A stretch of DNA of 41,880 bases. Source: Leptolyngbyaceae cyanobacterium CSU_1_3. GTDB taxonomy: Bacteria > Cyanobacteriota > Cyanobacteriia > Leptolyngbyales > Leptolyngbyaceae. The DNA lies in contig JAAUOZ010000029.1 of NCBI GenBank assembly GCA_012034655.1, positions 1-41,880 of the forward strand, read 5' to 3'. Under the pieces are notes generated by a model that made no database searches, was not told where the DNA came from, and saw only the letters and a list, made by a program, of their open reading frames with translations. A program made the position numbers and the translations under genes. Of the stretch, positions 1-41,880 are shown one piece after another; within the stretch, counting starts at the first letter, position 1; every line of letters starts with the position of its first letter.

Positions 1-36
1 GCAATTTAAAAATTAAATATTTTGGAGCGGGGTGGC

Positions 37-74
37 AGGGGTGAGATGGCTGGGGGCGCAGCCCCCACACCCCT
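37..74. repeat. Nested GC-rich hairpin repeat
   Basis: An inner perfect stem of seven pairs (51-57 with 61-67, loop GCA) is enclosed by an outer stem of seven pairs (37-43 with 68-74). No T-tract follows on either side, so a terminator role is doubtful. It looks like one of the small dispersed palindromic repeats common in cyanobacterial intergenic DNA. It lies just outside the inferred right end of the tnpB element. Confidence 0.5.
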
Positions 75-106
75 TCTAAACCAAAATCTATAGGCTGACG
101 CAGTAT

Positions 107-211
107 AGCAGGGGATTCCAAAGATTGCTCTGTTGAAATTCCTGCTTCAACGAGACAACTTATGCTCAACGGTTTCCCGCTCAACACAGCGATTACCCCT
201 TCGGGGAAGAG
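107..211 (-). ncRNA. Candidate omega-RNA 3' part / right end of tnpB element
   Basis: TnpB nucleases use a guide RNA (omega-RNA, or reRNA) made from the 3' end of tnpB and the adjacent right end of the element, with the guide lying just outside that end. Here the 105 bp after the tnpB stop codon hold a short hairpin and the AGCAGG/CCTGCT stem, which fit a structured scaffold. If so, the guide would be the sequence immediately below about position 105. This is inference from family knowledge; the RNA boundaries cannot be set from one copy. Confidence 0.3.
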
Positions 212-1378
212 CTACGCAATCGACTCTCCACAGGCGTTTTCTGCATCGGGTGCAGCAGTTACGATGTGCCCCACCGTACTGATTGCCTTATTCAAGATAT
301 TGATCGCGGCATTGTGGTCGCGGTCTGCCACATATCCACAATGCGGACAAATATGCGTTCTTTGACTCAACGCTTTCTTGACTCGTTCACCGCAGTTCGA
401 GCAATCTTGACTCGTGTAGTGGGGCGCAACCGCAATCGTGACGACTCCAAACACCTTGCCAAAATACTCCAACCAACGACGAAACTCACCCCAGGCGGCA
501 TCGCTAATCGACTTCGCTAGATGACGATTAGTGACCAGATTGCGAATCTTCAAGTCTTCATACGCCACGAGGTCATTAGACTTCACTACGCACCTTGCCA
601 ATTTACAGGCAAAGTCTTTACGCTGGCGTTGAACTTTCAGATGCGCTCGACCCAAACGATTCACCGCTTTTCTGCGGTTTGCAGACCCTTTCTGCTTGCG
701 AGACACTTGGCGTTGAACTCGCTTCAGGCGTTGTTCCGCCTGGCGAAGATGACGCGGATTCTCCACTTGGTTGCCGTCACTATCGGTCAAGAAATGAGAC
801 AAGCCCACATCCAACCCAACGGTGTGACGGGTCGGCTCCCGTTCCTCATTCCGCTCGACATCCACACAAAACTGAACATAGTAGCCGTCACTGCGCCGCA
901 CCACTCTGACTCGATTGATTTGGTCGATCGGGTAGAAGTGCAGGTCACGAGTGCCCCACATCCTGAACTGTCCTGCCTTGAATCCATCGGTGAAGGTGAT
1001 GAATTGTCGGCAGTCAGACAGCTTCCAGCCTGTGGTTTTGTATTCCACGCTGGCACGGGTTTGATGCCGTTTGAATTGGGGGTAGCCCTTCTTGCCGGGA
1101 ATCTGCTTTTTGCAGTGCTCGAAGAAGCGAGAAATGGCAGACCAGGCCCGTTCGGCATGAGCTTGACGAGCTTGCGAGTTGAGTTTCTTGCACCAGGGGA
1201 ACTCAATGTTTGCCGCCAGATCTTTGCAGAGTTTGTACAAGTCGTATTTGTTCACGCCCCGGTTGTCCATCCAGTATCGCAGACAAGAGTTTTGGACAAA
1301 CTGTGCGGTGCGGATTGCTTCATCGAGCAACTCGAACTGCTGTGTTTCGCCCTTGAGTTTTGCCTCCAATACCAACAT
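212..1378 (-). CDS. tnpB: TnpB, RNA-guided endonuclease (OrfB) of an IS200/IS605 element
   Basis: The 388-residue protein has the full TnpB layout. There is an N-terminal helix-turn-helix/OrfB domain (about 1-60), a RuvC-like nuclease with Asp190 in VGLDVGL, Glu274 in AYEDLKIRNL and Asp354 in DRDHNAA, and a zinc ribbon with Cys326/Cys329 and Cys344/Cys347. All three catalytic acids and all four zinc cysteines are present, so the nuclease looks intact. TnpB cuts DNA under guidance of an RNA transcribed from its own 3' end and helps keep the element after excision by TnpA. No tnpA is adjacent. Length is normal for the family. It starts at an ATG and faces the window's left end, with no gene in front to share an operon. 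Confidence 0.93.
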   Translation of the reverse strand: MLVLEAKLKGETQQFELLDEAIRTAQFVQNSCLRYWMDNRGVNKYDLYKLCKDLAANIEFPWCKKLNSQARQAHAERAWSAISRFFEHCKKQIPGKKGYPQFKRHQTRASVEYKTTGWKLSDCRQFITFTDGFKAGQFRMWGTRDLHFYPIDQINRVRVVRRSDGYYVQFCVDVERNEEREPTRHTVGLDVGLSHFLTDSDGNQVENPRHLRQAEQRLKRVQRQVSRKQKGSANRRKAVNRLGRAHLKVQRQRKDFACKLARCVVKSNDLVAYEDLKIRNLVTNRHLAKSISDAAWGEFRRWLEYFGKVFGVVTIAVAPHYTSQDCSNCGERVKKALSQRTHICPHCGYVADRDHNAAINILNKAISTVGHIVTAAPDAENACGESIA

Positions 1379-1648
1379 GTTTACGCGCTACTCATCCACG
1401 TAACTAATGCAAGTGTATCACAACGGTGCGTTGAAAGTTCTGAGAGAGTGGCGATTCCTCACCGACCCCATTGCGAAGCTCTAGCCGAAGGCGTTCCGCT
1501 GGCTCAACTCCGTTTTCGCAGTGCTCAAGGGGTCGGTTCGTCGCTGCCCTGCCTTTCATCCCGCTGCGCCAAGCGGCGTACCGCTATGGCGGGGGCATTC
1601 CCGGCGAATTAGGTAATTTACGATCGTCCCTCCAATAAAAGCTAGCTA

Positions 1649-2573
1649 CTAATCTGAGCGATCTCTAGAAGAGCGCTTTTCTCGCCCTTGAACCTTCTGC
1701 AACCAGCGAGACAACAGCCCCACCACCACGCCTGGCTGCTCTAAATGGGGCAAGATTCCCGTGTCTGGCACAACCTGAAACTCTTGCACCGCCTGCGGAT
1801 TCAACGCTGCCAACCGCTGACCCAATTCTACATTGGTAAATTGAGCTTTTTCGCCCCAGAGAATGGCCGTCGGTATGGTCAGTTGTGCCATATATAGGGA
1901 CAGATCAAAATATAAGTCGCCCCTCAAAAACGCCAGGGCAGAATATTCAGCGTTGGGCTGTTGGGCAGATTCTAGGTAGGCGGCGATCGCCTCATTGGTC
2001 AGTCGATCGCGATCCACAAACAAAAACTGCTCCAGAAAGTTACGGACGGCCGGTTCATTGGTAGCCCCGATCGCGTAGATTAGCTTATCTAACATCGGTG
2101 TGCCAATGATTTGTAAGGGGATGCGTCGCCCTGCTTCTTGCCCAAAATCCGCAAACCCAGACGGACAGACGAGACAGAGCGATCGTACCAATTTTGGCTG
2201 GTGAACGGCGAGACGAACGGCGATCGCCCCCGTCAGCGACGATGCCACCAGAGTGATGGGTTCTGAAAATTGTGCCATCAACTCGGCGATCGTGTCCAAG
2301 TAATCTTCAACTTTGTAGTCACGGGTCGGATGCGCCGATCGTCCCCAGCCAATCAAGTCGGGGGCAATCACCTGATGGCTATTAGCAAAGGCTGCATAAA
2401 CCTTTGACCATTCATAAGCAGATGAGCCGCCCCCAAAACTGTGCAGAAACATGAGGGTTGGGTGGGCAGCGGCGATCGTCCAGGGTTCCCCCAGTCGGTG
2501 TGTAGTAGGCGATCGTCCCCAAGGAGGTTTCTACCAACTTTTGCCCAAACCCTGGCGGCTGAAATTTAACCAT
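1649..2573 (-). pseudogene. Alpha/beta-fold hydrolase, split by a one-base frameshift
   Basis: Most of the protein (1649-2452) reads as an alpha/beta hydrolase. It has an HSFGGG oxyanion-type loop, a nucleophile elbow VASSLTGA (Ser flanked by small residues), and a C-terminal His in ILPHLEQPG, with WGEKAQF where the acid is expected. The true N-terminus lies upstream in another frame: an ATG at 2573 preceded by GGGAG gives MVKFQPPGFGQKLVET and then GTIAYYTPTG. The two parts join perfectly as GEPWTIAAAHPTLMFLHSFGG if one base is removed from the five-C run at 2488-2492. The gene follows the thioesterase by 54 bp on the same strand, suggesting one operon. Substrate is unknown. Either a homopolymer sequencing error or a true disruption explains the shift; an internal start at 2452 would lack the first strands of the fold. 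Confidence 0.8.
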
Positions 2574-2627
2574 CTCCCGCTCCTAATAATCTGACTCGTT
2601 CTTATAGATTTTTGTCTAAAACCCGTC

Positions 2628-3035
2628 TCAAGCAAAGCGTTCTAGCCACTGGCACAATTCAACAGGAAGGTCTCGGCGCGATCGCTCTGCAATCTGAATG
2701 CACACATGACGAGTACTAGCTTGACAAATGGGACGCTCTCCCTCAGTTAAACAAATCTGATAAGAAATTTCAAATTCGTGATTGCTAGCAGCATGGGGAG
2801 TCAGTTGAATTACTAAGCGATCGCCACAATGCAACGGACGAAAAAAATCGACCTCTGCATGAACGATCGGAACGGCAACTCCAGAACCCTGAAAGAATAC
2901 TTTGAGATCAAGCCCGGCTACCATCAAAGATTCTTCATAGGCTTCGTGGCAGATTGCTAAAACGTTTGCAAAATAGACCACACCCGCCGCGTCGGTGTCT
3001 CGAAATCGAACGGTTCTCTGATGAATAAATGGCAT
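2628..3035 (-). CDS. 1,4-dihydroxy-2-naphthoyl-CoA hydrolase-type thioesterase (hotdog fold)
   Basis: A 135-residue single-domain 4HBT hotdog protein. The active-site Asp of the 4-hydroxybenzoyl-CoA thioesterase class is seen in RFRDTDAAGVVYFANV (about residues 11-26), followed by the typical HEAYEESL helix. In cyanobacteria the close family (Slr0204 of Synechocystis) hydrolyses DHNA-CoA to 1,4-dihydroxy-2-naphthoate, the step before prenylation by MenA in phylloquinone synthesis. That substrate is inferred from family resemblance and from the menA-menC-menE set elsewhere in this window. Its start codon abuts the stop of the upstream DUF815 gene with no gap, so the two are probably translated from one mRNA. 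Length is normal for the family. Confidence 0.85.
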   Translation of the reverse strand: MPFIHQRTVRFRDTDAAGVVYFANVLAICHEAYEESLMVAGLDLKVFFQGSGVAVPIVHAEVDFFRPLHCGDRLVIQLTPHAASNHEFEISYQICLTEGERPICQASTRHVCIQIAERSRRDLPVELCQWLERFA

Positions 3036-4361
3036 CTACGACGATCCAAAAACTGCCAAATCTGAATGCAGAAAATCGACAAACTGCCGTGCTGTTCTGC
3101 CCGATCGCCCATTGTGTCGAGTTGCCCACTGCAAGGCTTGATGCTCTAGCGCCTCGGAGGGGAGGGCAATGTTTGCCTGCTCTGCCAGGTGACGAATCAT
3201 TTTTAGGTAAGCGGCTTGGTCAGGCGGCTCGAAGGTCAACGTCAGACCAAAGCGATCGCTAAACGACAACTTTTCCTGCACCGTATCCCAGGTGTGTACT
3301 TCGTCGGCATCCTTGGGGCGCGGTCGATCGTCAAAAAATTCTCGAATCAAATGCCGCCGATTGGATGTAGCATAGACCACAACATTCTGCGGACGAGCGG
3401 TGAGATTGCCTTCTAAAACAACCTTCAGCGCTTTGTAGGCATCATCATCTTCTTCAAAGGATAAATCATCTACAAAGATCACAAATTTTTGGGGCAAATC
3501 TCGCACCTGTTCTGCGATCGTAGACAAATGCTTTAATTCAGATTTTGCAACTTCAATTAAACGCAAATTGCGATCGCCAAACTTGTGCAGCAGCGACTTA
3601 ACTAGCGAAGATTTCCCCGATCCGCGACTGCCGTAGAGCAAGATATGCAAGGCAGAATTTCCTGATAGCAAAAATTCGGTATTCTTGAGAATCATCTCTT
3701 GCTGAGATTCATATCCAACCAGGTCAGCCATTTGCACAGGGTCGGGATGGGCAACCGCCACCAGTTTCTCATGCTGCCAGCGAAAGGCTCGATATTCAGC
3801 AAAAATTCCAGTGCCAAACTGACGATAATAGTCTGCCAAATCTCCTAAAGCATCTGCCCAATTTTTCAGGGATTTGAGTCGATTTTTGATCGGAAAACTA
3901 GCTTTTTTAAGAGAACTTTTAGGTTCTAAATTATCAGCCCAGGGAATTAATTCTTCAGAAAGCTTCACTTGTTTGTTAACCCATTTGCAAACCTGATTGC
4001 TATTGCATGAATAGAGCATTTGTAGCGATCGCAGGTCTCGTTTTACTGCCTGAATGAGTGCCGGAGGCAAATGGGCTAAACTCCTATGTTGCACCTGACG
4101 AGCAAAAGAATTGTCGGTGGCGAGAAGACGATCCAGCAAATAGTCTTGCCAGCCCTGATTTCGATTTGCCAACGCCTCAAACCAGCGACCATAGCTTTTT
4201 AGAGACTCAGAAGAATCTTCCTCGATCGCCTGCAACATTTCTAAAAATGCCTGCCCCACCTGATCGCCAAGCATCTCTCGATAGATCAGCAAAGACTGCA
4301 CCTGGTAGAGAATTTGCGCGGGGCTGAGTTGATTTTTTTCATGGATTAGAGATTTAACCAA
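3036..4361 (-). CDS. DUF815 family AAA-type P-loop ATPase
   Basis: The 441-residue protein has an N-terminal helical region of about 200 residues and a C-terminal P-loop ATPase. Walker A is GSRGSGKSS at 244-252 and Walker B is FVIFVDDLSF around 293-302. A sensor-like YATSNRRHL follows, then a lid ending in GRSGRTARQF. These match the DUF815 family, whose members are annotated only as predicted AAA+ ATPases; the cellular role is unknown. The start overlaps the end of the upstream M50-like gene by 16 bp, and the stop abuts the downstream thioesterase start, a tight operon layout. No membrane segment or signal peptide is seen, so it is probably cytoplasmic. Confidence 0.85.
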   Translation of the reverse strand: MVKSLIHEKNQLSPAQILYQVQSLLIYREMLGDQVGQAFLEMLQAIEEDSSESLKSYGRWFEALANRNQGWQDYLLDRLLATDNSFARQVQHRSLAHLPPALIQAVKRDLRSLQMLYSCNSNQVCKWVNKQVKLSEELIPWADNLEPKSSLKKASFPIKNRLKSLKNWADALGDLADYYRQFGTGIFAEYRAFRWQHEKLVAVAHPDPVQMADLVGYESQQEMILKNTEFLLSGNSALHILLYGSRGSGKSSLVKSLLHKFGDRNLRLIEVAKSELKHLSTIAEQVRDLPQKFVIFVDDLSFEEDDDAYKALKVVLEGNLTARPQNVVVYATSNRRHLIREFFDDRPRPKDADEVHTWDTVQEKLSFSDRFGLTLTFEPPDQAAYLKMIRHLAEQANIALPSEALEHQALQWATRHNGRSGRTARQFVDFLHSDLAVFGSS

Positions 4362-5836
4362 GCCAGCACAACCTTGGGAGCCGGTAAAATTACTACTAGC
4401 AGAAACGCTAGAATCAACAGCCCCAAAAGGTCGCGGGCATTATCTAATTCAGTTACGTCATTGAGTGCGGGTTCGTCGGTTGCCGGAAGCAGCAACAGCA
4501 AAATTGCCCACACCAGCAAGTGCTGTTGAGCAAACGCCAACGCCAGAAACAATAGGCGAGAGACCTGAGCGATCGCCGCCCCCGTCCGTTGCCCAAACAT
4601 GGCGTGCACCATTCGCCCCCCGTCTAACTGTCCTACGGGCATCAAGTTAAAAGCAGTAAACACCAGCCCAATCCAGCCTGCCACACCGACAGGATGTAGC
4701 CCGATCGCTTTCTGGGCGACCAACTCACTTCCCAGGGTTAGCTTACCAAACAGCGCCAGCAGCAACGAAAATCTAGGATTCAACGCTTGAAAGTCAAATA
4801 GACTGGGCTTCTGCGGCAAACTGACCACGGTTGAGTGATCTAATCCCCACAGCAAAAGCGCCAGGGCAATCACCAGCCCAGCGATCGCCCCCACTACCCC
4901 TACATCAAACAATGCCTTGCGATTGGGAATGGGCGATCGAATCTGAATAAATGCCCCCACCGTCCCCACGGGCAACAAAGGCAAGGGGATAACGGGAATA
5001 AAGTAGGGCAAGGTTGCCGCGATCTGGTGGCGGCGAGTCGTCCAATAATGCCCTGCCGCACGAAGGCTAAAAAAGCTCATCAGCGCGATCGCATAGGGCA
5101 ACCCCAGGGGCAATACCGACAGTTCTGTATCTAGCGTCTTGCCTATAATTTGCAGCCCCGCCAGAGTTGTGGTGAAGAGCGTCATTGCGGCCAGCCCGAT
5201 CGCAATACCCGGACGAGCCAGCGTTTGGCGACCCTGCTTTTCTTCTGGCTTTTCTTCTGAACTAGCGTGAGGATTGGGAACTAGGGCAAAAAATGGCTTG
5301 TTGTTGGGGCCATCTTGAAACACCACAAAGAAGCGATCGCCAAATTTTGCCTCCACATTTTCGCGAATCGTCTTATAAGCCACTTCTGGCGTAGTTCGCA
5401 ACTGCCCTCGACAAATCACCGCCTGCGGACGGTACTCAAAGTTTTGCAAATAGTAAACCGACCAGGGAAAGCAAGTTTGCAGACTGCTTTCTTCTGCCTT
5501 ATTAATCGGACGCAGCGCCGACGGCTCAACCTGAGAATCGCTAGGTGTTTCACTGTTTTGGGTCTGCCCCGGTGTTCCTCCCTCCACCGTCGAAGTCGAA
5601 GAAATTCGCCCGCGCTGAATCAAGTACAAATAGAGCGACAGACAGAGCACAAACATCAAAATCACTAGCTCCGGCGGCATGGGTCGCTGTCCCCGGAATG
5701 CCAACGTCCACCCCACGAGAGAAAAGGCAGGCAGCATGGCAACAAACCACAACGCCCAAACAGGAGTCCGAGTGATGCCCGTCACCCTTTGCACAATAAA
5801 ATAAGTAATCAGTCCTAGTAAGAGTAGCCAGATCAT
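4346..5836 (-). CDS. EGY/site-2-protease-like M50 membrane protein with a degenerate zinc motif
   Basis: A 496-residue polytopic membrane protein. It has two or three N-terminal membrane segments (about 1-75), a soluble insert containing the EGY-type stretch AVICRGQLRTTPEVAYKTI (about 139-157), then a C-terminal membrane domain with LPYFIPV and SPIPNRKALFDVG. The conserved M50 motif FNLMPVGQLDGG (Asp405) is intact. The HExxH position, however, reads RAAGH (259-263): the first zinc His and the catalytic Glu are missing and only the last His remains. This suggests a non-proteolytic homologue, as in plant EGY3, or a subfamily with another role. It is the first gene of a minus-strand operon with the DUF815 ATPase and the thioesterase. 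The start is the ATG at 5836, giving the hydrophobic segment MIWLLLLGLITYFIV. Confidence 0.8.
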   Translation of the reverse strand: MIWLLLLGLITYFIVQRVTGITRTPVWALWFVAMLPAFSLVGWTLAFRGQRPMPPELVILMFVLCLSLYLYLIQRGRISSTSTVEGGTPGQTQNSETPSDSQVEPSALRPINKAEESSLQTCFPWSVYYLQNFEYRPQAVICRGQLRTTPEVAYKTIRENVEAKFGDRFFVVFQDGPNNKPFFALVPNPHASSEEKPEEKQGRQTLARPGIAIGLAAMTLFTTTLAGLQIIGKTLDTELSVLPLGLPYAIALMSFFSLRAAGHYWTTRRHQIAATLPYFIPVIPLPLLPVGTVGAFIQIRSPIPNRKALFDVGVVGAIAGLVIALALLLWGLDHSTVVSLPQKPSLFDFQALNPRFSLLLALFGKLTLGSELVAQKAIGLHPVGVAGWIGLVFTAFNLMPVGQLDGGRMVHAMFGQRTGAAIAQVSRLLFLALAFAQQHLLVWAILLLLLPATDEPALNDVTELDNARDLLGLLILAFLLVVILPAPKVVLAWLNL

Positions 5837-6057
5837 GCGCTAAATTTAGGGGTTTGTGAGGCAGTGGGTCTGCGAATGCCGTTCTAAAGATTTTGACCCT
5901 GTGGAATCGATCGTAGCGCTCATCCGTTGACGCTTTGAGAGCAAAAATTAGAGAAGCGCTGAGACCTAATATTCTATTGGCATTCGTTCGCAGCGTTCCA
6001 GATCTGGCAAGATCAACAGGCTTTGTTTTCTGCCCTTACCCCGTAAGCGAGCGTTGA

Positions 6058-6831
6058 ATGACTCAAGATCCACTTTCCTCAGAGTTTTCTGATGCTTCCT
6101 CATCACTCTTTCAGCCTAGCTCAACTGTGCAAAAGCCGACATCCTCTAAGCAGCCTCGGCTTGTTTTAGAGGGCTACACTGTCTCTGAGCCACCGACTAT
6201 TTTTGCATTTCCACCCAACCGAGACACCCTGGGTGGCACGGCTTATTTAATGGTAGAAAAGGACGATCGCCCCCACAGCAATCTCTTGATAGACTGTCCC
6301 GCTTGGGATGAGACAAATCAGAACTTTCTCCAAACCAAGGGGGTGCGCTGGTTGGTGATCACCCATCGAGGTGGACTGGGAAACGTGCCCGCCATCCAGC
6401 AGGCGTTGGGCTGCGAGGTAGTAATTCAAGAGCAAGAAGCTTATTTGCTGCCCAACCTGAGCGTGACGAGCTTTCATCAAGAGTTGACGCTCAATGCTGA
6501 CAGTCGTGTGATTTGGACTTCTGGGCACTCTCCAGGTTCATCCTGTCTCTATCACCGCCACGGCGGCGGCATTCTATTTTCGGGTCGGCATTTGCTGCCC
6601 GATCGCCACGGCTACCCTGCCCCCCTCAGAACTGCCAAAACCTTTCACTGGCCGCGCCAAATTCGCAACGTGCAGAAACTGCTGGATCAGTTTACGCCTG
6701 AAACCCTGCGTTTTATCTGCCCTGGCGCAAGTCTAGGATTTTTGCGCGGCAAACAGACGATCGATCAGGCCTACGCCAAACTAACCCAACTCGATTTGCA
6801 GACGTGTTTGCAAACTCAACCACTGCTCTAA
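6058..6831 (+). CDS. Metallo-beta-lactamase-fold protein lacking most metal ligands
   Basis: The 257-residue protein follows the metallo-beta-lactamase fold: a strand with LLIDCPAWDE, then WLVITHRGGLGNV where THxHxDH is expected, then TSGHSPGSSCLY (the third-His loop), then GGGILFSGRHLL where the bridging Asp of FxGD would be. Only the first His of motif II and the His of TSGHSPGS are recognisable; the other His/Asp ligands and the bridging Asp (here Arg) are replaced. It is therefore probably not a normal di-zinc hydrolase. The N-terminal 45 residues are Ser/Pro rich and look disordered. The neighbouring gene, convergent at 6926, is a Crp-type regulator; a functional link is not shown. The ATG at 6058 has only a weak ribosome site (AGCGAG). 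Confidence 0.75.
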   Translation: MTQDPLSSEFSDASSSLFQPSSTVQKPTSSKQPRLVLEGYTVSEPPTIFAFPPNRDTLGGTAYLMVEKDDRPHSNLLIDCPAWDETNQNFLQTKGVRWLVITHRGGLGNVPAIQQALGCEVVIQEQEAYLLPNLSVTSFHQELTLNADSRVIWTSGHSPGSSCLYHRHGGGILFSGRHLLPDRHGYPAPLRTAKTFHWPRQIRNVQKLLDQFTPETLRFICPGASLGFLRGKQTIDQAYAKLTQLDLQTCLQTQPLL

Positions 6832-6907
6832 GCTAGGAAGGCGGAATGATGGATCAGTCGAGACCCGGTATCTAGCTGGCTTTCATTTCACCCCACTGCT
6901 CTAACAA

Positions 6908-6922
6908 GGTAAACAATTTACC
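6908..6922. terminator. Small palindrome between convergent genes
   Basis: GGTAAA-CAA-TTTACC forms a six-pair hairpin in the short gap between two convergent genes. It may help transcription termination on both strands, but there is no strong T-tract, so this is a weak call. Confidence 0.25.
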
Positions 6923-6925
6923 GTT

Positions 6926-7627
6926 TCAGATCATCATTCGCTCTAGGGCGTGGGAGTCAGGAATGCACAGCGTGTCACGATCGCGCACAATCAACCCTTT
7001 TTTCTCTAACTTGCTCAAAACTCTTGTGACTGTCTCTCGTGCCAGCCCACTGAGACTACTCAGTTCTCGATGGGGCAAATTAGGAATCTCTGTACCGTTG
7101 GGGCCGCGCTTGCCCTGACCATCCGCCAAAAATAACAAAATATCCGCCACCCGCGACGTACTATCTGACTCACGCAACCGCAGCCGCCGATTTACCTGAC
7201 GCAGCCGCCGCGCCATCAGTTGAGCAAGACGAATGCCAGCCTGGGGTTCAGAATTGAGCAACTGGACGAAATCTTGAGCGGGCATATTGCCGATCACCGT
7301 GGGCGCAAGGGTGATTACATCGGTCGATCGAGGCACTTCATCCAACGGAGCCATCTCCCCAAACAGTTCCCCGGTTCCCAGAATGTTGAGCGTGACTTCT
7401 TTGCCATCCAGGTTATAAGTCCGAATCTTGACCCAACCACTCAAAATAAAATAAACAGAACTTCCCCAATCGTTTTCTAGCAAAATCACCTGATTGGAGG
7501 GGTGGGTTCGCATGACGACATGAGAAACAGCCTTCTCGATCGCCGCATCAGGCAACCCCTCAAAAAAGGAGGATGACCGGATCGATACATTGGAGTTGTG
7601 ATCGCGATGCGTATACCAATCTTCCAT
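6926..7627 (-). CDS. Crp/Fnr-family transcriptional regulator
   Basis: The 233-residue protein has an N-terminal cyclic-nucleotide-binding beta-roll (about 20-140) and a C-terminal winged helix-turn-helix (about 186-214, HRELSSLSGLARETVTRVL). The phosphate-binding cassette reads GELFGEMAPLDEVPRST, with Glu91 of FGE and Arg100-Ser101 present; these are the contacts that bind cAMP in CRP, so nucleotide binding is plausible. It lacks the residue pattern of NtcA, the nitrogen regulator, so I do not name it that. No FeS cysteine cluster as in Fnr is seen. Upstream lies a gene-free stretch of more than 700 bp, suitable for a regulated promoter. Targets cannot be read from the sequence. Confidence 0.88.
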   Translation of the reverse strand: MEDWYTHRDHNSNVSIRSSSFFEGLPDAAIEKAVSHVVMRTHPSNQVILLENDWGSSVYFILSGWVKIRTYNLDGKEVTLNILGTGELFGEMAPLDEVPRSTDVITLAPTVIGNMPAQDFVQLLNSEPQAGIRLAQLMARRLRQVNRRLRLRESDSTSRVADILLFLADGQGKRGPNGTEIPNLPHRELSSLSGLARETVTRVLSKLEKKGLIVRDRDTLCIPDSHALERMMI

Positions 7628-8371
7628 TGAGGTTCTGTTCTAAAAGAGTTCAAGCCATCTGAGTTGAAGAAGCGACGCTAGAAAATTTAAGCTAGTAAAG
7701 TTTAATGAGATCACTGTCTCTTTGCCTAAGATCGTTAAAGAGCTTTACTAACAAAAACCTGCCTGATTTGTGCAGGGTATGAACTGCACTTCAATTTATA
7801 CAGTGATTCTACCCCCCTGACGACATTTACCATTTTGAGATAGAACGCACAAAAAATATTCTGTTCTAATGCTCTCACCAGGTGTCTCAATCAGGTATGT
7901 CTGTGCCAGCCAACCGTCATCATAGCCTAAAGCTCATTAAACACTAGATGAGGATCAAGAACAGGCAATTGCACTGAACTTAACTCACTTAATGATCAGG
8001 TAGCTCACTATTTATCTGCGGCAATCTTGCTGAATGCCCCCTAGATGTCAAGCGTTTAGTGCTACTTTAGACACTTTAACCCTGCAACACTTAACTATTA
8101 ATTGATGAGAATCATTTGCCCTTATTAAATATTATTAGAAAGTAAAACTGACTAACTTGAAGAAAGCTCGTCCGAGGGAGAAGCACGATCGAGCCATAAA
8201 CTATCCTGATAGATGAATAGATGGCTGTTACCTGAATCAGGATGATTTGGCTCAAAAGCCAGATGCGGGTACGCTCTAGATGGGCAACCTAAATCTAAGC
8301 GAAATCGCTCCGTGCGATCGCAGCGATTTCATCCGGTTAGTTTTGCCAAACCTTTAGTCAAGGATTCGATC
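7628..8371. other. Long gene-free stretch between divergent genes
   Basis: About 740 bp of AT-rich DNA separate the divergent Crp-type regulator and the coiled-coil protein. I see no convincing reading frame, tRNA or strong terminator hairpin. It must hold the promoters of both genes, but I cannot place -10/-35 boxes with confidence. A GTG-started frame entering from 8312 would extend the next gene by 20 residues, but it has no ribosome site. Confidence 0.5.
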
Positions 8372-9563
8372 GTGACTTCCCAGAAGGATCAAACTCAGGC
8401 CCTCATTGACGAGATTGATGGTTCTCTACAAAAAGTGATTTCCCGTCTCCCTTGGGCTGCAAGCGGCCAGATCACGCAACAGCGCCACCTCTTGCAGCGC
8501 ATTCGTAGCTATCTGGTGATGCAGCAACGATCGCTCGTCCGACAACAGCGCCCCTCCGATCCCTCTGAGGTCACTGCAAAACAGGTCATGCAGTCGGTTG
8601 TGCAAGATATGAACGATCTGCGCTCTAGTTTGCTCAAACCTTTGCAGTCTGAAGTGGCAACTTTAACGCAGCAAAGGGGCGCTCTAATTCGCGAGATCCG
8701 CCAGCTAGAAGCACACCGACAAAGCTACCTGCTAGAGCAAACGCCTACGATCGTCCCCGCCCAAAACACGGAACAGTTGCAGAAAGCTCACGAGCAGACT
8801 GACCAGGTTCTCACGACGCTCGATACCACCCTGAGAGTCGTCTTTGAGTCGCTACAGCAAGACATTCAAGCCTATCAAGACTCCCTTTCTCAAGGACTCG
8901 ACAAGCTACATGGGCTGGGGCAACAGGGGGAAGTTATGTTTACAACCCTGGTCAATCGGCTGGCAGAACAGCTAGGGCGAGAAGCCTCCACCTATCTTCA
9001 CTCTCAGACATCCCCAGACTTACCAGAAGCTAAGATCGATCCCCAAAGGTCTCTACCCAGAAACTCAACCGAATCTGCTAAGATTTCGCTGCCCTACCCT
9101 GGCACAGAAATGTCTACAGGTCGCTCCGAAGGGATCGTCCCTCAGCCACCCGAAGCTCCCTCAAATCCGCCTGACCCTTCAGAGACAATCAGCACACTGA
9201 CTGAGCTTCTAGAACAACTATCGCCCGAAGCCAGCCCGCCGCCCCATGTGATTTCGGTAATGCCTCCCGCGATCGACCCCACCTCCGGTATGCGTCCGTC
9301 AGATATACGAACGCTGGCAGAAGCAACCTATACCCCAGACGAAAATCTGCTGCCGCCCCCGATTGCTGAGAGTGCCGAAGTCTGAGCCCCTAAAACTTGA
9401 CTCAACGACGCTCAACCAACTCAGCCAAGACCTCTCTAACCTCGATCGGGTCGAGGATGTATCCGCCTCGGTTGAACCTCCAGCCCCGCGCGCCGCCAAG
9501 CACAATTCGATTTTTAACCTGGAAGGAATGGACGATTTATTTGTGGAAGATCCTCCCCGCTAA
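8372..9563 (+). pseudogene. Coiled-coil cyanobacterial protein, C-terminal tail in a shifted frame
   Basis: The first part (to 9385) is a Gln-rich, largely helical protein with probable coiled coils (for instance residues about 70-130 and 140-200 of the product), then a Pro/Ser-rich linker. The best start is GTG at 8372: AAGGA lies 7 bp upstream and the product begins VTSQKDQTQALIDEID. An in-frame GTG at 8312 has no such site. The frame stops at 9385, but the next frame continues without interruption to 9563 with LKLDSTTLNQLSQDLSNLD and ends NLEGMDDLFVEDPPR, an acidic tail of the kind I recall from cyanobacterial homologues. One extra base between 9356 and 9385, perhaps in the C5 run at 9356-9360, would explain the split. 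Function is unknown; no membrane segment is seen. Confidence 0.65.
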
Positions 9564-9577
9564 ACCTGAACCACAGG

Positions 9578-9613
9578 GCGTAATGCAGTGCTCGGCCGAG
9601 CACTGCATTACGC
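9578..9613. repeat. 36-bp perfect palindrome
   Basis: The sequence from 9578 to 9613 is a perfect loop-free inverted repeat centred on CTCGG/CCGAG, with 18 bp in each arm. It sits 14 bp after the stop of the coiled-coil gene. As RNA it would fold into a strong hairpin, so it may act as a terminator, but no T-run follows (ACAAATATC). It could also be a protein-binding dyad or a small dispersed repeat. Confidence 0.85.
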
Positions 9614-9750
9614 ACAAATATCAGATCTTCACAAAAGTCTCAGGCAGTTCAAAGATTGAGCAAATGCACAGGTTTTCGCTAACACTGGGCAGGTGCGGGT
9701 GAATATAGTGGTTTGGTGAGGTCAACCTTTGAGAAAACCGGCTGCAACCT

Positions 9751-10470
9751 GTGATTACGACCACTGAGATTCCTTCACCTCTGTATTCTGCTTTGCTTGA
9801 ACGCGCTAAGGACATAAACGTTTCTGCTTCAGAATTGCTGACCCCGATCGAGGCAGAACCCCTCCATCCCTCTGTCAGCAGCAAAATCAAACGACTGATT
9901 GATATCGTTGGAGCGCTGGTTGGCTTGTCGATTACAGCCCTGATTGCCATCCCAGTCGCGATCGCCATCCAAATTGATAGCCCCGGCTCCGTCTTCTACA
10001 GTCAGACGCGCTGCGGAGTGAAGGGTCGCCCCTTCCGCATCTGGAAATTTCGCTCAATGGTCAATGACGCAGACCAACTCAAGCACCTCGTCAAAAATCA
10101 AGCTAAGGGCAACATCTTCAAAAGCAAGAATGACCCACGCATCACCCGCATCGGCGCATTTCTCCGTCGCACCAGCTTAGATGAGCTTCCTCAGTTTTGG
10201 AATGTGCTCAGAGGCGAGATGAGTATGGTTGGAACTCGCCCCCCTACCCTAGATGAAGTCAGTAAATATAAGCCTCACCACTGGCAACGCCTCAACGTCA
10301 AACCTGGCATTACTGGCGAGTGGCAAGCTAACGGTCGATCGACCGTCACCGACTTTGAGGACGTTGTAAAGCTCGATTTGGCCTATCAGAATAAATGGTC
10401 GGTCAGCTACGACCTGCAACTGATTTTGAAAACAATTTGGGTCGTTCTCAACAAGCACGGTGCTTGCTAG
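9751..10470 (+). CDS. Bacterial sugar transferase (priming glycosylphosphotransferase for exopolysaccharide)
   Basis: The 239-residue protein matches the catalytic half of WcaJ/WbaP-type enzymes. It has one N-terminal membrane segment (about 49-75, DIVGALVGLSITALIAIPVA), then the cytoplasmic catalytic domain with FRIWKFRSM, DPRITRIGAFLRRTSLDELP and the QFWNVLRGEMSMVGTRPP signature. These enzymes move a sugar phosphate from a nucleotide sugar to undecaprenyl phosphate and so begin lipid-linked polysaccharide assembly. The short form lacks the extra N-terminal membrane domain of full WcaJ. The start is a GTG at 9751 without a clear ribosome site; the next gene is pgsA behind a terminator. It is separate from, but may serve, the polysaccharide genes at 22978-26454. 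Confidence 0.9.
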   Translation: MITTTEIPSPLYSALLERAKDINVSASELLTPIEAEPLHPSVSSKIKRLIDIVGALVGLSITALIAIPVAIAIQIDSPGSVFYSQTRCGVKGRPFRIWKFRSMVNDADQLKHLVKNQAKGNIFKSKNDPRITRIGAFLRRTSLDELPQFWNVLRGEMSMVGTRPPTLDEVSKYKPHHWQRLNVKPGITGEWQANGRSTVTDFEDVVKLDLAYQNKWSVSYDLQLILKTIWVVLNKHGAC

Positions 10471-10513
10471 AAGCAGACCAACCAGCTTACCTCCAAGCTC
10501 AAGTTGAATTTTT

Positions 10514-10547
10514 GGGATAATCCTTTGCGGATTGTCCCTATTTTTTT
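10514..10547 (+). terminator. Intrinsic terminator after the sugar transferase
   Basis: GGGATAATCC and GGATTGTCCC form a ten-pair stem with one G-T pair and a TTTGC loop, followed by TATTTTTTTA. This is a classic Rho-independent terminator placed 43 bp after the stop codon, separating this gene from pgsA. Confidence 0.9.
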
Positions 10548-10579
10548 ATGCTTAAGGCGATGCCGTTTGCTCTCGCTTT

Positions 10580-11107
10580 ATGAATTTGCCCACCTGGATT
10601 ACGATCTCTCGTCTATTTGGAGTACCTTTTTTACTCTATGGACTGCAACACCCAACCCCTGACGTGCGCTGGATCATGGTCGGGGTTTTTCTGCTAGCAG
10701 CCGGGACAGATTGGCTAGACGGCTACCTAGCGCGAAGGTTGAACCAGGTGACAGATCTGGGCAAATTTCTAGATCCCCTGGTTGACAAACTGTTGGTTCT
10801 AGCTCCCCTCATATCGCTGGTTGAGTTACGAGAGATCCCAGCTTGGGGCGTGTTTATGATTTTGGCGCGGGAGTTAACGATCGCGGGCTGGCGGATCGAT
10901 CCCAGTTTGCAGGGCAGTCCCGCGATTCAAGGGGCAAACCTTTGGGGCAAGCTCAAAACAGTTAGCCAGATTGTGGCGATCGCCCTGCTCATCGCACCCC
11001 TGCCTGATTTGTGGCAGCCCCTCTCCTTGATTGCCTTCTGGTTGTCTGTAGCGTTGACCTGGATCTCAGGGGCGATTTATCTGCTTCCAAAGCAAGTCAG
11101 AAGCTAG
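10580..11107 (+). CDS. pgsA: CDP-diacylglycerol--glycerol-3-phosphate 3-phosphatidyltransferase
   Basis: The 175-residue integral membrane protein carries the complete CDP-alcohol phosphatidyltransferase motif: DWLDGYLARR, then G after eight residues, then DPLVDK (about residues 48-72). It makes phosphatidylglycerol phosphate from CDP-diacylglycerol and glycerol 3-phosphate, the committed step to phosphatidylglycerol, the only phospholipid of cyanobacterial thylakoids. About four hydrophobic segments are visible. A terminator lies upstream, so it has its own promoter in the short gap 10548-10579 or just before. Its stop codon overlaps by 4 bp the stop of the convergent ChaN-like gene. Length is normal. 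Confidence 0.95.
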   Translation: MNLPTWITISRLFGVPFLLYGLQHPTPDVRWIMVGVFLLAAGTDWLDGYLARRLNQVTDLGKFLDPLVDKLLVLAPLISLVELREIPAWGVFMILARELTIAGWRIDPSLQGSPAIQGANLWGKLKTVSQIVAIALLIAPLPDLWQPLSLIAFWLSVALTWISGAIYLLPKQVRS

Positions 11108-12016
11108 GGGGATGGAGATCGGTAGTTCCAAAAATAGTCGGCGATCGGTCTGTTGGTTTGGGTTACGAATACCTGGGGTGGATTGAGCAAAACGAGAGAC
11201 TGCGAGAATTTGCGATTTTTGGGCATTCGTCTCGCCACTCGGCTGGGAATGCCATCTCCATAAATGATGTGTCCTTGACCTGCCAAGACAATCACCTGCG
11301 TTTGAGCATTCGCCAGGAGAAATCGACTAATTTGCTCAGCCATCGTCTCATCCCAGAGAACTTGAGCCACAAAGAAGCGATCGAACCCTTTGCTATTGCC
11401 CTTACCCTGGTGCATCTCCTGATAAATTTGGCGAATTCGCTCCCGATAAACTTCCGGTTCCGCTCGAATCTCAGAAACTGGAGGGATGAACCTGCGATCC
11501 TCAAAAGTCAAACTTTCTAACCCACCACGGGCAACTTTTCGAGTGACTTCTGATGGCGTATTCAGTGCAATTACGGTTAAGCGATTCGCCTTGGCAAATC
11601 TTAAAATGGGAGCATAATACTCCCAGGGAAAGCCCCAGCGCTGCTCGTATTGGCTCAGTTCTTGCAGTTGAGATTCTGTAATTTCGCCTGCCAAATAGCG
11701 ATCGAGCACCGACTGATAAGGACGCTGAAACATCTCCAGTGCGATCGCCAGATTAGGGTTCAGGCGATGCAGCGCTCGAATGATTTCAAGTTGTCCCCGG
11801 TGATCATCGGCCCGATCGTGGTTTTCACCCAAATACACGACACTCGCCTGGGCAAGTTTCTTGAGAATCATTTGGGGATCATAGGACTGGCTTTGAGGAC
11901 TCGATACAGAAACGTCGGGGGGCAAGGGAAGGCGTTTGGGCATAAATGGGTGGTGTGCACCATAGAGTTATCCCTAGTGACCATGCCCATGATGCGAGTA
12001 GGAAGTGTTTTATCAT
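11104..12016 (-). pseudogene. ChaN-like (DUF399) exported protein, signal peptide in a shifted frame
   Basis: The body (11104-11943) is a ChaN/DUF399 protein: VVYLGENHDRADDH, AIALEMFQRPYQ, GFDRFFVAQVLWDETMA and VIVLAGQGHIIYGDGIP are the usual conserved blocks. ChaN of Campylobacter is a haem-binding lipoprotein, and the family is distantly related to Tiki-like hydrolases. Read from 11943 alone it lacks a signal. An upstream ATG at 12016 in the neighbouring frame encodes MIKHFLLASWAWSLGITLW and then CTPPIYAQTPSL, a Sec signal peptide with likely cleavage after IYA. The frames join as QTPSLAPDVSVSS if one base is removed from the six-G run at 11917-11922. The protein is thus probably periplasmic or thylakoid-lumenal, and the gene is either mis-sequenced or disrupted. 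Confidence 0.82.
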
Positions 12017-12424
12017 GCTTTATATTTTGTGGCGTAATCGGCTCTATGACAGGGTATATCTGACCACTCTAGGCATCTGTAGCTCATTTCGCATCAGTCT
12101 TTGCTGCCTTTGCTACCCTCATCACTTTGGACTTTAGAGTTGCGATTTTAGATTCTAAAAATTCTGATGACAAGAAGGGTCTAAAGAAGCCTCTGCCGCC
12201 CTGGATGCTTTCGCTCTAGATTCTTGAGTTAGGTAATTCTTTGATTAGATAATAAAGCATACTATTGTCTCTCATCCTTTTCCCCTATGCGATCGGAAAT
12301 TCTGAAGCCCCTGCCCAAATTGTCTGCAAAAGTAGCAGAGGATCGGTAAAAATCATATTTTTCAGCCATCCTGCTTAGAACTATTTTTGGACTTAGCTGA
12401 AGAATGTGTGTCAAAATGTGAAGC
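12017..12424. other. Gap with a dispersed 23-bp repeat
   Basis: No gene is seen here. Positions 12126-12148 are identical to 28960-28982 (it begins TTTGGACTTTAGAGTTGCGA), just upstream of eboF, so this is a dispersed non-coding repeat. The rest is AT-rich and should contain the promoters of the divergent ChaN-like gene and ribF. Confidence 0.6.
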
Positions 12425-13342
12425 GTGTGGATAACCTCTTCTCTTACCAACGTTCTCGCTCCGACTGCTGTTGCCCTAGGAAATTTTGATGGCATTCATC
12501 AAGGGCATCTGCAAGTCATTGCACCTGTCATGAATGACGACTCGCAAACCCGTGCGACTGTCGTGAGCTTTTCGCCCCATCCCAAAGAGTTTTTTACGGG
12601 CCAGCCCCGCAAACTGCTGACTCCCCATTCTGAGAAAGCCTTGCAATTAAGCACGATCGGTGTCGAGCAATTAGTGCTTCTGCCTTTTAATCGAGAGTTG
12701 GCGGCTCTTACCCCTCAGCAGTTTGTCGAAGAAATTCTGATCAGGCATCTGCAAGCAAGACGGGTGAGCATTGGGCAAGATTTTCGGTTTGGCTGCAAAC
12801 GAGCCGGAACGGCGACAGACTTACAGGCGATTGCCAGTGATTATGGAATCGAGGTCACGATCGTGCCGCTCTTAACCTTTCAAGGGGTTCGTATCAGCAG
12901 TTCTGCAATTCGCGAGGCGCTGCAATCGGGAGACTTGCACGGAGCCAATCGAATGCTGGGGCGGGCGTATTGTTTGGTGGGTGAAGTGGTGCAAGGGCAG
13001 CAGTTGGGGCGGACGATCGGCTTTCCGACCGCAAACTTGCAGCTACCGGCCGAGAAGTTTATTCCCAAGCAAGGCGTATATGCAGTACGGGTCTCCGGAA
13101 CTGGCATCGATCGAGAACTGGGCGTGATGAATATTGGCAATCGCCCGACTGTGAATGGGGTAAAGCAGACGATCGAAGTTCATCTGCTCGACTGGTCAGG
13201 AGATTTGTATGGACAAACACTCACCGTGGAGTTAAAGCAGTTCATCCGCTCAGAACAAAAATTTAACTCCTTAGACGATCTAAAATCTCAGATCCGAGCA
13301 GATTGCGACACCGCCAGAACCCTGCGAGTTGCTGTCTCTTAG
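12425..13342 (+). CDS. ribF: Bifunctional riboflavin kinase / FAD synthetase
   Basis: The 305-residue protein has both RibF domains. The N-terminal FMN adenylyltransferase shows ALGNFDGIHQGH and VVSFSPHP, and SSSAIREAL marks its second nucleotide motif. The C-terminal riboflavin kinase shows GRAYCLVGEVVQGQQLGRTI followed by GFPTANL and later GVMNIGNRPTV. It phosphorylates riboflavin to FMN and adenylates FMN to FAD in the cytoplasm. The start is a GTG at 12425 giving VWITSSLTNVLAPTAVALG, which matches the normal N-terminus of cyanobacterial RibF; the Shine-Dalgarno signal is weak. It is followed 67 bp later by the MoxR gene on the same strand. Length and motifs are normal. Confidence 0.96.
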   Translation: MWITSSLTNVLAPTAVALGNFDGIHQGHLQVIAPVMNDDSQTRATVVSFSPHPKEFFTGQPRKLLTPHSEKALQLSTIGVEQLVLLPFNRELAALTPQQFVEEILIRHLQARRVSIGQDFRFGCKRAGTATDLQAIASDYGIEVTIVPLLTFQGVRISSSAIREALQSGDLHGANRMLGRAYCLVGEVVQGQQLGRTIGFPTANLQLPAEKFIPKQGVYAVRVSGTGIDRELGVMNIGNRPTVNGVKQTIEVHLLDWSGDLYGQTLTVELKQFIRSEQKFNSLDDLKSQIRADCDTARTLRVAVS

Positions 13343-13409
13343 AATTGCCTTTCTAGTCTGGCCATCCTGAGTATCATGAACAAAGTTCTTCAGGGACGAG
13401 AAGCCACAC

Positions 13410-14318
13410 ATGAGAGAGCGCATTGAGCAACTGACCCAAAATTTGAGCCAAACGATCGTCGGTAAGTCTGAAGCCATTCGCCTCGTCTTAGTGGCGCTGC
13501 TTTCGGGGGGACACGCCCTGCTGGAAGATGTGCCAGGCGTTGGAAAAACCCTATTAGCGAAGTCGCTAGCCAAGTCGATCGCCGGACGGTTTCAACGGTT
13601 GCAGTGCACACCCGATTTGTTGCCGACGGATGTGACAGGCACTAATATCTGGAACCCGCGATCGGGCGAGTTTGAATTTATGGCAGGACCCGTGTTTGCA
13701 AACATCCTGTTGGCCGATGAAATCAACCGAGCCACGCCCCGCACCCAGGCTGCTTTGCTAGAAGTGATGGAAGAACAGCAGGTGACAGTGGATGGCAACT
13801 CGCGCAAGGTTCCCACTCCATTTTTTGTGATTGCTACCCAGAACCCGATCGAATACCAGGGAACCTTTCCGCTTCCCGAAGCGCAGATGGATCGGTTTGC
13901 CCTCTCTCTCTCGCTGGGATACCCGACAGAACTGGAAGAGTTGCAGATGTTGCAACGCCTGCAAATGGGGCATACCGTGCAAGAACTTCAGCCCTGCGTC
14001 ACCCTGGCAGACGTGCAAGAACTCCAGCGACGTTGCCGACAGGTCAACGTTGAGACTTCGGTGCAACAGTATATTTTGAACCTGGTACGAGCCACCCGGC
14101 AGGACGAAGAAATTACCTTGGGGGTGAGTCCCAGAGGGGCGGTTGCGTTGCAAAGAGGCGCTCAAGCATTAGCCTTTCTGGAAGGCAGAGATTATGTGAT
14201 TCCTGATGATGTGAAAGAACTTGCGCCCCATGTGTTGTCCCATCGGATGATTCCGGCGGGAGGGCGCAGAGCCAGAGGAATTGTCGATCGCCTGCTGCGC
14301 TCGATCGCGATTCCTTAA
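13410..14318 (+). CDS. MoxR-family AAA+ ATPase
   Basis: The 302-residue protein has Walker A in EDVPGVGKTLLAKSLA (about 38-53), Walker B ILLADEINRATPRTQAALLE and the family block ATQNPIEYQGTFPLPEAQMD followed by RF. The C-terminal lid ends with SHRMIPAGGR. MoxR ATPases act as chaperones that help assemble or insert cofactors into partner complexes, usually with VWA-domain proteins. No VWA or DUF58 partner is next to it here, so its client is unknown. It follows ribF by 67 bp and is ended by a clear hairpin terminator at 14382-14408. The start at ATG 13410 matches the family length. Confidence 0.92.
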   Translation: MRERIEQLTQNLSQTIVGKSEAIRLVLVALLSGGHALLEDVPGVGKTLLAKSLAKSIAGRFQRLQCTPDLLPTDVTGTNIWNPRSGEFEFMAGPVFANILLADEINRATPRTQAALLEVMEEQQVTVDGNSRKVPTPFFVIATQNPIEYQGTFPLPEAQMDRFALSLSLGYPTELEELQMLQRLQMGHTVQELQPCVTLADVQELQRRCRQVNVETSVQQYILNLVRATRQDEEITLGVSPRGAVALQRGAQALAFLEGRDYVIPDDVKELAPHVLSHRMIPAGGRRARGIVDRLLRSIAIP

Positions 14319-14381
14319 ATTAGGGGTTCATCGTTTTTTCTCTGCACATGTAGATAAGATTTATGGCGCTAGGTAGACTGG

Positions 14382-14408
14382 GGGCGCGGGATCAAGAAGC
14401 GCCCTTTT
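14382..14408 (+). terminator. Intrinsic terminator after the MoxR gene
   Basis: GGGCGC and GCGCCC form a GC-rich six-pair stem with an 11-nt loop followed by TTTT. It lies 63 bp after the stop codon of the MoxR gene. Confidence 0.7.
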
Positions 14409-14494
14409 GGTAGACACAGATGCCTTGCTTTTAGAAATGCAGCGATCGAGAACCCCAAAAAACACGCAGATTAGGGAGTTAGGGTCATATTTTT

Positions 14495-15313
14495 ATGAGA
14501 ATCAAAGTTCTTCAAACCACAATCTTTAAGCAGTCTTCAAACGATTCCTCGAAGCTGCCGCCTCAAGACAAAGTGACGATCGAAAGGGGCAAAGTTTTAA
14601 ACATCCACTCGTGGAAGCCCGTCGATCGCAACCACTTGAAAATTGCGATTGTCGATGGCTTTTTGGGCGTGCCACCGCGTAATACCTGGTTTGTGTATAT
14701 GCCCCATGTGCAGTTGTTGAACAGTCAAGGGCAGACCATCTCGACGGCGCGATCGCCGTCTTTTCCCATCTCTGTGCCGCCATTGGGTCTGCCCGCGACA
14801 AAATCTCTAGGTGTGCCTTACCATACCCAGCTTAACAATGCTGAGAATCCCGGTGGGGCTTGTAACGTCACCTGTTTTGCAATGGTGATGCGCTACTTCA
14901 AAATTCGCCAGCGCACGAACGCCGTCCAGTTAGAGGATGAGCTATATCGCTATATGGATGTGAAAGGTCTGAGTCGCCACGACCCTCAAGATCTGTCAAT
15001 CATGGCAGCAGATTATGGGTTAAAGAATGATTTGACGCTACAAGGCCGCATGTCGGATATTCGCAAGGCGATCGCCGAGGGCCGTCCTTGTATCATTCAC
15101 GGCTACTTCACCAGTTTTGGGCACATTATTGTGCTGCGCGGCTACGACAGAACAGGCTGCTTTGTGAATGATCCCTTCGGCGAGTGGACAGCCTACGGGT
15201 ATCGCAAAGATCTATCAGGAGAAAATTTACACTACTCCTATAACCTGATCCAACGGGTCTGCTCCCCTGAAGGCCCCAATTTTATGTGGCTCCATCGTCT
15301 CTCTAGAGCGTAA
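14495..15313 (+). CDS. C39-like (papain-fold) cysteine peptidase domain protein
   Basis: The 272-residue protein has an N-terminal SH3-like region (about 1-80: VLQTTIFKQSS ... VTIERGKVLNIHSW) and a Peptidase_C39_2-type domain (about 105-235). The expected catalytic residues are visible: Cys in PGGACNVTCFAMVM, His in SFGHIIVLRGYD, and Asn-Asp in FVNDPFGEW. These domains cleave peptides or act as related amidohydrolases; here there is no ABC transporter part, so it is not a bacteriocin exporter. No signal peptide is visible at the chosen start (ATG 14495), so location is unclear. It stands alone between two terminator-like hairpins. The fold assignment is firm; the substrate is unknown. Confidence 0.8.
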   Translation: MRIKVLQTTIFKQSSNDSSKLPPQDKVTIERGKVLNIHSWKPVDRNHLKIAIVDGFLGVPPRNTWFVYMPHVQLLNSQGQTISTARSPSFPISVPPLGLPATKSLGVPYHTQLNNAENPGGACNVTCFAMVMRYFKIRQRTNAVQLEDELYRYMDVKGLSRHDPQDLSIMAADYGLKNDLTLQGRMSDIRKAIAEGRPCIIHGYFTSFGHIIVLRGYDRTGCFVNDPFGEWTAYGYRKDLSGENLHYSYNLIQRVCSPEGPNFMWLHRLSRA

Positions 15314-15318
15314 GGTTT

Positions 15319-15357
15319 GCTATCCCAAAGCCTGGCAAACTCTAACTTTGGGACAGC
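15319..15357. terminator. Hairpin between convergent genes
   Basis: GCTATCCCAAAG pairs with CTTTGGGACAGC (one mismatch) around a 15-nt loop, 6 bp after the stop of the C39-like gene. It lacks a clear T-tract. It may terminate that gene and, from the other strand, pgi. Confidence 0.5.
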
Positions 15358-15440
15358 CTCACCCTTTACTCGACTTTGTGACTCAACCTTAAGTTTGATC
15401 GTTTGTGGCAATGCTGATGTTGCGAGGTTGATCGCACCCC

Positions 15441-17024
15441 TCAAGCACTGACGGTCAGGCTACCCGGATCGCCCAAGCTGCCCTGTAGCTTCACGCCGCG
15501 CTGATTTGCCTCTAAGTGGCGGACAATTTTGTAGATTGCCTCAATGCGATCGGGGGCGTTTGCCTTGAGAGCGAGAGTTGCCAGAGGCAGTGGAGTCCCT
15601 TCTTGCTGCAAAACTTCCACCACTTTGCGCTGAAGATCAAGAACTGCGGCCGCCGCCTTTTTGCCCGCCTCGACCCCTGGCTGGTGATAGGCGTTGACAT
15701 TCACGAGGAAGCCGTAGAGTCCGACAGCCCTTTCGTAGAGGGCAATCAGCGCACCCACGTTGTGAGCCGTTACTTCAGGAATGGTGAGAGTGACAGAATC
15801 GCGGTGATTTTCATAGAGCGCCTGGCATGTGCCCTGAAGCAGCCCAGATAGATAGTCACCAGAGGTGACACCAGGTTCGACTTCGATGGAGGAGGTGTGG
15901 CGATCGTGCAGCACTTCAATAAAGGTCAGAAAAAAATTGGGAACCCCTTCTCGCAACTGTTGCACGTAGGCATGTTGGTCAGTCGAGCCTTTGTTTCCGT
16001 AGACCGCAATACCCTGATAAACCGTGTTGCCATCTAGATCCTTTTCTTTGCCCAACGACTCCATCACCAACTGTTGCAAATAGCGGCTAAACAGCAGCAA
16101 ACTGTCTTTGTAGGGCAATACCACCATGTCTTTTTCGCCTTTGCCATTGCCTGAGAAGTACCAGGACAACGCCAAAAGGGCGGCGGGGTTGCCCTTAACC
16201 TGAGGCTTACGAGTGGCAATATCCATTTCTTTTGCCCCCGCCAGCATTGCCCGAATGTCGATCCCCTGAAGGGCCGCAGGAACCAGCCCAACGGCTGAAA
16301 ATTCTGAGGTGCGTCCGCCCACCCAGTCGTGCATTGGGAAGGTAGTGAGCCAGCCTTGAGCGTTGGCAATCTGATCCAAATTGCTGCCTCGTCCGGTGAT
16401 GGCAACGGCCTGTTTGCCAAAGTCTAGATTCCGTTCGGCATAGGCGTGTTGAACTTCGATCATGCCGTTTCGAGGTTCGGGTGTGCCGCCCGATTTGGAG
16501 ATCACTAAGACGAGGGTGCTGTTGAGCCGATCGCTCACTTTTGCCAGGACACGATCGATCCCAGCCGGGTCAGTGTTGTCGATGAAATGAATGGCTAGTG
16601 GCGGCAAATCGGGTGATAGCGCTTCTGCCACAAATTCGGGGCCAAGGGCCGATCCACCAATGCCGATCGACAAAATATCGGTAAACTTTGGGGCCTGGGG
16701 AGGGGAAATTTCCCCTGAGTGAATTTTTTTGACAAACGCTTCAATATTTTCCAGCGTTTCTACAATGTCTTGCTTGAGTTCGGTATCCGGTGCTAATTCT
16801 GGATCGCGCAGCCAATAGTGCCCGACCCTGCGGTTTTCGTCAGGGTTGGCGATCGCCCCAGCTTCTAGCGCCGCCATGTCTTGAAAGGCTTGCTCAAATT
16901 TGGGGGTGAGTTGCTCAACGAAGCGATCGTCAAATCGCATCCGGCTGACATCCAGATAGAAGCCCAGACCCGCGTGATAGTAAAGCCATTCTTGATAACG
17001 TTGCCAGAGTGCAGCAGCATCCAT
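15441..17024 (-). CDS. pgi: Glucose-6-phosphate isomerase
   Basis: The 527-residue enzyme interconverts glucose 6-phosphate and fructose 6-phosphate in glycolysis, gluconeogenesis and the oxidative pentose phosphate route. Family signatures are clear: [35 protein letters not shown], the [17 protein letters not shown] block, and [14 protein letters not shown]. The start chosen is ATG 17024 ([19 protein letters not shown]), which gives the normal cyanobacterial length and has an AAAGGGAA ribosome-site-like sequence upstream. The frame stays open 86 codons further, but that stretch runs into a tandem repeat and is not protein-like. It is transcribed divergently from menA. Confidence 0.96.
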
Positions 17025-17213
17025 AAAATTCGTTCCCTTTGTTTTCCAGCATTGTCTCATCTGCCACTGAACAGTGTATCTATGGGAGCAGAAAGGGGCG
17101 TGAAACTGGCAGGGGAAATTTAAGGTTAGTGAAGCATGGGCAGCGAACCCTGTAACGTTTTCATAACGTGGATGCGATTGCTCTAAACCAAATGGGAGAC
17201 TGGGAAACACAAA

Positions 17214-17275
17214 GTGAGCAAGCTTTGTGAGCAAGCTTTGTGAGTAACTTTGTGAGTAACTTTGTGAGTCGCTTT
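17214..17275. repeat. Short tandem repeat upstream of menA
   Basis: Five head-to-tail units: two of GTGAGCAAGCTTT (13 bp), two of GTGAGTAACTTT (12 bp) and one of GTGAGTCGCTTT. They end 25 bp before the menA start codon, so they lie in or near its leader, in the pgi-menA divergent gap. Copy number could vary by slippage. Confidence 0.9.
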
Positions 17276-17300
17276 CTGGCAATAATTAGGAGTTTTGTGA

Positions 17301-18203
17301 ATGACCACTAGGACGATCGAGCGTGTCCCCAGAAAGCTCTGGTTTGCGGCGATTAAGCCTCCTATGTACAGTGTGGCAGTGATGCCAATTTGGGTGGGGT
17401 CTGCTGTCGCCTTTGCAGAAACAAGCCATTTTAATTCCTCAATCTTCTTTACATTTTTAGTCTCTGCCATTTTGATTCTTGCCTGGGAAAATCTCAGCAA
17501 TGATGTGTTTGACTCAGAAACAGGCGTGGATGTCAATAAGAAAAATTCCCTGGTCAATATGACGGGTAATAAATCGCTGATTTTTTGGATTGGCAACCTT
17601 TGTCTGGCACTGGGCTTGGTGGGGATCGGCTCGATCGCTCTCCAGCAAGAAGATTGGACGGTGATTGGGTTGATTTTGCTGTGCTGTGGAATCGGCTACA
17701 TCTACCAAGGTCCGCCATTTCGCCTTAGTTACAAAGGGTTGGGTGAGATTCTCTGCTTTTTTGCCTTTGGGCCGCTGGCTTTTTCGGCGGCATACTATAG
17801 CCAGACGCAAGCTTGGTCAAGCGTGAGCATGGCGGCATCGGTGGTAATTGGCATTGCCACCAGCTTGATTTTGTTTTGTTCGCATTTCAACCAGGCCAAA
17901 GAAGATGCGGCGATCGGCAAAAAATCTCCGATTGTCCGGTTGGGGACGCGGCGATCGGCGGATCTTCTACCGTGGATTTGCAGCAGCATCTACGCCCTGA
18001 CGACGTTGTTTGTGATCCTGGGTGCGTTTCCGATCTGGACGCTGCTAGTTTTTGCTAGTGTGCCGATCGCTCGCAGACTGTGCCAGTTTATTCGCTCTCA
18101 ACACGACCAACCCCACAAGCTCACGTTCTGTCGCCTGATTGCCGTCGAGCTACACTTTTGGGCGGGGTTGCTGCTGGGCTTGGGCTTTGTGCTGCCAGGA
18201 TGA
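17301..18203 (+). CDS. menA: 1,4-dihydroxy-2-naphthoate prenyl/phytyltransferase
   Basis: A 300-residue UbiA-superfamily membrane protein with about eight or nine hydrophobic segments. The first Asp-rich motif is NLSNDVFDSETGVD (about 72-85) and the second region holds NQAKEDAAIGKKSPIVRLG (about 198-216). In cyanobacteria MenA attaches a phytyl or other prenyl chain to 1,4-dihydroxy-2-naphthoate with loss of CO2, leading to phylloquinone, the A1 acceptor of photosystem I. AGGAG lies 8 bp before ATG 17301. menC follows with a start only 5 bp after the stop, and menE overlaps menC, so the three form one operon. The tandem repeat at 17214-17275 sits in the promoter or leader. Confidence 0.95.
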   Translation: MTTRTIERVPRKLWFAAIKPPMYSVAVMPIWVGSAVAFAETSHFNSSIFFTFLVSAILILAWENLSNDVFDSETGVDVNKKNSLVNMTGNKSLIFWIGNLCLALGLVGIGSIALQQEDWTVIGLILLCCGIGYIYQGPPFRLSYKGLGEILCFFAFGPLAFSAAYYSQTQAWSSVSMAASVVIGIATSLILFCSHFNQAKEDAAIGKKSPIVRLGTRRSADLLPWICSSIYALTTLFVILGAFPIWTLLVFASVPIARRLCQFIRSQHDQPHKLTFCRLIAVELHFWAGLLLGLGFVLPG

Positions 18204-18207
18204 TGAA

Positions 18208-19170
18208 GTGGTGATTCAGTTCGAGTTTCGCCCCTATCGTCGTCCCTTTCGGTCAGCGTTGCAGACGAGTCACGGCTTGTGGAGCGTGCGAGAAGGGATT
18301 ATTTTGCGATTTCTCAAGGCTGGCAAAGTCAGCTTTGGCGAAATTGCACCCTTGGAGTGGTTTGGCTCAGAAAGTTTTGAGCAAGCCATAGATTTCTGTC
18401 AGCAGTGGTCTGGGGAAATCGATGCAGAAATGGTTTTGAGCATTCCAGATCATCTCCCAGCCTGTCAATTTGGCTTCTCGGTGGTAGAAAATTTAGAGGC
18501 AAATATCGCGAATAATAATATCGCGAATAATAATAGTTGGGTAAATTCTACGATCGCGGCTCTCCTTCCAACCGGAGAAAAGGCCCTAGAAGCTTGGCAA
18601 AATCTTTGGCAGCAAGGCCATCAAACCTTCAAGTGGAAAATTGGCATCGCTCCGATTCAAGATGAACTCAGGCTCTGCGATCGACTCATCAAAACTTTGC
18701 CGCCCGATGCCCGATTGAGATTAGATGCAAACGGTGGACTCAATTACTTAGAAGCAGAGCAATGGCTCAAAATTTGCGATTCAACCAACATTGAATTTTT
18801 AGAACAGCCGCTTCCCATTCATCAGTTTGATCAAATGTTGGCATTGGGTCAAAAATATTCTACGCCCTTAGCGATCGATGAATCTGTTGCCACCCTCAGC
18901 CAACTAGAAGATTGCCACCAAAAGGGCTGGCGCGGAATTTTTGTGATCAAACCAACGATTGCAGGCTTTCCATCTCGGTTGCGAAAATTCTGTAACACCC
19001 ATCAGATTGATGCCGTCTTCTCTTCTGTTTTTGAAACCGCGATCGCACGACAAATTGGATTGCAACTCGCCGCCGAATTAAACTACAAAAATCGTGCGAT
19101 TGGATATGGAACCACCCACTGGTTTGACAGCTTATTGGAAGAAGGCGATCGTTTATGGCAACTCCTCTAA
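18208..19170 (+). CDS. menC: o-Succinylbenzoate synthase
   Basis: A 320-residue enolase-superfamily enzyme that dehydrates SHCHC to o-succinylbenzoate in the phylloquinone/menaquinone pathway. The catalytic and metal residues are seen in order: Lys in FKWKIG, Asp in LRLDANGGL, Glu in IEFLEQPLP, Asp in LAIDESVATL and Lys in VIKPTIAG. The frame is open from 18139, but GTG 18208 is preferred: AGGA lies 7 bp upstream, the product begins VVIQFEFRPYRRPF as in relatives, and it avoids overlap with menA. It contains a 15-bp direct repeat that adds the low-complexity stretch NIANNNIANNN. Its end overlaps the start of menE by 16 bp. Confidence 0.94.
   Translation: MVIQFEFRPYRRPFRSALQTSHGLWSVREGIILRFLKAGKVSFGEIAPLEWFGSESFEQAIDFCQQWSGEIDAEMVLSIPDHLPACQFGFSVVENLEANIANNNIANNNSWVNSTIAALLPTGEKALEAWQNLWQQGHQTFKWKIGIAPIQDELRLCDRLIKTLPPDARLRLDANGGLNYLEAEQWLKICDSTNIEFLEQPLPIHQFDQMLALGQKYSTPLAIDESVATLSQLEDCHQKGWRGIFVIKPTIAGFPSRLRKFCNTHQIDAVFSSVFETAIARQIGLQLAAELNYKNRAIGYGTTHWFDSLLEEGDRLWQLL
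18502..18531 (+). repeat. 15-bp tandem duplication inside menC
   Basis: AATATCGCGAATAAT occurs twice in direct succession. As 15 is a multiple of three, the frame is kept and the protein gains the repeated NIANN. It lies in a loop region before the lid-barrel junction and probably does not harm the enzyme. Confidence 0.9.
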
Positions 19171-20576
19171 TTCATCTTTTACAGCGCAGCCAAGAAGACT
19201 GGCTGATCGGCTATAGCACTCAAAAATTAATTCATTTAACTCAGGCACACTATCAAGAAATTACGCCACAAACTCAAACAATTCTGTTAGCTGAACGCGA
19301 TCCAATTTGTTTTTTAGCTGGTTTTATCGCTGCCTGCTCAACAAATGCTCAAATTTTTCTCTGTAACCCTGACTGGGTACAACAGGAGTGGCAACAAGTT
19401 TTTGCACTAGTCCAACCTGACCTAATTTGGGGCGACGTGGCCAAACATTGGAGAGTCGATCGCCAAACAAACCAAAAAACAAATGGGCTAGGTGAGAAAT
19501 TTGTGCCCTTTACAAATCAATCATCCCCAAAATCCGCCGCCCAATTCGCCACCATCATGATCCCCACAGGGGGCACATCGGGCAAAATTCGATTTGCGAT
19601 GCACACTTGGTCAACCCTGACCGCTTCAGCCCAGGGGTTCAAGACCTATTTTGAGGTCGATCGTGTTCATTCTTGCTGCGTGCTGCCGCTCTATCACGTC
19701 AGTGGCTTAATGCAATTTATGCGCTCCTTCACCTCTGGTGGCAAGTTGGCGATTTTGCCCTGGAGAGCGATCGCCACTCAGGCAACCTCAGCCATTGACC
19801 CGCAAGAGTTCTTCCTTTCCCTCGTCCCTACGCAGCTTCAGCAACTTCTCCTGGTTGCTCCTTTGCTTGCTCAATTTAGAACAATTTTGCTAGGTGGCGC
19901 ACCCGCCTGGCCAGAGTTACTTAAGGAGGCACAAGCACTCCAGTTAGCGATCGCCCCCACCTACGGCATGACCGAAACTGCCTCCCAAATCGCCACCCTC
20001 AAACCAGAAGATTTTTTGAGAGAACAGTACAACTGCGGGCTGCCCCTGCCCCACGCCCAAATCACCATCCGCAGCACCACCGGCCAAATATTAGAAGCGG
20101 GACAGATTGGCAGAATTATAATCCAATCAGATTCACTGATGTTGGGCTACTATCCCCATCTGCTAAACAGGTCAACCTATGAACCCGACGATCTAGGATT
20201 TTTGGACTCTCAGGGCTACCTGCATATTGTTGGACGCAACAGCAACAAAATTATCACTGGCGGCGAAAACGTCTTTCCCTCTGAGGTCGAAGCTGCAATT
20301 TTTGCCACAAAAATGGTCAGAGATGTCTGCGTAGTCGGCATCTCTGACCCGATTTGGGGGCAAATTGTTGCAGCAGTTTATGTATCTAACCCGATCGTTC
20401 CCAGTGAGAAGTTAGCGAGCGCCCTAGAAGGAAAACTCAGCAAATTTAAGCATCCCAAATGTTGGGTGGCGATCGCGGCTCTACCACGCACTGCCCACGG
20501 CAAAATCAACCTCGACCAACTCCGGCAGATCATCGCAACGAAGACTGATAGGCCAACGACTCTTGCCAAAGCTTGA
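19155..20576 (+). CDS. menE: o-Succinylbenzoate--CoA ligase
   Basis: A 473-residue adenylate-forming (ANL superfamily) ligase. The P-loop reads TIMIPTGGTSGKIRFAMHTW (about 132-151), the A5 motif is APTYGMTETASQIA, the hinge region has YLHIVGRNSNKIITGGENVF and the C-terminal lysine lies in RTAHGKINLDQL. MenE activates o-succinylbenzoate with ATP and joins it to CoA before ring closure by MenB. It overlaps menC by 16 bp and shares its operon with menA and menC. menB, menD, menF and menH are not in the window. Its 3' end overlaps by 47 bp the end of a small convergent gene. Confidence 0.95.
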   Translation: MATPLIHLLQRSQEDWLIGYSTQKLIHLTQAHYQEITPQTQTILLAERDPICFLAGFIAACSTNAQIFLCNPDWVQQEWQQVFALVQPDLIWGDVAKHWRVDRQTNQKTNGLGEKFVPFTNQSSPKSAAQFATIMIPTGGTSGKIRFAMHTWSTLTASAQGFKTYFEVDRVHSCCVLPLYHVSGLMQFMRSFTSGGKLAILPWRAIATQATSAIDPQEFFLSLVPTQLQQLLLVAPLLAQFRTILLGGAPAWPELLKEAQALQLAIAPTYGMTETASQIATLKPEDFLREQYNCGLPLPHAQITIRSTTGQILEAGQIGRIIIQSDSLMLGYYPHLLNRSTYEPDDLGFLDSQGYLHIVGRNSNKIITGGENVFPSEVEAAIFATKMVRDVCVVGISDPIWGQIVAAVYVSNPIVPSEKLASALEGKLSKFKHPKCWVAIAALPRTAHGKINLDQLRQIIATKTDRPTTLAKA

Positions 20577-20941
20577 ACAAAATAAACTCCGCCCGCTCAC
20601 ACAACGTTCCTGGTAGCGCATCGCTCAATTCTGCCAAAAAGATGCCTTCTTCGCAGCTACAATCTTGAGCGATCCAGGTTCCCCTCAGACTCACCTCAAT
20701 AAACTCCGCATCACACTGGCAAACCGCGATCGTGCTATCTAGTGATTTTTGCACCACAGCTTCGAGCAAATTCCAGCACTGCAAATTTGCAGACAGCAAG
20801 AATGATGCTGCTCCTGGCTCAACTGTTAGCCGTTGCCCCGACTCGCATCGCCAAAACCACCCGTAGCATCACCAACTCTTCGAGCGAGTGGCTCGATCGC
20901 TCAATCGTAATCCCCGTCTCGGTATACGTAAACTTCAACAT
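20530..20941 (-). pseudogene. Conserved cyanobacterial protein of about 136 residues, split by a frameshift
   Basis: Two frames form one protein. From ATG 20941 the product reads MLKFTYTETGITIERSSHSL, then EELVMLRVVLAMRVG; from about 20836 the neighbouring frame continues QRLTVEPGAASFLLSANLQC and then EFIEVSLRGTWIAQD and FILFKLWQES. Removing one base from the four-C run at 20836-20839 joins them as RVGQRLTVEPG. The combined protein is compact and soluble, with no known domain that I can name; I recall similar short proteins in other cyanobacteria. The start has a GGGAGA ribosome-site-like sequence upstream. Its 5' region holds two tandem repeat blocks (20964-21060). Confidence 0.72.
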
Positions 20942-20963
20942 TCCTGGTATCTCCCACTTATCC

Positions 20964-21060
20964 AGGGTTTTCGCTCGTTACAAGGGTTTTCGTTCGTTAC
21001 AAGGGTTGACTGATAGGTTGACTGATAGGTTGACTGATAGGTTGACTGATAGGGTTGACT
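20964..21060. repeat. Two adjoining tandem repeat blocks (19 bp and 12 bp units)
   Basis: Two nearly identical 19-bp units starting AGGGTTTTCG (20964-20982, 20983-21001) are followed directly by four perfect copies of the 12-mer GTTGACTGATAG (21005-21052) and a partial fifth. They lie just upstream of the start codon of the convergent small gene on the minus strand. Confidence 0.92.
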
Positions 21061-21123
21061 GTTTCAATTTGAGCAGCCGATGACTACAATACATCTGCTC
21101 TATTTTCCGCCTAAAACACCAAA

Positions 21124-21160
21124 AAGCCTCTACTTCATCAACGGTCAGAAGCAGAGGCTT
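21124..21160 (-). terminator. Strong hairpin, terminator-like on the minus strand
   Basis: AAGCCTCTACTTC pairs with GAAGCAGAGGCTT with one mismatch. On the minus strand the stem is followed by a short T-run (TTTTTGG), as for an intrinsic terminator. No minus-strand gene is seen to its right that would need it, so it might serve an unrecognised transcript. Confidence 0.5.
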
Positions 21161-21510
21161 AAAAAACTTGTCGGAGTTTTCTTGTCCTTAAGTCAGTACA
21201 GCAATTCTTCTGTACCTCCCGCTTCTGGTATGCGCTTCGAGCGCTACACCTTTTAGCCCAAACTGGCTAATATTGCGCGAATCCAAATTCTCCCGAAATC
21301 TTTCATGAATAGACCTGCCTATAAATGGCAAAACTACGACTCCGACGAAACTGGAGGGACGATCGCTGGGGCGACGAGCCAACCATGAAGATGTCGATAG
21401 GAGCCGTAGAAGTTTCATTGAAGAAGACTTTGAAGGACTTAGCTTACAGACCACAGTTTCCATACTACACTTGTATTATAAACCTGTCCAGCTACTTTTG
21501 GAGGAAAATC

Positions 21511-21843
21511 ATGCATACCTTAACTCGCACCACCACCACCGAAATGGAAGTCACCAGCATCCGCCTGGAACGAGAGCTAAAGGAAAAGTTAAAAGGACTT
21601 TCTGGCAACCAAGGCTATCAAGCTCTGATTCGCGACATTCTGTGGAATTATGTTCAGCAAAAATCAGGCGACTATACGCAAACCGCTTCTCCATCCGACC
21701 TGCGGGCCAGTTTTCCGGCAATCGCCCAACAAGACGATCGTTGCGCCCTAACCGGGAAACTGATTCGATCGGGCGACAATATGTTGCTTGGCTACACCAC
21801 CGATGGCACTCTCATTCCCCTCAGCATGGGCAGTTTGCCATAG
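21511..21843 (+). CDS. Small ribbon-helix-helix-like DNA-binding protein
   Basis: A 110-residue protein whose N-terminal half reads EMEVTSIRLERELKEKLKGL followed by GYQALIRDILWNYVQQ. That is a beta strand followed by two helices, the pattern of CopG/MetJ-type DNA-binding proteins. The C-terminal half (DDRCALTGKLIRSGDNMLLG) has a single CxxTGxxI-like turn and is typical of cyanobacterial members. The start is fixed by a strong GGAGG at 21500-21504, 6 bp before ATG 21511. It may be a transcription regulator; no antitoxin-toxin partner is beside it. tRNA-Leu follows 100 bp downstream. Confidence 0.8.
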   Translation: MHTLTRTTTTEMEVTSIRLERELKEKLKGLSGNQGYQALIRDILWNYVQQKSGDYTQTASPSDLRASFPAIAQQDDRCALTGKLIRSGDNMLLGYTTDGTLIPLSMGSLP

Positions 21844-21943
21844 CTCCAGGCGCATCAAGTTTTGAGTTTTGAACGGAGGACGATCGCTCAAAACTCAAAA
21901 CTCAAAATCCCTTTACTTTGCTATAGTAGTTAAGCAGCAAAAC

Positions 21944-22025
21944 GCGGATGTGGCGGAATTGGTAGACGCGCCAGATTTAGGTTCTGGTTTCGCAAGAAGT
22001 GAAGGTTCAAGTCCTTTCATCCGCA
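21944..22025 (+). tRNA. tRNA-Leu (anticodon UAG)
   Basis: The 82-nt sequence folds as a class II tRNA: acceptor GCGGATG/CATCCGC with discriminator A, D-arm region with GGCGGAATTGGTAGACGC, anticodon stem CCAGA/TCTGG with loop TTTAGGT (anticodon TAG), a long variable arm, and T-arm around GGTTCAAGTCC. The TAG anticodon reads CUA-type leucine codons. The 3' CCA is not encoded. Confidence 0.96.
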
Positions 22026-22061
22026 TCGCTTGCGTTAACTTGAGCGCACTCATCATTCAAT

Positions 22062-22105
22062 TGGGTTCATCTAGCCTGAGTAAACGAGCTAGAGAACCCA
22101 TTTTT
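22062..22105 (+). terminator. Intrinsic terminator downstream of tRNA-Leu
   Basis: TGGGTTC plus CTAGC pair with GCTAG plus GAACCCA (two short internal bulges) and are followed by TTTTT. It ends the tRNA-Leu transcript. Confidence 0.85.
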
Positions 22106-22144
22106 ACACAGATTTTTGCAAAAAATAATCGATTCACAGGCTAC

Positions 22145-22192
22145 GTCGAGGGTTGAGCAGAGTCGAAACCCGATTCACGGGTCTTTTATTTT
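22145..22192 (+). repeat. Dispersed repeat with terminator-like end, copy 1
   Basis: The stretch is nearly the same as 24594-24642: GTCGAGGGTTGAGCA..., then AAACCCGATTCACGGGT and TTTTATTTT. The ACCCG-ATTCA-CGGGT hairpin plus T-rich tail resembles an intrinsic terminator. This copy lacks the left arm present in copy 2. Confidence 0.85.
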
Positions 22193-22977
22193 CATGCAAA
22201 CCCCTTACAACGGCTTACTTAGTAAAAAGATCTTAAAATCTTCACTTTTCACTGAGCATAGTTAATCTTTCCTTTAGATAGCTTCCCCTAATATAAGCGA
22301 ATCGATCAGGCTGCAAGCTAAGGCTTTTTCAGACTTAGCCAGGGTGTCTTAGAGATCTATCAGGGGTGATTGCTACCAAAAAATAGACGGCTGACACGTT
22401 ACCTATGAAGTTTAAGGGTCATCCTCGCCTTTAGCTCAGGAATGGAACCTTTTCCCATCTCGATCGTTCATCTAGCGCAAGCATCTACCCGATCTCCCAC
22501 CATCTCATCGAAAAGGTGAAATGTCGTACACCTTCCAGATATCGCTCTACAGGGTTGTAAAGGGTAAACAAGAGAGTATTTCAGTGAGTTATTCAACCAA
22601 CCCGTCGCATCTGTGGCTTTGGCTTTACTCTACCCACAAAGCTTTCAAAGCTTCTAGATCGACTTTCACTTATTCTGCCTTTATGTAGCTTTTTTTACTT
22701 CAATGGGCATCTTAATCTAAGTATAAGTTGGTAATAACCCTTTAACGAATCTTTAGGGACTACGGAAAGACAAGAAGATTTCTGAAGTCAAGATTGGAGA
22801 GGTTTTAGATAGAACCCGCCCTCGCTAAAGTAGCAATGCTGCCACTTGAGTGGTGTCCAAAAAGTCTCAGTATTATTTTTGAACCGTAGCTTCTAAGTGT
22901 TCAGATCAGTTCCAGCATCGCCCGGTGTGCGTGTGCAGTCAATTTAACGCAACAGTAATCGTCTGAGTCCAACAGCT
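22193..22977. other. Long gene-free stretch before the polysaccharide cluster
   Basis: About 785 bp with no convincing reading frame or RNA gene. It should hold the promoter and leader of the GT4 gene. I cannot identify a specific regulatory site. Confidence 0.5.
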
Positions 22978-24258
22978 ATGCGTGTTTTGATCTATTCCTA
23001 CAACTACTATCCAGAGCCGATCGGCATTGCTCCACTCATGACCGAATTGGCAGAAGGGCTGGCAAAGCGAGGGCACGACGTTCGAGTGATCACGGGGATG
23101 CCCAATTACCCGCAACGGCAAATCTATGAAGAGTATCGTGGCAAGCTGTATGTCACTGAGGAAAAGAATGGGGTCAAAATTCAGCGCAGCTATGTGTGGG
23201 TCAAGCCAAAACCCAAACTGCTCGATCGCATTCTCTTAGATAGCAGCTTCGTTGTTACAAGCTTCTTCCAGGCGATTCGAGGCTGGCGGCCGGATGTCAT
23301 TCTATTGACCGTTCCGCCGCTCCCGGTATGCGTCCCAGCGGCACTATTGAGCTGGTTACACAATAGCCCGATCGTGCTCAACGTGCAGGATATCCTACCC
23401 GAAGCCGCCGTTCATGTCGGATTGATTAAAAATAAAACGCTGATTCGAGTCTTTGAAGCCTTAGAAAAATTCGCTTACAAAACTGCCCACACCATTAGTG
23501 TGATCGCCGACGGATTTGTTGAGAATTTAGAAAGAAAAGGTGTTCCCTCCCATAAGATTACCTGCATCCCCAACTGGGTTGACACAAACTTCATCCGACC
23601 GCTCCCCAAAGAAAATAATGCCTTCAGAGCGGCGCACAATCTAGCAGGCAAGTTTGTTGTCACTTACTCTGGCAACATCGCTTTGACACAGGGACTCGAA
23701 ACCGTCGTAGAAGCTGCTGCTCGTTTGCGCCACATTCCAGAGATTGTCTTTGTCATCGTCGGTGAATCGAAAGCTGTCGAAAAGCTGAAGCACTACTGCC
23801 AGACTTGCGGAGCAGATAACGTTTTGTTGCTGCCCTTCCAACCGAGAGAGAAACTCCCCGAAATGCTGGCAGCCGCCGATGTAGGACTGATTGTGCAAAA
23901 GCATAACGTTGTGTCTTTCAATATGCCGTCCAAAACTCAAGTTCTGCTAGCGAGTGGTCGTCCTGTGATTGCTTCAGTTCCGGATACGGGTAGTGCTGCT
24001 AAGGCGATCGAGAAAAGTCGCGGTGGTGTGGTGGTTCCTCCAGAAAACCCAGAGGCTCTGGCTAATCAAATTCTAGAACTCTACCGCAACCCCGACCAAG
24101 CCGAGATGCTGGGTAAGCAAGGTCGCCAATATGCGATCGAACGCTACTCTTTTGAACAAGCTCTGAGCCAGTATGAAGCGCTGTTTGAAAAGGTTAAAGA
24201 CAGTTCCGTATCTGTCAGACCTGCCTATACGCTGAGTGCTGAAAAGCCAGGAAACTAG
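22978..24258 (+). CDS. Glycosyltransferase family 4 (WcaI/WbuB-like)
   Basis: A 426-residue GT-B enzyme. The N-terminal domain begins MRVLIYSYNYYPEPIGIAPL and has VITGMPNYPQ, as in colanic-acid-type WcaI/WbuB enzymes. The C-terminal donor domain has VVTYSGNIALTQGLETVVEA, FVIVGES, and the EX7E-like region from FNMPSKTQVLLASGRPVIAS onward. It should transfer a sugar from a nucleotide donor during assembly of an extracellular polysaccharide, at the cytoplasmic face of the membrane. The GT2 and acetyltransferase genes downstream on the same strand form a natural pathway group, though a 587-bp gap with a terminator-like repeat separates it from the GT2 gene. The start at ATG 22978 gives the family N-terminus. 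Confidence 0.9.
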   Translation: MRVLIYSYNYYPEPIGIAPLMTELAEGLAKRGHDVRVITGMPNYPQRQIYEEYRGKLYVTEEKNGVKIQRSYVWVKPKPKLLDRILLDSSFVVTSFFQAIRGWRPDVILLTVPPLPVCVPAALLSWLHNSPIVLNVQDILPEAAVHVGLIKNKTLIRVFEALEKFAYKTAHTISVIADGFVENLERKGVPSHKITCIPNWVDTNFIRPLPKENNAFRAAHNLAGKFVVTYSGNIALTQGLETVVEAAARLRHIPEIVFVIVGESKAVEKLKHYCQTCGADNVLLLPFQPREKLPEMLAAADVGLIVQKHNVVSFNMPSKTQVLLASGRPVIASVPDTGSAAKAIEKSRGGVVVPPENPEALANQILELYRNPDQAEMLGKQGRQYAIERYSFEQALSQYEALFEKVKDSSVSVRPAYTLSAEKPGN

Positions 24259-24571
24259 AAAATTTTGGGGACGATCGAAGCCTTAATCTATAACTTTAGA
24301 TTTCTCTTATCCTCCAACCTTTCTCTCACTGGGGAAGAAGCGAGCTAATCTGAACCTTAGCTTCTCACCCGCCCTAGGAGAGAAATGTGGTAGAAAGTTG
24401 CAGGTCGCATTTTAGATCACAGGTCTAATCGTAGCCTTAGATTGTAGAACTTTCCCGATTGAAGCTCATTGCCTAGCAGAATGAAGGAGAAACCTTTTAC
24501 GGATGGGACGAGATTGAATCGTCGCTCTTAACCCAAGGGATCTGCGAGTTAATAATCTGCCACAGCCAGGC

Positions 24572-24642
24572 TTCGACTTTGCTCAACCTTCAACCGTCGA
24601 GGGTTGGGCAAAGTCGAAACCCGATTCACGGGTATTTTATTT
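24572..24642. repeat. Dispersed palindromic repeat with terminator-like end, copy 2
   Basis: TTCGACTTTGCTCAACC (24572-24588) pairs with GGTTGGGCAAAGTCGAA (24602-24618) with one G-T pair, forming a 17-pair stem. Directly after it comes ACCCG-ATTCA-CGGGT and ATTTTATTTTT. The right half repeats at 22145-22192. Repeats of this TCGAC...GTCGA type are common between genes in filamentous cyanobacteria. Confidence 0.88.
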
Positions 24643-24655
24643 TTATGCAAATCCC

Positions 24656-24688
24656 TAAGCCTAAATTAAGCCTAAATTAAGTCTAAAT
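24656..24688. repeat. 11-bp tandem repeat, three units
   Basis: TAAGCCTAAAT occurs twice perfectly and a third time as TAAGTCTAAAT, head to tail, right after the dispersed repeat. Confidence 0.85.
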
Positions 24689-24845
24689 TTAAGTCATCAG
24701 GCATCAATTTATCAGAACGCCTGGGAACACTAAAAAGCAGCGATTTACAATCTCAGCGGCATCTTTGAACCGCATCAAAATCTCCTTGACCTACCTCACT
24801 CTCAGCTAAAAGGTTGACTGCACTCATCAGGTACCTTCTTGCATT

Positions 24846-25789
24846 ATGAACTCTAATCTGCCCAAAATTCCGGTTTCTGTTTTGATTCCTGCTAGGAATG
24901 AGGAAGCAAACCTTCCTGCTTGTCTCGCCAGTGTTGCCAGGGCCGACGAAGTTTTTATCGTCGATTCACAGAGTAGCGATCGCTCGATCGAAATTGCTGA
25001 GAACTACGGCGCAAAGGTGGTGCAGTTTCAATTTAATGGACGCTGGCCCAAAAGAAAAACTGGTCATTAGACAATCTGCCCTTCCGCAACGAGTGGGTGC
25101 TGATTGTTGATTGCGACGAACGAATTACCCCCGAACTTTGGGCCGAAATTGAGATTGCCATTCAACAAGCCGATTGTGATGGCTATTATTTGAACCGGAA
25201 GGTCTTCTTTCTAGGACAGTGGATTCGCTATGGGGGCAAATATCCAGACTGGAACTTGCGCCTCTTCCGTCATGCTAAAGGACGCTATGAGAATCTTCAC
25301 ACTGAAGAAATTCGCAATACAGGCGACAACGAAGTTCACGAGCATGTGATTATTCCGGGCAAAGTGGCATACCTGAAAGAGGACATGCTGCATATTGATT
25401 TTCGCGATATGTATCACTGGTTAGAGCGACACAACCGCTACTCTAATTGGGAAGCAAGGGTCTATCTCAATTTACTGAGCGGCAAGGATGATCAGGGGAC
25501 GATCGGCGCTGATCTTTTTGGGGACTCGGTGCAACGCAAGCGCTTCTTGAAGAAGATCTGGGTGAGACTTCCCTTCAAGCCATTTCTGCGGTTTATCTTG
25601 TTCTACTTTATCCGTCTCGGCTTTTTAGATGGCAAAGCGGGCTACATTTACGGTCGTCTCTTGAGCCAATATGAATATCAAATCGGCATCAAGCTTTATG
25701 AGCTGCGTCAGTTTGGCGGAACTTTGAATACTAACAGTGCTTCTACCCCAGTGCCGACTTCTCGGCCCATTCCGCAAACCGAATCCTAA
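24846..25789 (+). pseudogene. Glycosyltransferase family 2 (WaaE/KdtX-like), split by a frameshift
   Basis: The N-terminal part (24846-25070) has the GT-A start VSVLIPARNEEANLPACLAS and DEVFIVDSQSSDRS. The rest (from about 25054 to 25789) continues in another frame with VLIVDCDERITPELWAEI, the metal-binding and acceptor region, and a basic C-terminus RKRFLKKIWVRLPFKPF. Adding one A to the four-A run at 25050-25053 restores GRWPKKKNWSLDNLPFRNEW and fuses both parts into a normal-length enzyme of about 314 residues. Relatives add sugars to lipopolysaccharide core or exopolysaccharide. It precedes the acetyltransferase by 2 bp. If the shift is real the enzyme is inactive; a base-calling error in the A-rich run is more likely. 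Confidence 0.85.
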
Positions 25790-25791
25790 TC

Positions 25792-26454
25792 TTGCCAGGA
25801 GTAGAAACTATTGTGGGACAGACAGAATCCTTGCACTTAACAGGTTCAGAAGAGGCAGCTTCAACAGATCTGACTCCACCTGTTTTAGATGCGAAGCCGT
25901 TAGTCGATTTGCGAACCTACGACCAAGCCAACTTCGATCGCGGTCGTCCTGGTTGGTATGTGCTGCTGTGGTGGCTAGTGCAGGCGATCGCTTTCCCCCT
26001 GACTCCCCACCCGCTCAACTCAGTCAGATGTGGGCTGTTGCGCCTCTTTGGTGCGCGAATTGGCAAGGGAGTTCTGATTCGTCCAACGGCTCGGTTCACT
26101 TACCCCTGGAAGGTTCAGATTGGTGACTGTAGCTGGATTGGGGATGATGTAGTTTTCTATAGTCTCGATCGTATTCAGTTGGGCGAGCACTGCGTGGTTT
26201 CTCAGAAAACCTATCTTTGTACTGGAAGCCATGACATTCAAGACCAAAACTTCAGATTGCAGATTGCTCCGATCGCAATTGGTAACGGTGCATGGGTCGC
26301 GACGGATTGCTTTATTGCTCCGGGGGTAGAGATTGGAGCTAATGCGGTGGTGGGAGCACGGAGTAGTGTTCTCAAATCGCTACCCGCGCAGCAAGTGTGT
26401 TGGGGTACGCCGTGCCGTCCTCGCTACGCCAGAGAAGTTAGGACGATTCAGTAG
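25792..26454 (+). CDS. WcaF/HpsU-type acetyltransferase (left-handed beta-helix)
   Basis: A protein of up to 220 residues with hexapeptide repeats in its C-terminal half: IGDCSWIGDDVVF, LGEHCVVSQKTYLCTGSHDI, IGNGAWVATDCFIAPGVEIG. The family, named putative colanic acid biosynthesis acetyltransferase WcaF or hormogonium polysaccharide acetyltransferase HpsU in cyanobacteria, O-acetylates sugars from acetyl-CoA. The N-terminal 40 residues are acidic and probably disordered. The start is open to doubt: TTG 25792 lies right after the GT2 stop codon, while GTG 25813 has AGGAG 11 bp upstream. The gene belongs with the GT2 and GT4 genes before it. Its end overlaps the convergent chorismate lyase gene by 17 bp. 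Confidence 0.87.
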   Translation: MPGVETIVGQTESLHLTGSEEAASTDLTPPVLDAKPLVDLRTYDQANFDRGRPGWYVLLWWLVQAIAFPLTPHPLNSVRCGLLRLFGARIGKGVLIRPTARFTYPWKVQIGDCSWIGDDVVFYSLDRIQLGEHCVVSQKTYLCTGSHDIQDQNFRLQIAPIAIGNGAWVATDCFIAPGVEIGANAVVGARSSVLKSLPAQQVCWGTPCRPRYAREVRTIQ

Positions 26455-27058
26455 AATCAGGTTGCATGGAGCCGAGATATTTCTGTAAATAGGGTGAAAA
26501 CACCTCATAAATCAGGGTAAGAGGTTGGCCATGATGCCAGAAGAGATAGTGTCTTCCCCAAAAAGGACCAGGCTGTCCGAAGGCTTCTTCTAGAGCAGCA
26601 GAATGTCCACAGTAGATACCCTTTAAGTCTCGGTATAGCTCTAGACGGGCAAGGCTAGTCCAAACCGGGATGGAGCGATTCTTCAGATATTCGTCTACGT
26701 GGCTTTGTTCCCACCAGGAAGTTGCGTAGGCTAACCGTTGTCCAGAGGTGGTTCTTAGCCAAACCTGTCTGCGTAAACGAGGAGCGGGAACCATTTCTAC
26801 GACTTTGGGGGCGTTATCGTCCGCAAGACCGATCGCCGACATATCAATCACATCTACCTCAGTTGGCTCGCCCGTCAGCAGTTGTAGGTGGCGAGTCGGG
26901 GAACCATCCCCCAGGATCAACATTTGCCAGGGAGGGGCCAACTGGCTGTGGGGCAAGCCTTGCTGAATATCGCGATCGCTGCCTTCCCAAATTAGATCGA
27001 GGGAATGCCAGGTGGTTGGCAGTAGAACGCCATCAGTGAGTCTAAGTGTGGCAGTCAA
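26438..27058 (-). CDS. Chorismate lyase (4-hydroxybenzoate synthase), cyanobacterial type
   Basis: A 206-residue protein resembling the cyanobacterial chorismate pyruvate-lyase family (Sll1797 of Synechocystis). The conserved core is LLTGEPTEVDVIDMSA (about 61-76), followed by RRQVWLRTTSGQRLAYATSW and the C-terminal GRHYLFWHHGQPLTLIYEVF. It cleaves chorismate to 4-hydroxybenzoate and pyruvate, giving the head group of plastoquinone. It is a cytoplasmic soluble enzyme. The start is the first ATG of the frame. A dispersed repeat hairpin at 27162-27197 and divergent petG lie upstream. The family match is recalled from sequence pattern, not from a search. Confidence 0.85.
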   Translation of the reverse strand: MTATLRLTDGVLLPTTWHSLDLIWEGSDRDIQQGLPHSQLAPPWQMLILGDGSPTRHLQLLTGEPTEVDVIDMSAIGLADDNAPKVVEMVPAPRLRRQVWLRTTSGQRLAYATSWWEQSHVDEYLKNRSIPVWTSLARLELYRDLKGIYCGHSAALEEAFGQPGPFWGRHYLFWHHGQPLTLIYEVFSPYLQKYLGSMQPDSTESS

Positions 27059-27161
27059 GCGACTTTACATAAGTTAACTTCTCTTTTATGATAACGCGCT
27101 TGACCGTTGAAACCTTTCAGAATTCTTCTAAACCTAACGTCAGTTCGACGACTGGATCTTT

Positions 27162-27197
27162 GCCCTCACCCTAAGCCCTTTTCTCCAGGGCGAGGGC
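27162..27197. repeat. Dispersed hairpin repeat
   Basis: GCCCTCACCCT pairs with AGGGCGAGGGC (one mismatch) around CTAAGCCC-type spacer. The motif 'ccctcaccctaa...' recurs across many cyanobacterial genomes as a small non-coding repeat; here it lies between divergent chorismate lyase and petG. Confidence 0.6.
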
Positions 27198-27334
27198 GAA
27201 AACTTTCACCTCACTCAATTCCTATTTCTAAACACAAATTTTTGCCCAAATGTTGGTGTAGCGCTATTGGGGCAAACTCAGAACGTGTATGCTGAGTGAA
27301 TGTATCAAAACCTTAAAAACGAGGAAGAACGATC

Positions 27335-27448
27335 GTGATTGAACCCATTCTGCTTGGCATCGTGTTGGGGCTAATCCCTGTAACCCTGGTGGGGTTGTTT
27401 GTCGCTGCCTACACCCAATATCGTCGCGGCAACCAGCTAAACCTGTAG
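27335..27448 (+). CDS. petG: Cytochrome b6f complex subunit PetG (PetV)
   Basis: This 37-residue protein is one membrane helix with the invariant cyanobacterial/plastid PetG pattern: [20 protein letters not shown], then [16 protein letters not shown]. PetG is a small subunit at the rim of the cytochrome b6f dimer and is needed for complex assembly or stability. The start is a GTG at 27335, with GAGGAAG 8-14 bp upstream as ribosome site. It is a single gene, ended by the strong hairpin at 27486-27518. Its sequence is close to consensus, so the call is firm despite the length. Confidence 0.96.
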
Positions 27449-27485
27449 CCTGATCGAGTTGTCACCCGATCGAGAATATTCGTTT

Positions 27486-27518
27486 AATCATGAGGATAAA
27501 CGGTTTATCCTCATGATT
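27486..27518. terminator. Bidirectional terminator between petG and eboF
   Basis: AATCATGAGGATAAA and TTTATCCTCATGATT form a perfect 15-pair stem with a CGG loop. It sits between the convergent petG and eboF genes, 5 bp from the eboF stop codon, and probably ends both transcripts although T-tracts are short. Confidence 0.85.
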
Positions 27519-27523
27519 TCGCT

Positions 27524-28942
27524 TTAATCGGTCAAAGTGCTGGGGTGGCTCGTGCTTCTCGTCTCTTCTGCGCCACAGAGGTGTTGCAAAATCAAGCTGT
27601 AAACATCAGGCGCTTGCAGAGTCTCTGTATGCAGGAATTCTGACTGATGGGTAATCACGATCGGAGCATCTGCCAAGGAGGTGGGCAATCCACCGTGGGA
27701 ACCGCGAATCAGCCTTGCATCTAGAGGAATCACATCCAACAGGGTGCGGAAGCCTAGCTTCTTCTTGGCCAGTGTGGAAGCAATTTTTAGTTTAGGGAGT
27801 TTTAGCTTGGGGTCGATCACCATTTCTACTGGGTCATAGCCTGGTTTGCGGTGAATATCGACGGTGCGAGCGAAATCGGGGGCGCGATCGTCGTCGAGCC
27901 AATAATAGTAGGTGAACCAGGCATCAGGCTGAGCGATCGCCACCCGTTCTCCAGCGCGCGCATGATTGAGGTGATAGGCTCGTTTGCCGTCCTCGTCTAA
28001 GACTTGAGCAACACCGTCTACCTGTTCCAGCAACGCCTGAACCTTGGGCAACACGTCTAAATCGTTGACATAAATGTGAGCAAGCTGGTGGTCTGCTACT
28101 GCAAAGGCTTGGCTTGCCCCAGCATCGAGCAGTTCGCGTCCGAGTTCTTCGCGTACCGCCAGCAGTCCTGCTTCTCGCAGAACTCGATTGAGATGCACAG
28201 GTTTGGACACGGGTGTAATTCCATATTCTGACAGAACTATTACCTGCGCTCCTCTTGCTTCGTAAAACTCGATCAGATCGCCACAGACTGCATCAATTTC
28301 TTGCAAATCTTGAGCGATTGTTTGGGGATCAGAACCCACCTTTTGGCAGCAGTAATCCAGGTGAGGTAAGTAAACCAGCGTCAGTGTGGGGCTGTGGCGT
28401 TCTTCGACCCACCGGGCAGAGTTTGCAATCCACTGACTTGACTCGATCGACGTAGCAGGGCCCCAAAACTTAAATAGAGGAAACTGTCCGAGGTCTGCCT
28501 GAAGCTGGGGGCGGAGGTTGGCAGGGTGAGTGTTGATGTCAGGTAACTTGCGACCGTCGGCGGGGTACATCGGTCGCGGTGTAACCTCGATGTCTGCGGT
28601 AGAGTACATGTTGTACCACCAAAATAGGTTGGCGCAGGTAAAGGTGGGGTCGAGCGATCGAGCAACATCCCAGACCTTGGGAGACTGCACCAGATGATTA
28701 GACTGCCGCCAAAATCTGATTTCGCTCTCGTCTCGAAAGTACCAACCATTGCCCACGATGCCGTGTTCAGAGGGATATTTACCCGTTAGATAGGTGCTCT
28801 GAACGGTGCAAGTGACAGCGGGCAAGACGGGCGTAATGGTCGCCCGTTTTCCTTGAGTTGCCCATTGAGAAAGGCGTGGGGTGTGTGCTCCCAAGAGTCT
28901 AGATGTCAGCCCAACAACATTCAGAACTACTGTTTTTTGCAT
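27524..28942 (-). CDS. eboF: EboF, alkaline-phosphatase-superfamily phosphodiesterase-like protein
   Basis: The 472-residue protein resembles nucleotide pyrophosphatase/phosphodiesterases: PVLPAVTCTVQSTYLTGKYP followed by SEHGIVGNGWYFRD holds the nucleophile Thr/Ser region, LPHLDYCCQK an Asp-His metal site, LSEYGITPV a second, and GSHGG a third. The usual first Asp (DG in the opening strand) is replaced by VVGL, as I recall for this subfamily. In cyanobacterial ebo operons this is the sixth gene. I prefer ATG 28942 (MQKTVVLNVVGLT) to the longer open frame, because the region upstream contains a dispersed repeat also found at 12126-12148. A 295-bp gap with a tandem repeat separates it from eboE. 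Confidence 0.85.
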   Translation of the reverse strand: MQKTVVLNVVGLTSRLLGAHTPRLSQWATQGKRATITPVLPAVTCTVQSTYLTGKYPSEHGIVGNGWYFRDESEIRFWRQSNHLVQSPKVWDVARSLDPTFTCANLFWWYNMYSTADIEVTPRPMYPADGRKLPDINTHPANLRPQLQADLGQFPLFKFWGPATSIESSQWIANSARWVEERHSPTLTLVYLPHLDYCCQKVGSDPQTIAQDLQEIDAVCGDLIEFYEARGAQVIVLSEYGITPVSKPVHLNRVLREAGLLAVREELGRELLDAGASQAFAVADHQLAHIYVNDLDVLPKVQALLEQVDGVAQVLDEDGKRAYHLNHARAGERVAIAQPDAWFTYYYWLDDDRAPDFARTVDIHRKPGYDPVEMVIDPKLKLPKLKIASTLAKKKLGFRTLLDVIPLDARLIRGSHGGLPTSLADAPIVITHQSEFLHTETLQAPDVYSLILQHLCGAEETRSTSHPSTLTD

Positions 28943-28959
28943 CGATTTTCTTATAGTAT

Positions 28960-28982
28960 TTTGGACTTTAGAGTTGCGATTT
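28960..28982. repeat. Dispersed 23-bp repeat upstream of eboF
   Basis: Identical to positions 12126-12148 over 23 bp, followed in both copies by a related TTTAGAATC/AGATTCTAAA-type stretch. It covers the apparent N-terminal extension of eboF and so argues against a longer protein. Confidence 0.85.
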
Positions 28983-29165
28983 AAGAGTTTAGAATCCCAA
29001 GGGCCGAAAGGGACTGAAGCAGCATCGATCGTCCTCATTCCTTAAATTGGTATCAAACTTTGTGGTATCAAACTTTTTAAAAGAATTTTCACCCCTTTCC
29101 CAATCCGTCAATTAAAGTTTGACAGACTACTAGTAGAATGCGGCGTAAGTTTGGCAACCACTGGA

Positions 29166-29207
29166 GGGTTTAGGGTGTGGGGTTTAGGGTGTGGGGTTTA
29201 GGGTGTG
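29166..29207. repeat. 14-bp tandem repeat, three perfect units
   Basis: GGGTTTAGGGTGTG occurs three times head to tail, followed by a partial GGGTTTTGGGGG. It resembles telomere-type G-rich repeats and may form G-quadruplexes on the plus strand. It lies in the eboE-eboF gap. Confidence 0.95.
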
Positions 29208-29237
29208 GGGTTTTGGGGGAGAGTTGGTGGATTTCAG

Positions 29238-30488
29238 CTAAGTGCTACTAGGAGGACGATCGCTACCTTCCCCCATTACCGACAACACCCACTCATATTC
29301 GCGCTGAATCGAAGTCAGAATATCGAACTTCATCTCAGGCGGCAGCACATCCCAGGTGTAGGTTTCAATCTCCAAATGGTGGCAAGCAGGATGGGTTTGC
29401 AGCAGCTTTAACAGGGCTGTGATGTCTGCCTGAGTCGATTGAAATACCTGATAGGTTTCGATGAAAATCGGGACGTGAAAGTGGGTGCGCCACTCTTGGG
29501 CAGCAGTTTGCTCCAGTTCTGCTAGGGCAAGAATGAGATCGGGAGAATGGTGTAGCGTGCCGTCGGTGTGGCGTTTGATCACCTGATGCAGGTAGGTCGA
29601 TTCGGCAAAGGGCTGAAGGCGATCGCCCAAAAATTGCCGTTTGTCTGCGTCGTGGGGAATCTGCATTTTCAGGGCAGCGCTCAGTTGCACCTTGCCAATC
29701 TGAATTCCTGCCTGGTGAAACTGCTCTAAAACAGTGTGTGGTTGCTCATATTCCACCGCAAAGTGGCAGGTGTCGTAACAGATGCGGATGTGGTCTCGCA
29801 GGTGTCTTTCTGCCAAGCTCTGAGAGATTTCTAAATGGTTGGCTAACCAGACTCCGCCCACAGGCAAAAGCCAGTCTCGAAAGAAAGCGACAACTTCTGC
29901 TGTGTTTTCGAGCAAGCCATCTGGTTCGGGTTCTAGATCAAGGTGCAGCAGCTTGCCTGTGGTTTGGCGAATCTGCACCATAGCGGCAGCGATCGTTGCC
30001 ACGTGGTGGGTGCTGGCTTGCATGACTGTTTTCTGTTGCTCAGGTTGCCCAGCCCACCAGGGTTTGTAGGACAAAGGCAGGGTCGAAATGCCTCCGTCTA
30101 CGCCATCTAGGAGCAGGGCCGTCAGAATGTGGGTCAGGCGCAGGGTGTAATCGAGGCGATCGCGCTGCGACCAATCGGGAGCGTAGACATGATCTTTGAC
30201 CACCTGCTGGTGAAACCCTCCGTAGGGAAAGCCGTTGAGTGTGAAGACATAGAGGTTTTGCTCGTGCAGCCAGGCTTGTAGCTCAGAGAGGCGATCGCCC
30301 TCCAGCAGTTCTCGACTCGCTCGATCGGACAATCGTAGACCCACACCAAACGGTGCACTGGGAGAAAGTCGCTGCTTTAGCTCTGGCAGATATTGCTTGA
30401 GGTTGGCGGATATCTCTGTCCAGCTTTCGCCGGGATGGATGTTGGTGCAGTAAGTGAGGTGAAGTTCCCCGTTTGTGCCGATTTTCAT
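29238..30488 (-). CDS. eboE: EboE, TIM-barrel metabolite traffic protein
   Basis: A 416-residue protein of the sugar-phosphate isomerase/AP-endonuclease-like TIM-barrel type. The start MKIGTNGELHLTYCTNIHPG is the typical EboE opening. Barrel-like blocks include LYVFTLNGFPYGGFH, LLHLDLEPEPDG, ICYDTCHFAVEYEQP and IGKVQLSAALK, whose Glu, Asp, His residues could bind a metal. NCBI-style naming for this family is 'metabolite traffic protein EboE'. In Nostoc the ebo genes are needed to get the scytonemin monomer to the periplasm; the reaction of EboE is not known. It follows eboD by 137 bp on the same strand. Confidence 0.92.
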   Translation of the reverse strand: MKIGTNGELHLTYCTNIHPGESWTEISANLKQYLPELKQRLSPSAPFGVGLRLSDRASRELLEGDRLSELQAWLHEQNLYVFTLNGFPYGGFHQQVVKDHVYAPDWSQRDRLDYTLRLTHILTALLLDGVDGGISTLPLSYKPWWAGQPEQQKTVMQASTHHVATIAAAMVQIRQTTGKLLHLDLEPEPDGLLENTAEVVAFFRDWLLPVGGVWLANHLEISQSLAERHLRDHIRICYDTCHFAVEYEQPHTVLEQFHQAGIQIGKVQLSAALKMQIPHDADKRQFLGDRLQPFAESTYLHQVIKRHTDGTLHHSPDLILALAELEQTAAQEWRTHFHVPIFIETYQVFQSTQADITALLKLLQTHPACHHLEIETYTWDVLPPEMKFDILTSIQREYEWVLSVMGEGSDRPPSST

Positions 30489-30625
30489 AGAATGCTGAGG
30501 GTTGGGGATAGGGTAGCAATGCTCGGCGTAAGTTTTACTACCACTTAACTGGGGGAAGGATTGCCTTTGGCAGGCGATGCGAGAGGGAGGAGAAAGAGGG
30601 ATAGGTTCCCGACTTCTAGTGATGA

Positions 30626-31837
30626 TTAGAATGTTTGCAGGAGGGCGATCGCTTGCTGGTAGAGAGTCAGATCGACCTCGTGAACTTCGATGCCCCTGCC
30701 GATCTCTGACAACAGGGTGAGGGTCAATTCGCCACCCAAATGTTCGCGAAATTCGCCTAATCCTCGAAAAATTGATTCTGGATGATCGGGCTGATCTAAG
30801 TAATTGTCTAGTTCGGGCACATAAAGTTTGAAGCCCAATTCTTGTAAGGTTTCTAGCACTCGCTTCCAGGCAAAGGGTGAGAGCAACCCCAGCAGAAAAG
30901 CGTAGGTGGTGTCGAGGGCAATGCCAATGGCGACCGCTTCACCGTGACGCAGAGCGTAATGGGTGAGATGCTCTAGCCGATGGGCTGCCCAATGCCCAAA
31001 ATCAAGCGGGCGCGATGACCCCATCTCAAAGGGATCGCCGTAATTGCCAATGTGGTTGAGATGGTGGCTGGCACAGTGATAGATTAGCTGCTGCATGGCG
31101 GCCATGTTGCGTTGGGCTAGCTCTGTCGCGTGGGTTTCGATGAAGTCAAAAAACTTAGCATCTTTGATCAGGGCGACTTTGATGGCCTCGGCAATGCCCG
31201 ATCGCCAGTCGCGATCGTCCAAGGTAGTCAAAAAGTTGAAATCATTGAGTACGATCGTCGGCGGGGCGAAGGTTCCCAGAAAATTCTTTTTGCCAAAGGC
31301 ATTGATGCCATTTTTTACTCCAATGCCTGAGTCATTCTGGGCCAAAACCGTTGTTGGCACACGAATCAGCCGGATGCCTCGATGGGCAGTTGCCGCCGCA
31401 TAGCCAGCCATATCCAGCACGGCCCCACCGCCGATCGCCATTACAGAAGAGTGGCGACACAATCCTACTTGCTCGACGGTTTGGTGAATCAGGTTTACCC
31501 AATCTGGGCTGTTTTTTACTGATTCGCCCCCCGGAACAATCACGGGTTCGCCTGCCAGGGTGAGCGCGTCTGCATGAAATCTGACGTATTCTCGAATTTG
31601 AGCCAGTAGATGAGAATGAGACTGAACTACTCCCGCATCTATAACCACCAGCACTCGCTTGGGATCTTCTGTCCGATCGGAGTTAACTGCCTGCGCCAAA
31701 AGCAGATTCTCGGTTTGAAACAATCCACTTGTGAAGTGGACATCGTAGGTGAATGTCACCGTCAGACTTTGGTGCAGAGGTTGCGGCGCTGGAAGCGCGG
31801 TGACAATGTTAGGGCGCAGGGTTGTTAAATTCATCAT
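30626..31837 (-). CDS. eboD: EboD, 3-dehydroquinate-synthase-like cyclase
   Basis: A 403-residue member of the sugar phosphate cyclase superfamily (dehydroquinate synthase, 2-epi-5-epi-valiolone synthase and relatives). The NAD-binding loop reads VMAIGGGAVLDMAGYAAATA, the substrate/metal region PTTVLAQNDSGIGVKNGIN, Glu in SGIAEAIKVALIKD, and the zinc His residues in HWAAHRLEHLTHY and LRHGEAVAIG. It is not the housekeeping AroB but the ebo-specific paralogue, identified by its place between eboC and eboE. The true substrate is unknown. It starts 27 bp after the eboC stop, consistent with one operon. Confidence 0.93.
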   Translation of the reverse strand: MMNLTTLRPNIVTALPAPQPLHQSLTVTFTYDVHFTSGLFQTENLLLAQAVNSDRTEDPKRVLVVIDAGVVQSHSHLLAQIREYVRFHADALTLAGEPVIVPGGESVKNSPDWVNLIHQTVEQVGLCRHSSVMAIGGGAVLDMAGYAAATAHRGIRLIRVPTTVLAQNDSGIGVKNGINAFGKKNFLGTFAPPTIVLNDFNFLTTLDDRDWRSGIAEAIKVALIKDAKFFDFIETHATELAQRNMAAMQQLIYHCASHHLNHIGNYGDPFEMGSSRPLDFGHWAAHRLEHLTHYALRHGEAVAIGIALDTTYAFLLGLLSPFAWKRVLETLQELGFKLYVPELDNYLDQPDHPESIFRGLGEFREHLGGELTLTLLSEIGRGIEVHEVDLTLYQQAIALLQTF

Positions 31838-31864
31838 TCGGAGTCGAGAGTTGGGGATAAGGGA

Positions 31865-32821
31865 CTAAGTAACCGCAAAAATCTGCGCCAATTTTCTAGA
31901 AATAGGGAGCAAACTGAGAACCAGCAAACCATATAGCCAGTGGGTAAACCCAGCAGCGATCGCAGCATCTAGCACAATCAGCGAAAGAATCCCTGATTTG
32001 ACGGCGGCCCGAATCAAGTCAGGTTGGGGATTAACGGTGGCCCGGAGAAAAGCGGGAACCACTAACCCAGCAAACAGCGCTATAAAAGGCAACTCGTTCC
32101 CCAAATAATAATTAGGCAAAAAGCCCAGACCTAGAGCGCCTCCCAGCACCGCAGCCAACATCACCAGCGATAGAATGCCAGTCTGCCGCTTGCCCCCGTG
32201 GACTTCTCCTTGACTAATCGCAGTGATCGCGGCGATGTAGGCGATCGACCCCAGCGCCAAAAACCACCGATCCATCACCTCGGCTGAGATCACACTCACA
32301 CCCAGGAGCAGGTTGGCTCCTCGACACAGACCCATGTTCACCGGGCCCAAGATGGCGTTGTGTTTGCTAAAAGCGTCATAGAGTAGGGCGGCGATCGCCA
32401 CAAACCCCGCCAACCCAGCACTCACCCATGACACCTGAGCCGCTGCCACCCCAGCCAGCACCAAAAGAGCCACCCCCAGCCCGATCGCCCCCCGACGCGA
32501 GGCGCGACCGCTTGGCAACGGCCGTTCGGGACGCTCTACAGCATCTATGTCTGCATCAAAAAGGTCGTTAAACACCACGCCGCCGCCATATAGCCCCGTG
32601 GTCGCCAACAGCAGCCAAGCGATCGCCATCCCGTGACTGAAGTTGAGTCCTCCGATCAGTGGCGTTGCCCAGCTTTCTGCCGACGGGAAACTCAACGCCA
32701 CGACTGCGCCCGAAGCCGCGTAGCCTACTAAAATATCTGCCCACGCCGTCAAAATATTGGCAGGGCGCATCATTTGCAAATAAGCCCAAAACTGCTCAGA
32801 TTTGATGTTGGCAGCGGTCAT
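31865..32821 (-). CDS. eboC: EboC, UbiA-like prenyltransferase-family membrane protein
   Basis: A 318-residue membrane protein with about eight or nine hydrophobic segments. The first UbiA Asp motif is VFNDLFDADIDAVERPERPL (about 84-103). The second region reads ALLYDAFSKHNAILGPVNMG with CRGAN following; it keeps only one Asp of the usual DxxxD, so full prenyltransferase activity is uncertain. In ebo operons this gene lies between eboB and eboD as here, with gaps of 42 and 27 bp. Its substrate is not known; a lipid-linked carrier or prenylated product is a common suggestion. Confidence 0.93.
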   Translation of the reverse strand: MTAANIKSEQFWAYLQMMRPANILTAWADILVGYAASGAVVALSFPSAESWATPLIGGLNFSHGMAIAWLLLATTGLYGGGVVFNDLFDADIDAVERPERPLPSGRASRRGAIGLGVALLVLAGVAAAQVSWVSAGLAGFVAIAALLYDAFSKHNAILGPVNMGLCRGANLLLGVSVISAEVMDRWFLALGSIAYIAAITAISQGEVHGGKRQTGILSLVMLAAVLGGALGLGFLPNYYLGNELPFIALFAGLVVPAFLRATVNPQPDLIRAAVKSGILSLIVLDAAIAAGFTHWLYGLLVLSLLPISRKLAQIFAVT

Positions 32822-32863
32822 GTTTCACCCTCAGATTGCTCAGATTGCTCAAATTTCTCTTGC

Positions 32864-33805
32864 CTACTCAATCAGCAAGGCTGATAGATCGGCCGTCTGA
32901 AAAGGCTTGTCCTGGGTGACAGGTTCTTGCCCCCGCAGAACTGAGTTGCCACTAAAAAGCTGTCGCTGATCGACCGAAGGCGGATTTAACCAGTCTTCTG
33001 CGCTCATTTCACCACTTTGGCTGTAGGCTGTCAGCGCATTCTCATAGCAAACCGCCCGCACATGAGCCTCTGAAATTCCCATCTCTCGCATCAACTCAGC
33101 CGTTTTGGGTACAGCTAAGGGATCGCTCATGCCCCAATCCGCAGCACTATCGACGATGATCCGATCGCAGCCATAGTGACGAACGATTTCTGCCATGCGG
33201 CGATTGCCCATTTTGGTGTGGGGATAGATCGAGAAGGCAGCCCAAAACCCGCGATCGAGAATCTCTTGGGCGGTTTCCTCATTGGCGTGATCGACAATCA
33301 CCAAAGCCGGATCGATCCCATGCTCTTGGCATACATCCATGCTGCGAGTCGTGCCTTCCTTTTTGTTGCGGTGGGGGGTGTGAATCAGCACTGGTTTTTC
33401 GACTTCTTTGGCCAGTTCTAGCTGCAAGCGAAAGGCTTTATCTTCGGCGGCGGTCATTTCGTCATAGCCAATTTCACCGATCGCGACGACCCCTTCTTTG
33501 CCCACATAAAGGGGCAGCAACTCTAGCACCTGCTCTGCCAGAGCTTCGTTGTTTGCTTCTTTGGGATTGAGGGAAATCGTACAGTAGTGCCGAATGCCAA
33601 ACTGCCCGGCCCGAAACCGTTCCCATCCCACTAGACTATTGAAGTAGTCTTGAAATGTGCCGACACTGGTGCGAGGCTGCCCCACCCAAAAAGAAGGCTC
33701 AATCACTGCCACTATGCCATACTGCCGCATTACCGTGTAGTCGTAGGTGGTGCGGGTGGTCATGTGGACGTGGGGATCGATAAACAATAGGTTGTCAGTC
33801 AGCAT
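32864..33805 (-). CDS. eboB: EboB, TatD-family metal-dependent hydrolase
   Basis: A 313-residue amidohydrolase-superfamily TIM barrel. The metal ligands are all visible: HxH in FIDPHVHMTTRTT (near the N-terminus), Glu in VAIGEIGYDEMT, His in PVLIHTPHRNK, His in VIVDHANEETA and Asp in RIIVDSAADWG. TatD relatives are nucleases or hydrolases; the ebo member's substrate is not known. I choose ATG 33805 (MLTDNLLFIDPH), 15 codons inside the open frame, because it matches the family N-terminus. It follows eboA after a 74-bp gap that carries a tandem repeat. Confidence 0.92.
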   Translation of the reverse strand: MLTDNLLFIDPHVHMTTRTTYDYTVMRQYGIVAVIEPSFWVGQPRTSVGTFQDYFNSLVGWERFRAGQFGIRHYCTISLNPKEANNEALAEQVLELLPLYVGKEGVVAIGEIGYDEMTAAEDKAFRLQLELAKEVEKPVLIHTPHRNKKEGTTRSMDVCQEHGIDPALVIVDHANEETAQEILDRGFWAAFSIYPHTKMGNRRMAEIVRHYGCDRIIVDSAADWGMSDPLAVPKTAELMREMGISEAHVRAVCYENALTAYSQSGEMSAEDWLNPPSVDQRQLFSGNSVLRGQEPVTQDKPFQTADLSALLIE

Positions 33806-33870
33806 GGTCTCAGAGGTAAGTGGGCAGAGGCAGGAATCTTGAGCGCGCACGACAAAGGGCAGAGGTCAAG

Positions 33871-33912
33871 AACTTTTGGCTAAAAACTTTTGGCTAAAAA
33901 CTTTTGGCTAAA
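33871..33912. repeat. 14-bp tandem repeat across the eboA stop codon
   Basis: AACTTTTGGCTAAA occurs three times without a mismatch. The eboA stop codon (33880-33882) lies in the first unit and the C-terminal codons (KFLAKSF) are written by the units. As 14 is not a multiple of three, a change in copy number would change the C-terminus. Confidence 0.95.
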
Positions 33913-34780
33913 GTGTGCCCAGGTCATCTGACCCGATCGGATCTCGGTGTGCAGATGGGGGTGCTGCGCTAGCAGGGCTTGGGCTTGGGGTAGCGCAGAC
34001 TGGGCACAGGCTAGGGCGGCGGCGGTTTGCTGAATTGCATCTGGTTCGCTAAAGACGCGCTCTAGATCGGCAACTGTTTGGTCGTTGAGGAAGGGGCCGA
34101 TCGGTCGCCAAAGTTCGGGTGTCACTGGGCGTTTTGCTGCCCAGCGTTCGTGAGCATAATCAGATAGCATCCTCGCCAGTTCGGGATTCGATCGCTGATC
34201 CAGTCCCCAAATTTGGTGCAGCGGGCTACCCACAAACAGCGCCTTCAGCACCATCTGGTTCCAGGCTGGAGTGTCAAATTGCTCGGCAGGATAGGGATTG
34301 TGAAGGGCGATGGCGTTGAATACCGCAGACATGTTGCTCCGAATGCCTTCGGCGGCGCGAGCCTGCAAACAGTTTGCGTGAGGAAGGAGCGGAAAGCTTT
34401 GGTAGAGAGCCACTGTCTCGCTGACATCGGCGGTCGCAAACAGTTGCTCTAATTTTTTGGTAATGCGCGGTGTCTGTGTGGGGCAAGCTCAACAAAACCA
34501 GGGTGCGCCCCGCTTGATCGATGCTCCAATTTTGCGGCAACCACCCCGGACGCAGCATTTCTGCCATTTCTAAGTCTTCAGGGGTCAGCGTCAGATCTTG
34601 CTTGCCCAGCCGTCGGGGCATGGTGCTGAACGTGGTAAACAGTAGCTGCTCTGAGGAGTTTTGCTCTAATTGGGTCAGCTTTTCTTGGAGCCAATCGGCT
34701 TGAGATTGAGACTGGCGCACTACCCAAGAGTAGAGGGCGTTTCTGATTTGGAGCCGATTTTCAGAATTGTCTACGGACAT
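33880..34780 (-). pseudogene. eboA: EboA, first gene of the ebo operon, split by a frameshift
   Basis: The N-terminal part starts at ATG 34780 (MSVDNSENRLQIRNALYSWV) and reads well to LLSLPHTDTAHYQK. The C-terminal part continues in the neighbouring frame: LEQLFATADVSETVALYQSF then HANCLQARAAEGIRSNMSAV. The frames join as HYQKLEQLFATADVSE if one base is removed from the six-T run at 34453-34458 (A-run on the coding strand). The combined product of about 299 residues is a typical helical EboA protein (DUF, no known fold assigned by me). It heads the operon eboA-B-C-D-E-F, all on the minus strand, with the promoter presumably in 34781-35426. The frameshift may be a base-calling error. Confidence 0.88.
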
Positions 34781-35098
34781 GGCAGTGTACCCAAAATCAT
34801 AGTTTCCACGGTCTAAGAAGTTGCTTCGAGTCTAGAGAAACCTCTCCATAACGTTGTTTTGCTTGGTGACTTTAAGTGGTTTTTTTGAGAGGTTTTTGGC
34901 AACTCAGCCCTAGCCTTTATAAGGGTCGGATCACCTTAAACGATCGCTACGATCGTGTCAGCGTAGATAACCAGAACAGCCTGAACCGACCTGGAACGAA
35001 CGGCGATCGTCAGAATTGAACGAATATTTGCGTGTTTTTTAGGGCGAGTCTCACATTTTTCGAGTGACTTCATCCATAGATAACAAACCTCCCTGAAT

Positions 35099-35236
35099 TT
35101 ACAGAGAAGTGTCGAAAAGCTTGATACTGCCTTTGATATGTTTGCAAACTTTGATGAAGGCAACTTTCTCCAATTCTGAGAGTCCGATTGCTGGGATGGT
35201 GACAATATTTTTGCCTGGGCGTAGTGTATTTGTCAC
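35099..35236 (-). CDS. Possible small protein or gene remnant
   Basis: A minus-strand frame with unusually protein-like composition: VTNTLRPGKNIVTIPAIGL followed by SELEKVAFIKVCKHIKGSIK. It continues upstream without a good start (GHSLTIELVVG) to a stop codon near 35275, next to a tandem repeat. GTG 35236 is the only usual start; there is no clear ribosome site. It could be the 3' remnant of a lost gene or a chance frame. No family is recognised. Confidence 0.25.
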   Translation of the reverse strand: MTNTLRPGKNIVTIPAIGLSELEKVAFIKVCKHIKGSIKLFDTSL

Positions 35237-35277
35237 ACCGACGACAAGCTCAATGGTTAAGCTATGACCTTAGACTG

Positions 35278-35325
35278 GGGTGAGCCTAAACTAGGGTGAG
35301 CTTAGACTATGGCGAGCTTAGACTA
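35278..35325. repeat. 16-bp tandem repeat, three units
   Basis: GGGTGAGCCTAAACTA, GGGTGAGCTTAGACTA and TGGCGAGCTTAGACTA follow head to tail, with degenerate partial units on both sides. It is about 100 bp before the DUF1361 start codon. Confidence 0.85.
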
Positions 35326-35426
35326 TGGGTATTGAGCTAGCCCTCAGCAATTTCATGTGCCAAGTCGGGCAGTTCGATCGCTCACCAGTCTCCAATAACT
35401 CTTTAGTACAGTCAGGATAATCGCTG

Positions 35427-36125
35427 ATGGAACCTTCGTTGCTCAAGTATTTGCTATCTAGCACCTTTGGTATTTTGCACGGCAACGCTAGATGGATGGG
35501 GTGGAATTTGTTTTTGGCTTTAGTGCCGCTCGCCCTAAGCGTGCTGTTGTTTCGTCAAACTCGAATGGGTACAACTCCCTTGACTTTACCTCCGATCGCT
35601 CTCCAACTTCGCCATCGTTCCTGGCTTTGGTGGGCGGGCGTGATAGCGTTCATCGCTTTTCTGCCTAATGCGCCCTACATCTTGACTGATGTGATTCATT
35701 TTATTGATGCAGTTCAAGATTTTGAGTCAGAAATTTGGGTGATCACACTCGTGCTCATTCCTTTGTATGTTTTGTTTGTTTTTGCTGGCTTCGAGTCTTA
35801 TGTTTTGTCGTTGATCAATTTGGGCTATTACTTAAATCAGCGCGAGTTAGGTCGGTATGTGTTGGGTGTAGAATTAGTGATACATTTTTTGAGTGCGATC
35901 GGCATTTATTTGGGTCGTTTTTTGCGTTACAACAGTTGGGATCTTGTGACTCGCCTAGACGAAATTGCCCTAACTGTGATTGAGGATCTGGTAGGCAAGC
36001 GCCCCCTCTTAGCGATCGTTATCACCTTTGTGTTGACCACTGCGCTCTACATTCCCTTCAAGCGGGCAACTCTGGCAGTTGCTGCCTACCAAACAACATC
36101 AACCAGGCAGACTCACCAAATTTAA
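35427..36125 (+). CDS. DUF1361 integral membrane protein
   Basis: A 232-residue protein with about six hydrophobic segments. The family signature is clear: MGWNLFLALVPLALSVLLF near the N-terminus, then FIAFLPNAPYILTDVIHF, then the polar RNSWD-like RFLRYNSWDLVTRLDEI. DUF1361 proteins are predicted membrane proteins of unknown function found in cyanobacteria and Firmicutes. The start is ATG 35427, without a strong ribosome site. It is a single gene followed by a hairpin at 36136-36160 that separates it from the convergent gene beyond. Confidence 0.88.
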   Translation: MEPSLLKYLLSSTFGILHGNARWMGWNLFLALVPLALSVLLFRQTRMGTTPLTLPPIALQLRHRSWLWWAGVIAFIAFLPNAPYILTDVIHFIDAVQDFESEIWVITLVLIPLYVLFVFAGFESYVLSLINLGYYLNQRELGRYVLGVELVIHFLSAIGIYLGRFLRYNSWDLVTRLDEIALTVIEDLVGKRPLLAIVITFVLTTALYIPFKRATLAVAAYQTTSTRQTHQI

Positions 36126-36135
36126 TCATTAAAAA

Positions 36136-36160
36136 TTAGGGGCAGAAACTCTGCCCCTAA
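36136..36160. terminator. Bidirectional terminator hairpin
   Basis: TTAGGGGCAG and CTGCCCCTAA form a perfect ten-pair stem with an AAACT loop, 10 bp after the DUF1361 stop codon. The A-run before it serves as T-run for the opposite strand. Confidence 0.8.
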
Positions 36161-36318
36161 CTTATGAGATAGACGGTTGCCCACCGTTTGATTTAGCGTC
36201 TGAAGAGTGCTACAGGTCTAGCATTTTCGGCGTATCGATAGCGTCTGGTGGACGTTACAGCAATACTACCCCCCTACCTAAAGGGTGTTCAAAATCGCCA
36301 TACTCTACTAGAGCTATC

Positions 36319-36684
36319 TTACTGAACGGCGCTCTTAGCCGTGTCGGCTGCTTTTTCCAAGCCGCGCTTGATCTTTTTCTCGATCGTGTCGCCACTGCTA
36401 TTAGACGGACGCTTCATGTCTTCAATACCAGCCGTGCCCTGAACTTCATTGATTGCACCATTCTGCGCGCGCTCAGTCACTTCCTCGAGCGAACGAAGAC
36501 CCGCTTTATCAATCACATCTTTGGCAGTTCGTTCGTAGGTTTTTGCGGGTTCGGTCGCTTCACCTTTGACGGGCTGATTGGGGTTAGGAGCCGCAAAAGC
36601 AGGCGTAATTACTGATGAGAATAGAAGCACTGCACATAGGCAAGCTGTTACCAAAAAACGCACAGCAGATAGAATAGACTTCAT
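36319..36684 (-). CDS. Small secreted protein, low-temperature-induced-protein-like
   Basis: A 121-residue protein with a clear Sec signal peptide: MKSILSAVRFLVTACLCAVL then LFSSVITPAFA, with cleavage after AFA. The mature part is short, charged and helical (TYERTAKDVIDKAGLRSLEE, DTIEKKIKRGLEKAADTAKS). It resembles the small exported cyanobacterial proteins annotated as low-temperature-induced; that name is from memory of the pattern and the function is not known. The start is fixed at ATG 36684 by GGAGG at 36693-36697; five more upstream codons in frame cover the ribosome site. It stands alone, with hairpin 36136-36160 beyond its 3' side. Confidence 0.75.
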   Translation of the reverse strand: MKSILSAVRFLVTACLCAVLLFSSVITPAFAAPNPNQPVKGEATEPAKTYERTAKDVIDKAGLRSLEEVTERAQNGAINEVQGTAGIEDMKRPSNSSGDTIEKKIKRGLEKAADTAKSAVQ

Positions 36685-36870
36685 ACAAAATTCCTCCAAT
36701 TAGAAGCTAAGTTTTCTAGAGTTTCTGACAGATTGAGTCAGAACAGATTTCATTTAATCTGGCTCTATCTACTCAAATTTCATCGCTTCATCACATCTGC
36801 ATCTAGAGTGAGTTTGCTTCTTCTAGAAATAATCATTTGCCTCTCAAAAGACAGATGAAATGCCTGTCAG

Positions 36871-37176
36871 TTAGCCTTTAGACATAAATTCTACTCGTGG
36901 TAAAAGCGGGTCTTGCACGACTCCAAATCCTTTGAAATTCCAGCGATCGAGCACACTTTTGATCTGCGACCCAGGCAAAGACTCGACGCTAAAGCGATCG
37001 ACCAACCCTGCTGCATGTTTGTTCAAATAGCTCAGCGCATCAAAATGTTCTCGAAAAACCAGGATGTAGCCATTTTGCGGCGATCGAGCTTGATCTAAAT
37101 TCGACTGATCGGGGTAAGCCGTTAGGTAACTGCCATCTATTCTGGAACGAATTAAGTAGTAGATTTCAGAAAACAT
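36871..37176 (-). CDS. Conserved hypothetical protein, about 101 residues
   Basis: A small soluble protein beginning MFSEIYYLIRSRIDGSYLTA and containing NGYILVFREHFDALSYLNKH and LVDRFSVESLPGSQIKSVLD. The pattern of short strands and helices with aromatic residues suggests a compact domain; I recall similar cyanobacterial proteins but no function. There are no cysteines, membrane segments or signal peptide. It is flanked by short gaps and stands on the same strand as the DppB-type permease upstream of it (119 bp away). Confidence 0.7.
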   Translation of the reverse strand: MFSEIYYLIRSRIDGSYLTAYPDQSNLDQARSPQNGYILVFREHFDALSYLNKHAAGLVDRFSVESLPGSQIKSVLDRWNFKGFGVVQDPLLPRVEFMSKG

Positions 37177-37295
37177 TATCAGAAAACATTAGTAGTGCTT
37201 TGGTCTGTGCAAGGCATGAGTTATTGGCTGATCCCAAACGGTAGATTCTCATTGCTAAAAACACATTGTGACGAAAAGATCTGCTCAAATCCGCC

Positions 37296-38345
37296 CTAAT
37301 TAATGTCAGCCAAATTGATGCGCGGATCGACAAATTTGAGCAACAAATCTGCCAGCAAGTTGCCCAAAATTAACATCACTCCACCCATCATTAAACTAGC
37401 CATAACCAGGTATAAGTCTTGCACTAAAAGAGCCTGTAGAATCAGCCGTCCCAGCCCTGGCCAATTGAAGAAAAATTCTGTAATAAATGCGCCACTCAAT
37501 AAACCTGCAAACTCAAATCCCAATAGCGTAATGATCGGGTTGATTGCGTTTCGCAGGGCATGAACGTAAACAACTTTGTTCTCAGGCAACCCCTTAGCCC
37601 GCGCAGTTTGGATGTAATCTTGGCGCAACACATCCAACAACTGCCCCCGCATGATGCGCTGTAGACCTGCAAAGCTGGCAATGCTGAGGGCGATCGTGGG
37701 CAAAATCATGTGCCAGCCAATATCGAGCAGCTTGCCCAGTGGAGTTAAATCAGCATGGTCGATGCTGGTCATGTCGCCCACCGGAAACAAGGGAGATGTG
37801 TTTTGGGCAAAGATTAGCAGCAATAAGGCTGTGATAAAGCTGGGAAACCCCTGCCCCGTATAGCTAAGAAGTTGCAGCACGCGATCGATCCAGCGCTGTT
37901 GATAGATCGCGCCTAAAATCCCCATTGGAATCGCCACCAACCAGGTAAACACCAGTGAAGATAGAGCAATCAGCAGGGTTGCTGGAACCCTCTCCCATAG
38001 CAAAGAAGCCACCGATCGGTTGTAGGCAAAGCTTGTGCCAAAATCGCCCTGCGTCACCACGCGCCACAGCCAGATCACATACTGCTCAACCCAGGATTTG
38101 TCTAGCCCAAACTGCTGCCTGAGTTGCTCAATCCGTTCGGGTGAGATTTTAGGATTTTCTCTCAGAACGTCAAGGTAGTCGCCCGGCGCTATTTGAATGA
38201 TAAAGAAACTAAGTGCCGCCGCCAAAAGCAGTGTCAGTAGGGCTTGCAACAGTCGCTTGATCACATAGACCGTTGTTTCGCTGGTGAGTGCTTCGGTGAA
38301 CCCATCCCAACTCGATCGCAGTCTTCCAGGCGCAGATAGTGTCAT
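37296..38345 (-). CDS. ABC transporter permease, DppB/OppB type
   Basis: A 349-residue membrane permease of the peptide/nickel/opine importer class. The N-terminal segment with FFIIQIAPGDYLDVLRENP and the motif GLDKSWVEQY are typical of DppB/OppB. About six membrane helices follow, and the EAA-like loop reads ARAKGLPENKVVYVHALRNA. The C-terminus has FFFNWPGLGRLILQALLVQD. Such permeases need a DppC partner, a binding protein and ATPases, none of which is adjacent; in cyanobacteria these are often scattered. It lies 29 bp after apt on the same strand, so the two may be co-transcribed. Confidence 0.92.
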   Translation of the reverse strand: MTLSAPGRLRSSWDGFTEALTSETTVYVIKRLLQALLTLLLAAALSFFIIQIAPGDYLDVLRENPKISPERIEQLRQQFGLDKSWVEQYVIWLWRVVTQGDFGTSFAYNRSVASLLWERVPATLLIALSSLVFTWLVAIPMGILGAIYQQRWIDRVLQLLSYTGQGFPSFITALLLLIFAQNTSPLFPVGDMTSIDHADLTPLGKLLDIGWHMILPTIALSIASFAGLQRIMRGQLLDVLRQDYIQTARAKGLPENKVVYVHALRNAINPIITLLGFEFAGLLSGAFITEFFFNWPGLGRLILQALLVQDLYLVMASLMMGGVMLILGNLLADLLLKFVDPRINLADIN

Positions 38346-38374
38346 TTTGATTCGCGGTGAGCTTTCTCCATATC

Positions 38375-38887
38375 CTAATACTCAACCAGCGTCACGATCG
38401 GGACATCTGGAAGATGACTGCGCCCTTGTAACTCTTTGAGTTCAATCACAAAGGCAAAACCGACCAGTTCGCAGCCTGTTTGTTGAATTAGCCGCGCCGT
38501 AGCGTTGGCAGTGCCGCCCGTCGCGATCAGATCATCGACCACCAAAATTCGGCAGCCACCTTGGAGGGCATCCTGGTGAATTTCTAAACAGTCTGTGCCG
38601 TACTCTAGCTGGTATTCGATCGAATGCACCGCCGCCGGAAGTTTGCCGGGCTTGCGGACAGGAATAAAGCCAACTCCCATCTTATAAGCCAACGGTGTGC
38701 CAAAGATAAAGCCCCGTGACTCCATGCCCACAATGTAGTCGGGCGCAAGATCTGCACACTTTTCAGCCAAAATATCGATCGTGTACTTTAACCCTGCTTG
38801 GTTTTGCAACAGCGTTGTGATGTCTCTAAACAGAATGCCAGGTTTAGGAAAGTCAGGAATTTCACGAATCAGTGCTCTAAGATCCAT
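38375..38887 (-). CDS. apt: Adenine phosphoribosyltransferase
   Basis: A 170-residue type I phosphoribosyltransferase that makes AMP from adenine and PRPP (purine salvage, cytoplasm). The PRPP-binding motif reads [20 protein letters not shown] (about 119-138), and the N-terminal [20 protein letters not shown] is the Apt signature. Further blocks are [20 protein letters not shown] and [13 protein letters not shown]. The start at ATG 38887 gives the normal length. The downstream permease begins 29 bp later on the same strand. Confidence 0.97.
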
Positions 38888-39038
38888 AAAAGTGGAAGGC
38901 GATAAGGTGATGAGTGGGTTATCTCACAAGTTGGGGCACTTGTCATCTCGATTCTGATCATCTGTTGCGATCGGGTTGAGATAAGCTGGAAAGCAGAACG
39001 AAAACACTACCCCACGATCGAGCAAAATTGGAGCTTGA

Positions 39039-39398
39039 ATGACGCTTGAGCAGCAACTCAGCCAACAAAGGGTCAAACACATCGTCAGCAGCTATCAGCT
39101 AGACGGAACTGAAACTGAGGCATTCGCAACCTACCTCAGCGACCTGTTGCAAACCTATGCGTCTCCCTTGCTCGAACTCGCCCTGACCGAGACGATCGTC
39201 GCCCATTGGCTGAGTGTCACCCTTCCCAGAGGCACTTCGTTTCTGACCGATGTTCACGCGCTGCTCAAACGCTGGGAAGTCGAAACCATTGCCAGCACCC
39301 TAACTCCTAATCAATTTCAGCAAATTACAGGCCTTGATCCAAGCCCGGTGTTTGGCTCGTCTGAGTTGCCGCCTCCGTCGATCGTCCAGCCGCGATAG
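39039..39398 (+). CDS. Conserved hypothetical helical protein, 119 residues
   Basis: A small soluble protein: MTLEQQLSQQRVKHIVSSYQ at the start, then EAFATYLSDLLQTYASPLLE and TIVAHWLSVTLPRGTSFL. It is mainly helical, acidic and Leu/Gln rich, and ends in a Pro-rich tail. I recall such proteins only from cyanobacteria, with no known function. No cysteines, signal or membrane segment. It is divergent from apt, with its own 150-bp upstream gap. Confidence 0.7.
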   Translation: MTLEQQLSQQRVKHIVSSYQLDGTETEAFATYLSDLLQTYASPLLELALTETIVAHWLSVTLPRGTSFLTDVHALLKRWEVETIASTLTPNQFQQITGLDPSPVFGSSELPPPSIVQPR

Positions 39399-39555
39399 AC
39401 ATGCCCAAACAAAAGGCAGTACGCTGTAGCGATTCAATGACTCCCAGGCTTATGCGGGTCGCGCATCTTGCCTAACTAAACCAGCCGAGACGGCTGTTCC
39501 ACTGGATTGAATTCATGATTTTGAGCCAGTCGAGTGATCAAATAAATTTCTATTT

Positions 39556-40233
39556 CTAAGTTTTCCACCGTTCTGGCTTGGCAACGACGGCCACGCCATG
39601 AACGGTGATTCCTGCTTGACGTAACGTTTGGATCGCAGATCTAACCGTTGCCCCAGTGGTGTAAATATCATCCAAAAGCAAAACAGGAGCCGAAGGACGA
39701 TCGCGGCGAAACTCCTTGCCTAACCCAAACGCTTGCGCTAGGCTTTGCGATCGCTGACCAGCAGACTGACCAAACAGCGCTTCGGTCGATCGCAGCCGCT
39801 CCAAACCCCGCACCCGCAAAGGATAGCCCGTAAACTTACAGAAACTTTGGGCGATCAAATCTGCCTGGTTATAGCCGCGCTGCTGTTGTTTGGTAGGGTG
39901 CATCGGAATCGGCACTACGATCAGACGAGAACGGCTCAAATCGGCCGCCAACCAAGACTGAGCCAACCACTGACCCAGAGGCTCAGCCAGGGCAGGTTGG
40001 TTGTCGTATTTGAGGTGAGCGATCGTCCGTTTTAGCGCGTCTTGATACGCTCCCCAGGCAAAAACGGCAGGTTGTGCCTGCCAAAATTGAGCCGGATTTT
40101 TGAACTGACATTTTTGAATCTGCTGCTCACAAGTTGGGCAAAATTCCCCCAGCGTCGGCCGCTCACACAACGGGCAGGTCGCCTGTAAAAATAAACTGCA
40201 AACTTCTTTAAGAAGCAATCGCGGATTCAGCAT
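39556..40233 (-). CDS. ComF-family phosphoribosyltransferase-like protein
   Basis: The 225-residue protein has the ComF layout: an N-terminal zinc-ribbon-like region with CPLCERPTLGEFCPTCEQQI (about 20-39), then YDNQPALAEPLG and VVPIPMHPTKQQQRGYNQAD, and a C-terminal PRPP-type motif VLLLDDIYTTGATVRSAI. ComF in naturally competent bacteria is a cytoplasmic protein needed for uptake of single-stranded DNA; cyanobacterial members are needed for transformation in Synechocystis-type species. No other com gene is in the window. The start ATG 40233 has no strong ribosome site. Length and motifs are normal. Confidence 0.9.
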   Translation of the reverse strand: MLNPRLLLKEVCSLFLQATCPLCERPTLGEFCPTCEQQIQKCQFKNPAQFWQAQPAVFAWGAYQDALKRTIAHLKYDNQPALAEPLGQWLAQSWLAADLSRSRLIVVPIPMHPTKQQQRGYNQADLIAQSFCKFTGYPLRVRGLERLRSTEALFGQSAGQRSQSLAQAFGLGKEFRRDRPSAPVLLLDDIYTTGATVRSAIQTLRQAGITVHGVAVVAKPERWKT

Positions 40234-40296
40234 AACCCACCCAAAATCTACCCAATTAAGCTCATTCTCAGAATGCCCATTCTTGAAAATTTCGGC

Positions 40297-40329
40297 AATT
40301 GTTCAATAATTGTTCAATAATTGTTCAAT
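40297..40329. repeat. 11-bp tandem repeat, three perfect units
   Basis: AATTGTTCAAT occurs three times head to tail in the gap between divergent comF-type and PEP-synthase-like genes. Confidence 0.93.
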
Positions 40330-40399
40330 CATTTGAAGAAATCAGCAAACAGGGGGATCGCGGGGCTTAAGATCGAATACACCTCGATTTGCTTAGACT

Positions 40400-41880
40400 G
40401 TGGATAATCTCTACTGGCTCGACCAAATTCAAACGCAACATCACCAGCAGGTCGGGGATCAGGCTCTCCATCTCAGCTATTTGCACCAAAAGGGCTACCC
40501 GATCGCCGCCAGTTGGGTGATCTCAACAGCACTGTTTCGAGAATTTTTGGAAACCATTCAGTGGGCAGATCCGCTCTTTCTCGATCTGGCTCAATCTTCA
40601 TTGCGGGTGAACTTAGAAGATGCCACCCAGCTTCAGGCGATCGCACGGCAAATTCGGCAAGCGATCGTCACCACTCCCTTGCCTATTGAATGGATTGCAC
40701 AGTTGCAAGAGGCGGTCTACAAGCTGCATCCTGCCAACCCAGCAAACCCTTTGCAAGCGATAATACTGCGCCCTTCTCTGGCCCTAAAGTCTGCCAAAGC
40801 CAATGGGTTTGCGCCCACGATCGACCCAGAAGCCGCAAGTCTGCTCGAAGCTCAAGTCTGCTGGACAGAAGCAAAATCTCTAGAAACTGCCCTCAAACGA
40901 CTGTGGGCAGAACTGTTTCGAGCGAGAAATCTGCTCTATTGGCAGCGATCGCAGGTTCAGCTTCACCAGGTGCAACTCGCGGTCATCGTTCAGCCGATGG
41001 GGGCGGCGATCGCGTCGGGCTATCTGCAACGCCAAGCGACAGGCTGGGAAGTGCTGGCGACGTGGGGGTTTCCTCAAGCGATCGCCCAGGGAGAAGTTTT
41101 ACCAGATGTTTATCAGCTTGATGTAGATGGCTCCGTTCAGGCTCAAAAACTGGGCAGTCAGACGATTACCTATCGCATTACCTCCCCGGCCCAAGCGTCG
41201 GACTTGCCCTTGCAGCCTTACCCAGTCAGCGCAGCGCAGGATAGGCAATTTGTTTTAGATGCCGCCGATCTGCAAGCGTTGGGGCAGCTTTCTCGACGCT
41301 TGACTGCCGATTTTAGCGACCCGTTGATTTTAGAGTGGACGCGCGATCGCTCAGGTTTGTCTTTAACTCAGTTGAGCCGTCGCCCGTCAAATTTCTCCCC
41401 TGAATCCACAGAAGTTCCTCCTGAAACGGCGATCGTCCCCCTCCCTCAACCCATCCCCAAATCGCTCTCTGAAAGCCCCCCTGAGCGCAGGTCTCCGATC
41501 GTCTCAGGGCTTGCCGCCGCCCCTGGGCAGGTTGTTGCCCAAGCCACTGTGATCGAAGCAACCGTCATCACAGACCTCAATTTAGCCGCCATTCAGCCGG
41601 GAACCATCCTCGTGGTCTTGGCGATCCTGCCCGACTGGTTGCCACTGCTCAAGCAAGCCGCAGGTGTAATTGCTGAACAAGGTGGCATGACCAGCCACGG
41701 GGCGATCGTGGCTAGAGAGTTGGGCATTCCTGCGGTGGTAGGGGCCAATCAGGCTAGCCAAAAAATTCACACCGGAGACTGGCTACTCATCAATGGCGAT
41801 CGCGGTGAAATTTATAGCGTTGCTGCCGATTCGGTAGAAAAAATCCATCCTACTCCCCTATCCTTCATGAACATCCCCCC
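40400..41880 (+). CDS. PEP/pyruvate-binding (PEP synthase-like) protein, cut by the window end
   Basis: The frame is open from GTG 40400 to the end of the window, so the product is at least 493 residues and incomplete. The N-terminus (YWLDQIQTQHHQQVGDQALH, then GYPIAASWVISTALFREFL) resembles the pyruvate-binding domain of PEP synthase/pyruvate phosphate dikinase. The middle (about 330-370) is a Pro/Ser-rich linker. The C-terminal part is the swivelling PEP-utilising domain with the phosphorylated His at about residue 433 in GGMTSHGAIVARELGIPAVV. Cyanobacteria have such proteins besides true PpsA, and the ATP-grasp region here looks reduced, so activity is uncertain. The GTG start is the first in frame after an upstream stop. 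Confidence 0.8.
   Translation, partial: MDNLYWLDQIQTQHHQQVGDQALHLSYLHQKGYPIAASWVISTALFREFLETIQWADPLFLDLAQSSLRVNLEDATQLQAIARQIRQAIVTTPLPIEWIAQLQEAVYKLHPANPANPLQAIILRPSLALKSAKANGFAPTIDPEAASLLEAQVCWTEAKSLETALKRLWAELFRARNLLYWQRSQVQLHQVQLAVIVQPMGAAIASGYLQRQATGWEVLATWGFPQAIAQGEVLPDVYQLDVDGSVQAQKLGSQTITYRITSPAQASDLPLQPYPVSAAQDRQFVLDAADLQALGQLSRRLTADFSDPLILEWTRDRSGLSLTQLSRRPSNFSPESTEVPPETAIVPLPQPIPKSLSESPPERRSPIVSGLAAAPGQVVAQATVIEATVITDLNLAAIQPGTILVVLAILPDWLPLLKQAAGVIAEQGGMTSHGAIVARELGIPAVVGANQASQKIHTGDWLLINGDRGEIYSVAADSVEKIHPTPLSFMNIP

Follow-up and report, generated by a model that had tools for sequence, protein, structure and literature searches.

The closest described relatives of the locus reported here are the ebo operons, which the literature, in the parts on which we draw, treats in cyanobacteria as part of, or as a satellite to, the scytonemin operon. 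In Nostoc punctiforme, according to the available text of Klicki et al. 2018 (PMC6282210), the scytonemin monomer stays in the cytoplasm when any one of five ebo genes is deleted, a set that does not include eboD. An export role for ebo would rest on this one organism, which is itself a scytonemin maker and the only one in which ebo genes have been deleted singly. Homologues of EboC farnesylate quinoline acids in vitro (PMC9235831, in the part available), a prenylation that need not involve a cyclitol.

We analysed a stretch of 41,880 nucleotides (the window) from Leptolyngbyaceae cyanobacterium CSU_1_3, whose draft assembly (G000) consists of 449 contigs and is 93.39% complete, with an estimated contamination of 4.16%. 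An earlier note had claimed that all six ebo families are present, in A to F order on the minus strand, and matches to Pfam and NCBIfam profiles bore this out (Table 1). The intergenic gaps amount to 29 (A-B), 42 (B-C), 27 (C-D), 137 (D-E) and 199 (E-F) bases. The same A-B-C-D-E-F order was found in 22 of the 31 other loci compared, the other nine being rearranged, split, incomplete or cut by a contig end; because of the profile matches together with this shared order, chance is excluded as the source of the gene set. The 32-locus comparison includes the window itself, one Niabella locus (L003) and one locus (L004) from the same genome (G316) as another (L051); two loci with EboC come from named genomes, Leptolyngbya sp. 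SIO4C1 and Niabella sp.

Table 1. Features of the ebo locus, with their positions in the window
Feature	Position	Strand	Assignment
eboF	27524..29038	-	AP-superfamily phosphodiesterase/pyrophosphatase, 504 aa as called; PF01663, 209.5 bits
eboE	29238..30488	-	sugar-isomerase-fold TIM barrel, 416 aa; NCBIfam, 511.9 bits (cut-off 250)
eboD	30626..31837	-	sugar phosphate cyclase, 403 aa; PF01761/PF24621
eboC	31865..32821	-	UbiA-type membrane prenyltransferase, 318 aa; NF035940, 385.7 bits (cut-off 250)
eboB	32864..33850	-	TatD-like metal-dependent hydrolase, 328 aa, GTG start; PF01026, 70.2 bits
eboA C-terminal part, second frame	33880..34413	-	NF035937 positions 114-218
eboA N-terminal part, first frame	34274..34780	-	NF035937 positions 2-100
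eboA frame-change stretch, with a run of six A	34445..34479	-	overlap of the two tblastn pieces

In the list of open reading frames, eboB to eboF all run uninterrupted on the minus strand. EboB and EboF were placed by Pfam; the NCBIfam profile matches included no curated model for either. The EboF family is represented in all 32 loci compared; its members there are mostly 456-474 aa long, against the longer protein called here, and therefore the true start may be internal. The region beyond eboA is visible in 25 of 30 genomes (five contigs end at or inside the operon), and no neighbour genes are widely common to the 32 loci. As clues to function, the neighbours in the window and in its cyanobacterial relatives are mostly ordinary, the exception being one genome, G139. 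Scans of the window for promoters (7, versus 7.9 in shuffled sequence) and terminators (14, versus 11.5) remained at about the shuffle level.

The best solved match of EboC is digeranylgeranylglyceryl phosphate synthase (6m31), with which its diphosphate-binding motif NDxxDxxxD (N85, D86, D89 and D93, near-invariant over 29 rows) was aligned, and that of EboB is 3guw_A (1.5e-22). EboE has a sugar-isomerase fold, while its sequence gave nothing meaningful against the PDB (best E 0.5). The EboE set (A2) comprised 39 of the 120 listed EboE proteins, the window and two loci, and the EboA set (A1) 119 of the 240 listed EboA proteins. EboD matches NF004852 at 593 bits (cut-off 333), a model whose title, '3-dehydroquinate synthase', we take to be inherited; the aroB model TIGR01357 gives 229.6 bits, under its cut-off of 305. 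We aligned 31 EboD rows (including the Niabella row and a duplicate) with 26 AroB rows, one of 27 AroB loci having been dropped by the motif filter. E217, H282, H298, D169, K175, N179 and K220 are kept in 31 of 31 EboD rows. EboD shares the catalytic core and the metal ligands of its superfamily with AroB and the cyclase ValA (4p53). On the other hand, H259, S275 and D279 (each 31/31) and E365 (97%) stand where the AroB rows have K, R, N and K, and D279 is as in 4p53 (DFGH), not as in AroB. By its score under the aroB cut-off and by these differing substrate residues, EboD is distinct from AroB. That it acts as the housekeeping AroB is unlikely in view of the residues and of a separate AroB over cut-off in 27 of the 30 EboE genomes, though less firmly so for CSU_1_3, in whose assembly (93.39% complete) none over cut-off was found.

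A further clue comes from plasmids. Among other bacteria, EboE turned up on 47 plasmid records, and it was on none of 50,697 phage records; 30 of the plasmid records were listed and 13 inspected (six from Streptomyces, seven other). In five of the six Streptomyces loci an inositol-3-phosphate synthase stands directly before the prenyltransferase, with homologues of EboA, EboB, EboE and EboF present and no EboD homologue within the 15-21 kb examined. All seven non-Streptomyces loci have EboD and no inositol-3-phosphate synthase, an enzyme which is likewise absent from the 32 ebo loci compared. The Streptomyces synthases are 95-99% identical and thus represent one lineage, and the EboC counterpart on these plasmids is only distantly related to the EboC described here. 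This exchange of EboD for inositol-3-phosphate synthase, together with the dehydroquinate-synthase residues that EboD has lost and the fold of EboE, favours a cyclitol as the product.

The earlier note had seen no scytonemin genes in the window and had suggested a search of the full genome for scyABC. The absence from the window was confirmed, and profile searches found no ScyA, ScyB, ScyC or ScyE in the assembly either. ScyC and the ScyE family had no match; for ScyA the best related match reached 178.8 bits (cut-off 1000), which is acetolactate-synthase level only; and the only PF02812 hit, at 181.3 bits, is a canonical gene of the glutamate-dehydrogenase type, with no hit around 90 bits, the level of ScyB. 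The missing part of this draft may contain scy genes; the assembly also shows no canonical AroB. Among 388 genomes of the class, EboE was found in 30 and ScyC in seven, and 24 of the 30 EboE genomes are without ScyC. At the same time, the two co-occur far above chance, six of the seven ScyC genomes having EboE (Fisher p 8.6e-7). The doubt of the earlier note about scytonemin was well founded, while the other product which it envisaged is one that we infer.

We also looked for scytonemin-like partners of ebo in the scy-free genomes. A ScyA-related enzyme as the sign of a scytonemin-like path was rejected, the best match in scy-free EboE genomes reaching 183.8 bits against the cut-off of 1000. 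A ScyE-family partner was rejected as well: the family is over cut-off in nine of the 31 genomes searched, and only three of these nine are without ScyC (G139, G140 and G205). The search for ScyB by PF02812 covered the 30 EboE genomes, G141 lying outside it. Contamination of G140 is 8%, and its gene order is unusual. In G226 the contigs that carry scyC and ebo both end beside these genes and possibly adjoin. In the scy-free G139, EboA is fused to a DAHP synthase and preceded by a trpD-like gene, and therefore some of the 24 scy-free genomes may belong to former scytonemin makers.

Our preferred reading, to which we would give about even weight, is that of an ABCDEF-type ebo operon with a split eboA, the likely product being a prenylated cyclitol lipid that would help another hydrophobic metabolite out of the cytoplasm. 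In this scheme EboD would make a cyclitol by cyclisation of a sugar phosphate, usually guessed to be sedoheptulose 7-phosphate. The cyclitol would be modified by EboE and EboB and prenylated within the membrane by EboC, and a phosphate or diphosphate would be the target of EboF. We infer all of these enzymatic steps from protein family or fold, from residues or from the exchange of genes. EboA, all-helical and solenoid-like, might hold the enzymes together; its best match to the PDB by sequence profile (E 0.89) is not meaningful, and its fold matches, which bear on a HEAT/ARM solenoid, are below the level of trust.

It is conceivable, though we consider it rather unlikely, that the operon serves biosynthesis and not transport, a finished prenylated compound (aromatic or cyclitol) being the useful product and the effect on scytonemin in Nostoc indirect. 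Farnesylation of 8-hydroxyquinoline-2-carboxylic acid by EboC homologues (PMC9235831) would fit such a role, as would the lack of widely common neighbours, and Yurchenko et al., in the part of their paper available, argue for an isoprenoid-cyclitol compound (PMC5133447). However, all five tested Nostoc deletions keep the monomer from the periplasm, with no gene-specific intermediates in the portion of the account available (PMC6282210), and the excess of EboE among ScyC genomes also speaks against it.

The earlier note had called the operon complete, and this could not be upheld, eboA being divided between two frames. Its two ORFs both match NF035937 (195 and 106 bits), a model whose cut-off of 320 is no usable test here, as the intact EboA proteins of five relatives score 222.7-308.4 and P0001 scores 337.6. 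Similarity to EboA runs from 34780 to 34445 in the first frame and from 34479 to 33886 in the second; in a six-frame search the similarity of the second part begins at 34464. The N-terminal part is 84.8% identical to residues 1-112 of P0001 and the C-terminal part 90.9% identical to residues 102-299. A programmed frameshift is unlikely, since eboA is a single ORF in all 27 other loci holding it and a single-frame relative with 94% identity was found. Because of this relative, and because a second gene of the draft, a mysA-like gene on another contig, is similarly frame-broken, the break is likely to be either a draft-assembly error or recent damage. We class the locus as an ebo operon whose eboA is broken. 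If the break is real, the operon would probably be silent in this strain, and the strain may make nothing.

That the operon is in decay, the eboA break being real and the remaining genes persisting for now, seems improbable to us. The two frames would agree with it, and deletion of eboA alone abolishes scytonemin in Nostoc (PMC6282210, in the part available). Against this, both parts are still 85-91% identical to an intact relative over their length, eboB to eboF are open and keep their conserved residues, and the frame change in the mysA-like gene of the same draft, like an eboB split in another draft (L012), fits assembly error.

We regard it as very unlikely that the operon serves mycosporine-type sunscreens here. 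A mysA-like gene is present in 12 of the 30 EboE genomes as compared to 35 of 358 others (p 4e-5, uncorrected for kinship) and, among ScyC-negative genomes, in 7 of 24 with EboE as compared to 34 of 357 (p 0.0086, again uncorrected); this excess could come from a common role in sun protection or from nothing more than common lineages. Contig C81 of the assembly holds two ORFs which we take to be mysA-like and mysB-like, no curated model having named them. Nevertheless, 17 of the 24 scy-free EboE genomes have no mysA-like gene, the association test ignores relatedness, the mysA-like gene of CSU_1_3 is frame-broken, and mycosporines are generally intracellular (PMC9796282, in the part available).

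The trees of the ebo genes disagree with that of rpoB. A tree of eboC to eboF joined CSU_1_3 (family f1) to three f13 genomes with support 100/99. A single f1 clade was rejected by these four genes (AU p 2.45e-65) and also by each of the six ebo genes singly, tests which draw on G021/G272 as well as on CSU_1_3, while the rpoB tree, in which the G316 row filled half of the columns, keeps f1 together (SH-aLRT 99). As the ebo trees run against a species grouping that rpoB supports, lateral transfer is likely, and the operon was probably passed as one block from one cyanobacterial family to another. The single-gene trees comprised 30 (F), 30 (E), 29 (D), 29 (C), 26 (B) and 26 (A) genes, the window being represented for eboA by the longer, C-terminal part only; the grouping with f13 is starred in the B, D and F trees and not in A, C and E. 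All trees were computed under LG+G4, without a mixture model. It is highly improbable that the ebo contig is a contaminant derived from some other cyanobacterial family and that no transfer took place: the estimated contamination of the assembly and the grouping with f13 would suggest it, but in a test of sequence composition only, the 33.5 kb of the window outside ebo correlate with the other contigs of the assembly at r 0.895, with f1 and f24 genomes (G272, G084, G021) at 0.79-0.82 and with f13 genomes (G164, G235, G316) at 0.39-0.50, and the ebo stretch itself fits CSU_1_3 best (0.738), barely ahead of G084 (0.703), the f13 trio reaching 0.44-0.55.

Returning to the preferred reading of a prenylated cyclitol lipid, we tentatively propose that ebo may be an independent cassette for an export lipid, passed on laterally and in cyanobacteria not ordinarily devoted to scytonemin. 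One prenylated cyclitol carrier would serve different secreted molecules in different hosts, scytonemin makers being one customer and antibiotic-making Streptomyces, with EboD swapped for inositol-phosphate synthase, another. If most cyanobacterial ebo operons are in genomes that lack scyC, mobile as a block and without common neighbours, their general function is to be sought in scy-free strains. The inositol-phosphate synthase in the stead of EboD would point biochemists to a prenylated cyclitol, and export by way of a defined small-molecule carrier lipid would be new for bacteria.

Compared with the ebo operon which Yurchenko et al. 2016 described in cyanobacteria, Bacteroidetes and eustigmatophyte plastids (PMC5133447, in the part available), our locus has the same six families in ABCDEF order on one strand, but eboA lies in two frames and no scytonemin genes were found in the assembly; transfer here is between cyanobacterial families, whereas there it is between phyla and into plastids. 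With Npun_F5232-F5236 of Nostoc punctiforme it shares the EboA, EboB, EboC, EboE and EboF families. That satellite cluster is separate from the scy genes (Klicki et al. 2018, PMC6282210, as available), and Nostoc, a scytonemin maker, carries eboD close by in reverse orientation, whereas our locus has eboD inside the operon, in an assembly where no scy genes turned up. The EDB ('edible') cluster of Pseudomonas fluorescens, described in the same source as having a full ebo cluster and linked to repelling nematodes, is likened to ebo by description. Ubi-297/EboC of Maribacter, Zobellia and Algoriphagus (PMC9235831, in the part available) shares the EboC family, the ebo neighbourhood and the aspartate-rich diphosphate-binding motif; those enzymes were assayed with quinoline acids, while the EboC described here is a predicted prenyltransferase. 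Finally, the ebo-type cassette of Streptomyces (e.g. NZ_CP107961.1) resembles our locus in combining homologues of EboA, EboB, EboE and EboF with an adjacent prenyltransferase of the UbiA type, and differs in its SCO3242-family prenyltransferase, in the absence of EboD and in the inositol-3-phosphate synthase within the operon. The NZ_CP107961.1 cassette lies near a non-ribosomal peptide synthetase, and in S. coelicolor SCO3242 and SCO3243 fall within the range of the calcium-dependent antibiotic cluster (PMC3610822, in the part available).

An ebo operon without ScyC, as in the assembly of strain CSU_1_3 (G000), is the usual state in the class. Among 388 cyanobacterial genomes drawn evenly from the class, we found EboE in 30 and ScyC in 7; six genomes carried both, 24 of the 30 EboE genomes lacked ScyC, and a single genome (G141) had ScyC alone. 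The association of the two proteins is at the same time far above chance (Fisher p 8.6e-7 over the 388 genomes). Three papers (PMC6529634, PMC6282210, PMC9796282) describe cyanobacterial ebo as lying immediately downstream of the scytonemin core in the majority of the strains that they compare, and also note that ebo extends far beyond scytonemin makers; no count comparable to 24/30 was found in the open-access literature, most subscription journals being outside its reach. In N. punctiforme, according to PMC8879130, eboE went up with high light but not with UVA at 48 h, scyA and trpB were up under both, and the authors see in the eboE pattern a later role. As for G141, its ScyC-ScyA pair lies on a 17-kb contig from which ScyB, ScyE, ScyF and the ebo genes are all missing, and neither EboC nor ScyE scored above cut-off in the genome. 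This pair possibly leads to a scytonemin-like product without need of the export step.

The earlier note described a complete operon with all six ebo genes in one order on the minus strand. Gene content, order and strand were confirmed by open reading frames and profile matches: NCBIfam models recognised EboE (511.9 bits) and EboC (385.7 bits), both with a cut-off of 250, dehydroquinate-synthase-like families matched EboD, and PF01026 and PF01663 matched EboB and EboF, respectively. The curated SCO3242 model also scored this EboC, at 145.4 bits (cut-off 260). Completeness, on the other hand, did not stand, as eboA is spread over two ORFs in two frames. Taken singly, the locus is ordinary: it belongs to a known operon family and has one broken gene. 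An intact EboA from a JGI record (300 aa, single frame, 94% identical to the longer part in the window) aligned across both frames, its residues 1-112 being 84.8% identical in one and residues 102-299 90.9% identical in the other, and the protein is thus represented in full. The overlap of the two frames contains a run of six A, and eboA is one ORF in 27 of the 27 other loci that have it. An error or very recent damage is therefore likelier than a programmed shift. Elsewhere, eboB is split in one other draft (L012), and the G000 draft has a second frame-broken gene on contig C81, one of two neighbours which we take to be mysA-like and mysB-like; no homopolymer of at least five bases lies near its frame change.

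Features of the window and of compared loci
Feature	Locus	Coordinates	Strand	Basis or remark
eboF, E, D, C, B, A	window	27524-34780	-	ORF reading
eboA, first part	window	34274-34780	-	EboA model positions 2-100
eboA, second part	window	33880-34413	-	EboA model positions 114-218
cyanobacterial chorismate lyase	window	26438-27058	-	NF037993, 281.7 bits
menA, menC, menE-like AMP-binding enzyme in a row (phylloquinone-type genes)	window	17301-20576	+	
TnpB-like protein	window (edge)	212-1378	-	PF01385 + PF07282
mysA-like gene, frame change	L156 (G000 contig C81)	8756-9963		two frames, beside mysB-like gene
DAHP synthase-EboA in-frame fusion	L053 (G139 contig C54)	3-3157		one 694-aa ORF without stop
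eboCDEF	L063 (G122)	4522-12056		divergent TPP enzyme faces them
ScyC-ScyA pair	L155 (G141 contig C91)	11782-14720		
ScyE-family gene	G205 contig C4	440882-441937		281 bits

The absence of scytonemin genes from the window, also claimed previously, held and was extended for ScyA, ScyB, ScyC and ScyE to the whole assembly (6.3 Mb, 449 contigs, 93.39% complete). Queries came from the scy cluster adjoining the ebo operon of another genome, G290, in which ScyA, ScyB, ScyC, a ScyE-family protein and ScyF were identified by curated models. Profile searches of the assembly gave no ScyC and no ScyE-family match; relatives of ScyA were at the acetolactate-synthase level only (best 178.8 bits, cut-off 1000), and one glutamate-dehydrogenase-type protein stood where ScyB would appear. 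No AroB scored above the curated cut-off in the assembly, the two matches being EboD and the mysA-like gene; its absence is probably due to the incomplete assembly.

Some scy-free ebo genomes may be former producers. Scytonemin operons also include trpD and a DAHP synthase gene, and in G139, where ScyC is absent and a ScyE-family gene lies elsewhere in the genome, EboA is fused to a DAHP synthase, with a trpD-like gene overlapping the start of the fusion ORF at the contig end. In G205, another genome without ScyC, roughly 3 kb separate a ScyE-family gene from the ebo operon.

We compared the neighbourhoods of 32 ebo loci, over 42 kb in the case of the window and at most 20 kb in the others. 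Apart from the six ebo families, which recur, any family is common to at most five loci; one member of the five-locus family is a response regulator. Scy genes directly beyond eboA were seen only in G290, of the 25 genomes with that side visible; in G226, where contigs end at this point, the two gene sets may adjoin. In the window, the next gene of note downstream of eboF, 465 bases away and in the same orientation, encodes a chorismate lyase; this enzyme yields 4-hydroxybenzoate, a well-known substrate of UbiA-type enzymes, but its gene is an ebo neighbour in no other of the 32 loci. At the window edge, a long ORF (521-1612) overlaps the TnpB-like gene on the opposite strand. Neither eboA nor eboB was recognisable within 20 kb in L063, and L064 has the order D-A-B-E-C-F, in a genome (G140) with 8% contamination.

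Cyanobacterial ebo operons appear to move as a block. In the rpoB tree G000 stays in its family, f1 (SH-aLRT 99); in the concatenated EboC-F tree it joins three f13 genomes (100/99), and two other f1 genomes join two f24 genomes (100/100), one of which, G084, also adjoins f1 in the rpoB tree. The concatenated alignment rejects a single f1 clade (AU p 2.45e-65), as does each ebo gene (p 0.0026 to 1.5e-76), and the nearest row to the window by path was G316 (f13) in 6/6 gene trees, with starred support in three. An ancient duplication with unequal loss would be the less likely alternative to transfer, which may have run in either direction. Outside ebo, the composition of the window correlates at r 0.895 with other G000 contigs, against 0.79-0.82 with the f1/f24 relatives G272, G084 and G021 and 0.39-0.50 with the f13 trio, and mis-binning of the contig is thus unlikely. 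The ebo stretch also fits its host best (0.738, a small margin over G084 at 0.703), and therefore any transfer would be old. As to vehicles, EboE relatives (<60% identity) occurred on 47 of 72,556 plasmid records, 4 conjugative and 14 mobilizable by typing, with no cyanobacterial organism name among the matches listed, and on none of 50,697 phage records.

A link of ebo to sunscreens in general is possible, as a lead only. With kinship ignored, the mysA-like gene occurs in 12/30 EboE genomes vs 35/358 others (p 4e-5) and, among ScyC-negative genomes, in 7/24 with EboE vs 34/357 (p 0.0086); it is missing from 17 of these 24.

Our inspection of plasmid loci covered 13 of the 47 records. All seven from genera other than Streptomyces (Deinococcus, Ketogulonicigenium, Azospirillum, Aureibacter, Salipiger, Mycetohabitans, Roseivivax) encode a UbiA-type prenyltransferase together with EboB, D, E and F, and six also have an EboA match; on the Ketogulonicigenium plasmid, eboD directly follows two Gfo/Idh/MocA oxidoreductase genes. 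Five of the six Streptomyces plasmids (L211, L212, L213, L217, L218) encode EboA, B, E and F homologues and an SCO3242-family prenyltransferase, with no EboD homologue within the 15-21 kb of each locus and with an inositol-3-phosphate synthase directly before the prenyltransferase (recognised by sequence in the one unannotated record). These synthases are 95-99% identical, and the five cases therefore represent one lineage. A 4'-phosphopantetheinyl transferase and an ABC transporter adjoin the cassette in the four annotated records, and that of L211 is also near a non-ribosomal peptide synthetase; the sixth plasmid, L214 (NZ_CP108489.1), has only an EboE relative, set among polyketide-type genes. 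The S. coelicolor genes SCO3242 and SCO3243, the latter for an inositol phosphate synthase, fall inside the calcium-dependent antibiotic cluster range stated in PMC3610822. PMC5133447 makes no mention of inositol, and no open-access paper was found joining ebo with these inositol-synthase terms.

Noteworthy are thus the prevalence of cyanobacterial ebo without ScyC, its apparent movement as a block, and the Streptomyces synthase in the place of EboD, which together open the question of what ebo makes to experiments in strains without scy genes. In the Streptomyces cassette, an enzyme that yields a cyclitol phosphate and comes from a different family looks to have replaced EboD, and this gives the best indication of the ebo chemistry. 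EboA, B, E and F are shared by this cassette and the window operon, whereas the synthase instead of EboD belongs to Streptomyces.
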